NCBI RefSeq assembly: GCF_005145025.1
Contig: NZ_CP039695.1
Location: forward strand, 2,227,501 to 2,291,500
Reading direction: 5' to 3'
Length of the DNA stretch: 64,000 nucleotides
From: Novosphingobium sp. EMRT-2
GTDB taxonomy: Bacteria; Pseudomonadota; Alphaproteobacteria; Sphingomonadales; Sphingomonadaceae
The number at the start of each line of letters is the position of its first letter. The stretch's first letter is position 1. Under the pieces are notes generated by a model. It was not told where the DNA came from, made no database searches, and saw only the letters and a list, made by a program, of their open reading frames with translations. Of the stretch, positions 1 to 64,000 are shown one piece after another. A program made the position numbers and the translations under genes.

Positions 1-398
1 ACAAGGCCACACGCATGGCCGAACTCGATCGCCTGCTCGACGAATTCGGCCTGACGCGCCTGCGTTCCAGCCCGGCCATGGCGCTTTCGGGCGGCGAACG
101 CCGCCGCTGCGAAATCGCCCGCGCCCTCGCGGCCAAGCCGTCGATCATCCTGCTCGACGAGCCCTTCGCCGGGATCGACCCGCTGTCGATCAGCGACATC
201 CGCCATCTGGTCAAGGACCTCAAGCGGCGCGGCATCGGCGTGCTCATCACCGACCACAACGTGCGCGAAACGCTCGACATTGTGGACCGCGCCTGCATCA
301 TCTATGGCGGGCAGGTGCTGTTCGCCGGCAGCCCCGAGGCGCTGGTGGCCGATCCCAACGTGCGCCGCCTCTATCTGGGCGAGGGCTTCACGCTCTGA
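1..398 (+). CDS. lptB: LPS export ABC transporter ATPase LptB (5' end outside window)
   Basis: This is the C-terminal part of the ATPase that powers lipopolysaccharide transport from the inner membrane through LptFG and LptC. The reading frame is open to the window edge, so the Walker A region and start lie upstream. The ABC signature LSGGE, the Walker B stretch [12 protein letters not shown] and the switch histidine in LITDHN are all visible, and the protein ends in GEGFTL. The classic neighbour rpoN follows 26 bp downstream on the same strand, the usual lptB-rpoN order in proteobacteria. The identification as LptB, rather than a branched-chain amino acid ATPase, rests on the DHNVRETL motif and this context. 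Confidence 0.93.
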
Positions 399-424
399 TG
401 CGCGGGGCGGGGGAACACTGAACG

Positions 425-1936
425 ATGGCGCTGGGTCCGCGCCTCGACATACGGCAAACCCAGTCGCTGGTGATGACGCCGCAGCTCCAGCAGGCGATCA
501 AGCTGCTGGCGCTGTCCAATCTCGAAGTGGAAACCTTCATCGGGGAAGCGCTGGACGCCAACCCCCTGCTCGAGATCGGCGAGGCGGCCGCGCCGCCCGA
601 TCCGCTCGACGGCCTGCCCGAGGAGGCCCGGCGCACCCAGCTTGAAACCTCCCCGGTCGACCAGCTCGTCAGCGAGGGCCGGGTGGAGGAGGATCGCCCG
701 CTGGACATCGACGTTACCGCGCTCGACCGGGATCGCGATACCGGCGACGTGCCGGATTATGGCCTGGGGAGCGGAGCCGCGGGCGCGGCGGCGGGCGGCG
801 AAGGCCCCGGCATCGACGAGCGTGGGGATTTCGACGAGACGCTGGCGCAGCACCTCCATGCCCAGATCGGCGCGGCGACGTCCGACGCGCAGCTGCTGTT
901 CGTCGCGCGCTGGCTGATCGACCAGATCGACGAGGCTGGCTACCTCACCATCACGCTGGCCGAGGCGGCCGCCGACCTGGGCGTTCCCGCGGCCACGGCG
1001 GAAGCGGCGCTGGCGCTGGTGCAATCGCTCGATCCCACCGGCGTCGGCGCGCGCTCGCTGTCCGAATGCCTGGCGCTGCAGGCGCGCGAGGCCGATCGCT
1101 ACGATCCCTGCATGGCGCGGCTGATCGACAACCTCGATCTGGTCGCGCGGGGCGAATTATCCCGGATCAAGCGCATGTGCGGCGTGGACGACGAGGATTT
1201 CGCCGACATGCTGGCCGAACTGCGCGGCTATGATCCCAAGCCCGGCCTTCGCTTCGGCGGCGGCGGCGCGGAAGCCGTGGTGCCGGACATCCTGATCCGC
1301 GCGGTGCCGCGCAAGGATGGCTCGGTCGATTGGGACATCGCGCTCAACCAGGCCACGCTGCCGCGCCTGATCGTCAACCGCAGCTATTACGTGCAAATGC
1401 GCGGCGCCTGCGTCAGCAAGGAAGCGCGCGGCTGGCTGGGGGAAAAGCTGGCCGACGCCAACTGGCTGCTGAAAGCGCTGGACCAGCGGCAGAAGACGAT
1501 CCTGAAAGTGGCGGCCGAGATCGTGAAGCAGCAGGACGGGTTCTTCCGCCACGGCGTCTCGCACCTCCGTCCGCTGACGCTGCGCGCAGTGGCGGAAGCC
1601 ATCTCGATGCACGAATCGACCGTGAGCCGCGTGACCTCGAACAAGTACCTGCACTGCGATCGCGGCACGTTCGAGCTGAAGTATTTCTTCACCTCGGGCG
1701 TCGCTTCGGCCGATGGCGAAGGCGCGGTATCGGCCGAAGCGGTCAAGGCCGCGATCCGGCAACTGATCGACGCCGAAGATCCCAAGGCGATCCTGTCCGA
1801 CGATGCGCTGGTCGATCTGCTGAAGCAGCGCGGCTTCGATCTCGCCCGCCGCACGGTCGCCAAGTATCGCGAGGCGATCGGGCTGGGCAGTTCGGTGCAG
1901 CGCCGCCGCCAGAAGGCGCTCGCCGGGGTGCGCTGA
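425..1936 (+). CDS. rpoN: RNA polymerase sigma-54 factor RpoN
   Basis: This sigma factor directs RNA polymerase to -24/-12 promoters that need an AAA+ activator. The 503-residue protein has full family length. It starts with the glutamine- and leucine-rich Region I (RQTQSLVMTPQLQQAIKLL), continues through an acidic Region II and a core-binding domain, and ends with the helix-turn-helix and the RpoN box (ARRTVAKYRE). The ATG at 425 follows a purine-rich GGGGGAA stretch. Coming directly after lptB, it is probably co-transcribed with it. No hpf or ptsN gene follows here, because the next gene is on the opposite strand. Confidence 0.97.
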   Translation: MALGPRLDIRQTQSLVMTPQLQQAIKLLALSNLEVETFIGEALDANPLLEIGEAAAPPDPLDGLPEEARRTQLETSPVDQLVSEGRVEEDRPLDIDVTALDRDRDTGDVPDYGLGSGAAGAAAGGEGPGIDERGDFDETLAQHLHAQIGAATSDAQLLFVARWLIDQIDEAGYLTITLAEAAADLGVPAATAEAALALVQSLDPTGVGARSLSECLALQAREADRYDPCMARLIDNLDLVARGELSRIKRMCGVDDEDFADMLAELRGYDPKPGLRFGGGGAEAVVPDILIRAVPRKDGSVDWDIALNQATLPRLIVNRSYYVQMRGACVSKEARGWLGEKLADANWLLKALDQRQKTILKVAAEIVKQQDGFFRHGVSHLRPLTLRAVAEAISMHESTVSRVTSNKYLHCDRGTFELKYFFTSGVASADGEGAVSAEAVKAAIRQLIDAEDPKAILSDDALVDLLKQRGFDLARRTVAKYREAIGLGSSVQRRRQKALAGVR

Positions 1937-1940
1937 GCGG

Positions 1941-2825
1941 TTATTCCGCCGCTGCCATCCCGGTTCCCGCCAGACCAGCGTCCGGGCGCTCGGCCAGCAT
2001 GTGCTGGATCATCTGCTGGAGATTGGCGTCATAGCGCGCCAGCACCAGCCGGTCCTCGGCCGTGTCCCAATGCGTCACCAGTTCGCGGCCGTTCCACCAG
2101 TGCAGCGCGTAGGCCGGTGGATCGGCGACGATCAGGTTGCGCTGATCGGGCACGTCGGGATCGATCGGCCGCAAGTCGAGCGCGACCTGTGGCGCCGTGG
2201 ACGGGCAGGTGGCCACGATCACTTGCTCCCATCGTGTCGCGCTGGCGCGATGGATGTGGCCGCAGACCAGCCCCGTCACGTTGTCGCGCCCGCGCAGGCA
2301 GGACGCCAGCCGTTCCACCCACGGCTCGGCCGCATCGGTGTTCATCCACGGGATGCCGGCCTCGATCGGGGGATGGTGCTGCACGATCAGCGTGGGCGTG
2401 GCCGTGTCCTCGTCCAGCCGCGCGGCAAGCCATGCCGCGCGCTCCTCGCAGAATGCGCCGCCATGCCGCCCCTCTTCCAGCGTATCGAGCACGATCAGCC
2501 GCAGCACGGGGCTGTCGATCACGTATTGCAGATAGTCCCCGGTGAACGGCGCGTGCGGAAAGACCTCGCGAAATGACGCGCGCTCGTCGTGGTTGCCCAG
2601 CGCGAAATGCACCGGAAACGGCAGCCCGGACAGCGCCTCGCGCAGCCGTTCGTAGCTCTCCCGGTCACCGCGATCGACGAGATCGCCGGTCGCGAGCAGC
2701 AGATCGGGGCGCGGGTCCATGTCCAGCAAGGCCTGGACCGTGCGGTCCAGCCGCAGCCGGTTGAATTCGTCCGGCGTGTCCGGCTCGAACCCCAGGTGAA
2801 TGTCCGTGATCTGTGCGATCAGCAT
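1941..2825 (-). CDS. cpdA: Class III cyclic-nucleotide phosphodiesterase (CpdA-like metallophosphoesterase)
   Basis: This is a predicted cytoplasmic binuclear metal phosphodiesterase that hydrolyses 3',5'-cyclic nucleotides. All metallophosphoesterase blocks are present in order: TDIHLG near the N-terminus, GDLVDRG, GNHDE, QHHPP and GHIHRA. About 294 residues is normal for the CpdA/YfcE-like group. I chose the ATG at 2825; an in-frame TTG 18 bp earlier is less likely. It starts 24 bp after the stop of the decaheme cytochrome gene and is probably the last gene of that transcription unit. The first protein of that unit carries two cyclic-nucleotide-binding domains, so cAMP or cGMP is a plausible substrate. 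The family also contains enzymes with other phosphodiester substrates. Confidence 0.85.
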   Translation of the reverse strand: MLIAQITDIHLGFEPDTPDEFNRLRLDRTVQALLDMDPRPDLLLATGDLVDRGDRESYERLREALSGLPFPVHFALGNHDERASFREVFPHAPFTGDYLQYVIDSPVLRLIVLDTLEEGRHGGAFCEERAAWLAARLDEDTATPTLIVQHHPPIEAGIPWMNTDAAEPWVERLASCLRGRDNVTGLVCGHIHRASATRWEQVIVATCPSTAPQVALDLRPIDPDVPDQRNLIVADPPAYALHWWNGRELVTHWDTAEDRLVLARYDANLQQMIQHMLAERPDAGLAGTGMAAAE

Positions 2826-2849
2826 CGCCCCGCGCTCCCCCAAGCCCGC

Positions 2850-4760
2850 TTACTTCAGGGATGCCGGCCCCCACTGCCGGGGCCGGTCGGCCACGGCGGT
2901 GTGAATCGGATCCTGCGGACGCTTCCTGTCCCGTTCGCCCTTCGGCTGCCACGGCGCCCCGCTATCCATGTGATAGGAATGGCACATCGCGCAGCCGGAA
3001 TCGACCGGGTCCTTGACCTTGACCGAAGCCAGGTGTGTTCCCCCCTCGCCCACGTGGCAGCTGCGGCAGCCGCCGGGGCCGTCCATCCCGGGAACGAGCA
3101 GGTCGGAAGCGTCGTTCGATTGCGGCGCGCGGGTGTGGCACGCCACGCAATCGGTCTTGCGGTGATCCTTGTGATCGAACCAGCCGGTGTTGTAGTAGCG
3201 CCCGTTCTGCGCCACCGGCTGGACCGCGAAGCCATCGGTCGCCGCCGTGCCGCCGCGCGTCACGGTATGGCAGTCATAGCACATGCCGCCCTTGGAAAAG
3301 ACCTGTGCGATCGCCTGGTCGGCGCGGGTGGGATAGAACCGCACCGCGCGGGCATAGTCCGCCGCGCTCGCGCGCAGCGCCGCATCGCCGGGCACCCGGC
3401 GGGCAAGCCCCGAAAGGTTCGCCGGCCGCGCCGGCGCGGTGCCGCGATAGAACGCGCGCAGGTCCGCAACCACCATCGCCGGTTCGCCATGGCGCAGCGA
3501 CCGGAAGGTGCCGCCCACTTCGTCGAAATTCAGCGAATGGCAGCTCTGGCAGGCCTCTTCCATCACCACCGGCTTGAACCGCGCGCCGCCCGAATCGGTC
3601 TTGTGGCAATCCTGGCAACCCAGGCCCTCGTTGCCGGCGAAGCGGCCGGGCCGGCGGCGCACCATCTGCGCCACGCCGTTCACCTTCGACAGATGCTGGG
3701 CGTGCGTGAATTTGAGGCCGTTCGGCTCGCGCAGGGTCGGGCTCCACACCGCGCGTTGCAGCAGCGGTTTCGCACCGTTCATGCCGACGATCACCGTCGG
3801 CCTGAACTGCGGGTGCGCCGTTCCGAAATCGGCGGCATCGGCGATCTTCGTGTCGGTCAAGCGCGTCTTCAGCCCATCGTGGCAGTCGGTACAGAACTGC
3901 TGCCGGGTGGCCGGCATAGCACCGGCCCCCTCGTGTTCGGTGTGACAATCCACACAACGGCCGGCGGGACGGTTGAAAGCGGTCGCCACCGCGCGCTGGA
4001 ACGCGGCGAAACCGTGCGGTTCGCCGCGCGCGCGCACCAGCCGCGCCGCATCGGGGATGTGCTGGTGCGCATCCTGCGTGTGGCAGGTGAGGCAGGCATT
4101 GTCGCGAACCGCCACGAACGCCTTGACGTGGCAGGCCTGGCAATCGTTCTCGAGATTCTTGTGCGCGAGGCTGAGATGGCCGGAAGACCACGCCTTGTCG
4201 GCATGGAAGCCGGCGGGGCGGCGATCGTCCTTGTGCAGCGCCAGCGGCTTGTACGTGGCATAGCTCCAGATCGGAAAGGCTAGGAACGCCACCAGGATCA
4301 GGATCGCGAAAGTCCAGGCCGACATGCGCTTGCCCGGTAGCAGGCCTTTCAGCGTGTAGGCGCTGCCGAGATCGACATCCTCGGCCGATTCGGAAAGCGC
4401 TTCCACCCGCCGCACCGAAAAGACCGGCAACCCGCTGTCCGCATCGCGCGAAAGCTGGATGCGGTGGCCGCCGAAGCCCAGTTCGGCGCCGGTGGCGATG
4501 TCCAGTTCGCGCCGGTTGACGCTGCGGCCGTTGACGTCGAACGGCTGGTCGCCGATCGATTCGATCATCAGCCGCTGGTCATCGATCCGCGTGACCCGCG
4601 CATGGCGCGGATCGACGGCAAGATCGGGCAGGTGGATGCCGCAGGCCGCGTCGCGGCCGATGGTCAGTTCATCGCCGTCCACGCGGGAGCCGCGAACGAT
4701 CTCCTCGCCGCTGGACTTGAGCGCGATCTGGCGGATCAGGAAGCTCATGGAGGCGCTCAC
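2850..4760 (-). CDS. FHA domain-TM-decaheme cytochrome c
   Basis: This 636-residue electron-transfer protein has three parts. An N-terminal FHA domain (about residues 30-105) contains IGRDAACGIHLPD, PRHARV and the NGR motif. A single membrane helix spans about residues 147-168, with basic residues (GKR) before it that place the FHA domain in the cytoplasm. Ten CXXCH haem-attachment motifs run from residue 207 to 594: CQACH, CLTCH, CVDCH, CTDCH, CQDCH, CQSCH, CYDCH, CVACH, CRSCH and CAMCH. Many extra histidines could be distal ligands. The GTG at 4760 overlaps the upstream stop by 4 bp; an ATG at 4748 is the alternative. FHA domains normally read phosphothreonine, and its fusion to a multihaem cytochrome is unusual. 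No outer-membrane porin partner is visible nearby. Confidence 0.88.
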   Translation of the reverse strand: MSASMSFLIRQIALKSSGEEIVRGSRVDGDELTIGRDAACGIHLPDLAVDPRHARVTRIDDQRLMIESIGDQPFDVNGRSVNRRELDIATGAELGFGGHRIQLSRDADSGLPVFSVRRVEALSESAEDVDLGSAYTLKGLLPGKRMSAWTFAILILVAFLAFPIWSYATYKPLALHKDDRRPAGFHADKAWSSGHLSLAHKNLENDCQACHVKAFVAVRDNACLTCHTQDAHQHIPDAARLVRARGEPHGFAAFQRAVATAFNRPAGRCVDCHTEHEGAGAMPATRQQFCTDCHDGLKTRLTDTKIADAADFGTAHPQFRPTVIVGMNGAKPLLQRAVWSPTLREPNGLKFTHAQHLSKVNGVAQMVRRRPGRFAGNEGLGCQDCHKTDSGGARFKPVVMEEACQSCHSLNFDEVGGTFRSLRHGEPAMVVADLRAFYRGTAPARPANLSGLARRVPGDAALRASAADYARAVRFYPTRADQAIAQVFSKGGMCYDCHTVTRGGTAATDGFAVQPVAQNGRYYNTGWFDHKDHRKTDCVACHTRAPQSNDASDLLVPGMDGPGGCRSCHVGEGGTHLASVKVKDPVDSGCAMCHSYHMDSGAPWQPKGERDRKRPQDPIHTAVADRPRQWGPASLK

Positions 4761-5674
4761 CAGTAGAAGAAGACGCTGACGATATGCGCGGAAAGCGCGG
4801 CGAGCAGCGCGAAGGTGACGGGAACGTGGACGTAGAGCCAGGCCTGCAGCCAGGTCTTCAGGCGCAAGTGCTTGCGCAACCGCCCCAGCATGGCCTCCTT
4901 GCGCGTGAGCAGCGCGTCCACCTTGTCCAGCGGATCATCGGCGGTGCGCGCGCGGTAGGCCCGCATCCGGCGCAGTTCCGCCGCCGCCGCGCGCGTGGCG
5001 TCGCGGGCGTAGCGACCGGTCACGCGATTCCAGAAGGAGCCCGCGAAGGGGTTCTCCTCCAGGCTGCTGTTGACCAGCGCCGCCGCCTGCGGATCGAGCG
5101 GCTGCGCCGCATCGTGAATCTGCCGGTCGAGCGACCGCAGCGCTTCCACCATCTGCTTCTCGGTGATCGCGCCTTCCTCGTCATAGCGGTTGTCCGACAG
5201 CGCGCTGGGCAGCGTGGCATAGACCCAGATGCCGAACAGGCCCGACAGGATCACCAGCATCATCAGCGCCCACGCCAGCGTGTGCACGTTCCAGCCGAAG
5301 TGGAAGCCCGAATGCAGCGTGCCCACCACGATCAGGCACAGCCCGAGATAGACATGCGCCGAGGTCCACGCGCGCAGCGACCAGCGGCCCGGCGTGATCG
5401 CGCGCTTGCGCACGCCCAGCAGCGTCAGCCACAGGATCAGCAGCGCGCCCAGCGTGCCGAGCGTGTAGCCCAGCCAGCTCGATCCGAAATGCTGCCCCGG
5501 CAGCGGCACGAACACGTACAGCGCGATCAGCACCACCGCGAGCAGCGCGGATATCTTGAGCCACCGTCCGTTGCGATAGCGCAGGAAGCCTTCGTGCGTG
5601 CTGGTCCGGTCGCGGCTGGTGCGCGGACGGCGAACCTTGCCGGCCTTTTCCGGCCCCTGGGCAACGCTTGCCAT
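4757..5674 (-). CDS. Five-helix membrane protein, probable di-haem b electron carrier
   Basis: This is a 305-residue inner-membrane protein with helices at about residues 39-58, 66-88, 107-127, 132-154 and 279-303. Helix 3 has His107 and His121 and helix 5 has His283 and His297. Both pairs are 14 residues apart, the spacing expected if two haems b are bound one above the other between two helices; more histidines (125, 131) follow helix 3. A long cytoplasmic loop (about 155-275) is charged and mostly helical. I do not recognise a named family. The gene starts 2 bp after the stop of the oxidoreductase gene and overlaps the cytochrome gene by 4 bp, so the three should be co-translated. Haem binding is inferred from histidine spacing only. 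Confidence 0.75.
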   Translation of the reverse strand: MASVAQGPEKAGKVRRPRTSRDRTSTHEGFLRYRNGRWLKISALLAVVLIALYVFVPLPGQHFGSSWLGYTLGTLGALLILWLTLLGVRKRAITPGRWSLRAWTSAHVYLGLCLIVVGTLHSGFHFGWNVHTLAWALMMLVILSGLFGIWVYATLPSALSDNRYDEEGAITEKQMVEALRSLDRQIHDAAQPLDPQAAALVNSSLEENPFAGSFWNRVTGRYARDATRAAAAELRRMRAYRARTADDPLDKVDALLTRKEAMLGRLRKHLRLKTWLQAWLYVHVPVTFALLAALSAHIVSVFFYW

Positions 5675-5676
5675 GG

Positions 5677-8253
5677 TCAGGCCTCCTCGTTCTCGAGCCG
5701 GGCGACGGTCAGGAACTCGTCGGGCGAGACGCGGATCGCCGCGCCGGTGGGGCAGGCCCGCACGCAGCTGGGTCCGCCGTCGATCCCGGCGCACATGTCG
5801 CACTTGATCGCCTTCTTGCGGTCGAGCAGTTCGTCCACCGCCGGATCGCCGGTGTACTTGGTGTGCTTCTTCGACCACTTGTAGGAAGGCTCGCCCGGCC
5901 CGGGGCCGCTGCCGAAGAACAGCCACGACCATAGCGAAGGCTTCTTCGGCGGCACCTTCTCCATGCGGATCACGCCATAGGGGCAATTGCGCTGGCAGTT
6001 GCCGCAGCCGATGCAGGTATCGTTGATCGAGACCTCGCCATCCGGCCCGCGCTGGATCGCGTTGGGCGGGCAATCGGCCATGCAGTGCGGATGCTCGCAG
6101 TGCCGGCAACTGGTCGGCACGTGCAGGTGGGCAAAGCTGCGCCCCGCCTCGCGATCCAGCCGCGACAGGCCGTCATGGCTGTCGGCGCAGGCCTTTTCGC
6201 AATTGTCGCAGCCCACGCACAGCGTCTCGTCGATCAGCAGCACGTCGGTCGCCTCGCCCAGCCCCTGGCTGACGAGGAACTTGGCCTGCTCCGAATAGAG
6301 GTCGACCACGCCCGAAAAGCTGTCCTTGCGCGATTCGATGAAGGCGTTGGTCTTGCGGCGGCCTTCCATGTCCTTGCGCGCGCGCTCCAGCAGCGCCGGC
6401 CTGGCCGCCAGCACGCGGGCGAAGGCATCGCCATCGATGCGGATCACTTCGGACTTGATCGCCGCGCGCACCGTCGCCGTGCGCTGGCCGCCATCGATCA
6501 GCGCCATCTCGCCGACGTAGGAGCCGGCCGGAAGGTAGGACAGGAACACCGGCTTGCCGCCGACTTCCTTCTCCACGATCATCGATCCCACGCGGATGAC
6601 GAAGACATCGCGATCCTCGTCGCCCTCGCTGATGATCGGCTTGCCCGCCGGCACCTGTTCGATCCGCGCGGTTTCCACCACTTCGCGGATATCGTCGGGC
6701 GTCAGCCCCGATCCGAACATCTGCAGGATCTGCCGCTCGGTAGAAATACGCTCGATCGCGCGCCGCGCGGTCGGCACCTGGCTTTGCAGCTTGAGCGCGG
6801 CGTTGCGGCTGATCTCGACGCAGATCGTGTCTTCCGCCGCCACGATCGTCGCGCCGCGCCGCCGGCCGGAAATGAGGCCGACCTCGCCGAAGATCGTGCC
6901 TTCGGGAATGGGCACGACCCGCGAGGGATCGTTCGGGTCGATGCGGACGTGGACCGATCCCGAAGCGATCGCGAACAGCGAGGACCCCGGATCGTTCTTC
7001 TCGAAGATGACCTCGCCCTTGCGATAGGCGCGCGCATCCGAATCGAGCATGAATTCGCGCAACTGCAGCGTGGTCATGCCTTCCAGGATGGTGATCCGGG
7101 TGCGCAGGAACTCCAGCCATTCGGTGACCGACCGGTTGCCCGGCAGATTGCGGAACCGCGCTTCCAGCAGCGGTTCGTCCGCCGGCTTCAGCGCGGTGTT
7201 GCCGTTGATGAACTCGATGACGTCATAGCCCTGGTTCATGCAGTGCTTTATCAGCGGATAGCCCGCCAGCGCGCCGATCACGAAGATGCCGGGCGCGGTC
7301 GATTCGAACTGGGGCGAAAGCGTGGGGAAGGCCAGCCGGTCGGCGCTGGCGAACGCGATGCCGCAGCCTTCGACGAAGGCGCGCGGCGGGGCGGAGCCGA
7401 TGCGCGCGATGATCCGGTCGCAGCGGATCTTCTCCTCGCCATCGCGCGTGGACAGGGTGATCCAGCCCGGTTCGACCGACTTGGTTTCCGTTTCGTAGCG
7501 GATCGTCAGCCGGCCGGCCGCATCGTCCTCCACCAGCGCCTTGGCGTTCGGCTCCTTGGCGGTGGGGAAGCTTTCGCGCACGTTGGTCGATTTGGGCGCG
7601 CGGTTAAGCACGGTGACGACATTGCCCTGCGCCGCATCCTCGACCAGGCCGCGCGCGTTCTCGATCCCCGCGTCGCCGGTGCCGATCACCACGACGTGCT
7701 CGTCGAGAATCGCGTAGGGATCGTCGAGCTGGTAGGTCACGTGCGGCAGGTCCGAGCCGGGGCAGCGCAGCAGGTTGGGATTGCCCTGCGTGCCGATCGC
7801 CAGCACCACGTTCTCGGCCAGCACCGTCTCCCCGCTGGTCAGCTCGATCGCATAGGGCGGGGCATGGCGCTGCAGCTCGGTGGTCGTGGTGGAGCCGTCC
7901 CGCGCGCGCGAAACGATCGTGTGCACCGAACCGGGGATAGCCTCGCCCGTGCCGCGAATCGCCTTCACGTCGGCGTTGTATTTCACGTTCACGCCAAGCT
8001 CGGTGGTCCGCCGGTTCCACTTGTCGAGGATGTCCTCCTTCTTGCCGGCGTCGAACTCCTGGTCGGAACGCAGGATCAGCTGCGATGGCGTGGCCATCAC
8101 GTGCTTGCCCTTCTGGTACTTGAAGATCGTGTCGGACAGATGGTCCGACTTTTCGAGCAGCACATGCTTCAGCCCGAGCTGCGCGGCGCGGCTGGCCGCG
8201 CTCATGCCCGCCGGGCCGGAGCCGATGATCGCAACTTTGAAGACTTCGCTCAC
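5677..8253 (-). CDS. FAD/NAD(P) oxidoreductase fused to two cyclic-nucleotide-binding domains and a four-cluster ferredoxin
   Basis: This 858-residue soluble protein has four modules. Residues 1-350 are a thioredoxin-reductase-like flavoprotein with GSGPAG (11-16) for FAD and GTGDAG (191-196) for NAD(P); the active-site CxxC is absent. Residues 393-500 and 530-625 are two CNB domains. The second has a near-textbook phosphate-binding cassette, GEMALIDGGQRTAT; the first has FGEVGLISG followed by RRGAT. Residues 679-835 are a DmsB/HybA-like ferredoxin with four cysteine groups (CVGCDNCEKAC, CRHCEHPHC, CIGCGNCQRNC, CDMC with CVRAC). The GTG start at 8253 follows GGGGGA at good spacing. It probably feeds electrons from NAD(P)H to the membrane cytochromes encoded next, gated by a cyclic nucleotide. 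The gating is inference. Confidence 0.88.
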   Translation of the reverse strand: MSEVFKVAIIGSGPAGMSAASRAAQLGLKHVLLEKSDHLSDTIFKYQKGKHVMATPSQLILRSDQEFDAGKKEDILDKWNRRTTELGVNVKYNADVKAIRGTGEAIPGSVHTIVSRARDGSTTTTELQRHAPPYAIELTSGETVLAENVVLAIGTQGNPNLLRCPGSDLPHVTYQLDDPYAILDEHVVVIGTGDAGIENARGLVEDAAQGNVVTVLNRAPKSTNVRESFPTAKEPNAKALVEDDAAGRLTIRYETETKSVEPGWITLSTRDGEEKIRCDRIIARIGSAPPRAFVEGCGIAFASADRLAFPTLSPQFESTAPGIFVIGALAGYPLIKHCMNQGYDVIEFINGNTALKPADEPLLEARFRNLPGNRSVTEWLEFLRTRITILEGMTTLQLREFMLDSDARAYRKGEVIFEKNDPGSSLFAIASGSVHVRIDPNDPSRVVPIPEGTIFGEVGLISGRRRGATIVAAEDTICVEISRNAALKLQSQVPTARRAIERISTERQILQMFGSGLTPDDIREVVETARIEQVPAGKPIISEGDEDRDVFVIRVGSMIVEKEVGGKPVFLSYLPAGSYVGEMALIDGGQRTATVRAAIKSEVIRIDGDAFARVLAARPALLERARKDMEGRRKTNAFIESRKDSFSGVVDLYSEQAKFLVSQGLGEATDVLLIDETLCVGCDNCEKACADSHDGLSRLDREAGRSFAHLHVPTSCRHCEHPHCMADCPPNAIQRGPDGEVSINDTCIGCGNCQRNCPYGVIRMEKVPPKKPSLWSWLFFGSGPGPGEPSYKWSKKHTKYTGDPAVDELLDRKKAIKCDMCAGIDGGPSCVRACPTGAAIRVSPDEFLTVARLENEEA

Positions 8254-8528
8254 CGGTGTGCGTCCCCCGCAACACGAAAGCGGACCTCTGCGGGTTCCTG
8301 CTTTCCATCAACCGATTTGCGACCCCTGTTCGCGCGGACATTAGCGGATGAACCGGGCTTTGCCACCCGCAAATTCGCGCTGCCGCACACAAGGGGGCGG
8401 ACACGGGCGCGTGCAAGGACATGCAAGGCCCCCGGTCGGGGAACCCGCCCTCGCCGCGCGCCGCCTTGCAACATGGTGCGCGAGCGCGATATGCGGTTGC
8501 AGCGCAAGAACGCCGCAAGGAGATTTCG

Positions 8529-9548
8529 ATGACCGAGGCCGAGCAGTCTCCTTCCGCAAGTCCCGCCCTCGAAAGCCCGGCTCCGCAGGCCGCGGGCGGG
8601 GCGGGCTGGTTGGGCAGGGTGCTTCTCGCGGGCGCGGCGGTCATGGCCATCGCGGCGGCGGGCGTCGCCATCTATCGCGGGCAGAAGCAGGAGACCGCGG
8701 TGGTCGCGCCGGCGACGGCCGATGCCAGCCAGGCGCCTTCGGTCGACGATGTGATCGCCAAGCTCGAGGCCAAGCTGAAGGCCGATCCGGAAAATGCCGA
8801 AGGCTGGCGCATGCTGGGCTGGTCCTATTTCCAGACCGAACGCTATGCCGAAGCCGCGACCGCGCTGAAGAAGGCGACCCGGCTCGATCCCGATCACGCA
8901 GAAACCTTCTCCTTCCTGGGCGAGGCGCTGGTGCTGGCGAGCGACAGCGAGGGGCGGATACCCCCCGATGCGCAGGCCGCATTCGACCGCGCGCTGCAAC
9001 TCGATCCCAAGGATGCGCGGGCGCGCTACTTCAAGGCGGTGGCGATGGACCTTTCGGGCCAGCACCGCCGCGCGATCGACATGTGGTTCGACCTGCTGGC
9101 GGATACCCCGTCCGACGCGCCCTATGCGGACGATATCCGCGACGTGATCCGCAACGTGGGCCAGAAGTACAAGATCGACGTGGACAAGCGGCTGGCCGAA
9201 GCGCGCTTCGCCGCGCCGGCGGCCGGCATGGTTACCGACGGTGCGCAAAAGGCGGCCTCCGGCATTCCCGGCCCGACGGGCGACGAAATGAAGGCCGCCG
9301 CCGGCCTGCCCAAGGGGCAGCAGGAGGCGATGGTGCGCGGCATGGTCGACGGGCTGGAGGCGAAGCTCGCGCAGAATCCCGGCAATCCCGATGGCTGGAT
9401 CATGCTGATGCGCAGCCGCATGCAGCTGGGCGAACCGGGCAAGGCCGGCAAGGCGCTGCAGGATGGCCTGGCCGCGTTCCGCAACGATCAGGCGACCAGC
9501 CGCCGGCTGCGCGAGGCCGCCGCCACCCTGGCGGTTCCCGGCGCCTGA
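8529..9548 (+). CDS. TPR protein, CcmI/CycH-like cytochrome c maturation factor
   Basis: This is a predicted periplasmic TPR protein of 339 residues anchored by one N-terminal helix (about residues 27-49). TPR units include ENAEGWRMLGWSYFQTERY and PDHAETFSFLGEALVLAS, followed by a second TPR block near the C-terminus. This resembles the C-terminal periplasmic part of CcmI (CycH), the chaperone that holds apocytochrome c for haem ligation. The ATG at 8529 follows AAGGAG at ideal distance; a longer in-frame opening upstream has no supporting ribosome site. It is divergent from the decaheme cytochrome unit, which fits a maturation role. No other ccm genes are present, so this may be a second, dedicated copy or simply a general TPR protein. 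Confidence 0.75.
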   Translation: MTEAEQSPSASPALESPAPQAAGGAGWLGRVLLAGAAVMAIAAAGVAIYRGQKQETAVVAPATADASQAPSVDDVIAKLEAKLKADPENAEGWRMLGWSYFQTERYAEAATALKKATRLDPDHAETFSFLGEALVLASDSEGRIPPDAQAAFDRALQLDPKDARARYFKAVAMDLSGQHRRAIDMWFDLLADTPSDAPYADDIRDVIRNVGQKYKIDVDKRLAEARFAAPAAGMVTDGAQKAASGIPGPTGDEMKAAAGLPKGQQEAMVRGMVDGLEAKLAQNPGNPDGWIMLMRSRMQLGEPGKAGKALQDGLAAFRNDQATSRRLREAAATLAVPGA

Positions 9549-9597
9549 CCGCCGGCGGCGGTTTCCGCCCGCCCCATGGTTCCCAGCGCCTGTTGAA

Positions 9598-9737
9598 AAC
9601 CCGCGCGACTCGCCGCGATTGCGGCATTTACGCGAAATTAACCTTTAATGTTCATTGGTCCTATGGTTAATGTCGGACAAGAGCGTTTGACGAGGGATTA
9701 ACGCTGCCATCCTGTTATGGCGAGAAGGGGCGGTTGT
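9598..9737 (+). promoter_or_regulatory. ctrA upstream control region with GANTC and TTAA half-sites
   Basis: The region before ctrA holds one GANTC methylation site (GACTC, 9607-9611) and four TTAA half-sites at 9638, 9645, 9667 and 9698, plus an inverted TTAACC/GGTTAA pair (9638-9643 and 9665-9670). In Caulobacter, ctrA transcription is controlled by CcrM methylation of GANTC, by GcrA and by CtrA itself. None of the half-sites here has the exact TTAA-N7-TTAA spacing, so CtrA autoregulation is only suggested. Confidence 0.5.
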
Positions 9738-10439
9738 ATGCGTGTGCTGCTGATCGAGGACGAGCCGACCACGGCCAAGGCCATCGAGCTGATGCTTTCG
9801 GCCGAAGGTTTCAACGTCTATTCAACCGATCTCGGGGAAGAAGGCCTCGATCTCGGCAAGCTCTATGATTACGATATCATCCTTCTGGACCTCAACCTGC
9901 CGGACATGCACGGCTACGATGTCCTCAAGAAGCTGCGCGTCGCCAAGGTGCAGACGCCGGTTCTCATTCTCTCCGGCATTTCGGAAATGGATTCGAAGGT
10001 GCGCAGCTTCGGCTTCGGCGCCGACGACTACGTGACCAAGCCTTTCCACCGCGAGGAACTGATCGCCCGCATCCACGCGGTCGTGCGCCGTTCCAAGGGC
10101 CATTCGCAATCGGTCATCCGCACCGGCAAGCTTTCGGTCAACCTCGATGCCAAGACGGTGGAGGTCGATAACGCGCGCGTGCACCTGACCGGCAAGGAAT
10201 ACGCGATGCTTGAGCTGCTCTCGCTGCGCAAGGGCACCACGCTGACCAAGGAAATGTTCCTGAACCACCTTTACGGTGGCATGGACGAGCCGGAGCTCAA
10301 GATCATCGACGTGTTCATCTGCAAGCTGCGCAAGAAGCTGGCGCACGCCTGCGGGGGTGACAACTACATCGAAACCGTCTGGGGCCGCGGCTATGTGCTG
10401 CGCGATCCGGACGACAAGCTGGACGTCGAAGCCGCCTGA
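9738..10439 (+). CDS. ctrA: Cell-cycle response regulator CtrA
   Basis: This is the master OmpR-family response regulator of alphaproteobacterial cell cycle, motility and polarity. The receiver starts [10 protein letters not shown] and its phosphoacceptor is Asp51 ([11 protein letters not shown]). The conserved Thr/Ser (LILSG) and Lys (VTKPF) follow. The C-terminal winged helix includes [12 protein letters not shown] and the recognition region [14 protein letters not shown]. The protein ends in Ala-Ala, as in the ClpXP-degraded Caulobacter CtrA. The ATG at 9738 matches the canonical start and follows AAGGGG; an in-frame ATG at 9717 is less likely. It is monocistronic, closed by a terminator at 10491-10530. 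Confidence 0.97.
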
Positions 10440-10490
10440 TTTTCCGGGCTGATTTTCCGCCCACATTTCCCGCAACGTCTGTTCCTGACG

Positions 10491-10530
10491 AAAGCGGTCC
10501 GCTCCGGGGGGTGCGGGCCGCTTTTCGTTT
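10491..10530 (+). terminator. Rho-independent terminator after ctrA
   Basis: An 11-bp stem (AAGCGGTCCGC against GCGGGCCGCTT, one G-U wobble) is followed by TTTTCGTTT. It lies 52 bp after the ctrA stop and separates ctrA from trmB. Confidence 0.85.
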
Positions 10531-10603
10531 GCGGGCTCCCTCTCCCCAACCCGGCACCGGTCTGCTAGGCGCGCCGCTTTATCGACCAGCAGGCCTCCGT
10601 TTC

Positions 10604-11329
10604 ATGACCGCGCACAAGTCCGGCGATCCCACCACGCTCAACCGCCTCTACGGCCGCGCCAAGGGCAAGCCCCTGCGCCAGGGCCAGCAGGCGCTGGTCG
10701 ATACGCTGCTGCCGCAAATCGCGGTGCCGGCGGACGGCCCGGTCACCGCCGAACGCCTGTTCGGGCACGATTGCACGCTCCATTTCGAAATCGGCTTCGG
10801 CGGCGGCGAGCACATGGCCGCGCGGGCCGACATGCTGCCCGATCACGGCTTCATCGGGGCCGAACCGTTCCTCAATGGCGTGGCGCAGGCGCTCACGCAC
10901 CTTGACGGCGACGGCGGCCGGCACCCGCCCATTCCCAACGTGCGCATCCATCACGGCGATGCGCTGGAGGTGCTGGCGCGCATTCCCGACGGTTCGCTGT
11001 CGTTCCTCTACCTGCTCCACCCCGATCCCTGGCCCAAGGCGCGCCACGCCAAGCGGCGGATGATGAACGACGGCCCGCTGCGCCTGTTCGCGGCCAAGCT
11101 GAAACCGGGCGGCGAGTTCCGCTTCGGCACGGACCACGCGATCTACCTGCGCCATGCCCTGATGGTGATGCGCCGCCATCGCGATGCGTTCGAATGGCTG
11201 TGCGAGAAACCGGCGCAGTTCCAGAAGCGCCCCAGCGGTTGGCCGGAAACGCGCTACGAGGCCAAGGCGCGCAACGTCTACGGCCACGAGGTCTGGTATT
11301 TCCGCTATCGCCGCCGTCAAGAAGGCTGA
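10604..11329 (+). CDS. trmB: tRNA (guanine-N7-)-methyltransferase TrmB
   Basis: TrmB makes m7G46 in the variable loop of tRNAs using S-adenosylmethionine. The 241-residue protein shows the class I methyltransferase glycine motif (FEIGFGGGEHMAARA), the IGAEPF block, and the TrmB signature LHPDPWPKARHAKRR. It also has the C-terminal TRYEAKARNVYGHEVW, all typical of the family. The ATG at 10604 starts the conserved part; an upstream open stretch that runs through the ctrA terminator is not considered coding. Confidence 0.95.
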   Translation: MTAHKSGDPTTLNRLYGRAKGKPLRQGQQALVDTLLPQIAVPADGPVTAERLFGHDCTLHFEIGFGGGEHMAARADMLPDHGFIGAEPFLNGVAQALTHLDGDGGRHPPIPNVRIHHGDALEVLARIPDGSLSFLYLLHPDPWPKARHAKRRMMNDGPLRLFAAKLKPGGEFRFGTDHAIYLRHALMVMRRHRDAFEWLCEKPAQFQKRPSGWPETRYEAKARNVYGHEVWYFRYRRRQEG

Positions 11330-11339
11330 GGCGACAGGG

Positions 11340-11354
11340 TTAACCTCAAAATAA
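11340..11354 (+). promoter_or_regulatory. Putative CtrA-binding box (TTAA-N7-ATAA)
   Basis: TTAA at 11340-11343 and ATAA at 11351-11354 are separated by exactly 7 bp, one mismatch from the CtrA consensus TTAA-N7-TTAA. It lies 72 bp before the start of the 11427 gene. The assignment is by motif only. Confidence 0.45.
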
Positions 11355-11426
11355 CCAAGCATGGCGCATGATCCAGCATGCCGGTCCCCCCGGAGTCGCA
11401 GGGGACACCAAGGCAGGAGTTGGTTC

Positions 11427-11954
11427 ATGTCGAACGCCGACACCGCTACGCTGATCCTGACCGAGATGCGCGAATTCGCGAGCTTCTCGGCCGCCGAACA
11501 ACGCTATATCCGGCGCAGTCTGGATGTCGGCCTCGGCCGGCAGGATGCGTTCCGCCTGTGGGCGCGCAGCGGCGAGGAAACCGCCTCGATCCGCGCGCAG
11601 TACGTGATCTATCAGGATCTCAAGACGCTGCGCACGGTCCTGCCCGAAGGCCCCGGCCCCGATGGGCTCGAAAGCTTCATGGGCAAGCTGATGCGCGTGA
11701 CCGCGTTCGATCTGGGGCAGGAACGGCTCAGCTGCTTCTCGGCCTATCGCTTCCTCTACGAACGCCTGCTGGGCGCCGAAGTGCGGCCGTGGCTGCCGGG
11801 CGCGTTCTGCGGTGCCGCGGCGCTGCCGCAGATCCGGCCGGAACGGCGCAAGGGCCTGCTCCAGTCGATCAGCGAAGCCGCCGCCACCGCGCCGGGCTGG
11901 TCGCCCCGCGCGCCGAAGTTCTATCCCGAATTCGTGGAACTCGAAGCGGCCTGA
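11427..11954 (+). CDS. Hypothetical protein, 175 aa, conserved-looking
   Basis: I do not recognise a family. The protein starts MSNADTATLIL and is soluble and mostly helical with no signal peptide. The C-terminal third is rich in Pro, Arg and Ala and ends in a PKFYPEFVELEAA stretch. The ATG at 11427 follows AGGAG at good distance, which favours it over an earlier in-frame ATG at 11361. A CtrA-like box sits 72 bp upstream, so it may be a cell-cycle-controlled gene. Codon use matches its neighbours and there is no sign of recent transfer. Confidence 0.75.
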   Translation: MSNADTATLILTEMREFASFSAAEQRYIRRSLDVGLGRQDAFRLWARSGEETASIRAQYVIYQDLKTLRTVLPEGPGPDGLESFMGKLMRVTAFDLGQERLSCFSAYRFLYERLLGAEVRPWLPGAFCGAAALPQIRPERRKGLLQSISEAAATAPGWSPRAPKFYPEFVELEAA

Positions 11955-11981
11955 TAACGGACTGCCTGAAAAACAGCCCCT

Positions 11982-13784
11982 TTATGCCTTGTAGAGCGCA
12001 TCGATCCGCGCGCCGTACCGCTCGCGGATCTTGTGCCGCCGGATCTTGAGGCTGGGCGTCATCTCGCCGTTGTCGATGCTGAACGCCTCGTCCGCGAACG
12101 CGAACTGGCGGACCTTCTCGATCACCGACAAATCCCGGTTCACCCGGTCCACCGCTTCGCGAATCGCGTTGCGGAAGGCTGGCAGGTCCTGCAACGTCGC
12201 CATATCGAACTTCTCGTCCTGGTCCCGCGCCCATTCGACCGCCCATTCCGCATCGGGCACGATCAGGCCGACCAGATAGGGCCGCTTGTCGCCCGAAACC
12301 ATCGCCTGCGCGATTTCGGGCTGGAGCGTCAGCATCCCCTCCACCTTCTGCGGGGAGACGTTGTCGCCCTTGTCGTTGACGATCATGTCCTTCTTGCGGT
12401 CGGTGATGACGATCCGGCCGTTGGCGTCGAGATGGCCGATGTCGCCGGTGTGCAGCCAGCCATCCTGGATCGCCCGTGCGGTTTCCGCCGGGTTGTGCCA
12501 GTAGCCGTGCATCACCAATTCGCCGCGCACGAGGATTTCGCCGTCCTCCGCGATGCGGACTTCCACGCCCTTCATCGGCGGGCCGACGGTGTCCATCTTG
12601 ATGCCCGCCGCGGGGCGGTTGCACGAGATCACCGGCCCGGCCTCGGTCTGGCCATAGCCTTGCAGCATGGTCAGGCCCATCGCCTCGAAGAACACGCCGA
12701 CATCGGGATTGAGCGGCGCCCCGCCCGAAACCATCGCCTTGATGCGACCGCCAAAGCGCAGGCGGATCTTGGGGCGCAGGCTCTTCTCCAGCAGGAAATC
12801 CATCGGCCGGTCCAGCAACCGGGGGCGGCCCCGCGCCTGGCGCTCACCGATCGCCAGCGCCCGGCCCATCAGGTAGTTGGCCACGCGGCCCTGCTTTTCC
12901 ACCTGCTTCATGATGCGCGTGCGCAGCACTTCGAACAGCCGCGGCACCACGACCATCAGAGTGGGACGCACTTCCTCGATATTGCTCGCCAGCTTTTCCA
13001 GCCCTTCGGCATAGAAGATCTGCGCGCCCATGCCGATCGGCAGGTACTGGCCACCGGTGTGCTCGTAAGCATGGCTGAGCGGCAGGAACGACAGGAACAC
13101 TTCCTCGTCCCAGCCGAAATCGTTGGCCAGGATATGCGCCGCGCCATCCACATTGCACAGGATCGCGCCGTGGTGCTGCACCACCCCGCGCGGCGCGCCG
13201 CCGGTGCCGCTGGTATAGATGATGCAGGCAGTGTCCGCGCGCCCGATGCCGGCGATGCGCGCCTCCACCGCCGCGCGGGCCGCCGCCACATCCCCCGCCA
13301 GCAGCGCGTCCCAGTCGTGGAACGTCAGCGTGCCCGATTGCGCCTGCCGCAGCGGCTCGATGCCGATGACGTGTTCGGCGCAGGGCGCGCGCAGCGCCGC
13401 CGCCAGCAGCGGCCGCGCCAGCTTGGCGTTGGAAACGATGATCGCGCGCGCGCCGGAATTCTCCAGGATGTGCAGGTGATCGCGCTCGGTATTGGTGATG
13501 TAGGTCGGCACGGTGACCAGCCCGGCGGCCATGATCGCCAGATCGGCCAGGCACCATTCGGGCCGGTTTTCCGACACCAGCGCCACCCGGTCGCCATCCT
13601 TCAGGCCCAGCCCGCGCAGGGCCTCCGCCATCAGGCAGACCCGGTCCGCCGCCTCGCGCCAGGTGATCGCCCGCCACGCGCCATCGTGCTTGGCCGAGAG
13701 GAACGGCCCATCGCCCCGCACACGCGCGCGGTCGAAGAACATCGCGACCAGGTTCGGGAATTGTTCGAAATCGCTGAGTTGCAC
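11982..13784 (-). CDS. Long-chain acyl-CoA synthetase (AMP-forming)
   Basis: This enzyme activates fatty acids to acyl-CoA through an acyl-adenylate. At 600 residues it belongs to the FadD15/ACSL-like group. Visible motifs are the P-loop IIYTSGTGGAPRG, the QGYGQTEAGP adenine-binding block, the WLHTGDIG segment with its ribose-binding Asp, and the hinge RKKDMIV. The GTG start at 13784 follows AGGA and is the natural start of the conserved N-terminus. The second glycine pair in the P-loop replaces the more usual TGxPKG. It stands alone between convergent and co-oriented neighbours, so operon membership is unclear. Confidence 0.93.
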   Translation of the reverse strand: MQLSDFEQFPNLVAMFFDRARVRGDGPFLSAKHDGAWRAITWREAADRVCLMAEALRGLGLKDGDRVALVSENRPEWCLADLAIMAAGLVTVPTYITNTERDHLHILENSGARAIIVSNAKLARPLLAAALRAPCAEHVIGIEPLRQAQSGTLTFHDWDALLAGDVAAARAAVEARIAGIGRADTACIIYTSGTGGAPRGVVQHHGAILCNVDGAAHILANDFGWDEEVFLSFLPLSHAYEHTGGQYLPIGMGAQIFYAEGLEKLASNIEEVRPTLMVVVPRLFEVLRTRIMKQVEKQGRVANYLMGRALAIGERQARGRPRLLDRPMDFLLEKSLRPKIRLRFGGRIKAMVSGGAPLNPDVGVFFEAMGLTMLQGYGQTEAGPVISCNRPAAGIKMDTVGPPMKGVEVRIAEDGEILVRGELVMHGYWHNPAETARAIQDGWLHTGDIGHLDANGRIVITDRKKDMIVNDKGDNVSPQKVEGMLTLQPEIAQAMVSGDKRPYLVGLIVPDAEWAVEWARDQDEKFDMATLQDLPAFRNAIREAVDRVNRDLSVIEKVRQFAFADEAFSIDNGEMTPSLKIRRHKIRERYGARIDALYKA

Positions 13785-13909
13785 GTCCGGTCCTCTGCCC
13801 CACCCGCGCGCCGGCCTCTGCTCCGCCGTTCGCGCAGGGGAAAGTCCTAAAGAAGCCGCGCCGCTACGGCAACCTTGCGCGGGCGGGCGCGCCGATCAGA
13901 AAGCGCCGT

Positions 13910-15679
13910 TCAGGGGGCTACCGCCGCGCCTTCGCTGCGCGGGTCGGCGGCGCCGCGCCAGCGATCGCCGACGCGTTCGATCGCGTTGGCCTTGAACGAG
14001 GCCTCGCGCGCGATGACCTGCCGGTGGCCCAGCGCCACGAGCGCCGGGATCATCGCTTCCTGCGCGGAGCCCTTTTCCACGAACACCACGTCGCCGCCGG
14101 GCGCGAAGATCACCGGCAGCGCGATCGCCTCGCGCGCGGGCAGGCCCCAGTCGAGCACGCCGATGATCGCCTTGGCGACCTGGGCCGGGATCGTCGCCCC
14201 GCCGGCCGCGCCGATCGCCAGCCGCAACTGGCCGTCGGGGCCGTAGATCAGCGTCGGCGCCATCGAGCTGCGCGGCCGCTTGCCCGCTTCCACCCGGTTG
14301 GCCGTGGGCACGCCATTGCGATCGGGCACGATGTTGAAGTCGGTCAGCTCGTTGTTGAGATAATAGCCGCCGACCATCAGGCCCGAGCCGAACGGGCTTT
14401 CGATCGTGGAGGTATAGCTGGCGGCGTTGCCCCAGCGGTCCACCGCGACGAAATGGGTAGTGCCGTGCTCTTCCTGCGGGCGTGCGGGCGCGAAAGCGGT
14501 GCGGACGCCCGGCGGCGTCCCCGCCACGACCGACGGCAGCGAGCCCTTGTCCGAAATCAGCGCGGATCGTGTCGCCAGATAGGCAGGATCGGTCAGACCC
14601 GCGACCGGCACGCTGACGAAATCGCTGTCCCCCAGGTAGCGGTCGCGATCGGCATAGGCCAGCCGTTCGGATTCGGCGATCAGATGCCACGAGACCGGAT
14701 TGTCCGGCCCCAGCGCCTTGAGATCGAAGCGTTCGAGCTGCTTGAGAATGGCATAGACCGTTGTCGCGCCCGACGACGGCGGCCCCATCCCGCAGACGCG
14801 GTAGCCACGGTAATCGCCGCACACCGGCGCGCGTCCCTTCGCCTGATAGCCGGCGAGGTCCGCCGTGGTCAGCGGCGCGGGATTGCGCGGCGCGGTGCCG
14901 ACCTTGGCGGCCACGGTCGCGGCATTGTCGCCGGCATAAAAGCTGTCGGCCCCCTGCGCCGCGATCTTCTCCAGCGTTTCGGCCAGCGCCGGATTGCGGA
15001 TCACCGTGCCCGCGGGCAGCGGCTGCCCGTCCGCCCCGTAGTAGATGGCGCGGGCCTGCGGATCGAGCGCGCCGGTGCGGGGGAAGCGGCTCAGCATGGC
15101 GTAGAGGCGCGGCGTCACGACGAAGCCATCGCGCGCCAGCCGGATCGCCGGCTGGAACAGCGCGCGCCACGCCAGCTTGCCGTGGTGCGCGTGCGCCAGC
15201 GCGGCCAGGCGCAGGTTGCCCGGCACGCCCACGCTGCGCCCTCCCGGAATCGCCTCGACGATCGGCAGTGGCTGCCCGTTGACATAGAACCACTGCGGGC
15301 CGGCGGCCTTGGGCGCGGTTTCGCGGCCGTCCACCGTCTCGACCTTGCCCGCCGCGTCGCCCAGCACCAGGAAGCCACCGCCGCCGATGCCCGAGCTTTG
15401 CGGTTCGACCACGGTCAGCGCCAGCATCGTGGCGATCGCGGCGTCGGTGGCGGTTCCGCCCAGCCGCAGCATGTCCACGCCCGCTTCGGCCGCACGCGGA
15501 TCGGCGGCGGAAACCAGCCCCTTCTCGCCCACCGGCACGCCGTCCGCGGGAACGGGAACCGGCGCGGCCTGCGGCGTGGTGGAGGCCATCTGGCCCATCG
15601 GGGCGCAGGCGGGCGTGAGCAGAAGCGCTGCAAGCAGCGCGCGACCGGGTATCTTCCCAGGCATCTTCATCGATAGCAT
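13910..15679 (-). CDS. ggt: Gamma-glutamyltransferase / glutathione hydrolase
   Basis: This periplasmic Ntn-hydrolase cleaves glutathione and other gamma-glutamyl compounds. It is made as a proenzyme that cuts itself before the catalytic threonine, which I place in HGTTHFVAVD. Other family blocks are GGTATDAAIATML, SSGIGGGGFLV, RSSMAPTL and GGATIPAQV. The N-terminus is a signal peptide with a weak lipobox (LTPAC). An ATG at 15679 or 15670 could be the start and neither has a strong ribosome site. The pyrD stop lies 10 bp upstream, so pyrD and ggt are probably co-transcribed. Confidence 0.93.
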   Translation of the reverse strand: MLSMKMPGKIPGRALLAALLLTPACAPMGQMASTTPQAAPVPVPADGVPVGEKGLVSAADPRAAEAGVDMLRLGGTATDAAIATMLALTVVEPQSSGIGGGGFLVLGDAAGKVETVDGRETAPKAAGPQWFYVNGQPLPIVEAIPGGRSVGVPGNLRLAALAHAHHGKLAWRALFQPAIRLARDGFVVTPRLYAMLSRFPRTGALDPQARAIYYGADGQPLPAGTVIRNPALAETLEKIAAQGADSFYAGDNAATVAAKVGTAPRNPAPLTTADLAGYQAKGRAPVCGDYRGYRVCGMGPPSSGATTVYAILKQLERFDLKALGPDNPVSWHLIAESERLAYADRDRYLGDSDFVSVPVAGLTDPAYLATRSALISDKGSLPSVVAGTPPGVRTAFAPARPQEEHGTTHFVAVDRWGNAASYTSTIESPFGSGLMVGGYYLNNELTDFNIVPDRNGVPTANRVEAGKRPRSSMAPTLIYGPDGQLRLAIGAAGGATIPAQVAKAIIGVLDWGLPAREAIALPVIFAPGGDVVFVEKGSAQEAMIPALVALGHRQVIAREASFKANAIERVGDRWRGAADPRSEGAAVAP

Positions 15680-15689
15680 GGCCGCAAGG

Positions 15690-16724
15690 CTATTCGGTCC
15701 CGACGGCCTCCGCAATGCTCGTCATGCCCTCTTCCCGCACGCGCTTCGCCAGGCCCGACACGATCGCGCGCGCAAGGCCCGGTCCCTCATAGACCATGGC
15801 GCTGTATATCTGGACCAGGCTGGCGCCCGCGCGAATGCGCTCCCACGCATCCTCGGCGCTGGCGATCCCGCCCACGCCGATCAGCGGTATGGCCCCGCCG
15901 CTCGCCTTGCGGAACTCGCGCAGGCGTTCGAGCGCCATCTGCCGCAGCGGCTCGCCCGAAAGCCCGCCCGCTTCACCGGCATGGACCGACCGCAGCGAGG
16001 CCGGCCGCTCGATCGTGGTGTTCGACACGATCAGCGCATCGAGCCGCTTGTCCAGCGCGATGCGGCAGATCGCATCGACATCGGCCCGCTGGAGATCGGG
16101 GGCAAGCTTCAGGAACACCGGCGTCGCCAGCGCGCCGCGCGCCTCGATCACCGCGTCCAGCAGCTCGGCCAGCGCGCCTTCGTCCTGCAGCGCGCGCAGC
16201 CCCGGCGTGTTGGGCGAACTGATGTTGACGGTGAGATAGGTCGCCAGCGGGGTCATCGTCCGCGTCATCGCCGCATAGTCGGCAATGCGGTCCGCCGAAT
16301 CCTTGTTGGCGCCGATGTTGACGCCCACGATCCCCGGCTTGCCCAGGCGCGCACGCAACCGCGCGGCGACCGCAACCGCTCCGTCGTTGTTGAAGCCCAT
16401 GCGGTTGATGACTGCCCGGTCCTCCACCAGCCGGAACAGCCGGGGGGCGGGGTTCCCCGCCTGCGGACGCGGCGTTACCGTGCCGATCTCGGCAAAGCCC
16501 AGGCCCAGGCGCAGCACCGCGTCGGGCACTTGCGCGTTCTTGTCGAACCCGGGCGCCATGCCCACCGGGTTCGGAAAGACGATGCCCGCCACACGCTGCG
16601 TCAGCGCGGGTTCGGGCGCCAGCCGCCGGGCGAGCGGCGCGGCGCCGAGCGCCATCAGGGTAAGCCGGTGGGCCTGTTCAGCCGGTACGCGGAACAGCAG
16701 GGGTCGCAGCAGTCGATAAAGCAT
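15690..16724 (-). CDS. pyrD: Dihydroorotate dehydrogenase (quinone), class 2
   Basis: PyrD oxidises dihydroorotate to orotate in pyrimidine synthesis and passes electrons to membrane quinone through FMN. The 344-residue length and the N-terminal amphipathic helix (LYRLLRPLLFRVPAEQAHRL) mark class 2. FMN and substrate blocks include NPVGMAPGFDKN, EIGTVTPRPQ, NRMGFNNDG, VNISSPNTPGLR, SNTTI and GVGGI. The ATG at 16724 is preferred over a non-ATG start 18 bp earlier. It is divergent from the suf operon across a 419-bp gap. Confidence 0.96.
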   Translation of the reverse strand: MLYRLLRPLLFRVPAEQAHRLTLMALGAAPLARRLAPEPALTQRVAGIVFPNPVGMAPGFDKNAQVPDAVLRLGLGFAEIGTVTPRPQAGNPAPRLFRLVEDRAVINRMGFNNDGAVAVAARLRARLGKPGIVGVNIGANKDSADRIADYAAMTRTMTPLATYLTVNISSPNTPGLRALQDEGALAELLDAVIEARGALATPVFLKLAPDLQRADVDAICRIALDKRLDALIVSNTTIERPASLRSVHAGEAGGLSGEPLRQMALERLREFRKASGGAIPLIGVGGIASAEDAWERIRAGASLVQIYSAMVYEGPGLARAIVSGLAKRVREEGMTSIAEAVGTE

Positions 16725-16972
16725 GAAACGGGAAGTCCGCATCCGGATCGGGGAAGAAGTTCCGTCCTATTGCGTCTGCTGTGTCCCAAGCCAAGTGCGA
16801 TTGCTGCCATCGTGCATCGATATTTCATATAACTATCGGCATTTTTTCAACCTGTTGCGCCGCCGCAACCGTTTTTGTCGAATCCGTACAATTACCGACT
16901 CGACCGATCCCATAGACAAACCCCGCGACCCGAAGGGCTCGGTGCAGTGATGTATCGGGTTCTCGACTTTAC

Positions 16973-17010
16973 GGCGGCCGATGCCCTTCGGGGTGCGGCC
17001 GCCTTTTTTT
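16973..17010 (+). terminator. Strong orphan Rho-independent terminator
   Basis: GGCGGCCG pairs with CGGCCGCC, extended by CCC/GGG around a UUCG tetraloop, and is followed by seven T residues. The reverse strand has no T-run, so it acts on plus-strand transcripts. The only upstream gene (pyrD) points the other way, so the terminated transcript is unknown. Confidence 0.88.
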
Positions 17011-17061
17011 CGCTTTTTCGCAATCCCGCGTCGCGGAGGTGTGCAACGCCGCTGCCCCGCC

Positions 17062-17106
17062 TTGCGCTTGCGGGGAGCCGCGCCTAGATAACCGGAACGA
17101 TTCGGT
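17062..17106 (+). promoter_or_regulatory. Predicted suf operon promoter with overlapping operator-like repeat
   Basis: A -35 box TTGCGC (17062-17067) and a -10 box TAGATA (17085-17090) are separated by exactly 17 bp. An imperfect inverted repeat (ACCGGAAC/GATTCGGT, 6 of 8 positions) at 17091-17106 directly follows the -10. This is a suitable place for autorepression by the Rrf2 regulator encoded by the first gene. Confidence 0.55.
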
Positions 17107-17143
17107 CTGATTTGCAGCCCGCGTTTCCGGAGACACCGAGGCG

Positions 17144-17571
17144 ATGCGTCTTTCCAGCATGGCGGACTACGCCGTGGTCACGATGACCGCCGCCGCGCGC
17201 CATTGCGGCGGGGCGCGGATCAGCGCGCAGCAACTGGCCGAGGAAACCGGCCTTCCCGCCCCCACCGTGCAGAAGCTGGTCAGCAAGCTTTCGGCCGCCG
17301 GCCTGCTCAAGTCGGTGCGCGGCGCGCGCGGCGGGCTGAAGCTGGCCCGCCCGGCCGCCGCGATCACGCTGGCCGATATCATCGAGGCCGTGGAAGGCCC
17401 GATCGCGCTCGCCCCCTGCAGCACGCCGGTCCGCCAGGACTGCACCTGCTCGCTCGAGAAGGACTGCACCGTCCGCCCGCACTGGCCCGTCGTGGATGCG
17501 GCGCTGCGCGGCGCGCTCTCGGCCGTCCCACTCACCCAGTTTGCCCGCCCCGTCGCGGCGGAGGCTACCGC

Positions 17572-17575
<4 letters not shown>
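17144..17575 (+). CDS. Rrf2-family suf operon regulator (SufR/IscR-like)
   Basis: This is a predicted Fe-S-cluster-sensing repressor of the suf operon it heads. The 143-residue protein has the Rrf2 winged helix ([53 protein letters not shown]). It also has a cysteine cluster, C-x7-C-x-C-x5-C, in [19 protein letters not shown] that would ligate the cluster. The spacing differs from E. coli IscR (C-x5-C-x5-C) and fits the alphaproteobacterial SUF regulator group. The stop overlaps the sufB start by 4 bp (ATGA), indicating tight co-translation. Confidence 0.93.
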
Positions 17576-19064
<1,489 letters not shown>

Positions 19065-19068
<4 letters not shown>

Positions 19069-19568
19069 AGAAGACGCTTACCCTCAAGCCGGTCGAGGAG
19101 CGGGCCGACGCGCCCAAGCTCCAGAAAAAGGGGCGTGGCTGGAACATCGCCGAATCGCGGCTTGATACGCTGCATGACGCCGCGCGCGAGATGCGCCGGT
19201 CGCCCACCCCGGCGCAGGCCGCGCTGGCGGCGGAGCTGGCCAAGGCCGACCTCGGGCGGTACCGCTTCAAGCGCTATGCGGTGATCGGATCGGCCATCGT
19301 CGATTTCGCCTGCCAGCCGCTCAAGCTGGTGGTCGCGCTCGACGAAGGCACGAACCCGCCCGAGATCGAGCGCCGCCGCGACCGCAGCCTGGGCGAAGTG
19401 GGCATCAAGGTGATCCGCTATCCCGCCGCCGACGTGCTGGCCGATCCCGAAGGGGCCGCCCGCGCCGTGCTCGCCGAAATGAAGGCCCGCTGGCACGAAC
19501 AGCGCGCCTCGTCCCGCCCGAACCAGAACCGTCACCGGCAAGGCGCCGCGCGCGGATACCAGAGATAA
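19065..19568 (+). CDS. DUF559 / Vsr-like endonuclease-fold protein inside the suf operon
   Basis: This 167-residue protein belongs to the DUF559 group, which shares the very-short-patch-repair (Vsr) endonuclease fold. The core runs [45 protein letters not shown], then [26 protein letters not shown] and [10 protein letters not shown]. The family's catalytic-like Asp (IVDF) and following acidic residue (LDEG) are present. The predicted start is TTG at 19065, overlapping the sufB stop (TTGA) and preceded by GGAAGGA; no ATG lies near. It sits between sufB and sufC with 2 bp before sufC, so it is made with the Suf machinery. Its role there is unknown. Confidence 0.85.
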
Positions 19569-19570
19569 GC

Positions 19571-20314
19571 ATGCTCCAGATCGATAACCTTTCCAACGAA
19601 ATCGCCGGCAAGGCCATTCTCAAGGGCCTGTCGCTGACCGTGAACGCGGGCGAGATCCACGCGATCATGGGGCCGAACGGCGCGGGCAAGTCCACGCTGG
19701 CCTATACGCTGGGCGGACGGCCCGGCTACGAGGTCACCGGCGGCTCGGTCGCGTTCGAAGGCGCCGACCTGCTGGCCATGGAGCCGCACGAGCGCGCGGC
19801 GGCGGGGCTGTTCCTCGGCTTCCAGTATCCGGTCGAGATTCCCGGCGTATCCAACGTCCAGTTCCTGCGCGAGGCGCTGAACGCGCAGCGCAAGGGCCGG
19901 GGCGAAGCGCCGCTTTCGGGCGGGGAATTCCTGAAGCTCGCCAAGGAAAAGGCCGGCCTGCTGCGCATGGACATGGACATGCTCAAGCGCCCGGTGAACG
20001 TCGGCTTTTCGGGCGGCGAGAAGAAGCGCGCCGAGATGGTGCAGATGGGGATTCTCGATCCCCGGCTGGCGATTCTGGACGAAACCGATTCGGGCCTCGA
20101 CATCGATGCCCTGCGCATCTGCGGCGAAGGCATCAACGCGATCATGCGCAAGCCCGACAAGGCGGTGCTGCTGATCACGCACTACCAGCGCCTGCTCGAT
20201 TACGTGAAGCCGGACTTCGTGCATGTGCTGGCCGGCGGACGCATCGTGAAGTCGGGCGGCCCCGAACTGGCGCTCGAACTCGAACAGCATGGTTACGAGG
20301 CGGTGGCGGCGTGA
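19571..20314 (+). CDS. sufC: Fe-S assembly ATPase SufC
   Basis: SufC is the ABC-type ATPase of SufBCD. All ATPase motifs are visible: Walker A GPNGAGKST, the Q-loop GFQYP, signature FSGGEKKRAEM, Walker B LAILDETDSGLD and the switch His in LITHYQR. The 247-residue length is normal. It begins 2 bp after the DUF559 stop, and its stop overlaps the sufD GTG start by 4 bp. Confidence 0.97.
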   Translation: MLQIDNLSNEIAGKAILKGLSLTVNAGEIHAIMGPNGAGKSTLAYTLGGRPGYEVTGGSVAFEGADLLAMEPHERAAAGLFLGFQYPVEIPGVSNVQFLREALNAQRKGRGEAPLSGGEFLKLAKEKAGLLRMDMDMLKRPVNVGFSGGEKKRAEMVQMGILDPRLAILDETDSGLDIDALRICGEGINAIMRKPDKAVLLITHYQRLLDYVKPDFVHVLAGGRIVKSGGPELALELEQHGYEAVAA

Positions 20315-21051
20315 ACGCGGCCGCCCTGCCCCTGCCCACCCGCAAGGACGAGGGCTATCGCTACGCCGATCTGGCCGCGCTGGAAACGGTGTGGCCGGCG
20401 GCGGTGCAAGTCGTCCGCGTGCCCGCCGGGGAAAGCGCCGCCCTGTCGCTCATCGCCGACGGCAACGGCCCCGAAGCCCATGAAATCGCGATCACGCTGG
20501 AAGACGGCGCGGTGTTCGATCTGCGCCTGCTCAACGCCGGCGCTGCCTATGGCCGCATCGGCGTGACCGTCACGCTGGGCAAGGGCGCGGACTTCACGCT
20601 GGGCGCGGCGCAGCTGGGTGGCGGCGCGCAGACGCTCGAAGTGGTGACCGAAGTGACACACGCCGAACCCGACGCGCAGAGCCGCCAGATCGTGCGTTCG
20701 GTGCTGGGCGGCCATGCCACCGGCACCTATCTCGGCCGCGTCGCCGTGGCGCGCGGCGCGATCGGCACCGATGCCGAACAGTCGGTCCGCGCCATGCTGC
20801 TCGACCGCACCGCGACCGCCAACGCGCGGCCGGAACTCGAAATTTTCGCCGACGACGTGAAATGCGCGCACGGCTGCGCGGTGGGCGAGCTTGACGCGCA
20901 GGGCCTGTTCTACCTGCAATCGCGCGGGCTTCCCCCGGCGGAAGCGAAGAAGCTGATGCTGCAGGCGTTCATCGCCGAAGCCTTCGTCGGCGCGGCCGAC
21001 GAGGACGCGCTGACGCAAGCCGCGCTCAAGGCGCTGGAGGGGCTGCTGTGA
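20311..21051 (+). CDS. sufD: Fe-S assembly scaffold subunit SufD
   Basis: SufD pairs with SufB and SufC. At 246 residues it is shorter than E. coli SufD (about 420), as is usual in sphingomonads, where the N-terminal helical domain is reduced. The conserved C-terminal beta-helix region is present: ARPELEIFADDVKCAHGCAVGELD and QGLFYLQSRGLPPAEAKKLML, with the conserved His in KCAHG. It starts with GTG at 20311, overlapping sufC (GTGA), and overlaps sufS the same way. Confidence 0.93.
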   Translation: MNAAALPLPTRKDEGYRYADLAALETVWPAAVQVVRVPAGESAALSLIADGNGPEAHEIAITLEDGAVFDLRLLNAGAAYGRIGVTVTLGKGADFTLGAAQLGGGAQTLEVVTEVTHAEPDAQSRQIVRSVLGGHATGTYLGRVAVARGAIGTDAEQSVRAMLLDRTATANARPELEIFADDVKCAHGCAVGELDAQGLFYLQSRGLPPAEAKKLMLQAFIAEAFVGAADEDALTQAALKALEGLL

Positions 21052-22259
21052 CGACGGCAACGCTTACCCGGCCGGTCGAATGGCCCGGCCTGCGCAATCC
21101 GGACGGCAGCCGCTGGCACTATCTCGATACCGCCGCCACCGCGCAGAAGCCGCAGACCGTGATCGACGCGGTGACGCGCGCGATGGGCGCGGACTACGCC
21201 ACCGTCCACCGCGGGGTCTATACCCGTTCGGCCGAGATGACGCTGGCGTTCGAGGCCGCGCGGCGCAAGGTCGCCGGCCTGCTGGGCGGCGACGAGGGCG
21301 AGATCGTGTTCACCCGTGGCGCGACCGAGGCGATCAACCTTGTCGCGCAGACCTGGGGGCAGGCCAATCTCAAGGCCGGCGATCGCATCCTGCTGTCGGT
21401 GCTGGAGCACCATTCCAACATCGTGCCCTGGCAGCTGCTGCGCGAACGGACCGGCGTGGAAATCGACGTCTGCCCGCTGACGCCGGACGGGCGCATCGAT
21501 CTGGAAGCGGCCGAACGCATCCTCACGCCCGCGCACAAGCTCGTCGCCTTCGCGCATGTTTCCAACGTGCTCGGTTCGATGCTTCCCGTGGAACAGGCGG
21601 TGAAGCTGGCCCGCGCTGTCGGCGCGAAGATCCTGCTCGATGGCTGCCAGGCCGTCGCGCGCCTCGCGGTGGACGTGAAGGCGCTCGGCTGCGATTTCTA
21701 CGTGTGCTCGGCGCACAAGCTCTATGGACCGACGGGCATCGGCGCGCTGTGGGCCAGGACCGACCTCCTCGACGCCATGCCGCCGTGGCAGGGCGGCGGC
21801 TCGATGATCGACCGGGTGACCTTCGCCAGGACGACTTACGCCCCCGCCCCGCAGCGCTTCGAGGCGGGCACGCCCGCGATCGTCGAGGCGATCGGCTTCG
21901 GCGCGGCGGTCGATTTCGTGCAAGGCATCGGGCTGGAGGCGATCCACGCCCACGAGGCCGCGCTGGTGGCGCGGGCGCGTGGCGAACTCTCGCGGCTCAA
22001 TTCGGTGCGCCTGTTCGGCCCGGAGGACAGCGCCGGCATCGTCAGCTTCGCGCTGGAAGGCGTGCACCCGCACGATCTTGGCACGATCCTGGACGAGGAA
22101 GGCGTGGCGATCCGCGCCGGGCACCATTGCGCGCAGCCGCTGATGGACCATCTTGGCGTTCCCGCTACGGCCCGCGCCAGCTTCGGCATCTACAGCGATG
22201 AAAGCGATATCGCCGCGCTGGTGCGCGGCATCGAACGGACGATGAGGATTTTCGGATGA
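21048..22259 (+). CDS. sufS: Cysteine desulfurase SufS
   Basis: SufS takes sulfur from cysteine as a persulfide for cluster assembly, using PLP. The Schiff-base lysine is in SAHKLYGPTG and the catalytic cysteine in RAGHHCAQPLM. The HRGVYTRSAEMT and LEHHSNIVPWQ blocks are typical of type II desulfurases. The length of 403 residues is normal. It starts with GTG at 21048, overlapping sufD. No sufE gene is in the operon, so the sulfur acceptor is encoded elsewhere. Confidence 0.97.
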   Translation: MTTATLTRPVEWPGLRNPDGSRWHYLDTAATAQKPQTVIDAVTRAMGADYATVHRGVYTRSAEMTLAFEAARRKVAGLLGGDEGEIVFTRGATEAINLVAQTWGQANLKAGDRILLSVLEHHSNIVPWQLLRERTGVEIDVCPLTPDGRIDLEAAERILTPAHKLVAFAHVSNVLGSMLPVEQAVKLARAVGAKILLDGCQAVARLAVDVKALGCDFYVCSAHKLYGPTGIGALWARTDLLDAMPPWQGGGSMIDRVTFARTTYAPAPQRFEAGTPAIVEAIGFGAAVDFVQGIGLEAIHAHEAALVARARGELSRLNSVRLFGPEDSAGIVSFALEGVHPHDLGTILDEEGVAIRAGHHCAQPLMDHLGVPATARASFGIYSDESDIAALVRGIERTMRIFG

Positions 22260-22747
22260 CGAACGGTGAGGAACCCAGGTTCACCGTGGAAGAAGTCGAA
22301 GATGTGGCCGCGCCGCGCCGCGCCCGCGTGGACGACATTCCCGAACCGCCTGAAACGCCCGCCGAGAAGCTGGAGCGCAAGCGCGACTATCTCGAGGGCT
22401 TCCTGGCCGAAAAGCCGCAGGGCGTGAGCGCGGGCGAGCCGGGTGGCGAAACCTACGAGGCGGTGATCGACGCGCTGCGCGAGATCTTCGACCCCGAAAT
22501 CCCGGTCAACATCTATGACCTGGGGCTGATCTACGGCGTGGACGTGACCGCCGACGGCCATGCGACCGTGACGATGACGCTGACCACGCCGCATTGCCCG
22601 GTCGCCGAATCGATGCCCGGCGAAGTCGAACTGCGCGTGGGCGCGGTGCCCGGCGTGCGCGAGGCCGAGGTGAACCTCGTCTGGGACCCGCCGTGGGACC
22701 CGCAGAAGATGAGCGACGAAGCCAAGCTCGAACTGGGCATGCTGTGA
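22256..22747 (+). CDS. sufT: SufT-type DUF59 Fe-S assembly protein
   Basis: This 163-residue MIP18/DUF59 protein helps Fe-S cluster maturation or transfer. The DUF59 core is clear: YEAVIDALREIFDPEIPVNIYDLGLIYGV, TMTLTTPHCPVAESMP and VNLVWDPPWDPQKMSDEAK. A charged N-terminal extension of about 60 residues precedes it. The ATG overlaps the sufS stop (ATGA), and its own stop shares one base with the next start (TGATG). Confidence 0.93.
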   Translation: MTNGEEPRFTVEEVEDVAAPRRARVDDIPEPPETPAEKLERKRDYLEGFLAEKPQGVSAGEPGGETYEAVIDALREIFDPEIPVNIYDLGLIYGVDVTADGHATVTMTLTTPHCPVAESMPGEVELRVGAVPGVREAEVNLVWDPPWDPQKMSDEAKLELGML

Positions 22748-23259
22748 TGGCCACGGCGGCGACCACGCTTGCAGACGGCCTGACAGTGACGCGCGCCGAC
22801 TATGGCAACGCGGCCGACGCCGCTGCCGTGGTGACGCTGCTGGATGCCTATGCCCGCGATCCGATGGGCGGCGGCGCACCGCTGGCCGATGACGTTAAGG
22901 CGCGGCTGGTCGATGGCCTCGCCGGCCATCCCGGCGCCTTTTCGCTGATCGCGCGGATCGATGGCCAGCCGGTGGGTCTCAGCAACTGCTTCACCGGCTA
23001 TTCCACGTTCGCGGCGCGCCCGCTGGTCAACATTCACGACATGGTGGTGCTGCCCGGCCATCGCGGCCACGGCATCGCCCGCGCCATGTTCGCCGCGATC
23101 GAGGACGAAGCGCGCGCGATCGGCGCGTGCAAGGTCACGCTCGAAGTGTTGAGCGGCAATGAACGCGCCAAGGCGGTCTATGCAGCGCTTGGCTATGGCG
23201 ACTACACGCTCGATCCCGAGGCCGGACACGCCCTGTTCTGGCAGAAGAGGCTGACATGA
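22747..23259 (+). CDS. GNAT-family acetyltransferase in the suf operon
   Basis: This 170-residue N-acetyltransferase of unknown substrate has the acetyl-CoA loop HRGHGIARAMF with its R/Q-x-x-G-x-G/A pattern, preceded by the NIHDMVVLPG strand and followed by VTLEVLSGNERAKAVYAALGY. The ATG at 22747 shares its A with the previous stop codon. It is placed between sufT and sufA with overlaps on both sides, so it is translated with Suf proteins. Whether it acts on Fe-S assembly or is only co-regulated cannot be told from sequence. Confidence 0.88.
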   Translation: MATAATTLADGLTVTRADYGNAADAAAVVTLLDAYARDPMGGGAPLADDVKARLVDGLAGHPGAFSLIARIDGQPVGLSNCFTGYSTFAARPLVNIHDMVVLPGHRGHGIARAMFAAIEDEARAIGACKVTLEVLSGNERAKAVYAALGYGDYTLDPEAGHALFWQKRLT

Positions 23260-23618
23260 CGACAACCACGACCACCCGCCGACCCCGGCCCGCCGCCGTC
23301 CTGCTGACGCCGTCGGCCGAAGCGCGGATCGCCACGCTGATGCAGGCGGCGCCCGAAGGCGCGATCGGGGTGAAGCTCTCCACCCCGCGCCGGGGCTGCT
23401 CGGGCCTTGCCTATTCGGTGGACTACGTGAACGAGGCCAGCGGCTTCGACGAACGGATCGAAACGCCGGGCGGCACCTTCTTCATCGATGGCGCATCGGT
23501 GCTCTACCTCGTCGGCAGCACGATGGACTGGGTGGAAGACGATTTCCAGGCCGGGTTCGTGTTCCAGAACCCCAATGCCAAGGGCACGTGCGGCTGCGGC
23601 GAGAGCTTCACGATCTGA
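23256..23618 (+). CDS. sufA: A-type Fe-S carrier SufA (HesB/IscA family)
   Basis: SufA carries Fe-S clusters to target proteins. The three conserved cysteines are present: one in RRGCSGLAYSVDY and two in KGTCGCGESF at the C-terminus. At 120 residues it has an N-terminal extension of about 15 residues rich in Thr and Arg. It overlaps the acetyltransferase stop by 4 bp and ends the suf operon; the next gene is convergent 10 bp later. Confidence 0.95.
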   Translation: MTTTTTTRRPRPAAVLLTPSAEARIATLMQAAPEGAIGVKLSTPRRGCSGLAYSVDYVNEASGFDERIETPGGTFFIDGASVLYLVGSTMDWVEDDFQAGFVFQNPNAKGTCGCGESFTI

Positions 23619-23627
23619 TTCTTCCGG

Positions 23628-24308
23628 TCACGACCACCAGCGCCACAGGCCGGCGGGGATGCCCGACAGCCACAGGTGGAGCCAGGTCACCCCGATCCAC
23701 GCGGCAAGGCCCGCGAGCCAGAACCAGCCGAGATCGGCCAGCCGCCCCACATGCGGCCAGTACGCGGTACGGCCGCACCAGGCGCGCCAGGCATCGGCGT
23801 GCAGCGCCAGCTTCTTGCGATCCTGCATATGCGCGCCGACCAGCGCCAGCAGCGCCATCGCTCCCGCCAGCACGATAACCCGCGCGCTGGGCGCCACGAT
23901 CACGTGGGCCACCGCCCACAGCGCAATGCCCATCATCATCGGATGGCGCGTCACGCGGAACACGCCGCGCGCCTCGCGGGTCGCCAAGCCTGCCATCGAC
24001 GCCTCGGGCATGGCCGGGTTGCCGACGAGCGAGGCCAGCAGCAGCGCCATCGCCAGCACCGTCAGCACGCTGGCCACCAGCCATGGCGTGTCGGCCCATC
24101 CGTTCCACAGCAGCGGCCCCGGCGTCGCGGCGCGAAAGGCCACGATCACCCAGCCCAGCGTGGCGAAGGCGACCAGCGAATAGACCCCGGCAAAGCCCCG
24201 TTCCCCCAGCGCCCCGACCAGCGGCGCGCGCAAGGGGTGCGACAAGAGGAAATGGGTGCCGACAAACGCTGTCGACGCCGCCACGAGCATCAAGACCGAA
24301 GCATCCAT
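23628..24308 (-). CDS. NnrU-like integral membrane protein
   Basis: This 226-residue membrane protein has about six hydrophobic helices. It resembles NnrU and the isoprenylcysteine methyltransferase-like fold, with FVGTHFLLSHPLRAPLV near the N-terminus and the RVTRHPMMMGIALWAVAH signature. NnrU has been linked to nitric oxide and nitrite metabolism in other alphaproteobacteria. Here there are no denitrification genes beside it, so function is uncertain. The ATG at 24308 follows GGGAGGGAGAA, a strong ribosome site. Confidence 0.85.
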   Translation of the reverse strand: MDASVLMLVAASTAFVGTHFLLSHPLRAPLVGALGERGFAGVYSLVAFATLGWVIVAFRAATPGPLLWNGWADTPWLVASVLTVLAMALLLASLVGNPAMPEASMAGLATREARGVFRVTRHPMMMGIALWAVAHVIVAPSARVIVLAGAMALLALVGAHMQDRKKLALHADAWRAWCGRTAYWPHVGRLADLGWFWLAGLAAWIGVTWLHLWLSGIPAGLWRWWS

Positions 24309-24343
24309 GTTCGTTCTCCCTCCCGCGCGGCGGTCCGCCGCGT

Positions 24344-25711
24344 CTATTGATAGGCCTTGGGCAAGCTCCCTTCCTGCGGGTGCCGATAGCGGTCGCGCAG
24401 CCGCGTCTGGTGATTGACCAGCGATTGGGCCACGCCGTCCACGTAAACCGCGACCACGCCGGACGTAACCTCCAGCGGATCGCCGTCCCACACAACCACG
24501 TCCGCCGCCCGGCCGGGCGTCAGGCTGCCAAAGTGATCGCCTTCCCCGATGATCTCGGCCGGGACCGAGGTGATCGCCGCCAGCGCCTCGCCCCAGGTCA
24601 GCCCGGTGGCGCCGGGCACGCGCGCCACGCCCACGAGGTTGCCGGCATACTGCGGGGCGTAGCGCGGCTGCTCCCCGTCATAGAAATTGCCGATGGCGAC
24701 CTTCACCCCCGCCTTCTTCATCCGCCCGACGTTCGACTGCGTGGCGGCCAACGTCTCGAACCGGCCGGGCAGGTCGGTCAGCGCGGTGGCAATCACCGGC
24801 ACCCGCGCGGCGGCCAGTTCGCCCGCCACGCGCCAGCCTTCGGCCGCGCCGACCACGACCAGGCGCAGCGCCGGAAATTCCCGCTTCAGCGCCAGCGTGG
24901 CGCGAATGTCGGCGGCGCGGTCGACATGCACGTAAAGCGGCTGCCGACCGGTAACCACCGGCACCAGCGCCGCCGCATCGAAGCGCGTCAGCAGCGTGTC
25001 GGTCGCCTGCCCCTGCACGGACGAAACCATGCGTGGATCGCCGCCCGCCACGCCGGGGGCCGACAGCCCGGCGCGCCGTTCCAGCTCGCGCGCTTCGCGC
25101 AGCGCGTTGCGCAGCAGCGCCTGCGCCGCCACGCGGCTGCCGCCGGCCAGGCTGGCCCCGCGCTCGCCCAGTTCGACATACTGAAACGCCCGCGCGTGCG
25201 TCACCGGATCGGCGGTCGCGGCCAGATCGATCACCGCGCCCTGGCCCGCAAAGATCGCGTTGCCGGCCACCGGCGCCACCGCCGCGCGCGTCACCCCGCC
25301 CGTGCGCGATACCGCCACCGGCGGTGCATCGGGGTCGATCGCTACCGAGACATCGAGCGCCGCGTTGAACACCGCCTTGTCGGCATCGTCGTCGTTGCTT
25401 TCCGAAACCGCGCCGACATCGACCAGGCCAAGATCGGTTACCGCGATCACCAGCCCGGGCGTGACCCACTTGCCGCCGGCGTCGATCACCCGCACGCCAG
25501 CCGGCACGGCCACGCCGGCGCCCGCCGCCACGATCTTGCCGCCGCGCGCCACGACCACGCCGTTCTCGATCGGCGCGCTTCCGTCGCCCACCGCGACGCG
25601 GGCGTTGACGATCGCCCAATCCGCCGGTGCCTGCGTCTGCGCCAATGCCGGCATGGCAACCGTGGCGGCCAGCAGCGCCACCGCGCCGCGCCTGATCCTG
25701 CGGGCGATCAT
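24344..25711 (-). CDS. Amidohydrolase-fold protein lacking metal ligands (probable pseudoenzyme)
   Basis: This 455-residue exported paralogue of the preceding amidohydrolase starts with a signal peptide ending near ALAQ. The amidohydrolase layout is kept, with the VNARVAVGDGSAPIENGVVVARGGKIVAAG opening and the closing GSLTPGRAADVVVWDGDPLE. The metal-binding HxH after VTPG is replaced (VTPGLVIAVTDLG) and the C-terminal Asp motif reads KVAIGNFYDGE, not a metal-binding SDD. Only one candidate His remains (LYVHVDR). It overlaps the active paralogue's stop by 4 bp (ATGA) and probably forms a complex with it. Confidence 0.87.
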   Translation of the reverse strand: MIARRIRRGAVALLAATVAMPALAQTQAPADWAIVNARVAVGDGSAPIENGVVVARGGKIVAAGAGVAVPAGVRVIDAGGKWVTPGLVIAVTDLGLVDVGAVSESNDDDADKAVFNAALDVSVAIDPDAPPVAVSRTGGVTRAAVAPVAGNAIFAGQGAVIDLAATADPVTHARAFQYVELGERGASLAGGSRVAAQALLRNALREARELERRAGLSAPGVAGGDPRMVSSVQGQATDTLLTRFDAAALVPVVTGRQPLYVHVDRAADIRATLALKREFPALRLVVVGAAEGWRVAGELAAARVPVIATALTDLPGRFETLAATQSNVGRMKKAGVKVAIGNFYDGEQPRYAPQYAGNLVGVARVPGATGLTWGEALAAITSVPAEIIGEGDHFGSLTPGRAADVVVWDGDPLEVTSGVVAVYVDGVAQSLVNHQTRLRDRYRHPQEGSLPKAYQ

Positions 25712-27120
25712 TTCACGTCTCCCTCGCCGGGCAGGCCCAGTTCGAAATCGGACACCGGCCGACGCTTGGGATCGAGCGCGTCGTACAGCAGCGCCCCATC
25801 CACCCAGACCTTTTCCGGCCGTGCATAGACCGACAGCGGATTGCCGTTCCACAGCACCACGTCACCCATCTTGCCAGCGGCGAGGCTGCCGGTCTTCGCG
25901 TCGATGCCCAGCGCCTTGGCGGGATTAAGCGTGAACCAGCGGACCACCTGTTCGTCGGGAATTGCGATGCCGATCCGCCGGCCATCGCCCTGCGCCTTGG
26001 CCGCTTCCTGATTCAGCCGCTGGATGCCGTAATCGTCGTCCGAATGGATGATGACGCAGACGCCGGCATCCTGCAGCAATGCGGCGTTTTCGGGAATGCC
26101 GTCGAACGCTTCCATCTTGAAGCCCCACCAGTCCGCCCAGACCGCCGCGCAGATGTCGTTCTGCTTCAGCAGATCGCCGATCTTGTACGCCTCCACCGCG
26201 TGGTGGAACGCACTGACCTTGTAGCCGAACTCCCGGGCCATATCGATCACGAAGGCCATCTCGTCGGCGCGGTAGCAGTGGTTCTGCACCAGGATCTTGC
26301 CGGCCAGCACGTCGGCGAGCGTCTCCATGCCGAGATCGCGCTCCTCCAGCTTGCCGGCATCGCGCTTGCGCTTGTATTCGGCGGCCTTGATCCACGTCTG
26401 GCGATCGACCGCGAAGTTGCCCATCCGCGTCGAGGGCATCTGCCCTTTCGCGCCATAGACCCGCTTGGGATTCTCGCCGCAAGCCATCTTCATGCCGTAG
26501 GGCGCATCCGGAAACTTCATGCCCTGCACCGTACGCGATGGCACGTTCTTGAGCACGACCGAGCGCCCGCCGATCAGGTTGGCCGATCCCGGCAGGATCT
26601 GCAGCGTGGTGACCCCGCCGTTGGCCAGCGCGCGCGAAAAGCCGGGGTCCTGCGGCCAGACGCTGTGTTCGGCCCAGACCTGCGGCGTGGTCGGGCTGGT
26701 CATCTCGTTGCCGTCCTGGTGGGCATCGACCCCGGGGCTGGGATAGACGCCCAGGTGGCTGTGAATGTCGATCACGCCCGGCGTCACGAACTTGCCCGTG
26801 CCATCGATCCGGCGATAGGTGGCCGGCACCGCCAGCGCGGCATCGCCGATCGCCTGGACCTTGCCATCGGCGACCAGCACGGTGCCGTTGTCGATCCGCC
26901 CGCCGGCGCCGTCGAACACCGTCGCGCCGACGATGGCGACCGGCTCGCCCGGATAGGCGCGATAGGTGGAGGGGTAGGGATTTTCATTCCAGGCGGACGC
27001 GGGCGCGGTCTTCTCGTCCTTCGCTTTCGCCAGCCCGGCGCTCGTACCCAAGGGCAATGCCAGCGCCAGCGCCAGGCCTGCCAGGACGTGCCCTGCCGTT
27101 CTTCCCATTCGCCGCATCAT
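25708..27120 (-). CDS. Secreted metal-dependent amidohydrolase (M38-like, probable peptidase)
   Basis: This exported amidohydrolase of about 470 residues has a signal peptide and an intact metal site: HxH in VIDIHSHLG, later histidines in QNHCYRADE and SAFHHAVE, and Asp in IIHSDDDYG. It resembles the prolidase and imidazolonepropionase-like amidohydrolases found beside peptide transporters. The ATG at 27120 follows GGGGAAA and is preferred over an upstream GTG. It is 30 bp downstream of the POT transporter gene, so it probably trims oligopeptides for uptake. The exact substrate is not determined. Confidence 0.88.
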   Translation of the reverse strand: MMRRMGRTAGHVLAGLALALALPLGTSAGLAKAKDEKTAPASAWNENPYPSTYRAYPGEPVAIVGATVFDGAGGRIDNGTVLVADGKVQAIGDAALAVPATYRRIDGTGKFVTPGVIDIHSHLGVYPSPGVDAHQDGNEMTSPTTPQVWAEHSVWPQDPGFSRALANGGVTTLQILPGSANLIGGRSVVLKNVPSRTVQGMKFPDAPYGMKMACGENPKRVYGAKGQMPSTRMGNFAVDRQTWIKAAEYKRKRDAGKLEERDLGMETLADVLAGKILVQNHCYRADEMAFVIDMAREFGYKVSAFHHAVEAYKIGDLLKQNDICAAVWADWWGFKMEAFDGIPENAALLQDAGVCVIIHSDDDYGIQRLNQEAAKAQGDGRRIGIAIPDEQVVRWFTLNPAKALGIDAKTGSLAAGKMGDVVLWNGNPLSVYARPEKVWVDGALLYDALDPKRRPVSDFELGLPGEGDVK

Positions 27121-27150
27121 GCGTTTCCCCACCGTTTTCCCCACTGTCCC

Positions 27151-28941
27151 TTACTGCACCCCGTGCATCAGCCGCTTGAGCGGCACGGCCAGCAGCAGCA
27201 GGACCACACCGATGATCACCGCGGCCCAGCCGATCGTGCTGAACACCGCCGTATAGGTATCGAGGCTGACCTTCAGGTTGGTCACCTGCCCGCCCACGGT
27301 TTCCACGCTGGCCACCTGCGCGACAATGCCTGCCACGTATTGCGCCACCGAAATCGACAGGAACCAGACGCCCATCATCAGGCCGACGATCCGCGCCAGC
27401 GAAAGCTTGGTGATCATGCTGAGACCGACCGGCGAAATGCACAGTTCCGAGATCGAATGGATGAGATAGAGCCCGGCCAGCCACCACACCGCGACCTTGT
27501 AGTCCGGCCCCACGAACCGCGTGCCCCAGACAAGGAACAGGAAGCCCGCGCCCACGCCAGCCAGCGCGATGCCGAACTTCACCGGAATGCTCGGCTCCAG
27601 CCCGCGCGCCGCAAGGCTCGTCCACAGGATCGACATCACCGGCGCCAGCGCGACGATGAAGAAGGCGTTGAAGAACTGCGTCTGCCCGGCGGAAATCGAG
27701 AACCACCCGAAGATCGAAAGATCGGTGTTGCGGTCGGCGAACAGCGTCAGCGACGATCCCGCCTGTTCGAACAGGGTCCAGAACACCGTGTTGAACACGA
27801 TCAGGACCATGGCGGCGACCATCATCTGGAACTCGACGCGGTTGCCGGTTTTCCACGCATAGCCAAGGATCACCGGCACAGCGAGAATGAACGTGCCGAA
27901 CAGCAACTTGCCCATCAGCGGCAGGGCCATGACATAGGCCAGGATGCCCGCTTCGCCGGCTTCCACCGGCTTGGCCGCCATCAGGTTCTGGAACAGGAAC
28001 AGGGCCACCGGCACGGCCAGCACCGCGCCGATGTAGATCGCCAGCGACCGGTCCTTCACGCCCGCCGGCGGCTCGCCATAGCCGCGCAGCCGCCCGCCAT
28101 CGAACTGGATCAGGCTCCACGAGAACACCATGCCCACCGCGGCAAGGCCGAAGCCCGCCCACCAGCCGACGGTATCGGCCAGCAGCGGACACAGGAGCTG
28201 CGAGAACAGCGAACCGAGGTTGATGCCCATGTAGAAGATCGTGAACCCGGCATCGCGGCGGCGATCGCCCTTGGCGTAGAGTTCGCCGACCATGGTCGAG
28301 ATGTTCGGCTTGAAGAACCCGTTGCCGACCGTGACGAGCGAAAGGCCGAGCAAGAGCAGCAGCGTGAACAGCGGCGAACGCTCGCCGCTCGCCTCGAACC
28401 CGCCCTTCGCCACCGACCGCGCGACCGTGCCGTCCGCCGCCAGCAGCGAGACGGTTCCATCCTCGTTGCCCCGGATCAACAGCTTGTCGGGGCCGCTCAC
28501 GAGGTAGCGCTTCTCGGTTCCGGTGCTGGTCGGGCGGTCCACCGCGTTCTCGGTCACGACCTCGTAGCGCTGCCCGTCGATCAGGGCGTGCGGCTTTGCC
28601 GTTTCACCGCCAAAGCACAGCACGAAATAGCCCAGCGCCATCATCAGCGCCCCGAACTTCACCGAGCGCTTCGACCCGAGATAGCGGTCGGCGATCAGCC
28701 CCCCCACCAGCGGGGTGAGATAGACCAGCGCGGTGAAGCCGCCGTAGAGGCCGTTGGTGGTGCTGTCGCTGAACAGGAAGTGCTTGGTGAGGTAGAGCGT
28801 CAGCAGCGCCCGCATGCCGTAGTAGCCGAACCGTTCCCACATCTCGGTGGTGAACAGGCGGGCGAGCTGGCGGGGATGGCCGAACCATCCAGTATCCGCC
28901 GAACCGGGAGCGGCCTGCGCCGCATCATGCGAAACTGTCAT
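27151..28941 (-). CDS. POT-family proton-coupled oligopeptide transporter
   Basis: This roughly 596-residue inner-membrane transporter imports di- and tripeptides with protons. POT signatures are present: ERFGYYGMRALLTLYL in helix 1, GGLIADRYLGSKRSV, FFKPNISTMVGELY and FYMGINLGSLFSQ. An insert of about 80 residues between early helices (ETAKPHALIDGQRYEV onward) is found in several sphingomonad homologues. The ATG at 28941 is chosen; a GTG lies 18 bp earlier. It is the first gene of a unit with the two amidohydrolases and is divergent from a GntR regulator. Confidence 0.93.
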   Translation of the reverse strand: MTVSHDAAQAAPGSADTGWFGHPRQLARLFTTEMWERFGYYGMRALLTLYLTKHFLFSDSTTNGLYGGFTALVYLTPLVGGLIADRYLGSKRSVKFGALMMALGYFVLCFGGETAKPHALIDGQRYEVVTENAVDRPTSTGTEKRYLVSGPDKLLIRGNEDGTVSLLAADGTVARSVAKGGFEASGERSPLFTLLLLLGLSLVTVGNGFFKPNISTMVGELYAKGDRRRDAGFTIFYMGINLGSLFSQLLCPLLADTVGWWAGFGLAAVGMVFSWSLIQFDGGRLRGYGEPPAGVKDRSLAIYIGAVLAVPVALFLFQNLMAAKPVEAGEAGILAYVMALPLMGKLLFGTFILAVPVILGYAWKTGNRVEFQMMVAAMVLIVFNTVFWTLFEQAGSSLTLFADRNTDLSIFGWFSISAGQTQFFNAFFIVALAPVMSILWTSLAARGLEPSIPVKFGIALAGVGAGFLFLVWGTRFVGPDYKVAVWWLAGLYLIHSISELCISPVGLSMITKLSLARIVGLMMGVWFLSISVAQYVAGIVAQVASVETVGGQVTNLKVSLDTYTAVFSTIGWAAVIIGVVLLLLAVPLKRLMHGVQ

Positions 28942-29202
28942 CGGGGCAATGCTCTCCACCTACCATCGAGACGCCGGTCGCGGAGCCGCGCCGGCATCGT
29001 CCATAGGCGCGCAAACTAGCGTCAAATGCTGGCAAGAGAAGAAACTAATCGCGCCCGAAACCAGTTCGAAACGATCATGCGGCGCGCAACCGGCGGCATC
29101 CCGCGCACACCCGCGCAAATCGCGCCGGCACGACATAAAATTGCGCGTTAAGCCGGTCGCATACCATTTGCGCGCCAAGCTGTATTATGCCACTAGATCA
29201 CC

Positions 29203-29562
29203 ATGAGCATGGCCAGCCGCCCCGTCTATCTCAAGCTGCGCGACCAGATCGCCGCGGCCATTATCGAAGGCCGCTACCCCGATGGCGCCATGCTGCCTTC
29301 CGTGCGCGCCTTTGCCGCCGAGCAGGGCGCCAACCCGCTGACGGTGGCCAAGGCCTATCAGCAGTTCCAGGATGAAGGGCTGGTCCATGTGCAGCGCGGA
29401 ATCGGCATGTTCGTCGCTCCGGGCGCGGCGCGAATCCTGCTCGAACGCGAACGGCAGGCCTTCCTGAGCGACGAATGGCCCCACATCGCCACCCGAATCC
29501 GGCGGTTAGGCCTGAATGCGGACGCCTTATTGCACGAAAACGGCCTTGAATCGGTCAAATAG
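29203..29562 (+). CDS. GntR-family (YtrA-like) transcriptional regulator
   Basis: This short 119-residue GntR regulator has a winged helix (YLKLRDQIAAAIIEGRYPDGAMLPSVRAFAAEQGANPLTVAKAYQQFQDEGLVHVQRGIGMFV) and a small helical C-terminal part without a ligand domain, as in the YtrA subfamily. It is divergent from the POT-amidohydrolase unit across 261 bp that look AT-rich for this genome near the start. It probably controls that unit; the effector is unknown. Confidence 0.9.
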   Translation: MSMASRPVYLKLRDQIAAAIIEGRYPDGAMLPSVRAFAAEQGANPLTVAKAYQQFQDEGLVHVQRGIGMFVAPGAARILLERERQAFLSDEWPHIATRIRRLGLNADALLHENGLESVK

Positions 29563-29721
29563 CACCATTTCGCAACGGTTCCCTCACAATCGATAGATTG
29601 TGCGGCATCGCGCTGTCTGGCAAAATCCCCGACCACGTCATCGATGGGGGTCGATATGACGCGGGAAAGCGGTTTCGCTTTCTTCTTGGGGATGCCTTCA
29701 TGGCATCGGCGGAGGGTAGGT

Positions 29722-30003
29722 ATGATCAGGTCTGAATTGCTGCAGGAGCTGGGGCGCGAAAGCCCCGGTCTGCGTGCCGAGGAAATCGAGCGGGTCGTCG
29801 ACGTGTTTTTCGACGAGATCGCCAAGCGCCTTGCCGAAGGCGGCCGCGTGGAACTGCGCGGTTTCGGCGCCTTTTCCACGCGCGAGCGCGAAGCCCGCAA
29901 GGGCCGCAATCCGCGCACGGGCGAAGCGGTGGACGTGCCGGACAAGCGCGTGCCCTATTTCAAGCCCGGCAAAGAAATGCGCCAGCGCCTTAACGCGGAC
30001 TGA
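29722..30003 (+). CDS. ihfB: Integration host factor beta subunit
   Basis: This 93-residue DNA-bending protein of the HU/IHF family opens [10 protein letters not shown] and has [29 protein letters not shown] followed by the arm [27 protein letters not shown]. The ATG at 29722 follows GGAGG; an upstream in-frame ATG at 29644 would add 26 unrelated residues and is rejected. Calling it the beta subunit, rather than alpha or HU, rests on the [12 protein letters not shown] arm. Confidence 0.93.
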
Positions 30004-30146
30004 CTGGCCGGTCGGGATGCAGCACGGTCCGGCGCGCGATCCGGCGGCGCCGGGCCGGCTTCCCGCAAACCAATCCTCCCGAACATAATCGGCGGACTGC
30101 ATTGCGGCGGTGATGCCGTTGTGCCAATCGCTCCATCACCCATTCG
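30004..30146. other. Gap between ihfB and tRNA-Leu, no gene seen
   Basis: The 143 bp hold GC-rich self-complementary stretches (GGCCGG near the start and CCGGGCCGGC about 50 bp on) that could end the ihfB message. I see no further gene and no clear tRNA promoter. Confidence 0.5.
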
Positions 30147-30231
30147 GCGGACGTGGCGGAATGGTAGACGCAGGGGACTTAAAATCCCTTGGGCATAGCC
30201 CGTGCGGGTTCGAGTCCCGCTGTCCGCACCA
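30147..30231 (+). tRNA. tRNA-Leu (anticodon UAA)
   Basis: This is an 85-nt tRNA with a long variable arm. The acceptor stem is GCGGACG against TGTCCGC and the CCA end is encoded. The anticodon loop CTTAAAA gives UAA and the T-arm is CGGGTTCGAGTCCCG. It is a class II tRNA, consistent with leucine. Confidence 0.96.
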
Positions 30232-30399
30232 TTTCCGAGATATTTCATCCGCCTAGGTAATCGTGCGGACGAAATTATCTGGCGTCGAGCCGCGTCATGG
30301 TAACCGCCCGGAAAGACTTTGCACGCTATTGAACTCATCGGTCGGGGCGTGTGTGCGCCCGGCCCGAATACCAACAGATAGCGTACAAGGGGACAGGGC

Positions 30400-31077
30400 T
30401 TGGCCCAGGAACACGATCTGCCGACGCCACCGCGTCAGGACATGCAGACTCTGCCTGCCGGCGCCGAACTGCGCGCCGCCCCCCGCTTCACGCTGCTGAT
30501 CCGCGCCGCCAAGCTGATCGCCGATGGCCGCGAATTCCTGTGCATCATCCGCGACGCATCGGCCACCGGCCTCAAGGTCCGCCTGTTCACGCCGCTGCCC
30601 GAACACAAATCGCTGCTGGTCGAACTGGGCAGTGGCGAACGCTACCCGATCGAAGTGGTCTGGACCGCCGACGACCACGTCGGCGTGCGCTTCGTGGAAG
30701 CCATCGACGTCGAACGGCTGCTCCACGAGAACCAGGGCATCCACGCCAAGCGGCAGGTGCGGCTGCGCATCGCGCTTGAAGGCCTGCTCTATTCGGGCGG
30801 GGAAACGGTCCCGGTTTCGTTCGACAACATCTCGCAGCAGGGCGCGCGCATCGAAAGCGAGAAGTGGCTGCTCATCAACGAGCTGGTGCGGATCGAAACG
30901 AGCGCGTTGCCGCCGATCTACGCAAAGGTCCGCTGGCGCAATCATCCGCATTACGGCCTGCTGTTCGAGCAGACCTTCAAGCTTGATGAACTGGCGCGCA
31001 TTTCCGCCACGCTGCAGCCGGCCCCGGATGCGCAGCAGGCCCCGGATAGCGGCGATTCGGCCAGCCGCGCGGGTTGA
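30400..31077 (+). CDS. Tandem PilZ-domain protein
   Basis: This 225-residue cytoplasmic protein has two PilZ-like domains. In the first, an RxxxR pattern (RAAPRF) and DASATG fit the c-di-GMP-binding signature RxxxR...D/NxSxxG. In the second, NISQQG is intact but the arginine motif is altered (KRQVRLR), so it may not bind. The C-terminal tail is Ala-, Pro- and Ser-rich. The start appears to be TTG at 30400 after AAGGGG; an ATG at 30442 is the alternative. It could be a c-di-GMP effector for motility or surface polysaccharide. The polysaccharide-like genes downstream agree with the latter. Confidence 0.82.
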   Translation: MAQEHDLPTPPRQDMQTLPAGAELRAAPRFTLLIRAAKLIADGREFLCIIRDASATGLKVRLFTPLPEHKSLLVELGSGERYPIEVVWTADDHVGVRFVEAIDVERLLHENQGIHAKRQVRLRIALEGLLYSGGETVPVSFDNISQQGARIESEKWLLINELVRIETSALPPIYAKVRWRNHPHYGLLFEQTFKLDELARISATLQPAPDAQQAPDSGDSASRAG

Positions 31078-31114
31078 AAATAGCGCGGCGATTCCTCCCG
31101 TTTCGGCGAGGTCG

Positions 31115-31129
31115 TTAACCACCCCTTAG
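31115..31129 (+). promoter_or_regulatory. Putative CtrA-binding box (TTAA-N7-TTAG)
   Basis: TTAA (31115-31118) and TTAG (31126-31129) are spaced by exactly 7 bp, one mismatch from the CtrA consensus. The box lies 65 bp before the flavoprotein gene at 31180, in a region AT-rich for this genome. Confidence 0.5.
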
Positions 31130-31179
31130 CCAATTTCCTTCATCTCCTGTGGCAGACAAAACCGCGTGGACGGGGAAAT

Positions 31180-32823
31180 ATGATGGTTAACGCAGGGTGC
31201 TCTTCGGTTGAATCGAGCCAGCAATACGATGTCGATGTCGCGATCATCGGTGCCGGTCCCGCTGGCCTCACCGCCGGATACCTTCTTTCCAAGCAGGGCT
31301 ACAGCGTGGCCGTGATCGAAAAGGACACGCGCTACGTCGGCGGCATCAGCCGCACCGTCGAGCACGACGGCTATCGCTTCGACATCGGCGGGCACCGCTT
31401 CTTCTCGAAGAGCAAGCAGGTGGTCGACCTGTGGAACGAGATCCTGCCCGACGACTTCATCCAGCGCCCGCGCATGAGCCGCATCTACTACGAGGGCAAG
31501 TTCTACAGCTATCCGCTGCGCGCGTTCGAGGCGCTGTGGAACCTTGGCATCGTGCGCTCCACGCTGTGCATGGCTAGCTTCGCCAAGGCCAAGGCGTTCC
31601 CGAAGAAGGCCGTCAAGAGCTTCGAGGACTGGACCACCAACCAGTTCGGCTGGAAGCTCTATTCGATCTTCTTCAAGACCTATACCGAGAAGGTCTGGGG
31701 CATGCCCTGTGACGAGATGAGCGCCGACTGGGCCGCCCAGCGCATCAAGGGCCTGTCTCTGGGCGCGGCGGTGCTCGATGGCCTCAAGCGCAGCCTGGGG
31801 CTGAACAAGCGGCCGAATGACGGCATGCAGACCAAGACCCTGCTCGAAACGTTCCGCTATCCGCGCCTTGGCCCCGGCATGATGTGGGAAGCCGCGCGCG
31901 ACAAGGTGATCGCCGCCGGCAGTCATGTGCTGATGGGCCACGCGATGAAGCAGCTGGCCAGCGATGGCCAGGGTGGCTGGCGCCTTTCCGCCACTCGCGT
32001 CGATGCCGATGGCACGATCCAGGGCGAAACGCTGATCCGCGCGCGCCATGCGATCAGTTCCGCACCGATGCGCGAACTGGCCACGCGCCTGCACCCGTTG
32101 CCCGCCACCACGCTGGAGGCCAACCGGCTGCGCTATCGCGATTTCCTCACCGTCGCCCTGAAGATCCGTTCGGAAGACCTCTTCCCCGACAACTGGATCT
32201 ACATCCACGACAGCAAGGTAAAAGTCGGCCGCATCCAGAACTTCCGTTCGTGGTCGCCCGAGATGGTGCCGGACGAAACGGTCGCCTGCGTGGGTCTCGA
32301 ATACTTCTGCTTCGAAGGCGATGACCTCTGGGCCTCGTCGGACGAGGCGCTGGTCGAACTGGCGACGAAGGAAATGGCCATCCTTGGCCTGGTCCGTCCC
32401 GAACAGGTCATCGGCGGCGTGGTCGTGCGCCAGGAAAAGGCCTATCCGGTCTATGACGACGAATATGCCGCCAACGTCGCCGCGATGCGGGCCGAACTGG
32501 AAGCGGCCTATCCCACGCTGCACCTTGTGGGCCGCAACGGGATGCACCGTTACAACAACCAGGATCACGCGATGATGACCGCGATGCTCACGGTCGAAAA
32601 CATCATCGCCGAACGCCGTGTCTATGACATCTGGTGCGTTAACGAGGACGCCGAATACCACGAGGCGGGCGACGAAGGCGAACAGCAGGCGCTGCCCGCC
32701 GGCCGCGCGCCGCTGAGCGAGGATCAGGCCGCCGCGCTCGCATCGGTGCGTGATGTGCCGGAACGCATCCCCGCCACTGCGGAAGCACCCGTCTCGGGCA
32801 AGCCCGGCCGCCGCGCCGCCTGA
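31180..32823 (+). CDS. UDP-galactopyranose-mutase-like FAD flavoprotein
   Basis: This 547-residue NAD(P)/FAD-binding amine-oxidase-like protein has the FAD motif VAIIGAGPAGLTAGYLL, the GGISRTV and FDIGGHRFFSKS blocks, and the late QDHAMMTAMLTVENI segment that closes the flavin site. It is related to UDP-galactopyranose mutases and protoporphyrinogen oxidases but longer, with a disordered Pro- and Ala-rich tail. Two ATGs (31180 and 31183) can start it. It is followed by GtrA and a GT-C-like membrane protein, which points to polyprenyl-linked sugar or cell-surface glycan metabolism. Confidence 0.85.
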   Translation: MMVNAGCSSVESSQQYDVDVAIIGAGPAGLTAGYLLSKQGYSVAVIEKDTRYVGGISRTVEHDGYRFDIGGHRFFSKSKQVVDLWNEILPDDFIQRPRMSRIYYEGKFYSYPLRAFEALWNLGIVRSTLCMASFAKAKAFPKKAVKSFEDWTTNQFGWKLYSIFFKTYTEKVWGMPCDEMSADWAAQRIKGLSLGAAVLDGLKRSLGLNKRPNDGMQTKTLLETFRYPRLGPGMMWEAARDKVIAAGSHVLMGHAMKQLASDGQGGWRLSATRVDADGTIQGETLIRARHAISSAPMRELATRLHPLPATTLEANRLRYRDFLTVALKIRSEDLFPDNWIYIHDSKVKVGRIQNFRSWSPEMVPDETVACVGLEYFCFEGDDLWASSDEALVELATKEMAILGLVRPEQVIGGVVVRQEKAYPVYDDEYAANVAAMRAELEAAYPTLHLVGRNGMHRYNNQDHAMMTAMLTVENIIAERRVYDIWCVNEDAEYHEAGDEGEQQALPAGRAPLSEDQAAALASVRDVPERIPATAEAPVSGKPGRRAA

Positions 32824-32867
32824 TCGCCCCGTCCTGTTCGCCGCGCCCGCCTGAAGGATCGCCATCG

Positions 32868-33281
32868 ATGACCGAGGTCGTGCTTCCGCTGTTCCATCGC
32901 CTGCGGCAGGCAACGCTGGTGCGTTACCTGCTGGCCAGCATCGGCGCGCTGGCGGTGGATATGGGATGTTTCCTGGCCCTGCTCGAAGCCGGCCTTCCCG
33001 CCATTGCGGCTTCGGCCATCGGTTATACCTTCGGCATCGCGGCTCACTGGCTGCTCTCCAGCCGCAAGGTCTTCGCCGATCAGGTGGCGCTTTCCGGCCC
33101 GGCCCGCACCCGCCAGAAGGCCATGTTCGTGGTTTCCGCGCTAATCGGACTGGGGCTCACGACCGTCATCGTGGGTCTGTTCAGCGCTGTTGGCATTGAT
33201 CCGCGCGTGGCGAAGGTCACCGCGATCGTCGCCAGCTTCGCCACGACGTGGATATTGCGCAAGCGAGTCGTCTTCCGGTGA
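32868..33281 (+). CDS. GtrA-family membrane protein
   Basis: This 137-residue protein has four predicted helices and the GtrA signature (LVRYLLASIGALAVDMGCFLALL, AHWLLSSRKVF, WILRKRVVFR). Family members take part in moving polyprenyl-phosphate-linked sugars across the membrane for surface glycan modification. It starts 44 bp after the flavoprotein stop and overlaps the next gene by 4 bp (GTGA). Confidence 0.92.
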   Translation: MTEVVLPLFHRLRQATLVRYLLASIGALAVDMGCFLALLEAGLPAIAASAIGYTFGIAAHWLLSSRKVFADQVALSGPARTRQKAMFVVSALIGLGLTTVIVGLFSAVGIDPRVAKVTAIVASFATTWILRKRVVFR

Positions 33282-35122
33282 ACGGAGCGGGTTTCAACGC
33301 CGCTATCCCTGGCCGGGGCCTGTCACCGGCCGCGGGCGCGGTCCGTGGCGGAACAGCGGCGGGCGGGACGTCGGGTTTCGGCTGGCCCACCGTGGTTCGC
33401 GCCGTGCTGGTCTGGCTGGTGCTCTGCATCATCCTGTTCACCGCCACACGCACCGCGATCGCGACGATGCGCTTCGCCGATCCCGACGATGCGCTGCGCC
33501 TGCTGGAAGTGCGCGATCTGCTGGGCGGGCAGAACTGGTTCGACGTCCACCAATATCGCGTCGCCGCGCCCGAAGGCGTGCCGATGCACTGGTCGCGGCT
33601 GGTCGATATACCGATTGCCGGCCTGATCCTGCTGCTGCGCCCGCTGGTGGGCGCCGCTGGAGCAGAGACGGTCGCACTGGTCGCCGTGCCGTTGCTGACG
33701 CTGCTCTGCGCGCTGCTGCTGATCGCGCGCCTCGCCGTGCGGCTGTTCGATCAGGAAGTGGCCGGCATCGCCTGCCTGGTCGGCGCGATCGCGAGCCCCG
33801 TGCTGTTCCAGTTCATGCCGATGCGCATCGATCACCACGGCTGGCAGATCGTGCTGGCGCTGCTGGCGTTCAACGGCCTGACCGCGCGCGATGCGCTGCG
33901 CGGGGGCACGGTGATCGGCCTCGCGCTGGCGGCGCAACTGGCGATCTCGATCGAAGGACTACCGGTCGCCGCGCTGTTCCTCGGCGTGTGCGCGCTGCGC
34001 GGCCTGCGCAATCCGGGCGAACGCCACGCCTGGCTGGCCCATGCCGCCACCGCGCTGGCGCTCGGCTCGATCGCCCTGTTCCTCGGTACGCGCGGCCTGC
34101 TTGATCCGGTCAACCATTGCGATGCGATATCGCCGGTGCACGTTGCCGTGTTCGCCTGGGGCGCCATCGGCGCGAACGCGCTGCGCCTGGCCGCGCCGCG
34201 CGCGCTGGCGGTGCAGATCGGCGCGCTGGCGGTGATCGGCGCGGGCGCGCTGAGCCTGTTGCTGCTGGTCGCCCCGCAATGCGGCACCGGCGCGTTCGCG
34301 GAAATGGACCCCGTTGTCCGCAAATACTGGTACAGCGCGGTCAAGGAAGGCCTGCCGGTGTGGAACATGCCACCGCTCAACGCGGTGACGATGATCTTCA
34401 CCCCGCTGTTCGGCCTGCTCGCGACGGCCTGGTACTGGCGCCGCGCGTCCTCCGCGCCGGAACGCCTGCTGTGGCTCGATCTGCTGCTGATCCTGCTGGG
34501 CGCCTATGGCGTCGGCCTGCTGGTCGCGCGCGCATCAGGCACGGCCTGCGTCTTCGCGGCGGTGCCGCTCACCGCGCTGGTGCGCGATGGCATCACCGCC
34601 CTGCGTACGCGCGGCATGTCCGCGCGCATTGCGGGTTACGCCGTGGCCGCCGTGGTGCTGCTGCCCGCGCTCCCTGTGTTCCTGTGGAACGCCCGGGGAC
34701 CGGCCCGCCACGACGCGCCGCCCACGGCCTTCCACGTCACCCGCTGCCAGTACGCGCAAGCCGCGAGGGCGCTCGACAGGCTGCCCCCGACCGACCTGTT
34801 CGCGCCGCTCGACATTGGTCCCAATCTGCTGGTCTATTCACACCACCGCGTGATCGCCACCGGCCACCACCGCGGATCGGCGGCCATGCGCGACGTGATC
34901 GACGCCTTTATCGGCACGCCCGAACAAGCGCACGCGATCGTCCGTCGCCGCCACGCGACGATGGTCGTGCTCTGCCCCGACATCAACGAGCCGCAATATT
35001 ACGCCGACGCCGCCCCCGACGGGCTTGCCGCGCGCCTGCTCAAGGGCAAGCCGCCCGCCTGGCTGCAACCTATCGATCCCGCGCCGGGTTCGCACTTGCG
35101 GTTCTGGCGCGTGGTGGACTGA
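33278..35122 (+). CDS. Polytopic GT-C-like glycosyltransferase membrane protein
   Basis: This 614-residue protein has about 11-12 membrane helices and a soluble C-terminal domain of about 130 residues. After the first helix an extracytoplasmic loop carries ADPDDALRLLEVRDLL and VPMHWSRLVD. The acidic pair and neighbouring residues resemble the DxD/DD loop of oligosaccharyltransferase-like GT-C enzymes. The start is a GTG at 33278 overlapping gtrA. With GtrA and the UGM-like flavoprotein it forms a plausible glycan-modification operon. I cannot name a substrate, and an earlier open stretch in frame is an overlap with gtrA. Confidence 0.82.
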   Translation: MNGAGFNAAIPGRGLSPAAGAVRGGTAAGGTSGFGWPTVVRAVLVWLVLCIILFTATRTAIATMRFADPDDALRLLEVRDLLGGQNWFDVHQYRVAAPEGVPMHWSRLVDIPIAGLILLLRPLVGAAGAETVALVAVPLLTLLCALLLIARLAVRLFDQEVAGIACLVGAIASPVLFQFMPMRIDHHGWQIVLALLAFNGLTARDALRGGTVIGLALAAQLAISIEGLPVAALFLGVCALRGLRNPGERHAWLAHAATALALGSIALFLGTRGLLDPVNHCDAISPVHVAVFAWGAIGANALRLAAPRALAVQIGALAVIGAGALSLLLLVAPQCGTGAFAEMDPVVRKYWYSAVKEGLPVWNMPPLNAVTMIFTPLFGLLATAWYWRRASSAPERLLWLDLLLILLGAYGVGLLVARASGTACVFAAVPLTALVRDGITALRTRGMSARIAGYAVAAVVLLPALPVFLWNARGPARHDAPPTAFHVTRCQYAQAARALDRLPPTDLFAPLDIGPNLLVYSHHRVIATGHHRGSAAMRDVIDAFIGTPEQAHAIVRRRHATMVVLCPDINEPQYYADAAPDGLAARLLKGKPPAWLQPIDPAPGSHLRFWRVVD

Positions 35123-37105
35123 TCAGAGCGCGTAACCCAGCCGCTCGACCCAGGGCGCCAGCACCGGCAGCACGGGCTCCAGATGGGCGCGGTAGGAGCG
35201 CCAGCGTTCGCGCGAGCGGCTGTAGATCCCTTCCGTGACCTGCGCGTAGCTGGGCGTCCGGATATAGCCCCGCTCGCGTGCGGTTTTCTGGTGATCGAGC
35301 AGGCGATCGTCCCATTCCAGCCCCAGAAAGGCCAGCAGCGGCCGTAGCTGCCCTTCCAGGTCGTCCACCATATCCTCGTACCGCACCGTGTGGACGTTCA
35401 ACGGGAGCACCTCGCGGCAGCGGAACCAGTGCTCCATCGTGGCGGCGTACATCCTGGCGGCGTTCTCTAAGGTCAGGAAGCTCGCCATCGCCTGCGTGAT
35501 GCGGAAATTCTGCATCCAGCACGACAGCACGACGTCGCAGGGATGGCGCAACGCGAAGATGAAACGCGCGTCCGGGAACGCCCTGTGGATGAAGCCCGCA
35601 CGAAGCCCGACGAGCGGATACTTGTCGATCAGGAGCTTGTCCGCCGGAAGCGGCGCGCTCTCTTCCGCCGCGCCGAAATAGGCATCCCGCAAGCGCTGGA
35701 CATCGGCGGACGTCATCCCCGGGATACGCTGCAGATCACCCGCCGCATCCTCCAGCCGTGCCACCATCGGCTCTTCCTCGCGGACGTGGGCGCCGGCATG
35801 GCCCATCAGAATGGTGTCGAGCAGGGTCGTGCCGGATCGCAGGAACCCGCCCAGAAACGCCGGGGAGCGCCGCGCGTCGCTTACCGGCGCGTCCGTCCAG
35901 CTCGCGAACCAGGCAGGCGTAATGGCCGCGGTGCGTTCCTCGATGTAACGACAATGCTCGGTGCCATCGAATTGCGCGGCATCCGGATTTTGCGCCATCA
36001 GCGCATTCATTTCGGCAAAGCCGGCAAAGGCCTTGTCCCACTGGCCCAGGCGATCGGCGGCCTGGCCGATGAACTGGGCGCGAAGGACCGGATCGAGACT
36101 GTCGGTGACCGACCCTTCGATGCGCTCCAGCGCCTCGGCGAAATGCCCCTCGCGGCGGAGCAGCAGCGCTTCGATGTAGTCCAGGTCCGGCCCGGCCGCG
36201 ATCTTGGCCCGCGCCTCGGCGACCAGCGCCCGCAGTTCATCCAGCCGGTTCTCCTGCTCCAGCAGGATGGCGAGGTTGAGGAAGGCCCGCGCCGAAGCCG
36301 GATCGAAACGCAGCGCCATGCGGAACGCCTGTTCGGCCTGCGCGCGCTGTTCCAGCGCGGAAAAGCACACCCCGATCATCACGAAAACCTGAGGATCGCG
36401 TTCGCCGAGCCTGGCCGCCTCAGCCAGTTGCTGCAGCGCCCGGTCATGCTGGTTGTAGCGGAGAAGCGATTTGCCCAGCTCGAACCGGATCGTGGCGTTA
36501 TCGCCTTCTTCCGCGGCGGCCGCGTCGAATGCCCCCACCGCGGCTTCATGATTTCCCACGGCCGCATAGGCCCGGCCCAGATTCAGCAGGATCTGCGCCG
36601 ATCGCGGCTTCATCGCCCGCGCGCGCTCCAGCACGATAACCGCATCGGCGGCGCGTCCGCATGCGTTGAGCGCGTTGGCGTAGTTGTTGAGCAGTTCCAC
36701 ATCGCGCGGAGACTGCCGGATCAGCCGGTCGTACTGGCGCAGGGCTTCGGCCGGATCGTTCAGCGCCCGGGCTATCTCGCCCATCAGGCGGCCGCCATCC
36801 GGCGTATCGGCAATGGGCGCGCACAAATCGCGCGCCACTCCGGCATCCCCCAGGTCGAGCGCGGCCCGCGCGGCGTTGAACCGCAGGTTGGGATTGTCGG
36901 GTCTGATCGTCAGCGCTTGCCGGAACTGCGCCAGCCCTTCGCTCACCCTTCCCATCTGGCACAGGACCACGCCGGCGAATTCGATCACGGCGGCATTGCC
37001 CGGATGCGCGCGTTGCGCTTGCGTCACCAGTTGCAGCGCCTTCGCCATGTCTCCTCTTTGAAAGGCCTGCGTCGCCTGCCCCATGATGTCGGATAGATTC
37101 AACAT
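35123..37105 (-). CDS. TPR-sulfotransferase protein
   Basis: This 660-residue protein has an N-terminal TPR array (residues 1 to about 390, eight or more repeats) and a C-terminal sulfotransferase domain. The PAPS 5'-phosphosulfate loop is FLGGFLRSGTTLLDTIL, and a 3'-phosphate-like motif occurs in ARFIFALRHPCDVVLSC. Such TPR-sulfotransferases are common in sphingomonads and may modify peptides, glycans or proteins. The ATG at 37105 is the first of the TPR region. It converges with the GT-C gene, and the two stops share one TGATCA palindrome. Confidence 0.9.
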   Translation of the reverse strand: MLNLSDIMGQATQAFQRGDMAKALQLVTQAQRAHPGNAAVIEFAGVVLCQMGRVSEGLAQFRQALTIRPDNPNLRFNAARAALDLGDAGVARDLCAPIADTPDGGRLMGEIARALNDPAEALRQYDRLIRQSPRDVELLNNYANALNACGRAADAVIVLERARAMKPRSAQILLNLGRAYAAVGNHEAAVGAFDAAAAEEGDNATIRFELGKSLLRYNQHDRALQQLAEAARLGERDPQVFVMIGVCFSALEQRAQAEQAFRMALRFDPASARAFLNLAILLEQENRLDELRALVAEARAKIAAGPDLDYIEALLLRREGHFAEALERIEGSVTDSLDPVLRAQFIGQAADRLGQWDKAFAGFAEMNALMAQNPDAAQFDGTEHCRYIEERTAAITPAWFASWTDAPVSDARRSPAFLGGFLRSGTTLLDTILMGHAGAHVREEEPMVARLEDAAGDLQRIPGMTSADVQRLRDAYFGAAEESAPLPADKLLIDKYPLVGLRAGFIHRAFPDARFIFALRHPCDVVLSCWMQNFRITQAMASFLTLENAARMYAATMEHWFRCREVLPLNVHTVRYEDMVDDLEGQLRPLLAFLGLEWDDRLLDHQKTARERGYIRTPSYAQVTEGIYSRSRERWRSYRAHLEPVLPVLAPWVERLGYAL

Positions 37106-37203
37106 AGTGTCGCCGTTGATTGGTCTGGAGGGGGAACCGTAGGCATCCCCGCGCGTCCGATCCAGACCCATCTCGTGCCGGATCGCGGGCGGGGGGAATG
37201 GGC

Positions 37204-37235
37204 CAAACAAAAAGGGGCACGCTTGCGCGCGCCCC
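37204..37235 (-). terminator. Rho-independent terminator after the TonB-dependent receptor gene
   Basis: On the minus strand GGGGCGCGC and GCGTGCCCC form a 9-bp stem (one G-U) with a GCAA loop, followed by TTTTTGTTT. It lies 24 bp after the receptor stop. Confidence 0.85.
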
Positions 37236-37259
37236 TTTCCGTTTGTCCCTTGGCTGCGA

Positions 37260-40200
37260 TCAGTAGCGGATGCGCGCCGAAACGAAGAGACGACGGCCCA
37301 CGACGTCGTACAGCGACGGGTCGGTGCCCGACTGCACGTTCGGCGCGTAGGTCGGCGGCTTGCGGTTGAACAGGTTGTTCGCACCGATCCGCAGGGTCAG
37401 CTGCTTGATTTCCACCTGCGCCGCGATGTCGACGTAGGCCACCGCGCCCGGGCCAGTGAACGATTCACCCGCGAACTGCACCGCCGCACGGTTCTTCATG
37501 CTGTCGATGTAGCGCACGCGCGTCGACAGCGTGACCGGCTTGAGCACCCAGTCGAGGTTCAGGTTGCCCCTGAACTTGGGGAAGCTCGTGCCGAGACCGG
37601 CGCCGAAGTAGCTGGCCGTGCCGGCGTAGTTGATCGTCACGCCAGGCAGTTCCTCGACCTTGTAGTCGAAGAGGTAGTTGGCGGTGAAGCCAACGTTCAG
37701 CTGCGAACCCGGCTTGGCGAAGTCGGTCGGCAGACGGTAGGCCGCCTGGAAGTCAAGACCCGAGGTCTTGATCTGGCCCTGGTTGATGTACTGGAAATAG
37801 CCGTTCGCATCACCGCCCAGCGAAGCCGGAACCGAGATGGCGCTGATGTCCGGCGTGCGCGACAGGCCGGAGCAGTACGGGCTGGCGGCGCTGAGCGTCG
37901 GGTTCTTGCCGAAGTAGTTGTAGCAAGCCGCGATGATGATGTTCGGATCCGGCGAGAAGATCGTGTCCTTCAGGCGGATGTTGTAATAATCGAGCGACGC
38001 GACGAAGCGGCCGCTGTTGAACACCACACCGGCGGTCCAGGTATCGGCCTTTTCGGGCTTGAGCCCGGTGTTGCCGGACGTACCCAAGAACGCCTGCGAA
38101 CCCGGAGTCTGCACGTAGGACGCCGAGCTGACGCCCGTTCCCTGGCAAAGCGCCAGCGCAGCCGCGCCGCCGTTCTTGCGGAACGCCGTGGTGGCCGAGC
38201 AGGGGTCGAAGTACTGTGGGAACGAGCTGCCGCCCGAGAACAGTTCGCCGAAGTTCGGCGCGCGCACCGAGTGCTGGTACGAACCGCGCAGACGAACCTC
38301 ATCGATCGGCTGCCAGGTCAGTTCGGCCTTGTAGGCGCTGGAATTCTGCGGCTTGCCGTTAACGCCGTTCTGGATGTCGTTGAACGCGCTGCGCGAATGA
38401 CGATAGCCCAGCGAAAGTTCAAGCCGCTTGGCCCACGCCGCATCCGCCACCAGCGGAACCAGCACTTCGCCGAAGAAGTCGGTGAAGGTGTTGGTGCCGT
38501 GGTCCGGCGTCGCGGTGTTGAAGCCCGCGATCGGGCCGAACAGCGCGCCCGGATCGAACTTGTAGCTGAATTCGCGCCGTTCGACACCGACGTTGACCGC
38601 CAGGTCGCCCGCCGGAAGCTTCAGCACGTTGCCGGTGACGTAGCCCTGATAGATCTTCTGGGTGAAGTCGGTCTGGGTGCGGCCGGTCGCCGAAACGTAA
38701 TCGGTGCAAGCCTGCGACAGCGGCTTGATGCCGAACGGATCGAAGCCACCCGCGCAGATGCTCTTGCCGCCATCGGCGGCTTCAAGCAGGGTCTGCACCT
38801 TCTGCACATCGACGTTGCCGCGCGCGCTCTGGTTGATCTTGGTGTGGCCGTAGCTGAAGTAGGCTTCATAGCGCCAGCCGGGCGCGAACTCGCCGCGCAC
38901 GCCACCGAGGATCTGATAGACCTCGTTGGTGAAGTCCTGCTGACGCAGACCCGTGTCGAGGAAGCGCTTCGAGATGCGCACGCCTTCGGTCGCGCCCGAT
39001 CCCGTCAGGTTCGGGTCATCGCCGGTACGCGAGGCCAGGATCGTGGCAAGGTCGGCCGGGATGAAGGGATTGGTAATCGGCGCGATCAGGCCAGTGATGG
39101 TCTTGCCGCAGGTTACCAGGTTCGACTTGGCGCGCGTCGCGATGGTTCCGCAGGGGTTCTCGATCGTGGTGCCGACGGGCGTGGGCGCCAGAGCGGTGGA
39201 CGCATCGTACTTGGTGTAGTTGCCCTGCACGAACACGTCGACGGCCGGCGAGAACTCGTAGTGCGAGGTCACGAAGGCCGACTTGCGGTTCAGCGGCAGA
39301 ACCAGCAGATTCAGGTAGTCGAAGTTGTACGAATAGAAATCGGGATAGAACAGCTGGTTCGCGGCCGCGCCGTCGCTGCCGTTGGCGGCGAAGCGATAGT
39401 TGGCGACATCGACCGGGCTGTTGAAGATACCACGGCCGATCAGCGTGCCGTCGTTGTTGAACATGATGTTGCTGGCGGTCGGCGACTGCGCGGCCGAAAC
39501 GCCGTACTTGGCGAAGACCGAGTTGATCACGTTCTGATCAGGCAGATTCGTGCCGCTCGAAATGTAGCGCCCCATCGGCGGCGTGTTCGTGGTGGACGTC
39601 GCCTGCGAGGCGAACGTGCGCTGCGACTTCACCAGCTGTTCGCGCTCGGCGTACTCGACGGCGACCGCGATGTTGCCGCGGCCATCGCCGAAGTTCAGGC
39701 CGAAGGTGCCGCTGAGCTGCAGTTCGCGCGAATCAAGGTAGGGAACCGAGTTCGAGTAGGTCGCGCGCGCGTCGACACCGTGGAAATCGCGCTTCAGCAC
39801 CATGTTCACGACACCGGCGATCGCGTCCGCGCCGTAAGCCGCGCCGGCACCGCCGGTCATGACGTCGATGCGGTCGATCAGCGACTGCGGAATGGTGTTG
39901 AGGTCGACCGTCTGGTCGCTCGACGACACCATGGCGCGGCGGCCGTTGATCAGCACCAGGTTGCGGTTGGCGCCCAGGCCGCGCAGGTTGATGTTGGCCT
40001 GGCCGTTGTTGCCCGGGTTGTTCGACGTGGTGGTGCCGGCCGGATTGACCTGCGGCAGGGTGTTCAGGAAGGTGTCGAGCGTGACATCGCCGTGTTCGGT
40101 GGTCTGGTCACCGGTGACGACCGCGATCGGGCTGTTCGCCTCAAGGTTGGGACGCGCGATGCGCGAACCCGTCACGATGATGGGCGCGCCGCCGCTGTCG

Positions 40201-40307
40201 CCTTCATCCGCCGCGGTTTGAGCCTGCGCGAAAGCAGGCGTTGCGACGAGCGCAAGACCCAGTGCGGCCGGCGCGACGCCTGCCCTGAGCATGGAAGTGG
40301 TTTTCAT
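37260..40307 (-). CDS. TonB-dependent outer-membrane receptor
   Basis: This 1015-residue outer-membrane importer is energised by TonB-ExbBD. A signal peptide ends near AFAQAQ and the TonB-box region (DSGGAPIIVTGSRI) follows. The plug domain has INLRGLGANRNLVLINGRR and AAYGADAIAGVVNMVLK, and the 22-stranded barrel ends in the outer-membrane aromatic signature RLFVSARIRY. It belongs to the long sphingomonad and Caulobacter receptor type with Asn/Gly-rich plug loops. The substrate is unknown, and neither a FecIR pair nor a SusD partner is nearby. Confidence 0.96.
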   Translation of the reverse strand: MKTTSMLRAGVAPAALGLALVATPAFAQAQTAADEGDSGGAPIIVTGSRIARPNLEANSPIAVVTGDQTTEHGDVTLDTFLNTLPQVNPAGTTTSNNPGNNGQANINLRGLGANRNLVLINGRRAMVSSSDQTVDLNTIPQSLIDRIDVMTGGAGAAYGADAIAGVVNMVLKRDFHGVDARATYSNSVPYLDSRELQLSGTFGLNFGDGRGNIAVAVEYAEREQLVKSQRTFASQATSTTNTPPMGRYISSGTNLPDQNVINSVFAKYGVSAAQSPTASNIMFNNDGTLIGRGIFNSPVDVANYRFAANGSDGAAANQLFYPDFYSYNFDYLNLLVLPLNRKSAFVTSHYEFSPAVDVFVQGNYTKYDASTALAPTPVGTTIENPCGTIATRAKSNLVTCGKTITGLIAPITNPFIPADLATILASRTGDDPNLTGSGATEGVRISKRFLDTGLRQQDFTNEVYQILGGVRGEFAPGWRYEAYFSYGHTKINQSARGNVDVQKVQTLLEAADGGKSICAGGFDPFGIKPLSQACTDYVSATGRTQTDFTQKIYQGYVTGNVLKLPAGDLAVNVGVERREFSYKFDPGALFGPIAGFNTATPDHGTNTFTDFFGEVLVPLVADAAWAKRLELSLGYRHSRSAFNDIQNGVNGKPQNSSAYKAELTWQPIDEVRLRGSYQHSVRAPNFGELFSGGSSFPQYFDPCSATTAFRKNGGAAALALCQGTGVSSASYVQTPGSQAFLGTSGNTGLKPEKADTWTAGVVFNSGRFVASLDYYNIRLKDTIFSPDPNIIIAACYNYFGKNPTLSAASPYCSGLSRTPDISAISVPASLGGDANGYFQYINQGQIKTSGLDFQAAYRLPTDFAKPGSQLNVGFTANYLFDYKVEELPGVTINYAGTASYFGAGLGTSFPKFRGNLNLDWVLKPVTLSTRVRYIDSMKNRAAVQFAGESFTGPGAVAYVDIAAQVEIKQLTLRIGANNLFNRKPPTYAPNVQSGTDPSLYDVVGRRLFVSARIRY

Positions 40308-40650
40308 GATTGTTCAGCCCCTGATTCATTGGGCAGAACATGAATGCCTGCCCTTAAACTAGGCCCTGGGCAAAGCGAACGGAGAGTACCCCTTGCCCCG
40401 GATGGCTTGTGGGTGGCCAATTGCCCTAGCGCTGTAAAGGCGGCTCGCGGGGCGTGATTACGCTTTCCGTCTGCATGTAACTAAAGTGCCACACATTGTT
40501 ACAAGTGGCTCAATTCTGCCGGATTCTGCAGCCCTCCCGCTGATGCAAGGATATGACATCCGTATCGCGTGCAACAATCGAAAATTCCAAACGAAACCAT
40601 TTACGCGTAACAAGGGAAGCCTGGGTGGACGGTTGGGGCGTTCCGAGGCC
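40308..40650. other. 343-bp region upstream of the TonB-receptor gene
   Basis: No gene is seen. Because the receptor is read leftwards, this is its promoter region, plus the 3' side of the M23 peptidase gene. It is AT-richer than its surroundings between about 40480 and 40620. An inverted repeat GCCAC-N12-GTGGC lies at 40488-40509 with a TTGTTACAA palindrome inside. Two GATTC (GANTC) sites are present. I see no riboswitch fold. Confidence 0.5.
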
Positions 40651-41592
40651 CTACCCGCCGCTCGCCACGAACAGCAGCGGATCGAGCCGGCGGTCCTTCC
40701 ACTTGATGCTCCAGTGGAGGTGCGGCCCCGTGGCGCGGCCGGTCATGCCGACGAGGCCCAGCACCTGCCCCTGCCGCACCACGTCGCCCTGTTTCACCAT
40801 CAGCCGCGCGCTGTGGAGGAAGGCGCTGTTGAGGCCCATGCCGTGATCGATCATCAGCAGATTGCCTTCCAGCGTGAACGGCGCCTGCGCCGCCAGGATC
40901 ACCACGCCATCGGCCGGGGCGACGAAGGGCGTGCCCCCGCCCGGCGCGATGTCCAACCCCGAATGGTAGGCGCCCGGTTCGCCGCGATAGATGCGCTGCG
41001 AGCCGAACCGCCCGGAAATCCGCCCGCGCACCGGCCAGATGAAATCCTGGGCCCACCCCTGCGCGCCCGTGTCCATGGCGCGCGCCGCGTTGATCTGCGC
41101 CAGTTCCAGCGGCCGGCGGCGCGCGAACTCGGCACTCGGCGCGGTGCCGGGCCGCTTGCCCACCGCGACATGCTCGATCTGCCAGGCGCGCGGCGCGATC
41201 GCCAGCGGGGCGGAAATCTGCCGGCCGTCCGCCAGCGTCGCCGTCAGGACGGCGGATGCGCCGGCGTCGCGATCGAACGCCGCCAGGAACCGGCCGTCCG
41301 GCGCGATGGCCAGCGGCTGCCCGTCCAGTGCGAGCGCGCGCGTTCCACGTGGAACGCTGCCGCGCAGCCAGCCACCCTGCGTCAGCTCGCCGGACAGCGC
41401 GAAACCGTTGAGCGTGAGGCTGTTCGCGGCGGACCTGGCCGGTCCGGCCGAAACCGGAGGGGGAACGCTGGAAGCTGTGGGCACGAGCAAAGCGCGATCC
41501 TGCGCGTCGGCACCCCCGCAGACCGCGAGCGCACCAAGCGTACCCACGCCAGCAAGCGCGCGCAGCCGCGCCATTACCCGTGAACGCGGCAT
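40651..41592 (-). CDS. M23-family (LytM) peptidoglycan endopeptidase
   Basis: This exported zinc endopeptidase-like protein of about 313 residues has a signal peptide (ARLRALAGVGTLGALAV, cleaved near ADAQ). The C-terminal M23 domain has metal ligands in YHSGLDIA and in GPHLHWS, with the GGGTPFVAPADGVV segment between. It may cut cross-links during growth or division, and the intact HxH suggests activity. The ATG at 41592 is 13 bp after the DUF2093 stop; an ATG at 41574 is also possible. Confidence 0.92.
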   Translation of the reverse strand: MPRSRVMARLRALAGVGTLGALAVCGGADAQDRALLVPTASSVPPPVSAGPARSAANSLTLNGFALSGELTQGGWLRGSVPRGTRALALDGQPLAIAPDGRFLAAFDRDAGASAVLTATLADGRQISAPLAIAPRAWQIEHVAVGKRPGTAPSAEFARRRPLELAQINAARAMDTGAQGWAQDFIWPVRGRISGRFGSQRIYRGEPGAYHSGLDIAPGGGTPFVAPADGVVILAAQAPFTLEGNLLMIDHGMGLNSAFLHSARLMVKQGDVVRQGQVLGLVGMTGRATGPHLHWSIKWKDRRLDPLLFVASGG

Positions 41593-41605
41593 GGGATGCG
41601 GGGCC

Positions 41606-41809
41606 TCAGCCCTCGCCCAGCAGACGGCGCGTGGCGATTTCGGGCGTGGCATAGGCTTCCTGGCGCTCCACGCTCCAGTAGCGCAGCACGTCGAGCGGGA
41701 TCTGTTCGCCGCTGACGGCGCAGACCACATGATCGCCGGCCGAAAGCTGGCGGAAACCGTTGGGCAGGAAGTGCAGGCGCGCGGCGCGTCCGGAAGGTGA
41801 CATCAGCAT
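41606..41809 (-). CDS. DUF2093 small protein
   Basis: This 67-residue protein has a compact, conserved DUF2093 domain (HFLPNGFRQLSAGDHVVCAVSGEQIPLDVLRYWSVERQEAYATPE). The function of the family, found in alphaproteobacteria, is unknown. The ATG at 41809 follows AGGA with 8-bp spacing; a GTG at 41815 is also in frame. It lies between xseA and the M23 peptidase on the same strand with short gaps, so all three are likely one operon. Confidence 0.9.
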   Translation of the reverse strand: MLMSPSGRAARLHFLPNGFRQLSAGDHVVCAVSGEQIPLDVLRYWSVERQEAYATPEIATRRLLGEG

Positions 41810-41836
41810 GGCCACGATCCTACCCCCATGCCGCCG

Positions 41837-43339
41837 TCAAAGCAATTTGGGCTGGTTGCCCGTGTCGGTGGCCGGGCGCGCCCGTGCGGCAGCCCGTCCG
41901 GCGGGAGAGGACTGCGGAGCCGGAGACGGTGGAGCGGCGGGCGCGCCGCCCGTCGCCACATCCAGCACGCCATCCACGAATTGCAGCCGCAGCACGGGCT
42001 CGCCCGCCGCCACCGCGCGCGTCTTGACGAGGTGGCCGGCCGCGTCCGTCACCAGCACATAGCCACGGCGCAGCGGCGCTTTCGGGTCCAGTTGCAGGCG
42101 CAGCCGCTCCAGCGCGTCGACACGGCCGCGCGCCACCTCGATCCGGTGCAGCAGGCGCTCCGGCGGGAAGCGGAGCGTGGCGAGCCGCTCGCGCTCGCGA
42201 TCGAGCCGGCGAGTGAGCAGCGCAGGGCGCAAGGCCCCGGCGTGGCGGGCAAGCGCAGCCCCCGCCAGTTCGGTGCGGTGCCCCAGCGCGCGGCGCAAGC
42301 GCTCGCCCAGATCGTCGAGCCGTTGCGCCTGCCCCTGCAGCAACGCCTGCGGAGGCGGCAGGCGGCCGCCGCGCTGCTCCAGCCGTTCGCGCGCGTGGGC
42401 CAACAGGCGCACCGTGGCGCGCCGCCGCCGCGCGTCGAGATCGGCGACGAGCGCGGCCAGCTCGCCATGCACCGGCACCGCCAGTTCGGCGGCGGCGGTG
42501 GGCGTGGGCGCGCGCAGGTCGGCCGCGAAATCGGCCAGCGTGGTATCCGTCTCGTGCCCCACGGCGCTGATCACGGGGATGGTCGAGCCGGCGATGGCAC
42601 GCACCACCTCTTCCTCGTTGAAGCTCCACAGGTCCTCGATCGAGCCGCCCCCGCGTGCGACGATGACCAGATCGGGGCGCGGCACCGGCCCGCCCGGTTC
42701 CAGCGCCGAAAAGCCACGCACCGCCGCCGCGACCTGCTGCGCCGCGCCCTGCCCCTGCACCAGCACCGGCCAGACCACGACGCGGCTGGGGAAACGATCG
42801 CGCAGGCGGTGGAGGATGTCACGGATCACCGCGCCGGTGGGCGAGGTCACCACGCCGATCACGCGCGGCAGGTAAGGCAGTGCCCGCTTGCGGCGCGGAT
42901 CGAACAGGCCTTCCGCTTCCAGCCGCGCCTTGAGCTTCGCCAGCAGCGCCAGCAACGCGCCCTCGCCGGCGATCTCCATCCGGTCGATCACGATCTGGTA
43001 GTTCGACCGGCCCGGATAGGTCGTGAGCTTGCCGGTGACGATCACTTCCACGCCGTCTTCGGGCAGGAACGACAGCCGCTGCGCGTTGCCGCGCCACATC
43101 ACCCCATCAAGCCGCGCGTTCTCGTCCTTGAGCGCGCAATAGAGATGGCCCGATGCAGCGCGCTTCACGCCCGAAAGCTCGCCGCGCACGCGCACGAAGC
43201 CGAAGCGGTCCTCGACCGTGCGCTTCAATTGCGCGGAAATCTCGGACACGGACAGCGCCGCGGCGTTGTCGCCCGGCGTTTCCCTCGCTAACAGCCCGCC
43301 CGACGGATCGGCGTCATGAGGCGAAGAAGGGAAAGCCAT
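41837..43339 (-). CDS. xseA: Exodeoxyribonuclease VII large subunit
   Basis: XseA cuts single-stranded DNA to acid-soluble oligonucleotides together with XseB. The N-terminal OB-fold ([28 protein letters not shown]), [15 protein letters not shown] and [26 protein letters not shown] are family hallmarks. A long coiled, Arg-rich C-terminal region follows. Length is 500 residues. The only reasonable ATG (43339) overlaps the purD start on the other strand. A GCAGGA lies before it as a ribosome site. No xseB is adjacent. Confidence 0.96.
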
Positions 43340-44648
43340 GAATATCCTGCTGCTGGGTGGGGGTGGTCGCGAACATGCGCTCGCGTGGAAACTGGCCCAA
43401 TCGCCGCGTCTGGGCAAGCTCTATGCGGCGCCGGGCAATCCCGGCATCGCCGAATACGCCGAACTGGTGGTGCTGGACCTTGCCGACCATGCCACCGTGA
43501 TCGCCTTTTGCGAGGCGCGGGACATCGGCCTGGTCGTAGTCGGCCCCGAAGCGCCGCTGGTCGATGGCCTCGCCGACAGTCTGCGCGGCGCCGGCTTCTC
43601 CGTCTTCGGCCCGAGCAAGGCGGCGGCGCAGCTTGAAGGATCGAAGGGCTTCACCAAGGATCTGTGCACGCGGGCGAATATCCCCACGGCGGGATACGTC
43701 CGCGCCGGATCGCGCGAGGACGCGCTGGCGGCGCTGGCCCGCTTCACCGTGCCGGTGGTGATCAAGGCCGATGGTCTGGCCGCCGGCAAGGGCGTGGTCA
43801 TCGCCGAAACCGTGGCGGAGGCCGAAGCGGCGATCGCCGACATGTTCGACGGCGGCTTCGGCGAGGCCGGCGCCGAAGTCGTGATCGAGGAATTCCTGGA
43901 GGGCGAGGAAGCCAGCTTCTTCGCGCTGACCGATGGCGCCACGATCGTCCCCTTCGCCTCGGCGCAGGACCACAAGCGCGTGGGCGATGGCGATACCGGC
44001 CCCAACACCGGCGGCATGGGCGCCTACAGCCCGGCGCGGGTGCTGACCCCGGCGCTGGAAGCGCAGGCGCTGACCGAGATCATCGCGCCCACGGTCAAGG
44101 CCATGGCCGATGAGGGCATGCCCTATTCAGGCGTGCTCTATGCCGGGCTGATGCTGACGAAGCAGGGACCGAAGCTGATCGAATACAACTGCCGTTTCGG
44201 CGATCCGGAATGCCAGGTGCTGATGATGCGGCTGGAAACCGATCTGGTCGAGCTGCTGTCCGCCTGCGCCGACAGCCGGCTGGCCGCGCTGGAACCGCCG
44301 CGCTTTTCCGCCGACGTGGCGATGACGGTGGTGATGGCTGCCGGGGGCTATCCGGGCACGCCGAAGAAGGGCGGCACGATCGGCGGACTGGCCGAAGCCG
44401 AGGCCGATGGCGCGCGCGTGTTCCATGCCGGCACCGCGTTGAACCCCGATGGCGCGCTGGTGGCGAATGGCGGGCGCGTGCTCAACGTCACCGCGCGGGG
44501 ATCGACCGTGCGCGCCGCGCGCGATGCGGCCTATGCCGCGGTGGACCGGGTCGTCTTTCCCGACGGCTTCTGCCGCCGCGACATCGGCCAGAAGGAAATC
44601 GCGCGCGAGATCGAGCGCCAGAGCGGCGGGGGAAATGGGCAAGGCTGA
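43338..44648 (+). CDS. purD: Phosphoribosylamine-glycine ligase PurD (GAR synthetase)
   Basis: This is the second step of purine synthesis, an ATP-grasp ligase joining phosphoribosylamine and glycine. Family blocks are [78 protein letters not shown] and CRFGDPECQ. The length of 436 residues is normal. The start ATG overlaps that of xseA by 2 bp within a CATG. Its 3' end overlaps the next gene by 14 bp. Confidence 0.97.
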
Positions 44649-45552
44649 CGCGCTTCTCGCGGCGCTGATCCTGCCGGTATCGACGCTGGCGGCGGGCGCG
44701 CACGCCGCTACGGCCGATGCCGCGTTTGTCGGGCACTACTACCTGTCTGGCGTCATGGAGACAGGTTCAGAGCTGCTCCTGCGGCCCGATGGCACGTTTG
44801 CGTGGTACATATCCTATGGCGCGGTGGATCAGAGCGCGGAGGGCACCTGGCTTCGCGATGGCGATGCGGTGGTGCTGACCGCCCGCCAGCCCGACCGGTC
44901 CGCGCCGCTGTTCGCGCTGGGTGGCGTCGACGTATGGGATGCCGACGCGGAAAACCGCCTGCTTGGCCGCCTGCACGACGATGCCATTGCCGCGTGGGAA
45001 GAACGGTGCGGCAGCGCGGCGGAGGCGGTGACGGCGGTGGTGGCCCCGCTTGTCGATGACGCCGCCGCTACCGCCCCGGTCGAAGCACCCGCGCCCAAGG
45101 CCGATCCGGCGCCCGCGCCCGGCTGCGCACCGTCCGACGCGCCGACGGAACCGGCCGATGCAAGCACGCTGCCCCCCGATCGCTGGCAGGGCGGCATCGC
45201 CATCGCGGTCTTTGCCGAACAGAACGGCGAGCGCATTGGGGTGAGCCGGGTAACGGCCACGCTGACGTACGCGGACGGTGCCGTGGCGAAGGTCGAAACG
45301 CGCCGGGGATGGGCTTTCCTGCCGCGCAAGGCGGGATCGCGCGCGATCCGGCTGGACCTTTCCGCCGGGTTCGCCGAGGGCCGCGACACGAGCCTGCCCC
45401 TGCCCCCGACCGAACAGGGCGTGATCCGCATCGCGCTCGACGCGCGCCAGGTGATCCCGCCCGCTTTCACCACGCTGCGCCTGCGAATCGACGGGAAGGC
45501 GCTGATTCCCGACGCCTTCGGGCGCGGCCGCTATACCAGGCCGAGCGAATAG
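44635..45552 (+). CDS. Secreted protein of unknown function with Pro-rich linker
   Basis: This 305-residue exported protein has a signal peptide ([23 protein letters not shown]). A small beta-rich domain ([39 protein letters not shown]) resembles lipocalin-like or copper-resistance-type repeats. A long Ala/Pro linker (about 150-195) and a C-terminal beta domain follow. I do not recognise a named family. The ATG at 44635 has GGCGGGGGAA before it and lies inside the end of purD, so translation is coupled. Confidence 0.8.
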
Positions 45553-45587
45553 CCCGACCGTTCAAGACAACCGGCCAGCCCGGCGGT

Positions 45588-46583
45588 TCAGCCCATCCGC
45601 GCGGCGACGAGCTGCTTGAGGTCCGCTTCGGGCCGCGCGCCGTAGTGCGAGATCACTTCGGCGGCGCAGATCGCGCCCAGCCGCAGGCAATCCTCCAGCG
45701 AGCGTCCGCGCACGTGGCCGAACAGGAAGCCGGCGGCGAAGAGATCGCCCGCGCCGGTGGTGTCCACCACCTGCTCGATCGGTTCGGCGGGAACGTGGGC
45801 CTGCTCGCTGCCGCTCACCGCGTGCGCGCCCTTTTCGCTGCGCGTGACCACCACCGTCGGCACCTTCGCCGCGAGCGAGGCGATGCCTTCGTGGAAATCC
45901 GCAATGCCGGTCAGCGCCGCCAGTTCGTGTTCGTTGGCGAAGAGAATGTCGATCTGGCCCGCTTCGATCAGCGCGCGGAAATCGTCGCCGTGGCGCGCGA
46001 TCACGAACGCGTCGGACAGTGTGAAGGCCACCTTGCGCCCGGCCGTACGCGCGGCGGCGATGGCGCGGCGCATGGCCTTGCGCGGCTCTTCCGGGTCCCA
46101 CAGGTAGCCTTCGAGATAGAGCACCGCGGCATCGGCGATCACCGCTTCGTCCAGCGCTTCGGCGGGGAGGAACTGCGACGCGCCCAGAAACGTGTTCATC
46201 GTGCGCTGGCCATCGGGCGTTACGAAGATCAGGCAGCGCGCCGTCGGCGGCTCGCTTTCGCGCGCGGGCGTGGCGAAGGCGATGCCACCGGCGCGGATGT
46301 CGTGCGCGAACACCTCGCCCAGCTGGTCCTGCGCCACCTGGCCGATGAAGCCGCAGGTCGCCCCCAGCGCCGCCAGCCCGGCCAGCGTATTCGCCGCCGA
46401 ACCGCCCGAAATCTCGCGCGCCGGCCCCATCGCGTCATAGAGTTCGCGCGCGCGATCGGCATCGACCAGCGTCATCCCGCCCTTGGCGAGGCCCAGCCGT
46501 TCGATATCCGCATCCTGCGCGGGGGCCATGACATCGACGATGGCATTGCCGATGGCGATTACGTCGGTAGCGGGAGCGGTCAT
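45588..46583 (-). CDS. PfkB-family sugar/adenosine kinase
   Basis: This 331-residue ribokinase-like kinase has the N-terminal IAIGNAIVDVMA, the GGSAANTLAGLAALGA substrate block, FVTPDGQRTMNTFLGAS, and the catalytic DTTGAGDLFAAGFLFG with its Asp base and anion hole. The sequence resembles bacterial adenosine kinases such as those of Rhizobium and Sphingomonas. Ribokinase or another nucleoside specificity cannot be excluded. The ATG at 46583 follows GGAG. It converges with the secreted protein gene to its left. Confidence 0.87.
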   Translation of the reverse strand: MTAPATDVIAIGNAIVDVMAPAQDADIERLGLAKGGMTLVDADRARELYDAMGPAREISGGSAANTLAGLAALGATCGFIGQVAQDQLGEVFAHDIRAGGIAFATPARESEPPTARCLIFVTPDGQRTMNTFLGASQFLPAEALDEAVIADAAVLYLEGYLWDPEEPRKAMRRAIAAARTAGRKVAFTLSDAFVIARHGDDFRALIEAGQIDILFANEHELAALTGIADFHEGIASLAAKVPTVVVTRSEKGAHAVSGSEQAHVPAEPIEQVVDTTGAGDLFAAGFLFGHVRGRSLEDCLRLGAICAAEVISHYGARPEADLKQLVAARMG

Positions 46584-46743
46584 CCGCAAGCTCCATGAAT
46601 GAGGGGCCGATCGGGGAACGGCAGGCGGCGCGGCCCTAGCGGGCTGTTTGCCGCGCCGCAAGTGCGCTGACCCGGCGACAACAGAGGACGAGCGGTTCCG
46701 TCTCCCGGTTGACAGCCGCGCGCCGCCGGGCGATCCGGCGTCC

Positions 46744-47448
46744 ATGCTTTCCGCTTTGGGGCTTTCCTTGGGCCAGCTTGCCGACCGGCGCATCCTGCGG
46801 GTGCTGGGGAAAAGCGCGCTCGTCACGCTCGCCCTGTTCGTGGTGCTGGGCGCGCTGGGCTGGTGGGGTCTCGACACGGCGTTCATCGCGTCCGGCCTGC
46901 GCGACGATCTGGCCAGCGGCACGCAGACCCTGCGCGTGCTGATCGCGGGCGTGATCGTGCTGATCGGGGTTTGGCTGCTGTTCCGGCTGGTGGCGATCGC
47001 GGTGGTCCAGTTCTTCGCGGACGAGGTCGTCGCAGCCGTGGAAGCGCGCCATTACCCCGCCCTCGCCGCCACGGCACGGCCGCTGGGCTGGCGCGCCGAA
47101 GCCCGGCAGGCGCTGCGCGGGCTGGTGCGATCGGTAATGTGGAACCTGGCCGCGCTGCCGGTTGCGGTGGTGCTGCTGGTCACCGGCCTTGGCCCGGCGC
47201 TGGTGTTCTTTGTGGTCAATGCCGTGCTGCTGGGGCGGGAACTGACCGACATGGTCCGGCTGCGCCACCGCGACGCCGCGGGAACCCCCGCCGCCCCGCC
47301 GCCCGCGTGGCAGCGGTTGCTGCTGGGCGGGACCGTGGCCGGATTGCTCGCCGTGCCTTTCCTCAACCTTGTCGCGCCGGTGATCGGCGCGGCGACGGCG
47401 ACGCATCTGGTCCTGCGCCGCCATACTGGAGTTTCCGATGCGCCGTAA
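46744..47448 (+). CDS. EI24/CysZ-like membrane protein
   Basis: This 234-residue protein has about four to five helices and the EI24/CysZ architecture: an RRILRVLGKSALVTLALFVVLG opening, a central FFADEVVAAVEARHYP loop, and LLGRELTDMVRLRHRDA near the end. CysZ transports sulfate in enterobacteria. No cys genes are here, so the substrate is open. The ATG at 46744 starts the homologous part; the next gene begins inside its last 11 bp. Confidence 0.87.
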   Translation: MLSALGLSLGQLADRRILRVLGKSALVTLALFVVLGALGWWGLDTAFIASGLRDDLASGTQTLRVLIAGVIVLIGVWLLFRLVAIAVVQFFADEVVAAVEARHYPALAATARPLGWRAEARQALRGLVRSVMWNLAALPVAVVLLVTGLGPALVFFVVNAVLLGRELTDMVRLRHRDAAGTPAAPPPAWQRLLLGGTVAGLLAVPFLNLVAPVIGAATATHLVLRRHTGVSDAP

Positions 47449-47839
47449 TCAGGCCGTGCTTGTGACGACCCTGCTGCTCGCGGCCTGCGGCGGCGGAACC
47501 GGCGCGCAGATCAGCGGGACGGGCAAGGCCGCGACCATCCGCAGCGTCGGCCATCCGCCACCGCGCCCCGCCGCGCAGATCCAGACCGCGCCCGGCCTCG
47601 AATCGGTGATCGGCGCCGACGCGCAGCAGCTATCGCGCCTGTTCGGGCCGCCCCGGCTCGACATTCGCGAGGAAGACGCGCGCAAGCTGCAATGGTCGGG
47701 ATCGGCCTGCATTCTCGACGTCTTCCTCTATCCCCCCGCGCAGGGCGGGCGGCAGACCGCGACCTATGTCGACGCGCGGCGCGGCGATGGCCGCGACGTC
47801 GATCGCGCCGCCTGCATCGCAGCGCTCAAGAAGCCCTGA
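47438..47839 (+). CDS. Small lipoprotein of unknown function
   Basis: This 133-residue predicted lipoprotein has a signal peptide with the lipobox LLAAC at about residues 13-17. The mature part has no family I recognise; it is short, with ARKLQWSGSACILDVFLYP and two further cysteines that may form a disulfide. It overlaps the CysZ-like gene by 11 bp and is probably co-translated with it. Confidence 0.87.
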   Translation: MRRNQAVLVTTLLLAACGGGTGAQISGTGKAATIRSVGHPPPRPAAQIQTAPGLESVIGADAQQLSRLFGPPRLDIREEDARKLQWSGSACILDVFLYPPAQGGRQTATYVDARRGDGRDVDRAACIAALKKP

Positions 47840-47849
47840 GCGCAGGCCC

Positions 47850-48293
47850 CTAACCGCAAGGGCGCGCGGCAGGCTCCGCCACGCTCCACGGCGCGAAGGC
47901 CGGGGCGCCGGGGCGGGCGATGTCCGCCAGCGAATAGCGGTCGAGCACGGCGAGGAACGCCTCCAGCGCTTCGGCCAGAACGCCGCTCAGCGTGCAATCG
48001 GCGCGCAGCGCGCAGCGGGCGCAATCGGCCAGCTTCATGCCCCGTTCCAGCGCGCGCACCACCGCGCCCACGTTGATCCCGTCCGCCGGGCGCGCCAGGG
48101 CGATGCCGCCGCCGCGCCCGCGCAGGCTGCGGGCGAAGCCTTCGTGCACCAGCGCCTGCGCGACCTTGGCGACATGGTGGGGCGAAAGCCCCTGTTCGGC
48201 GGCAAAGGCCGGAACCGAAACGGCTTCGCCTTCTCGCCGGGCAAGCACGATCAACAGGCGCAGGCCGAAATCCGTATGCTGGGTCAGTTGCAT
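47850..48293 (-). CDS. Rrf2-family regulator, NsrR-like
   Basis: This 147-residue Fe-S regulator has the Rrf2 winged helix (MQLTQHTDFGLRLLIVLARREG, GLSPHHVAKVAQAL, RGRGGGIALARP) and three cysteines, C-x2-C-x5-C, in ADCARCALRADCTL for an Fe-S cluster. NsrR proteins derepress nitric-oxide detoxification genes when NO damages the cluster. Here it is divergent from a haemoglobin gene with palindromic DNA between them, the arrangement expected of NsrR. It could also sense oxidative stress. Confidence 0.9.
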   Translation of the reverse strand: MQLTQHTDFGLRLLIVLARREGEAVSVPAFAAEQGLSPHHVAKVAQALVHEGFARSLRGRGGGIALARPADGINVGAVVRALERGMKLADCARCALRADCTLSGVLAEALEAFLAVLDRYSLADIARPGAPAFAPWSVAEPAARPCG

Positions 48294-48338
48294 CGTTCGA
48301 TCATGTCGGATTTTCGCTTGCCCGAATCAAGCATTTCC

Positions 48339-48360
48339 AATACCGGTATTTTTAATACTT
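48339..48360. promoter_or_regulatory. Putative operator for the divergent NsrR-like regulator
   Basis: A perfect 12-bp palindrome AATACCGGTATT (48339-48350) is followed by AATACTT (48354-48360). An AAGCATT earlier makes a wider imperfect repeat with it. It lies in an AT-rich stretch midway between the regulator and haemoglobin starts, and probably holds both promoters. Confidence 0.6.
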
Positions 48361-48379
48361 GTTTTAAGGAGATCCCGCC

Positions 48380-48841
48380 ATGCGCACCGCTTCCGAACAG
48401 GCCAAGGCCATCGTCAAGGCCACGGCCCCCGTCATCGAAAAGCACGGCCTTGAGATCACCACCGCGATGTACGCGCGGCTGTTCCGAAATGCGGAAGTCG
48501 CAGCGATGTTCGACCAGGCCGCGCAGGACAGCGGCGAACAGCCGCGCCGGCTGGCCGGGGCGATCCTGGCCTATGCCCGGAACATCGACAAGCTGGGCAA
48601 CCTTGGCCCGGCGGTGCAGCGGATGGTGACCAGGCACGTCGAAACCGGCGTCAAGGCGGAACACTATCCGCTGGTGGCCGAAGCCCTGCTGCCGGCGATC
48701 CGCGACGTGGTGGGCGCGGACGTGGCCACCGACGACGTGCTCGCCGCCTGGGGCGAAGCCTACTGGATGCTGGCCGACATCCTGATCGCGGCCGAAGCCC
48801 AGGCCTACGAGGAAGCCTCCACGCAAGTCTCCGCCGCATGA
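48380..48841 (+). CDS. Single-domain bacterial haemoglobin (Vitreoscilla-type)
   Basis: This 153-residue globin resembles VHb and the globin domain of flavohaemoglobins. The F-helix region with the proximal His (RHVETGVKAEHYPLVAEALLPAI) and the H-helix (DDVLAAWGEAYWMLADILIAAEAQAYEE) match well. The ATG at 48380 follows AAGGAG. It probably dioxygenates nitric oxide or buffers oxygen, under control of the NsrR-like regulator. No reductase domain is fused. Confidence 0.93.
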   Translation: MRTASEQAKAIVKATAPVIEKHGLEITTAMYARLFRNAEVAAMFDQAAQDSGEQPRRLAGAILAYARNIDKLGNLGPAVQRMVTRHVETGVKAEHYPLVAEALLPAIRDVVGADVATDDVLAAWGEAYWMLADILIAAEAQAYEEASTQVSAA

Positions 48842-48853
48842 CGCGGCGCGAGA

Positions 48854-48893
48854 GCCCGCCGTCCGCGATCCCCCTCAACAGCGGACGGCGGGC
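48854..48893. terminator. Perfect inverted repeat between convergent genes
   Basis: A 13-bp perfect stem (GCCCGCCGTCCGC against GCGGACGGCGGGC) with a 14-nt loop lies between the haemoglobin and reductase stops. Neither strand has a clear T-run, so it is terminator-like but may act bidirectionally or as an mRNA end stabiliser. Confidence 0.6.
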
Positions 48894-48910
48894 TTGATCG
48901 CCGGTGTCGC

Positions 48911-50089
48911 TCAGTCCTCCACCGCGAAGGCGATCTCGGCGTGCGCGCGCAACCGCGCCACCAGCGCTTCGCCCAGCAGCGCGCCCGGCGTGGCGATCCC
49001 GCCGTCCGCCGCGCAGGACAGCAGCGCGATGCCGGTTTCCGCCAGCATCCGGCTGGTGGAGCCATAGCCCGGATCGTAGCGCCCCTTGACGCCATAGCGG
49101 ATCGTCCGCCCGTCGGGCATCTCGCCCACGAACAGCACGTCGTAGAAGCCGTTTTCGCGTTCTTCCTGCGACGGGCCTTCGCCCGGCTGCGGATCATCGG
49201 GCCGGCCGATCATCGGCGTGGTGGCGATATGCTCGGCCACGGCCTTCCCCTGGTCGCCGGGGCCTGTCAGGATCATTTCGTCATAGACGAAGTCCTGGCC
49301 ATAGGGGTGCCCGAGCAACCGGTTGGTGCGGTGGACGTTCTTGGTGTTGATCGTCGCCATGATGAATGGCGCTTCCCACGATCCCAGCGTCTCATCGTAT
49401 TGCGGCTTGTCGCCAGCGGGCTGCGGCGGCCCTTCGAAACCCGGCGTCAGGCCGAAGGCGCTGGTCATCCAGGGAATCAGTTCTGGATGCTGGCCCAGCG
49501 TGGCGAGCGTGGCCTTGAGGCTGGCCGCGGTTCCGCCCGAAGCGCCGCCCTTCATCCCCCGGACCCGCCCTTTCACGCGCGGCGAGGTCGCCCCGAAGCG
49601 GGCCACGGCCTCCTTTTGCAGCATCAGCACGCCCAGATCGAACGGGATCGAATCGAAGCCCGAGGAGAAGCTCACCCGCGCTCCGGTGCGCTTCGCTTCC
49701 GCGTCGTACTTGTCCACCATCTGGCGCATCCACACCGGCTCGCCGCACAAGTCGGCATAGTCGGTTCCCGCCGCGATGCAGGCGGCCAGCACCGGTTCGC
49801 CATAGAGCTGGTAGGGGCCGACCGTCGTCACCACCACGCGCGTCTGTTCCGCCATGGCCGTGAGGCTGGCGGGATCGCCGGCATCGGCCACGATCAGCGG
49901 CGTATTGATCGGCGCGTCGATCGCGTCGCGCACCTCGGCGAGCTTGCCGGCGCTGCGCCCGGCCATCGCCCAGCGCGGCCCTTCCTGTCCATAGGCCCGC
50001 GCTAGGTACTGCGCCACGAGCCGCCCGGTAAACCCGGTCGCGCCATAGACCACGATGTCGAACGGCCGATCCGCCCTGGCACCCATCAT
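48911..50089 (-). CDS. Saccharopine-dehydrogenase-like NAD(P)-binding reductase
   Basis: This 392-residue oxidoreductase has an N-terminal Rossmann motif (DIVVYGATGFTGRLVAQYLA) and TTVGPYQLYGEPVLAACIAAGTDYADLCGEP, typical of the trans-acting enoyl reductase and saccharopine dehydrogenase-like group. The SGFDSIPFDLGVLML and GGASGGTAAS blocks also fit. Relatives act on polyketide or lipid double bonds; the substrate here is unknown. The ATG pair at 50089/50086 can start it. Confidence 0.9.
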   Translation of the reverse strand: MMGARADRPFDIVVYGATGFTGRLVAQYLARAYGQEGPRWAMAGRSAGKLAEVRDAIDAPINTPLIVADAGDPASLTAMAEQTRVVVTTVGPYQLYGEPVLAACIAAGTDYADLCGEPVWMRQMVDKYDAEAKRTGARVSFSSGFDSIPFDLGVLMLQKEAVARFGATSPRVKGRVRGMKGGASGGTAASLKATLATLGQHPELIPWMTSAFGLTPGFEGPPQPAGDKPQYDETLGSWEAPFIMATINTKNVHRTNRLLGHPYGQDFVYDEMILTGPGDQGKAVAEHIATTPMIGRPDDPQPGEGPSQEERENGFYDVLFVGEMPDGRTIRYGVKGRYDPGYGSTSRMLAETGIALLSCAADGGIATPGALLGEALVARLRAHAEIAFAVED

Positions 50090-50185
50090 CCCATCCCCTT
50101 TTTCGGTTCGTTATGGGCGGGATGGTGATCGGCCCCGTTCCGGAAAGCAACAGGACAGTTGCCGCAGCGATTGCAGGCGCGGAGA

Positions 50186-50740
50186 TTAAAGCCGGGGCAG
50201 GGTCACCCCGCGCTGGCCCATGTACTTCCCCGCGCGGTCGGCATAGCTGACCTCGCACGGCTCGTTCCCCTGCAGGAACAGGAACTGGCACGCGCCCTCG
50301 TTGGCGTAGATTTTGGCCGGGAGCGGCGTGGTGTTGGAGAATTCCAGCGTGACGTGGCCTTCCCAGCCTGGCTCCAGCGGGGTGACGTTCACGATGATGC
50401 CGCAGCGGGCATAAGTCGATTTGCCGAGGCAGATCACCAGCACATCGCGCGGCACGCGGAAATATTCGACCGTGCGGGCCAGCGCGAAGCTGTTGGGCGG
50501 GATCACGCAGACGTCGGTCTTGCGATCCACGAACGAGTTGGACGCAAAGTCCTTGGGGTCCACCACCGCCGAATCGACGTTGGTGAAGATCTTGAACTCG
50601 TCCGCCACGCGCGCGTCGTAGCCATAGGAGGACAGGCCATAGCTGATGCAGCCTTCCCGCCGCTGGCTTTCCACGAACGGCTCGATCATGCCCTCGCGCT
50701 GCGCCTTGTCGCGAATCCACTTGTCGGAAAGAATGGCCAC
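50186..50740 (-). CDS. dcd: dCTP deaminase
   Basis: Dcd deaminates dCTP to dUTP. The 184-residue protein has the conserved LSDKWI start, [57 protein letters not shown] and [10 protein letters not shown] blocks. The catalytic Glu (HVTLEF) and the trimer-forming Arg/Ser (KSTYAR) are present. The GTG start at 50740 follows GGGGAA. It sits 39 bp after the cdd stop on the same strand. Confidence 0.96.
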
Positions 50741-50779
50741 GTTGATTCCCCGATAAATCCTGTTCAGGCCAAACTGCCT

Positions 50780-51229
50780 TTATACCAAACTGGCCGGACC
50801 GAAAGCATGCGGCAAGAGCGCCGAGAGCCGCACCTCGATCACGTCGCGCGTGCCCACGCACAGCACCAGCGGATCGGTGCCGCCCAGCGCGGCCAGTTCG
50901 TTGAGCACCTGCCGGCAGCGCCCGCACGGCGTGATCGCCGCGTCGACCGCTCCGCCGGCCCCGCCCATCACCGCCACCGCGACCAGACCGCCGCGCCGCC
51001 CGGCATGGCTGGCGATCGCGCAGGCAACCGTCTCGGCGCAGAGCGACAGGCCATAGCTGGCGTTCTCCACGTTCGCCCCGGTCACGATCGCGCCGTCCTC
51101 GAACAGCAGCGCCGCGCCGACGTGGAAGTCCGAATAGGGCGCATAGGCGGTATCGACCGCCGTCCGCGCGGCCGCGACCAGCGCCTCGCGCGCGCCGGGA
51201 GCAAGATCGGGCGACACAATGTTCGTCAT
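50780..51229 (-). CDS. cdd: Cytidine deaminase
   Basis: This 149-residue zinc enzyme converts (deoxy)cytidine to (deoxy)uridine. The metal site is CAE in GLSLCAETVACAIAS with a PCGRCRQVL pair, and NVENASYG binds substrate. The ATG at 51229 overlaps the stop of the GH25-like gene (ATGA), so cdd follows it in the operon and dcd comes next. Pyrimidine salvage therefore ends this run of genes. Confidence 0.95.
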   Translation of the reverse strand: MTNIVSPDLAPGAREALVAAARTAVDTAYAPYSDFHVGAALLFEDGAIVTGANVENASYGLSLCAETVACAIASHAGRRGGLVAVAVMGGAGGAVDAAITPCGRCRQVLNELAALGGTDPLVLCVGTRDVIEVRLSALLPHAFGPASLV

Positions 51230-51921
51230 GGCTGCACCGCCACCCAGCGCAACGGTCCCGGCGCGGCATCGGTGCGCAGGCGGCTCGTCGCCGTCCACAT
51301 CACCCACGGCCGTTTGGCATAGCCCGGCACGAGGAGATCCTGGCGGACCCAGATGTTGCGATCGATCATGGCGGCGAGGTGATAGCGGCTTTCGAACCCG
51401 CGCGACAGCATCAGGATCGCCGGCTTGCCCGCGTGCATTTCCATCTGGTTGAGGAACGTCGTCAGCTCGCTCTGCAGGGCGGCTTCGCCCGGCGCATCGG
51501 GGCAGCTGCGCGAATCGATGTCGAGCACGACCGCCGGCGGCAGCAGCTTGGCGTCGCGCGGGACGGTGGTGACGAAATTGGCCGCCTGCGCATCAGCCGG
51601 GGCGCACAGGTCATAGACATGCACCGCGCCCACCTGCATCCCCTGCGCGCGCGCCGCGTCCAGCCCGGACGCGAAGGCGGCGTCGCGGCGTCCGGGGCCT
51701 TCGCTGGCCGTCAGATAGACGAAGTCGGCGCCGCGGGCGTGGAGGATGCGCCAGTCGACCGGTGCGTCATGCTCATCGATCCAGGCGCCTTGTACCGGAT
51801 AGTGCGCGCGATCGGGCATCCAGGTGCGCGCCTTCCACCAGCCCAGGCCGATGGCGATCATCACGACCAGCAGCAATGCCGCCAGCCAGCGCCGCAGCGC
51901 CGTTTTCTTCGCCTTCGCCAT
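51226..51921 (-). CDS. GH25-like (lysozyme-fold) membrane-anchored protein
   Basis: This 231-residue protein has an N-terminal signal anchor (RRWLAALLLVVMIAIGLGWW). Its fold resembles glycoside hydrolase family 25, with VQGAWIDEHDAPVDWRILHARGADFVYLTASEG opening and IWVRQD...PWVMWTATS closing. The usual D-x-E catalytic motif reads LDID, so the acid residue may be changed and activity is uncertain. It overlaps cdd by 4 bp, an unexpected partner. Confidence 0.8.
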   Translation of the reverse strand: MAKAKKTALRRWLAALLLVVMIAIGLGWWKARTWMPDRAHYPVQGAWIDEHDAPVDWRILHARGADFVYLTASEGPGRRDAAFASGLDAARAQGMQVGAVHVYDLCAPADAQAANFVTTVPRDAKLLPPAVVLDIDSRSCPDAPGEAALQSELTTFLNQMEMHAGKPAILMLSRGFESRYHLAAMIDRNIWVRQDLLVPGYAKRPWVMWTATSRLRTDAAPGPLRWVAVQP

Positions 51922-51950
51922 GAAATCCGTATCCCGCGACCCCGGTCCCT

Positions 51951-52433
51951 CTAGCCCCTGATATGGAGGACGCAGATCAAGGTAAAGAGCCGGCGGGCCG
52001 TGGCGAAGTCCGTCTCCACCTTGCCGTCGAGCCGTTCCAGCAGCATTTCGGCCGCATCGTTGTGAACACCGCGCCGGGCCATGTCGATCGTCTCGATCTC
52101 CTGCGCGGTCGCCCGACGGATGGCCTGGTAGTACGAATCGCAGATCGCGAAATAGTCGCGGATCGGCCGGCGGAACCGCCCCAGACCGAGGATGATCGTT
52201 TCGAGCAGATTTTCCTGTTCGTCGGCGATGACCAGCGCCAGCCGCCCGTCCTCCACCGACAGGCGCAGGCGATAGGGACCGGTATGCCCGGCCTCGAACG
52301 CGCGGATCGGACGGAAGGTGTTTTCCTCGATCAGATCGAAGATCGCGATCCGGCGTTCCTGCTCGATATCGGCATTGCGCCAGAGGATCGTCGCCTCGTC
52401 GAGCTCGATATGCGAGATGCGCGGGTCCGCCAT
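51951..52433 (-). CDS. UPF0262 family protein
   Basis: This 160-residue conserved alphaproteobacterial protein of unknown function matches the UPF0262 layout: ISHIELDEATILWRNADIEQERRIAIFDLIEEN, ETIILGLGRFRRPIRDYFAICDSYYQAIR and ETIDMARRGVHNDAAEMLLERL. It has no signal peptide or membrane helix. The ATG at 52433 is chosen; a longer open stretch upstream runs into dnaB antisense and is not coding. It is divergent from dnaB. Confidence 0.92.
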   Translation of the reverse strand: MADPRISHIELDEATILWRNADIEQERRIAIFDLIEENTFRPIRAFEAGHTGPYRLRLSVEDGRLALVIADEQENLLETIILGLGRFRRPIRDYFAICDSYYQAIRRATAQEIETIDMARRGVHNDAAEMLLERLDGKVETDFATARRLFTLICVLHIRG

Positions 52434-52485
52434 GGGGCAGGCTATTTCGCAGACGCGGCAAGGCGCGGCAAGAGATTTGCGCAGT

Positions 52486-52502
52486 CCACAGGCTGTGGGT
52501 AA
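52486..52502. promoter_or_regulatory. Palindrome with DnaA-box-like half upstream of dnaB
   Basis: CCACAG-G-CTGTGG (52486-52498) is a perfect palindrome. The minus strand of 52494-52502 reads TTACCCACA, one base from the DnaA box TTATCCACA. It lies 67 bp before the dnaB start. The function is a guess. Confidence 0.3.
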
Positions 52503-52568
52503 ATTCAGGCGGCATTCGGGCCACACCGCGTCTTGCGGCGACCCGTCTCCCTGCGCCATTGGTGTGTC

Positions 52569-54080
52569 ATGTCGGCAAGTGAAGCGATCCTCCTGCGCGA
52601 ACCCGAAGAGATTCGCACCCTCCCCTCCAACGTCGAGGCGGAAGCCGCGTTTCTGGGCGCGGTGCTGATCGACAACCGGATTCTGGAAGAACTCGCCACC
52701 CCGCTGAAGCCCGAGCATTTCTTCGCGCCGGTCCACGGCCGCGTCTATGAGCGCATCCTCGCGCTGGTCGATCGCAAGGCGGTGGTCACGCCGGTCACGC
52801 TCAAGCCCTATTTCGAAAGCGACGAAGGGCTGAAGGAACTGGGCGGCACCGCCTATCTCGCGCGGCTGACGGCGGACGGACAGGGCCTGCTCGCCCCGCG
52901 CGAACTGGCCGAACAGGTCTATGACCTCGCCCTGCTGCGCGAACTGATGGCGGTGGGCCGCAACCTCGTCGAAGGCGCGCGCGACACCAGCAATTCGGTC
53001 GCGCCGCTCGAACAGATCGAACGCGCCGAAGCCGCGCTCTATGCCGTGGCCGAAGGCGCGCAGACCGGCAGCGAGGCGCAGAGCTTCGGCATGGCCACGC
53101 GCACCTCGCTGGAAATGATCGAGAAGGCGCTGCTTTCGGGCGGCCACATCTCGGGCAAGACCACCGGCCTTACCTCGGTGAACGAGAAGATCGGCGGGTT
53201 GCACGATTCGGACCTCATCATCCTCGCCGGCCGCCCGGGCATGGGCAAGACCTCGCTCGTCACCAACATCGCGTTCAATTCGGCCGACCGGCTGCGGCGC
53301 GACCAGGCCGATGGCATCGCCACCAAGGATTCGGTCGGCGCGGCGGTGGCCTTTTTCAGCCTGGAAATGAGCGCGGACCAGCTCGCCACGCGTATTCTGG
53401 CCGAACAATCGGGCATCAGTTCCGAAGCGCTGCGCATGGGCCGCATCAGCCGCGAGGATTTCCAGCAGCTTTCGTTCGCCAGCCAGCGCCTGGCCGAACT
53501 GCCGCTCTATATTGACGACACACCGGCCCTGACCATCGGCAGCCTGCGTACGCGGGCGCGGCGATTGAAGCGCCGGCACGACATCGGCCTGATCATCGTC
53601 GACTACCTCCAGCTTCTCCAGGGATCAGGCCGCAGCGACAACCGCGTCAACGAAATCTCGGAAATCAGCCGCGGCCTGAAGACGCTGGCCAAGGAGCTTT
53701 CGGTCCCGGTGATCGCACTGTCACAGCTTAGCCGCGCGGTCGAACAGCGCGACGACAAGCGACCGATGCTGTCGGACCTGCGCGAATCGGGCTCGATCGA
53801 GCAGGACGCGGACATGGTCTGGTTCGTGTTCCGCGAGGATTACTACGTCGCCGCGCGCGAACCCAAGGTGCCGCAGGGCAGCGACGACATGAAGATCCAG
53901 GAAGCCCACGCCGCCTGGCAGGCGGAAATGGAGCGCGTCTATGGCCTGGCCGAACTGATCGTGGCCAAGCAGCGCCACGGCTCGACCGGCAAGGTGCGCC
54001 TGCGCTTCGAATCGCGCATCACCAAGTTCAGCGATCTCGCCCCCGACGCGTTGGCCGGCCACAGCTACAACGACGAATGA
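52569..54080 (+). CDS. dnaB: Replicative DNA helicase DnaB
   Basis: DnaB is the hexameric helicase at the replication fork. The 503-residue protein has the N-terminal helical domain (NVEAEAAFLGAVLIDNRILEEL) and a RecA-like motor with Walker A GRPGMGKTSLV. H1a FFSLEMSADQLATRIL, H3 LIIVDYLQLLQGSG and SQLSRAVEQRDDKRPMLSDLRESGSIEQDAD follow. The ATG at 52569 is preferred over a start 36 bp earlier. No intein is present. Confidence 0.97.
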   Translation: MSASEAILLREPEEIRTLPSNVEAEAAFLGAVLIDNRILEELATPLKPEHFFAPVHGRVYERILALVDRKAVVTPVTLKPYFESDEGLKELGGTAYLARLTADGQGLLAPRELAEQVYDLALLRELMAVGRNLVEGARDTSNSVAPLEQIERAEAALYAVAEGAQTGSEAQSFGMATRTSLEMIEKALLSGGHISGKTTGLTSVNEKIGGLHDSDLIILAGRPGMGKTSLVTNIAFNSADRLRRDQADGIATKDSVGAAVAFFSLEMSADQLATRILAEQSGISSEALRMGRISREDFQQLSFASQRLAELPLYIDDTPALTIGSLRTRARRLKRRHDIGLIIVDYLQLLQGSGRSDNRVNEISEISRGLKTLAKELSVPVIALSQLSRAVEQRDDKRPMLSDLRESGSIEQDADMVWFVFREDYYVAAREPKVPQGSDDMKIQEAHAAWQAEMERVYGLAELIVAKQRHGSTGKVRLRFESRITKFSDLAPDALAGHSYNDE

Positions 54081-54111
54081 TGCAGCACCCGGTCTCGCTT
54101 TCCCGATTTCC

Positions 54112-54140
54112 TTGACTTTTCCACACCCCGCGCCTAGCTG
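54112..54140 (+). promoter_or_regulatory. Predicted rpoZ promoter
   Basis: TTGACT (54112-54117) and TAGCTG (54135-54140) are spaced by 17 bp, 40 bp before the rpoZ start. The -35 is near consensus and the -10 is weaker. Confidence 0.5.
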
Positions 54141-54179
54141 CGGCTCTTTCCGTCCTTTCCAATATTCCGGAGTGCCCGA

Positions 54180-54524
54180 ATGGCGCGCGTTACCGTCGAA
54201 GATTGCGTCGACAAGGTTCCCAACCGTTTCGATCTCGTCCTGCTGGCCGCCGAGCGCGCCCGCGCGATTTCGGGCGGCGCCGAGCTGACCGTTGACCGCG
54301 ACCGCGACAAGAACCCCGTGGTTGCCCTGCGCGAAATCGCGGACGAGACCGTTCGCCCGACCGTGCTCAAGGAAAACGTGATCCAGTCGCTCCAGCGCGT
54401 GCTGCCCGATGACGACGATGAAGTCGATGAAATCGGCTCGCTGTCGCAGTCGGCCGAAGCCCTGCGCATCACCGCCGCCGCGCCGGTGCGGAATACATCG
54501 CTCGGCGCCGACTACGACGGCTAA
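54180..54524 (+). CDS. rpoZ: RNA polymerase omega subunit
   Basis: This 114-residue omega subunit helps assemble beta' and is part of a ppGpp-binding site. It opens with [58 protein letters not shown], fully typical. The acidic C-terminal region ([15 protein letters not shown]) is longer than in E. coli. No spoT/rsh gene follows as in gammaproteobacteria; the 3' region is strongly structured. Confidence 0.96.
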
Positions 54525-54762
54525 GGCCAGCCGAAATTCAGCCCATGCCGGCCTGCGAACGGCACTTTTCTGCGCTTCCGGTGCTCACGTGCTTCAAGCA
54601 CGCTGCGCGCCGGTTCTCGAAAAGCACCATTCTCGGCGCGGCCTAACCTGAATTTCGACCGGCCTTCCGCAAGGCCCTGAATGAAAATCCTTTTTGGAGG
54701 CGCCGGGGATAAATTCTCGGCGCCTTCTTGCGTGGGGGGACGGCCGCCGCCACATTCCCTGT
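54525..54762 (+). other. Highly structured rpoZ 3' region, candidate non-coding RNA
   Basis: Two 17-nt arms (54525-54541 and 54648-54664) pair at 15 of 17 positions and start right after the rpoZ stop codon. The enclosed 106 nt hold three further hairpins: TGCCG/CGGCA, CGTGC-TTCAA-GCACG, and CGCGCCG/CGGCGCG. Beyond lie GGCCTT/AAGGCC (54661-54676) and GGCGCCG/CGGCGCC with a following TTCTTG near 54699-54730, a terminator-like end. I recognise no known RNA family in it. Confidence 0.5.
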
Positions 54763-57354
54763 ATGGCCAGTCCCCTGCCAGGAAGACGACACGGGACAGC
54801 CGGGGATGGTGTGGTCAAGGCGGTGCTTGGCCCGACCAACACCGGCAAGACCCATCTCGCGATCGAGCGGCTGTGCGCCCATTCCAGTGGCGCGATCGGC
54901 TTTCCGCTGCGCCTGCTGGCGCGCGAGGTCTATGACCGGGTCTGCGCGATCAAGGGCGCGGACCGCGTCGCGCTGATCACCGGCGAGGAGCGGATCGAAC
55001 CGAAGGACGCCCGCTGGCTGCTCTGCACCGCCGAAGCGATGCCATCGCGCCCCGATCTCGCCTTCGTCGCACTCGACGAAGCGCAGCTTTCCGCCGATCC
55101 CGAGCGCGGGCACGTGTTCACCGACCGGCTGCTGCATACGCGCGGACGCGAGGAAACCATGCTGCTGGGATCGGCCACGCTGGAGCCGATGGTCCGCGCG
55201 CTGGTGCCCGAAGCGGACGTGATCGGCCGGCCGCGCTTTTCCACGCTGAGCCATGTCGGCGCGAAGAAGCTCTCGCGCATTCCCCCGCGCAGCGCGATCG
55301 TCGCCTTCTCGGCCGAACAGGTCTATGCCATGGCCGAAATGCTGCGCCGCTTCCGGGGCGGCGCGGCAGTGGTCATGGGCGCGCTCAGCCCGCAGACGCG
55401 CAACGCCCAGGTGGCGATGTACCAGGCGGGCGAGGTCGACTACCTCGTCGCCACCGACGCGATCGGCATGGGCCTGAACCTCGATGTCCACCACGTCGCC
55501 TTCGCTGGCCTGTCCAAGTTCGACGGCCATCGCCAGCGGCGGCTGACCACGGCGGAAATGGCGCAGATCGCGGGCCGCGCCGGCCGCCACCAGCGCGACG
55601 GCACCTTCGGCACGCTGGCGGGCACGGGGGCGGGAACGGGCGGGCACGATCCCGAATTCACCCCCGAGGAAGTTTTCGCGATCGAGGAACACCGCTTCCC
55701 GCCGCTCACCCGCCTGTTCTGGCGCGAGGCGGAGCCGCGCTTCGATTCGCTGGCCACGCTGATTGCCGATCTGGAAAGCCCGCCGCCCCGGCCCGAACTG
55801 GCCACACCGCCGCAGGCGATCGATCTGGCCGTGCTGAAACGGCTGGCGGAGGAGCCGGATACCGCCGCCACGGTGCGCGGGCGCCGTTCGGTCCAGCGCT
55901 TCTGGGCAGCCTGTTCGCTGCCCGATTTCCGCCAGCAGGGCGCCGAAACCCATGCCCGCTTCGTCGCCCGACTGTGGCAGGATCTGCGCCACGGCTATCT
56001 GGGCGCGGACTACGTGGCGCAGGCGATCGCCGCGCTCGATAACCCGTCTGGCGATATCGACACGCTGCAGGGGCGCATCGCGGCGATCCGCAGCTGGTCC
56101 TACATCGCGCAGCGGCCCGACTGGGTGCTGGCGCGCGACGAGATGGCGGCGCGCGCCCGCGCCGTGGAAACGCGGCTGTCCGATGCGCTACACGCGCGCC
56201 TGACCGAACGCTTCGTCAACCGCCGCACCACGCTGCTGATGCGCAAGACCGGCGCTGACGCCGCGCTCCTGCCCGTCCGGCTCGACGAGGCGGGCGCGGT
56301 GCTGGTGGACGACGAGGCGATCGGTCACCTCGAAGGCTTCCGCTTCGTGGTCGATCCGCTGGCGCGCGCGGCGGATCGCAAGCTGCTGCTGGCGGCGGCG
56401 GAGCGACACTTGCCCGGCCTGCTGGGCACCCGCGCGCAGGCGCTGGTCCGCGATGCCGGAACGGCGGAGGGAATCACCCTCGCCGATGGCGCGCTGGGCT
56501 GGAACGGCATCACGGTGGCGCGGCTGGAAAAGGGCCGGACGCTGCTGGAGCCACGCATCCGGATCGACGCGGCGCTCGACCGGCTGAGTTCCCCGGTCCG
56601 ACAGGGCGTGGAAGCCGCGCTGGGCGAATGGCTGGCGCGCCATGGCGAGAAGCCGCTGGAACCCTTGCGCAAGATTGCCGAAGCCGGGCGCGATCCCGCC
56701 TCCGGACCGACGTTGCGGGCGCTGCTGCTGCAGCTGGTGGAAGGCGGCGGCGTGATGGCGCGCGCGGAGGCCGGGCTGGAGCGGCTCGACGATCGCCAGC
56801 GCGCCGCGCTGCGCGGGCTCGGCATCCGCGTGGGCGCGCTGGACCTTTACGTGCCGAGCGCGCTGCGGCCCGCCGCGATGACGCTGTGGAGCGCGCTGGC
56901 GCGCGTCTGGGGGCTGGACCACGATACGCCACCCGATGCCATGCAGCCCGTGATCCGGGGCGGTAGGGAGATACCGGTGGGCTATCGCACCGCCGGACCC
57001 CAGGCGATTCGGGTGGATCTAGCTGAAAAGCTGCTCCAGGCCGCCCACCGCGTGCGTGGAGCGGGAGGCGCGGCCGGGGGCAGGACGCGCCGCTTCGCGC
57101 TCGATCCGGCGCTGGCGCGGTCGATGGGACTGACCACCGCCGGCTACGCGGCGCTGCTGCGCGCGGCGGGCTTTCGCGCCTGGCCCCCACGCCCGCTGGC
57201 CGCAGGCGCCGCTGGGCCGCCCGCGCCGCCGCTGTGGGACTGGCGCCCCCCGCGCCCGCGCGAGGAACGCCGGCCCGAAGCCGTGCGCGCCCGGCCCGAC
57301 AGCGCCTTCGCCGCGCTGGCGCAATGGATGGCGGCCGAACCGGTGGGGCGCTGA
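54763..57354 (+). CDS. SUV3-like ATP-dependent RNA helicase
   Basis: This large helicase (863 residues) of the Ski2/SUV3 type is related to the mitochondrial degradosome helicase. Walker A GPTNTGKTHLA, DEAQL (motif II), LLGSATLEPM (motif III), VVMGALSPQTRNAQ, LVATDAIGMGLNL (motif V) and QIAGRAGRHQRDGTFG (motif VI) are all visible. A long C-terminal region with Arg-rich, disordered patches follows. The ATG at 54763 is the first in the conserved part; ribosome-site support is weak. It overlaps the S4 gene by one base (TGATG). Confidence 0.88.
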   Translation: MASPLPGRRHGTAGDGVVKAVLGPTNTGKTHLAIERLCAHSSGAIGFPLRLLAREVYDRVCAIKGADRVALITGEERIEPKDARWLLCTAEAMPSRPDLAFVALDEAQLSADPERGHVFTDRLLHTRGREETMLLGSATLEPMVRALVPEADVIGRPRFSTLSHVGAKKLSRIPPRSAIVAFSAEQVYAMAEMLRRFRGGAAVVMGALSPQTRNAQVAMYQAGEVDYLVATDAIGMGLNLDVHHVAFAGLSKFDGHRQRRLTTAEMAQIAGRAGRHQRDGTFGTLAGTGAGTGGHDPEFTPEEVFAIEEHRFPPLTRLFWREAEPRFDSLATLIADLESPPPRPELATPPQAIDLAVLKRLAEEPDTAATVRGRRSVQRFWAACSLPDFRQQGAETHARFVARLWQDLRHGYLGADYVAQAIAALDNPSGDIDTLQGRIAAIRSWSYIAQRPDWVLARDEMAARARAVETRLSDALHARLTERFVNRRTTLLMRKTGADAALLPVRLDEAGAVLVDDEAIGHLEGFRFVVDPLARAADRKLLLAAAERHLPGLLGTRAQALVRDAGTAEGITLADGALGWNGITVARLEKGRTLLEPRIRIDAALDRLSSPVRQGVEAALGEWLARHGEKPLEPLRKIAEAGRDPASGPTLRALLLQLVEGGGVMARAEAGLERLDDRQRAALRGLGIRVGALDLYVPSALRPAAMTLWSALARVWGLDHDTPPDAMQPVIRGGREIPVGYRTAGPQAIRVDLAEKLLQAAHRVRGAGGAAGGRTRRFALDPALARSMGLTTAGYAALLRAAGFRAWPPRPLAAGAAGPPAPPLWDWRPPRPREERRPEAVRARPDSAFAALAQWMAAEPVGR

Positions 57355-57656
57355 TGGCCGCCGGGCTGCGGATCGACAAGCTGCTGTGGTTCCTGCGCCT
57401 CGCCAAAACGCGCACGCTGGCGCAGGATTGGGCGCAGGCGGGGCACATCCGGCTCAACGGGCGGCGCGTGGAGCGCGCGCACCAGGGCGTCTCCGCCGGC
57501 GATATTCTCGTCGTTCCGCTGGGTTCGGCGGTGCGCGTGATCGAGATTCTGGCGCTTCCGGAGCGCCGAGGCCCCGCTCCCGAAGCACAAGCATGCTATC
57601 GGGTGCTTGACGATAGGCCCACCTCGCCTCTAGCACGGCCCGAAACGCGTACCTGA
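57354..57656 (+). CDS. S4-domain RNA-binding protein (Hsp15-like)
   Basis: This 100-residue protein is mainly one S4 domain ([53 protein letters not shown]), as in Hsp15, which binds free 50S subunits with nascent chains. The start ATG uses the last base of the helicase stop. Its placement with an RNA helicase suggests RNA quality control, which is inference. Confidence 0.92.
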
Positions 57657-57670
57657 GGGAAAATCACGCC

Positions 57671-58009
57671 ATGACTTATGTTGTGACCGACGCCTGCATC
57701 CGCTGCAAGTTCATGGACTGCGTCGAGGTCTGCCCGGTGGACTGCTTCTACGAGGGCGAGAACATGCTCGTGATCAACCCCAGCGAGTGCATCGACTGCG
57801 GCGTGTGCGAGCCGGAATGCCCCGCCGAAGCGATCCTGCCCGATACCGAGAGCGGGTTGGAACAGTGGCTTGAGCTGAACGCCAAGTATTCGGCGGAATG
57901 GCCGAACATCACCGCCAAGAAGGATGCGCCGGCCGACGCCGACGAGCACAAGGGCGAAGAAGGCAAGTTCGACAAGTACTTCTCGGCCGAACCCGGCGAA
58001 GGCGACTGA
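57671..58009 (+). CDS. fdxA: Seven-iron ferredoxin FdxA
   Basis: This 112-residue ferredoxin has an N-terminal [3Fe-4S] site ([17 protein letters not shown]) and a [4Fe-4S] site ([12 protein letters not shown]), with the acidic C-terminal tail common in alphaproteobacterial FdxA. It begins 14 bp after the S4 gene, so it may share a transcript. It is a low-potential electron carrier; the partner is unknown. Confidence 0.95.
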
Positions 58010-58084
58010 TCCGGCGGGGCGATTGATCCGGGGCGACTGATCCGCTGATCCGCCCCGTAACCGCCCCAATTCGGGACTGATCCG
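58007..58084. repeat. Cluster of short direct repeats after fdxA
   Basis: TGATCCG occurs five times in 78 bp (58007, 58024, 58038, 58046, 58078), and the 13-bp unit GGCGACTGATCCG occurs twice exactly (58001-58013 and 58032-58044). A CCCCGCGC/GCGCGGGG hairpin follows at 58099-58120. The repeats overlap the end of fdxA and may reflect local slippage. Confidence 0.7.
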
Positions 58085-58172
58085 AATCAGACTGAAATCC
58101 CCGCGCCATCGCGCGCGGGGAATATTACGTTCCGCCCCGAATAAGGAAAAACCTCGCGGGGGTCGGAACGAA

Positions 58173-58445
58173 ATGCCTGAAATCGCAATCTATGCGGGAA
58201 TCGCTTTCCTGTCGGCGACAGTGGGCTTCTTTGCGGGCGCGTTGCTGGCAACGTCCAAGATTGCCTTCCTCGAAAATCGCGTTTCGGTGACCGAGCACGA
58301 AGTGGAAAGACTCGCCGCGCGGGCCGAAGCGCTGATCCTGGCGCTAAGGCAGATCGCCACGCTGCCCGAGGATCGGGCCAGCCACGACCCTTCCAACCCG
58401 TCGGCAGCGGGAATCGCCAAAACGACGCTGCACGCGCTTCGCTGA
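58173..58445 (+). CDS. Small membrane-anchored coiled-coil protein
   Basis: This 90-residue protein has an N-terminal membrane helix (AIYAGIAFLSATVGFFAGALLA) and a helical, coiled-coil-like segment (FLENRVSVTEHEVERLAARAEALILALRQI). A short tail follows. The family is not recognised. The ATG at 58173 follows GGGGGTCGG. Codon use fits a real gene, but as a short unknown it is less certain than its neighbours. Confidence 0.7.
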   Translation: MPEIAIYAGIAFLSATVGFFAGALLATSKIAFLENRVSVTEHEVERLAARAEALILALRQIATLPEDRASHDPSNPSAAGIAKTTLHALR

Positions 58446-58731
58446 CGTAGCGTCAAGCCCGCCCCCGACGGCGGAACGAACAAGGATCGGTGGAGATTCT
58501 CCGCCGGGACTGGAAATTTTCCACAAAAACGTTATATACTCGCATGTGCGGCATGGTCCCGGCCATGCGTCGCATTTCACGAAGATAAGGCAGGACACAA
58601 AGGCAGCACAAAAAAGGGGTCGCAGACCGCTTGTTGAGGGCCGCCCGCGAAGCAATGCGGGCATCGGGCGCAATACGCGCACCGGGGCCTCTTCCGCCGC
58701 CACATCCTAGCCCGTGTCGAAAGGGTAACCA
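58446..58731. promoter_or_regulatory. Leader region upstream of carD
   Basis: The 286 bp contain a perfect palindrome TGGAAA-T-TTTCCA (58511-58523) followed 11 bp later by TATACT (58535-58540), a good -10 box. The stretch 58505-58545 is AT-rich for this genome. After it come about 190 bp before the carD start, including the hairpin CCCGC/GCGGG near 58647-58664, so carD probably has a long leader. No further gene is seen. Confidence 0.45.
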
Positions 58732-59256
58732 ATGGCAGCCAAGGCTCTTGCCTTCGATGTTGGGGATTACGTCGTCTATCCGAAGCACGGCGTCGGCCGG
58801 GTGGTCGAACTGCAGAACGAAGAAATCGCCGGAATGACGCTGGAGCTTTACGTGCTCCGTTTCGAGAAGGAACGCATGACGCTGCGCGTTCCTGTGAACA
58901 AGGTCGAAGCCATCGGCATGCGCAAGCTGTCTTCGGACAAGACGCTGCGCGAAGCGCTGGATACGCTGAAGGGCAAGCCCAAGGTCAAGCGCACCATGTG
59001 GTCGCGCCGGGCGCAGGAATACGAAGCCAAGATCAATTCGGGCGATCTCGTTTCGATCGCGGAAGTCACGCGCGACCTGTTCCGCGCCGACGACCAGCCG
59101 GAACAGAGCTATTCCGAACGCCAGATCTTCGAAGCGGCCTCTTCCCGCCTCGCCCGCGAACTGGCGGCGATGGAAAAGACCGACGAACCGGCCGCGCTCA
59201 AGAAGATCCTCGCGATCCTGAACGAGTACGCGCCGAAGTATTACGAAACCGCCTGA
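58732..59256 (+). CDS. carD: CarD/CdnL-family transcription factor
   Basis: This 174-residue protein has the RNA-polymerase-interacting domain (FDVGDYVVYPKHGVGRVVELQNEEIAGMTLELYVLRFEKERMTLRVPVNKVEAIGMR) and a helical DNA-binding C-terminal domain (KRTMWSRRAQEYEAKINSGDLVSIAEVTRDL). CarD stabilises the open promoter complex, often at rRNA and growth genes. A strong terminator follows at 59307. Co-location with fdxA is common in alphaproteobacteria. Confidence 0.95.
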   Translation: MAAKALAFDVGDYVVYPKHGVGRVVELQNEEIAGMTLELYVLRFEKERMTLRVPVNKVEAIGMRKLSSDKTLREALDTLKGKPKVKRTMWSRRAQEYEAKINSGDLVSIAEVTRDLFRADDQPEQSYSERQIFEAASSRLARELAAMEKTDEPAALKKILAILNEYAPKYYETA

Positions 59257-59306
59257 CGCCACGGTCCGGGCCGCACGGTCCGGCCGGGTTTCATGCCCGT
59301 TTCCCC

Positions 59307-59340
59307 AAAAGGGGTCGCCGGGAAGCCGGCGGCCCCTTTT
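59307..59340 (+). terminator. Strong hairpin terminator after carD
   Basis: AAAAGGGG-T-CGCCGG pairs with CCGGCG-G-CCCCTTTT around GAAG, a 15-bp stem with one wobble. It starts 51 bp after the carD stop, and its symmetric A/T ends could make it work both ways. Confidence 0.85.
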
Positions 59341-59456
59341 GCGTTGCCGCGCTCGCGTCGTCCAGATGCCGATGCGCGCCGACGAGCGACATGGCCACCG
59401 GCGATCGGAGTGTAGTATGCAGGCAATACACATTCCCTCCCGGTGGAGAAGATCGC

Positions 59457-60200
59457 ATGTTCGCCAATCTTGCCCGTGCCCTGACGGGCGTAGCCGCCGT
59501 CGGTCTGAGCGCCGCGCTGGCCGGCTGTTCGTCCGACGCGCGCGTCACGATCGATGGTGTCCGCGGCGTGCCGCTGGCGGAGCTGGACACCTCGGGCAAG
59601 GCGCCCGACACGATCACCCTGCTCGGCCCCGATACCGTCCACGTTACCGGCGGGGACCGGCTGGCGATTACCGTCGATGGCGATCCGGCGATCCGGGACC
59701 AGCTCCGCTTCACCCTGAAGGACGGCAACCTCGGCATCACACGCGAAAAGCACGGGTTCGGCCAAGGCGGCACCGTGACCATCAACGTGGTCGTTCCGCC
59801 GTTGCAGGGGATCGTGCTGATGGGCTCGGGCACTGTCCAAAGCGACGCGCTGCACGGCGAGGACGCCAGAGTCGTCATTGCCGGCTCCGGAAGCGTGGAT
59901 AGCACCCGCGTCGATGTCGGCACGCTCAAGGTCGACGTACTGGGTCCGGGCACCGTGCGGGCCGCCGGCCATGCCAGGAACCTGGCGCTGACCATCGGCG
60001 GATCGGGCAATGCCGATCTTTCCGGCCTCTCGGTCGATGCGGCGAAGGCCGACGTCGCCGGGTCGGGTAGCGGCCGGTTCGCGTCGGACGGTACCGTGGA
60101 TGCCTCGATCCTGGGCAGCGGCGACATCCACGTGCGCGGGCGCGCGACCTGCACGGTCAAGACGATGGGTTCGGGCAAGCTGGTCTGCGAAGCTGCCTGA
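59457..60200 (+). CDS. DUF2807 (head-GIN) lipoprotein
   Basis: This 247-residue predicted lipoprotein has the lipobox ALAGC at about residue 24. The mature part is a repeating beta-helix with GSG turns (LMGSGTVQSD, IAGSGSVDST, VLGPGTVRAA, IGGSGNADLS, VAGSGSGRFA, ILGSGDIHV), the DUF2807 layout. Such proteins are periplasmic or outer-membrane attached and of unknown role. The ATG at 59457 follows GGTGGAG. It is monocistronic and converges with the Sua5 gene. Confidence 0.9.
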   Translation: MFANLARALTGVAAVGLSAALAGCSSDARVTIDGVRGVPLAELDTSGKAPDTITLLGPDTVHVTGGDRLAITVDGDPAIRDQLRFTLKDGNLGITREKHGFGQGGTVTINVVVPPLQGIVLMGSGTVQSDALHGEDARVVIAGSGSVDSTRVDVGTLKVDVLGPGTVRAAGHARNLALTIGGSGNADLSGLSVDAAKADVAGSGSGRFASDGTVDASILGSGDIHVRGRATCTVKTMGSGKLVCEAA

Positions 60201-60236
60201 AACCAGCCCGCCTTTAACCGGGCCCCTTTAGGGCGT

Positions 60237-61205
60237 TCAGGCGGCGGCGCGGCGCAGCCGGTCGTTGATGGCGACGCCGATGCCCCGGTCGGGGATCGGC
60301 GCCACGGCGATGCGGGGCCGCGCATCGTCCGCGGCCAGGTGCAGGCAGGCGTAGAGCCGGGCCGCCGCTTCGGCGAGATCGCCGGCGCGCGACAGCGAGA
60401 CATCGCCGGCAACCGCGCCGAAGCCGATCAGGAATTCGTCCGGCTCCGCGTCCGGCGCGTCGAGGCGGACGGGCTTGCCCGGCGCATAGTGGCTGGCCAA
60501 TTGCCCCGGCGCCTCGATCCCACCGCGATCCCGCGCGCGGCCGGCATGCTCTTCGCCCAGCACTGCTGCGATCCGCGCCTCCTCGATCGGGCCGGGCCGC
60601 AGGATCGCCCACGAACCGTCCGCGCGCAGGCCGACAATGGTCGATTCGATCCCCTGCGCCGTCTCTCCCCAGTCGAGAATCAGGCCCACTCGATCCCCCA
60701 GCGAGGCGCGCACGTGCGCCGCGCTGGTGGGACTGATCGCGCCGCTGCGATTCGCCGAGGGCGCGGCGAGCGGCAGGTCGCTTTCGCGCAGCAGCGCCTG
60801 CATCACCGGATGCGCGGGGCAGCGCAGCGCAACCGTGGGCAGGCCCGCACTGACCGCCATGGCAAGCGGCGCACCGGGCAGACGCGGCAGCACCATCGTC
60901 AACGCGCCCGGCCAGAACGCGGCGGCGAGCGCCTCGGCCCGGTCGTCGAAGGCGGCGAGCGCCCTTGCCGCTACGGCATCGGGAACATGGACGATCAGCG
61001 GGTTGAAATCGGGGCGGCCCTTGGCGCGGTAGATGCCCGCCACGGCGGCATCGTCGTCGGCCCGGGCGGCAAGGCCATAGACGGTTTCGGTGGGCACGGC
61101 GACCGTTCCCCCCGCCGCCAGCAGCCGCGCCGCCTCGGCGATGCCGGCGGCATCGGCCCTGCGCAGGTTGCCCGGCCCGTCGTGGGAAATCTTTGTGCCG
61201 TCCAT
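60237..61205 (-). CDS. Threonylcarbamoyl-AMP synthase (TsaC/Sua5, long form)
   Basis: This enzyme makes threonylcarbamoyl-AMP for the t6A37 tRNA modification. The 322-residue protein has the YrdC domain (AAGGTVAVPTETVYGLAARA, IYRAKGRPDFNPLIVHV, FWPGALTMVLPR, APSANRSGAISPT, STIVGL) and a C-terminal Sua5 domain after the linker APGQLASHYAPGKPV. The long form is usual in alphaproteobacteria. It is divergent from the acyl-CoA dehydrogenase gene. Confidence 0.95.
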   Translation of the reverse strand: MDGTKISHDGPGNLRRADAAGIAEAARLLAAGGTVAVPTETVYGLAARADDDAAVAGIYRAKGRPDFNPLIVHVPDAVAARALAAFDDRAEALAAAFWPGALTMVLPRLPGAPLAMAVSAGLPTVALRCPAHPVMQALLRESDLPLAAPSANRSGAISPTSAAHVRASLGDRVGLILDWGETAQGIESTIVGLRADGSWAILRPGPIEEARIAAVLGEEHAGRARDRGGIEAPGQLASHYAPGKPVRLDAPDAEPDEFLIGFGAVAGDVSLSRAGDLAEAAARLYACLHLAADDARPRIAVAPIPDRGIGVAINDRLRRAAA

Positions 61206-61265
61206 GCCTTGCCGCTATAGCGCGCGCCACGCTCTGCCAAGGAAAACCAAGCGAGGGGAACTGCG

Positions 61266-62984
61266 ATGGATTTCACGCCACCCACCACCGACCAGGTGCT
61301 TGCCCTGCGCGTCAGCGCCGGCATCGAGGAACTCGCGGCGCATGAACGCTTCGAGGCTGCCAGCCCCGATCTGGTGGAAGCCATCGTGGAAGGCATCGGC
61401 GCGCTGGCGGCGGGCGAATGGGCGCCGCTCAACCGCCTGGGCGATACCGAGGGCGCGAAGTGGAACGACGGCGCGGTGACGCTGCCGGCCGGCTTTGCCG
61501 ACGCCTACCGCGCGTTCGTCGAGCAGGGCTGGAACTCGATCGCCGGGCCGGTCGATCACGGCGGACAGGGTCTGCCCTTCGCGCTGGCGACTTGCGTGCT
61601 CGAGACGCTGGGCGCGGCCAACATGGGCTTCGCCCTGCTGCCAATGCTCACCGTCGGCGCGATCGAGGCACTGGATCACCACGGCAGCGAAGCGCAGAAA
61701 GCGCTCTATCTTCCCAAGCTGGTCAGCGGCGAATGGTCGGGCACGATGAACCTGACCGAGCCGCAGGCCGGGTCCGACGTGGGCGCGCTGCGCAGCACCG
61801 CGGTGCCGATCACCGAAGGCCCGCACGCCGGCAAGTACCGCATCGCCGGCACCAAGATCTTCATCACCTTCGGCGAGCATGATCTGGCCGAAAACATCAT
61901 TCACCTCGTCCTCGCCCGCACGCCCGGCGCGCCGGCGGGCACGCGCGGCATCTCGCTGTTCATCGTGCCCAAGTTCCACGTCAACGCCGACGGCACCCCC
62001 GGCGAACGCAACGACGTGCGCTGCGTCTCGATCGAGCACAAGCTCGGCATCCACGCCTCCCCCACCTGCGTCATGTCCTATGGCGACCACGGCGAATGCA
62101 TCGGCGAGCTGGTGGGCCACGAGAACGAGGGCCTGAAGGCCATGTTCACGATGATGAATTCGGCGCGCATCAACGTCGGCAGCCAGGGCGTCCAGATCGC
62201 CGAGCGCGCCTATCAGCAGGCGCGGGCCTATGCGCGCGATCGCGTGCAGTCCGCCCGGGCCGGCGCGGCGGACAAGACGCCGGTGGCGATCATCGAGCAC
62301 CCCGACGTGCGGCGGATGCTGCTGCGCATGCGCGCGCTGACCGAAGGCGCGCGCGCGCTGCTCTACTACACCGCCGGCCAGATCGACCGCGGGACGCTGG
62401 GCAACGCAGCCGCGCAGAAGCGGGCGGAAGTGCTGGTGCCCATGCTCAAGGCCTGGGGCACCGATGTCGGCTGCGAGGTGACCAGTCTGGGCGTGCAGGT
62501 CCACGGCGGCATGGGCTTCATCGAGGAAACCGGCGCCGCGCAGCACTATCGCGACGCGCGCATCGCCCCGATCTACGAAGGCACCAACGGCATCCAGGCC
62601 GCCGACCTCGTCACCCGCAAACTGGGTTACGACAACGGCGGCGTGCTGCAGGCGCTGATGGCCGACATCATCGCGGAAATGGAAGACGTACCCGAAGTCG
62701 CCGCACTGGCGAGGGACGTGGCCGCGATCGCCACTTGGATGACCACCAGCGCCACGCTGGATGACCGGCTGGCCGGCAGCGTGCCGTTCACCACGATGTG
62801 CGCGGCGGCCGTGGCCGGCTGGCAGCTTGCCCGCCAGGCGCGGGCCACGGGCGATGACGCCAAGACGGCGGTGACGATGTTCTTCAACCGCACGATCGTG
62901 CCCGAAATGCGCGGCCTTGGCTCGGCAGCCATGGCGGGCGCGGCGCTGGTCTATCAGCTGGATACCGACGCGCTGCTGGCATGA
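61266..62984 (+). CDS. Acyl-CoA dehydrogenase (DmdC/FadE-like)
   Basis: This 572-residue FAD-dependent acyl-CoA dehydrogenase has the FAD/substrate block MNLTEPQAGSDVGALR and later VHGGMGFIEETGAAQHYRDARIAPIYEGTNGIQAADL. The latter places the catalytic Glu in the IYEGTN region. A C-terminal extra helical domain matches the DmdC-type group, though specificity cannot be assigned. The ATG at 61266 follows GAGGGG. It overlaps the DUF815 ATPase gene by 4 bp. Confidence 0.93.
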   Translation: MDFTPPTTDQVLALRVSAGIEELAAHERFEAASPDLVEAIVEGIGALAAGEWAPLNRLGDTEGAKWNDGAVTLPAGFADAYRAFVEQGWNSIAGPVDHGGQGLPFALATCVLETLGAANMGFALLPMLTVGAIEALDHHGSEAQKALYLPKLVSGEWSGTMNLTEPQAGSDVGALRSTAVPITEGPHAGKYRIAGTKIFITFGEHDLAENIIHLVLARTPGAPAGTRGISLFIVPKFHVNADGTPGERNDVRCVSIEHKLGIHASPTCVMSYGDHGECIGELVGHENEGLKAMFTMMNSARINVGSQGVQIAERAYQQARAYARDRVQSARAGAADKTPVAIIEHPDVRRMLLRMRALTEGARALLYYTAGQIDRGTLGNAAAQKRAEVLVPMLKAWGTDVGCEVTSLGVQVHGGMGFIEETGAAQHYRDARIAPIYEGTNGIQAADLVTRKLGYDNGGVLQALMADIIAEMEDVPEVAALARDVAAIATWMTTSATLDDRLAGSVPFTTMCAAAVAGWQLARQARATGDDAKTAVTMFFNRTIVPEMRGLGSAAMAGAALVYQLDTDALLA

Positions 62985-63802
62985 GTGACCATACCCCCTT
63001 GCTGACCCGCATCGCCGAGGCGCTGGAGCGGCTCGCACCGCCCCCGCCGCCGCCCGTCGACTGGCTGGCGCACCCCGCCTACGTCTGGCTGGGCCGCACG
63101 GCCCGCCCGGTCGCCCGGCTGGAGGCGCCCGCGCTGGACCTGATGCACGGCATCGACTTCCAGAAGGGCGCGGTGGTCGAGAACGTCGCCCGCCTGGCGC
63201 ACGGCGCGGCCGCGCACGACATGCTGCTGTGGGGTTCGCGCGGCATGGGCAAGTCGGCCTTGCTGCGCGCCGCCACGCTGGCCGCGCAGGCGGAACGTCC
63301 CGGCAGCATCGCGCTGGTGCAGGCCACGCCCGAGGCGGGCCTTGCCGACCTGTTCGCGCTGCTGCGCGGGATCGACCGCCGCTTCCTGGTATTCCTCGAC
63401 GACCTCGGCTTCGACGCGGCCGACGCCGACGGCGCGCGCCGGCTGCGCAGCTGGCTGGAAGGCGGCGTGGAAGCGCGCCCGGCCAACGTGCGCCTTGCCG
63501 TCACCTCCAACCGCCGCGCCATCGTGGAACGCCATCTCAGCGAACAGGACGACCCGATCAACCCGCGCGACGTGGTCGACGACCGGCTGGCGCTGGCCGA
63601 CCGGTTCGGGCTGTCGCTGGGCTTCCACAATTGCTCGCAGGACGATTTCCTGGCGATCATCGGCGGATACGCCGCGCATTACGGGCTGGAATGGGAGCCG
63701 GCCGACGCGCTGGAGTGGTCACGCCGGCGCGGTGGCCGCTCCGGGCGTGTGGCCTGGCAATATGTCAACGAACTGGCAGGGCGGACCGGGCGCGCGCTGT
63801 AA
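62981..63802 (+). CDS. DUF815-family AAA+ ATPase
   Basis: This 273-residue ATPase has Walker A GSRGMGKSAL, Walker B FLVFLDDLGF and the sensor TSNRR followed by the Arg-rich VDDRLALADRFGLSLGF region. The DUF815 family is widespread and poorly characterised. It overlaps the acyl-CoA dehydrogenase stop (ATGA), so the two are co-translated even though no functional link is obvious. Confidence 0.92.
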   Translation: MSDHTPLLTRIAEALERLAPPPPPPVDWLAHPAYVWLGRTARPVARLEAPALDLMHGIDFQKGAVVENVARLAHGAAAHDMLLWGSRGMGKSALLRAATLAAQAERPGSIALVQATPEAGLADLFALLRGIDRRFLVFLDDLGFDAADADGARRLRSWLEGGVEARPANVRLAVTSNRRAIVERHLSEQDDPINPRDVVDDRLALADRFGLSLGFHNCSQDDFLAIIGGYAAHYGLEWEPADALEWSRRRGGRSGRVAWQYVNELAGRTGRAL

Positions 63803-63829
63803 GCCACGCGCCCTGGTCTTTCCCGCATC

Positions 63830-64000
63830 TTACGGCTGCGGCTTGAGCAGGTCCGAATCTTCGTTGGGCTTGGCGATGAACTTGGCATCGGCCGGCGGCG
63901 GGGGCGGCATCGGCGTGGCCTTGATCGGCACGATCTCCGCCGCGGGCTTGGCGCCCGGCGCCACCACGCGCCAGATCACGCCGCCCACGTCGTCGCTGAC
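63830..64000 (-). CDS. C-terminus of an unidentified protein (5' end outside window)
   Basis: The last 56 codons of a minus-strand gene end at TAA (63830-63832). The visible part contains SDDVGGVIWRVVAPG, then a Pro-rich linker (PMPPPPPADAKF) and a short tail (KPNEDSDLLKPQP). The composition suggests an exported or envelope protein, but the fragment is too short to name. It is convergent with the DUF815 gene. Confidence 0.7.
   Translation of the reverse strand, partial: VSDDVGGVIWRVVAPGAKPAAEIVPIKATPMPPPPPADAKFIAKPNEDSDLLKPQP

Follow-up and report, generated by a model that had tools for sequence, protein, structure and literature searches.

A putative inner-membrane module of a cyclic-nucleotide-gated electron conduit in Novosphingobium

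Electron conduits to the cell exterior, such as MtrCAB of Shewanella with CymA and the porin-cytochrome systems of Geobacter, combine an input in the inner membrane with periplasmic multihaem cytochromes and, in the outer membrane, a barrel and a large multihaem cytochrome. Sphingomonads are not commonly associated with extracellular electron transfer. Two further types, the porin-cytochrome clusters PCC3 and PCC4, were predicted in 2017 in iron oxidisers and other Proteobacteria (PMC5566968). As described in the main text of that study, their inner-membrane proteins of about 300 residues have five helices, with an SGxxG motif on helix 4 and W-x3-H-x13-H motifs on helices 3 and 5; they adjoin porins and multihaem cytochromes, and the role proposed for them is electron transfer across the inner membrane, in a flow drawn from an external donor to quinone. 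According to the same text (PMC5566968), PCC3 has medians of 34 (extracellular) and 21 haem motifs and a large porin, and the PCC4 cytochromes have 4, 5 and 10 motifs and are all periplasmic; subgroup II of PCC4 has an Fe-S gene (PF13247) upstream of the membrane gene, and one genome annotates both as one gene.

The four-gene unit and its conserved core

Our window, a 64,000-nucleotide stretch of Novosphingobium sp. EMRT-2, carries on its minus strand (1941-8253) genes for a flavoprotein, a diheme-b-type membrane protein, an FHA-decaheme cytochrome and a phosphodiesterase, in that order, which confirms the close-spaced genes and the products reported in the first-pass annotation. The flavoprotein gene (5677-8253) is separated by 2 bp from the diheme-b-type gene (4757-5674). 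The cytochrome gene follows after an 8-bp gap when read from its ATG (2850-4748, 632 residues) or overlaps the preceding stop when read from the upstream GTG at 4760 (2850-4760, 636 residues), and the gap to the phosphodiesterase gene is 24 bp from an ATG (1941-2825) or 6 bp from a TTG (to 2843).

The first three genes, the core, have the same order in all 37 related loci, one of which (L067) ends inside the second gene. These loci reach as far as Gallionella, Nevskiaceae and Magnetococcales, and in two genomes (L066, L101) the flavoprotein and the diheme protein form a single polypeptide. In alignments that include the window and comprise 36 flavoproteins, 36 diheme proteins and 35 FHA-decaheme cytochromes, the Fe-S cysteines, both nucleotide pockets, the haem-b histidines and the ten CxxCH motifs with ten further histidines of the cytochrome are invariant; rows truncated at a contig end or extracted in the wrong frame were excluded (L052 and L058, L055 and L067, and L041 and L054, respectively), and L067 has no cytochrome row. 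As the core order holds throughout and the haem and cluster residues do not vary, the arrangement is more than chance. The invariant redox sites and the gene fusion further support the proposed transmembrane electron path.

The flavoprotein (858 residues) consists of an FAD/NAD(P)-binding part (about 1-350; Pyr_redox_2/3), two cyclic-nucleotide-binding (CNB) domains (about 376-640; two PF00027 stretches, 4.7e-34) and four 4Fe-4S motifs (679-834; several Fer4 models and PF13247 above its cut-off), whose 16 cysteines are kept in 36 of 36 proteins. Hydropathy shows no hydrophobic or transmembrane segment, and we therefore place the protein in the cytoplasm. For its FAD domain, the nearest NCBIfam model is YpdA, at 107.4 bits far below the cut-off of 339.9. 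The Fe-S part resembles the four-cluster ferredoxin subunits DmsB, HydN, ArrB, HmcB and HybA, all far below cut-off, with a formate hydrogenlyase subunit as its PDB match and AegA, a formate-dependent uric acid utilisation protein with Fe-S and NAD(P) parts, as its best NCBIfam match (66.6 bits, cut-off 1003). We know of no CNB domains in any of these six. A further difference to them is the membrane partner, which in the Novosphingobium unit is the diheme five-helix protein.

This second protein (305 residues) has five helices both by hydropathy and charge and in a structure model (pLDDT 72). Its two H-x13-H pairs, H107/H121 on helix 3 and H283/H297 on helix 5, are predicted to hold two b haems, one per membrane side, with the large loop in the cytoplasm. 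The four histidines, H131, W103, G145, G148 and W279 are each found in 36 of 36 proteins and Ser144 of the SGxxG motif in 34, such that W-x3-H-x13-H occurs twice in every one. By length, helix number and these motifs (34-36 of 36), it fits the PCC3/PCC4 type of inner-membrane protein. Its sole Pfam match, to cytochrome b561 (PF01292), stays below threshold (17.8 bits, cut-off 30.1), a PDB profile search gave no useful match, and in a Foldseek search of the model against the PDB nothing was significant (best E 0.46). The membrane domain of ferric reductases and NADPH oxidases (NOX) likewise carries one H-x13-H pair on helix 3 and one on helix 5, a comparison drawn in the main text of PMC5566968, but the diheme protein has no PF01794 match, PDB profile match or significant fold match to it.

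In the third protein, a cytoplasmic FHA domain (PF00498, 25.5 bits, cut-off 20.7) precedes a single transmembrane segment (142-160) and a periplasmic decaheme c-type cytochrome (PF14522/PF14537), in which the ten CxxCH motifs and ten further histidines are invariant in 35 of 35 proteins. Phosphothreonine-binding FHA domains have a site formed by Gly-Arg, Ser-x-x-His and Asn, where the serine normally contacts the phosphate. Here G31 and R32 are found in all 35 proteins and H49 in 34, but a serine at position 46 in only two and an asparagine at position 73 in 20. These residues do not fit a phosphothreonine-binding domain, and the suggested phosphothreonine control of the unit is thus not supported.

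Upstream of the unit, a divergent intergenic region (8254-8528) is the presumed site of its promoter. Neither here nor upstream of the outer-membrane operon described below did we find an FNR-, CRP- or NnrR-type box common to the loci; there are single near-matches, an 8/10 FNR-like box that the window has in common with two near-identical loci and a 9/10 CRP-like box in L130. We make no claim of co-regulation of the two operons. The plus-strand gene beyond (8529-9548) encodes a TPR protein of the CcmH/CycH type (CcmI-like, cytochrome c maturation; PF23914, 8e-20, 71.7 bits, cut-off 42). It is the divergent neighbor in the sphingomonad and Caulobacteraceae loci, in some of them beside CcmF and a thioredoxin-like gene, and may help in haem attachment.

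Nucleotide pockets and phosphodiesterase

Cyclic nucleotides are held by a phosphate-binding cassette in which Gly, Glu and Arg are conserved. Both cassettes of the flavoprotein (G456, E457, R466, T469 and G581, E582, R591, T594) are kept in 36 of 36 proteins, and the genome carries two class III cyclase genes. Cyclic-nucleotide competence, as proposed from the window, is supported by these observations, and the motifs predict the flavoprotein to be a cyclic-nucleotide-binding effector. Loss of the core order or of the CNB domains in most relatives, named at the outset as a reason to reject the proposal, was not seen for the three core genes. The nearest PDB entry to the CNB pair is a Toxoplasma PCR12 chain, followed by domains of cGMP- and cAMP-dependent kinases (compare PKG and the PKA regulatory subunit). 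Unlike in YpdA and in tandem CNB proteins, the domains are here fused to a redox relay.

The phosphodiesterase is a class III metallophosphoesterase (PF00149) related to SpdA and CpdA. It scores 125.7 bits against SpdA, the NCBIfam model for 2',3'-cyclic nucleotide phosphodiesterases (cut-off 400), and 83.1 bits against that for 3',5'-cAMP phosphodiesterases (NF008359, cut-off 225). The enzyme is cyclic-nucleotide-phosphodiesterase-like; its first description as CpdA-type is not established, both scores being below cut-off and that for SpdA the better one. Of the 33 loci in which 1 kb or more of sequence is available beyond the core, 25 have the gene there within 300 bp. It is missing there in two alphaproteobacterial loci (L055, L058) and in all six loci from outside this class, and its linkage is thus alphaproteobacterial and incomplete, which leaves the idea that it resets the signal with weak backing.

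The outer-membrane operon and the direction of flow

The path as first drawn, from NAD(P)H to ten c haems, is supported for its inner part but would not end there; an outer-membrane half is encoded elsewhere in the genome. This second operon, 1.1 Mb from the unit (G000:C1:1119070-1129170), encodes a c554-like cytochrome, whose five haem motifs are four CxxCH and one CX4CH (a count of zero for L141 comes from an antisense frame and was disregarded), a lipoprotein-like HbpS-like protein (PF03928, a haem-degrading family), an outer-membrane barrel and a giant decaheme cytochrome that has LVIVD repeats, with 10 CxxCH motifs and 16 further histidines invariant among 12 aligned sequences. The barrel has no Pfam or NCBIfam model, neither it nor the giant cytochrome has a useful PDB profile match, and the MtrC-domain model is matched only below cut-off. 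In Foldseek searches the modeled barrel, with 18 strands, matches outer-membrane proteins of the AlgE/OprD type (E 2.4e-15), its mean pLDDT being 60 with the first 137 residues below 50; the barrel proteins end in an aromatic C-terminal strand. Barrel and giant cytochrome are adjacent in each examined locus holding both, so that a predicted outer-membrane β-barrel gene adjoins a multihaem cytochrome gene, as in porin-cytochrome clusters. The 18 strands are fewer than the 26 of MtrB, and with a model that is poor in part, the barrel is at most a candidate for sheathing a cytochrome.

Of 396 genomes from the host's order, 114 carry both the diheme protein and the giant cytochrome and the rest carry neither, when 12 of the 126 genomes matching the diheme protein are scored as lacking it on account of weak matches (E 9e-12 to 6e-6, 23-32% identity). 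The FHA-decaheme cytochrome is found in the same 114, and the barrel in 100 of 359 genomes searched, all within the 114. Part of this co-occurrence is shared ancestry, as all positives belong to one family, in which at least four genera are mixed, and a Fisher test on it ignores the tree. One might suppose that the core is a purely periplasmic supply line, sharing only hosts and neighborhood with a separate giant-barrel system, since the halves lie within 20 kb of each other in 67 of the 114 genomes and not in the other 47, and since 8 of 23 distant genomes lack both outer parts, including three Gallionella and the Magnetococcales (two of the eight appear to be one genome, and G523 holds a weak core relative only; in G545 there is a barrel and no match to the giant cytochrome). 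The perfect co-occurrence and a locus with all eight genes in one row (L125) make this highly improbable.

We also considered other uses of a connected chain. As drawn for PCC3 and PCC4 of iron oxidisers, electrons could flow inward, with quinone or NAD(P)+ being reduced by an external donor, which would suit the Gallionella loci and the direction modeled for the related inner-membrane proteins (PMC5566968, main text). The three Gallionella genomes without a match to the giant cytochrome or the barrel, the NAD(P)H-type flavoprotein at the soluble end of the core, and the presumably uphill step from c haems to NAD(P)+ render this reading quite unlikely. Very unlikely, too, is delivery to O2 at the surface, for making superoxide or disposing of reductant, even though the layout from NAD(P)H through flavin and two b haems to the outside recalls NOX and sphingomonads are mostly aerobes. 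In Gallionella and Magnetococcales the core lies near DUF1924 cytochromes, which we take to be of the O2-binding SHP type; the 16 further histidines of the giant cytochrome, however, suggest bis-His haems with no open O2 site. Somewhat easier to entertain, while still unlikely, is an assimilatory conduit that reduces ferric iron or haem outside the cell so that it can be taken up, with the HbpS-like protein handling haem or iron at the surface. The place of this protein in the outer-membrane set would fit, as would the ferric-reductase-like histidine pairs (PMC5566968, main text) and a Magnetococcales contig (L066) on which ExbD, ExbB, TonB and TonB-dependent receptor genes follow the core on the opposite strand, but that contig lacks the HbpS-like/giant set.

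The proposed conduit among known systems

The reading we prefer, and hold with about even confidence, is that the unit forms the inner-membrane module of a cyclic-nucleotide-gated conduit exporting electrons from NAD(P)H to the outer membrane. NADH or NADPH would reduce the FAD of the flavoprotein, from which electrons would pass through the four 4Fe-4S clusters that this protein also carries, then to the two b haems of the five-helix protein, at H107/H283 on the cytoplasmic and H121/H297 on the periplasmic side, and on to the ten, probably bis-His, c haems of the FHA-anchored cytochrome. From there, in alphaproteobacteria and Nevskiaceae, they would continue, via the c554-like cytochrome where present, to the outer-membrane module and an external acceptor. 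Binding of cAMP or cGMP in the two pockets, located between the FAD and Fe-S parts, would gate transfer between these parts, and in sphingomonads the phosphodiesterase after the core probably lowers the nucleotide. With electrons handed straight from the flavoprotein to the diheme protein, the chain would bypass the quinone pool; the diheme protein may nevertheless make a bc1-like quinone contact. The fuller proposal of a quinone-independent NAD(P)H wire across both membranes, whose first enzyme is a direct allosteric cyclic-nucleotide receptor and which thereby places a second-messenger switch in an extracellular chain, is more tentative, and we regard it as possible though doubtful.

If the conduit is real, many common sphingomonads (114 of the 396 genomes sampled from the order) have an eight-gene route for external electron exchange, with cAMP or cGMP acting as a switch on the protein itself, the predicted PCC3/PCC4 type gains a direct NAD(P)H input, and a case of a cyclic-nucleotide-gated redox chain is at hand. 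It would also account for two halves that are inherited together though often unlinked, and it would offer a deletable, testable gene set in culturable bacteria.

The whole gene set was not found in the literature searched, which covered main texts apart from preprints and most subscription papers. The main text of PMC5566968 contains no mention of cyclic nucleotide, cNMP, FHA, FAD or flavoprotein, while its supplementary domain lists may overlap; six terms searched in the main text of PMC11475568 had no occurrences, and the EsnA/cyclic di-GMP system, as far as its main text describes it (PMC5585712), is not this one. The initial statement that no such system has been described fits these searches for the whole set, but one part has a precedent: five-helix proteins in which H-x13-H occurs twice, encoded next to multihaem cytochromes, were presented in 2017 as the inner-membrane components of putative conduits to the cell exterior (PMC5566968, main text). 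Predictions of broadly similar conduits thus already exist, and it is the sensor-bearing version that appears undescribed.

With MtrCAB/CymA and the Geobacter systems, the Novosphingobium set, as predicted from its genes, shares the same general parts. Homology to MtrB and MtrC/OmcA, which would mark the MtrCAB/PioAB family, was not found, given a barrel without Pfam or NCBIfam model and without PDB profile match, the latter also lacking for the giant cytochrome; in place of a quinol oxidase it has an NAD(P)H flavoprotein with a diheme b protein, and its barrel is of the AlgE/OprD type. Nor is it a PCC3 cluster, with 10 motifs each in the giant and FHA cytochromes and 18 barrel strands. Compared with the description of PCC4, it has a barrel, a decaheme cytochrome, a c554-like protein and PF13247, but also a giant cytochrome, FHA and CNB domains, and may or may not be a PCC4 cluster; PCC4 has no outside cytochrome according to the main text (PMC5566968). 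Relative to both clusters, the Fe-S part belongs to a larger protein with FAD/NAD(P) and two CNB domains, an FHA domain is attached to the decaheme cytochrome, and an HbpS-like protein and a phosphodiesterase are added; the NAD(P)H input, CNB gating, giant cytochrome and sphingomonad distribution are apparently new. In Shewanella, control of the Mtr cytochromes by cAMP-CRP reportedly links cAMP to extracellular electron transfer. That link is transcriptional, whereas in Novosphingobium the predicted pockets lie inside the redox enzyme itself.

Conserved order of the core genes

In transcription order, the minus-strand unit in the window comprises genes for the flavoprotein (5677-8253), a diheme-b-type protein of 305 residues (4757-5674), an FHA-decaheme cytochrome (2850-4748, with a possible GTG start at 4760) and a phosphodiesterase (1941-2825, with a possible TTG start at 2843), separated by 2, 8 (or an overlap) and 24 (or 6) bp. 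The domain content assigned to the four genes in the first-pass annotation is borne out by Pfam and NCBIfam. The 305-residue protein is 100% identical to its homologue in Novosphingobium sp. MD-1 and 98% identical to that of a Novosphingobium MAG. Convergent with the unit is the gene for the sigma-54 factor RpoN (425-1936, plus strand; PF04552, PF04963, PF00309), with its end 4 bp from the phosphodiesterase gene; most Novosphingobium loci long enough to show it have RpoN on this side of the unit.

Scanning genome contigs with the 305-residue protein yielded 37 loci, on contigs named Novosphingobium, Sphingomonadaceae, Sphingomonas, Caulobacteraceae, Phenylobacterium, Nevskia, Gallionella and Magnetococcales, plus vaguer names, with identities to the query as low as 31%. 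The flavoprotein gene is upstream of the diheme gene in all 37 (two of these genes being cut by contig ends) and the FHA-decaheme gene is downstream in 36, the exception (L067) being a contig that ends inside the second gene. The conserved order that the first-pass annotation had proposed to look for thus recurs in the three core genes across the 37 loci, L067 being partial.

In a Magnetococcales contig (L066), flavoprotein and diheme protein form a single frame of 1123 residues, and genome G428 (locus L101) encodes the same fusion, with 1118 residues; genome G544, which shows the same contig as L066, was not counted as a further case. These fusions argue for contact between the two proteins. 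Novosphingobium flavoproteins have 858 residues or slightly more, compared to 794-830 in other complete unfused ones, an excess of about 30-60 residues, part of which comes from an extended segment following the second GxGxxA motif.

Among 398 genomes drawn across the phylum, 31 gave a diheme protein match at E <=1e-5, of which 15 were strong (E <=1e-70), eight of them from the window's own family. Weak relatives (23-32% identity) in 12 more genomes of the order (e.g. G145, G063, G032) and a second copy in G331 may be members of a wider class of H-x13-H inner-membrane proteins. All 12 plasmid records with the diheme gene are large Sphingobium replicons (0.88-1.28 Mb, one typed as conjugative), so the system is able to reside on large plasmids. 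On Sphingobium plasmids (L107, 1099-3514; L108, 2699-4993), the unit has upstream of it a gene for a 2OG-Fe(II) oxygenase and another for an outer-membrane secretion protein of the ShlB/FhaC type.

A probable outer-membrane half

Annotated Sphingobium plasmids carry a 1330-residue multihaem cytochrome near the unit. By clustering neighbours in 48 loci, combined with family searches, we found a recurrent set of an HbpS-like protein, a β-barrel and a giant decaheme cytochrome with LVIVD repeats. In the window's genome this set forms part of four minus-strand genes 1.1 Mb from the window (G000:C1:1119070-1129170, locus L112): a c554-like cytochrome (L112 15738-17171), the HbpS-like protein (13705-15738, with a lipobox-like start as judged by eye), the barrel (11675-13708) and the giant cytochrome (7071-11675). 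All 12 aligned c554-like sequences have four CxxCH motifs plus a single CX4CH; the giant cytochrome has ten CxxCH in every complete copy compared and 16 additional invariant histidines (12 aligned). The C-terminal strand of the barrel proteins is aromatic, and a barrel model with 18 strands (mean pLDDT 60, pTM 0.62) resembles AlgE and OprD-type proteins (E 2.4e-15).

A single draw of 396 genomes from the order was used to evaluate co-occurrence, with a diheme threshold of E <=1e-70 and with the 12 genomes that have weak relatives scored as lacking the protein. Diheme protein and giant cytochrome each occurred in 114 genomes, the sets being identical, with none having one alone and 282 having neither; these are raw genome counts, and all 114 positives belong to one family. 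The FHA-decaheme cytochrome is present in the same 114. The barrel was found in 100 of 359 genomes searched, all within the 114; the other 14 (13 numbered beyond the last barrel match, and G382) were taken as outside the barrel draw, given that its output leaves out these 14 and the majority of negative genomes. The two halves are less than 20 kb apart in 67 genomes, farther apart on the same contig in 18 and on different contigs, some of them short, in 29; in one locus (L125) all eight genes are consecutive on one strand. Since at least four genera contain genomes both with and without the set, its distribution probably does not reflect one single inheritance event.

Among 23 more distant genomes, the giant cytochrome was matched in 14 and the barrel in 15; G545 lacks a giant match, and its barrel is close to the end of a contig. 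Neither was matched in eight (G396, G428, G523, G544, the Gallionella genomes G781, G782 and G784, and also G785), of which G785 is apparently G544 again and G523 carries just a weak diheme relative. A DUF1924 cytochrome is encoded near the core in three loci of Gallionella and in the two genomes of Magnetococcales type (e.g. L063 10635-11485, L066 2348-2806, L101 6299-6754, in genomes lacking a match to the outer-membrane half), and L066 encodes ExbD, ExbB, TonB and a TonB-dependent receptor behind the core on the opposite strand (8193-12301, minus). From these different neighbours, where the outer half was not matched, it would follow that the core can be adapted to different outlets. Further neighbours are a small cytochrome c beside the DUF1924 cytochrome in Gallionella and a DsbD_2-type membrane protein on the other side of the core in L066 (1092-1832, minus).

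Divergent from the core, CcmF is encoded beside or near thioredoxin-like and CcmI-like genes in L054, L055, L057, L061, L098 and L126; these loci come from Caulobacteraceae contigs and from two other genomes, one belonging to the class and the other to the family. A role of these neighbours in c-haem attachment would fit.

Redox sites and proposed nucleotide control

The 16 cluster cysteines of the flavoprotein are invariant (36 aligned, including the window), as are H107, H121, H131, H283 and H297 of the diheme protein (36 aligned). Hydropathy and charge place its H-x13-H pairs on helices 3 and 5, and a structure model of moderate confidence has matching helices; we infer one b haem towards each membrane face. 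In the FHA-decaheme cytochrome, all ten CxxCH are invariant (35 aligned), together with exactly ten additional histidines (196, 230, 272, 312, 349, 352, 420, 526, 529, 593), the number required for ten bis-His haems.

The best-supported route, judged from sequence, would lead from NAD(P)H via FAD, four 4Fe-4S clusters and two b haems to ten c haems, from which additional c haems would carry electrons on to the outer membrane in alphaproteobacteria and Nevskiaceae. Rival readings propose iron or haem reduction or oxygen chemistry.

Along the NAD(P)H route, the pair of cyclic-nucleotide-binding (CNB) domains lies within a single polypeptide, between its FAD part and its Fe-S part, and seems well placed to gate electron transfer. 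All 36 flavoproteins compared, from Novosphingobium to Magnetococcales, retain Gly, Glu, Arg and Thr in both pockets, so that the flavoprotein is likely to bind cyclic nucleotide. Two class III cyclases are encoded in the window's genome, one of them (G000:C1:1150595-1151056, L172) at a distance of about 21 kb from the operon for the outer-membrane set.

Two further elements of the proposed regulation are weaker. Phosphothreonine control through the FHA domain is not supported: Gly-Arg (35/35) and His49 (34/35) are retained, but Ser at the phosphate-contact position is found in only 2 of 35 sequences and Asn73 in 20. The phosphodiesterase, presented as the fourth gene, is within 300 bp 3' of the core in 25 of the 33 loci having at least 1 kb downstream, but is not found there in L055 and L058, whose contigs are alphaproteobacterial or unassigned, or in any of the six loci from Nevskia/Nevskiaceae, Gallionella and Magnetococcales. 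It had been called CpdA-type; the NCBIfam SpdA model scores above the CpdA model, both below cut-off.

Comparison with predicted porin-cytochrome conduits

Two conduits, PCC3 and PCC4, were predicted in 2017 (PMC5566968). As described there, their inner-membrane proteins have about 300 residues and five helices, the fourth bearing SGxxG and the third and fifth each W-x3-H-x13-H; more such proteins were noted beside multihaem cytochromes. The window's diheme protein has all of these features: size, five helices, SGxxG and both W-x3-H-x13-H motifs. In addition, PCC4 includes a porin along with cytochromes bearing 4, 5 and 10 motifs; in its subgroup II the membrane gene is preceded by an Fe-S gene (PF13247), the two once annotated as one gene. 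The resemblance to the window's unit appears close. Electrons in PCC3 and PCC4 are depicted as flowing inward, to quinone (PMC5566968), and inward flow is a rival to the outward route from NAD(P)H. The main text makes no mention of cyclic nucleotides, cNMP, FHA, FAD or flavoproteins. Set against this description, several elements are apparently new: the polypeptide that combines FAD/NAD(P), CNB and Fe-S parts, the FHA decaheme cytochrome, the LVIVD decaheme cytochrome with its HbpS-like partner, the presence of the phosphodiesterase and, in sphingomonads, the strict pairing of two operons that are often unlinked.
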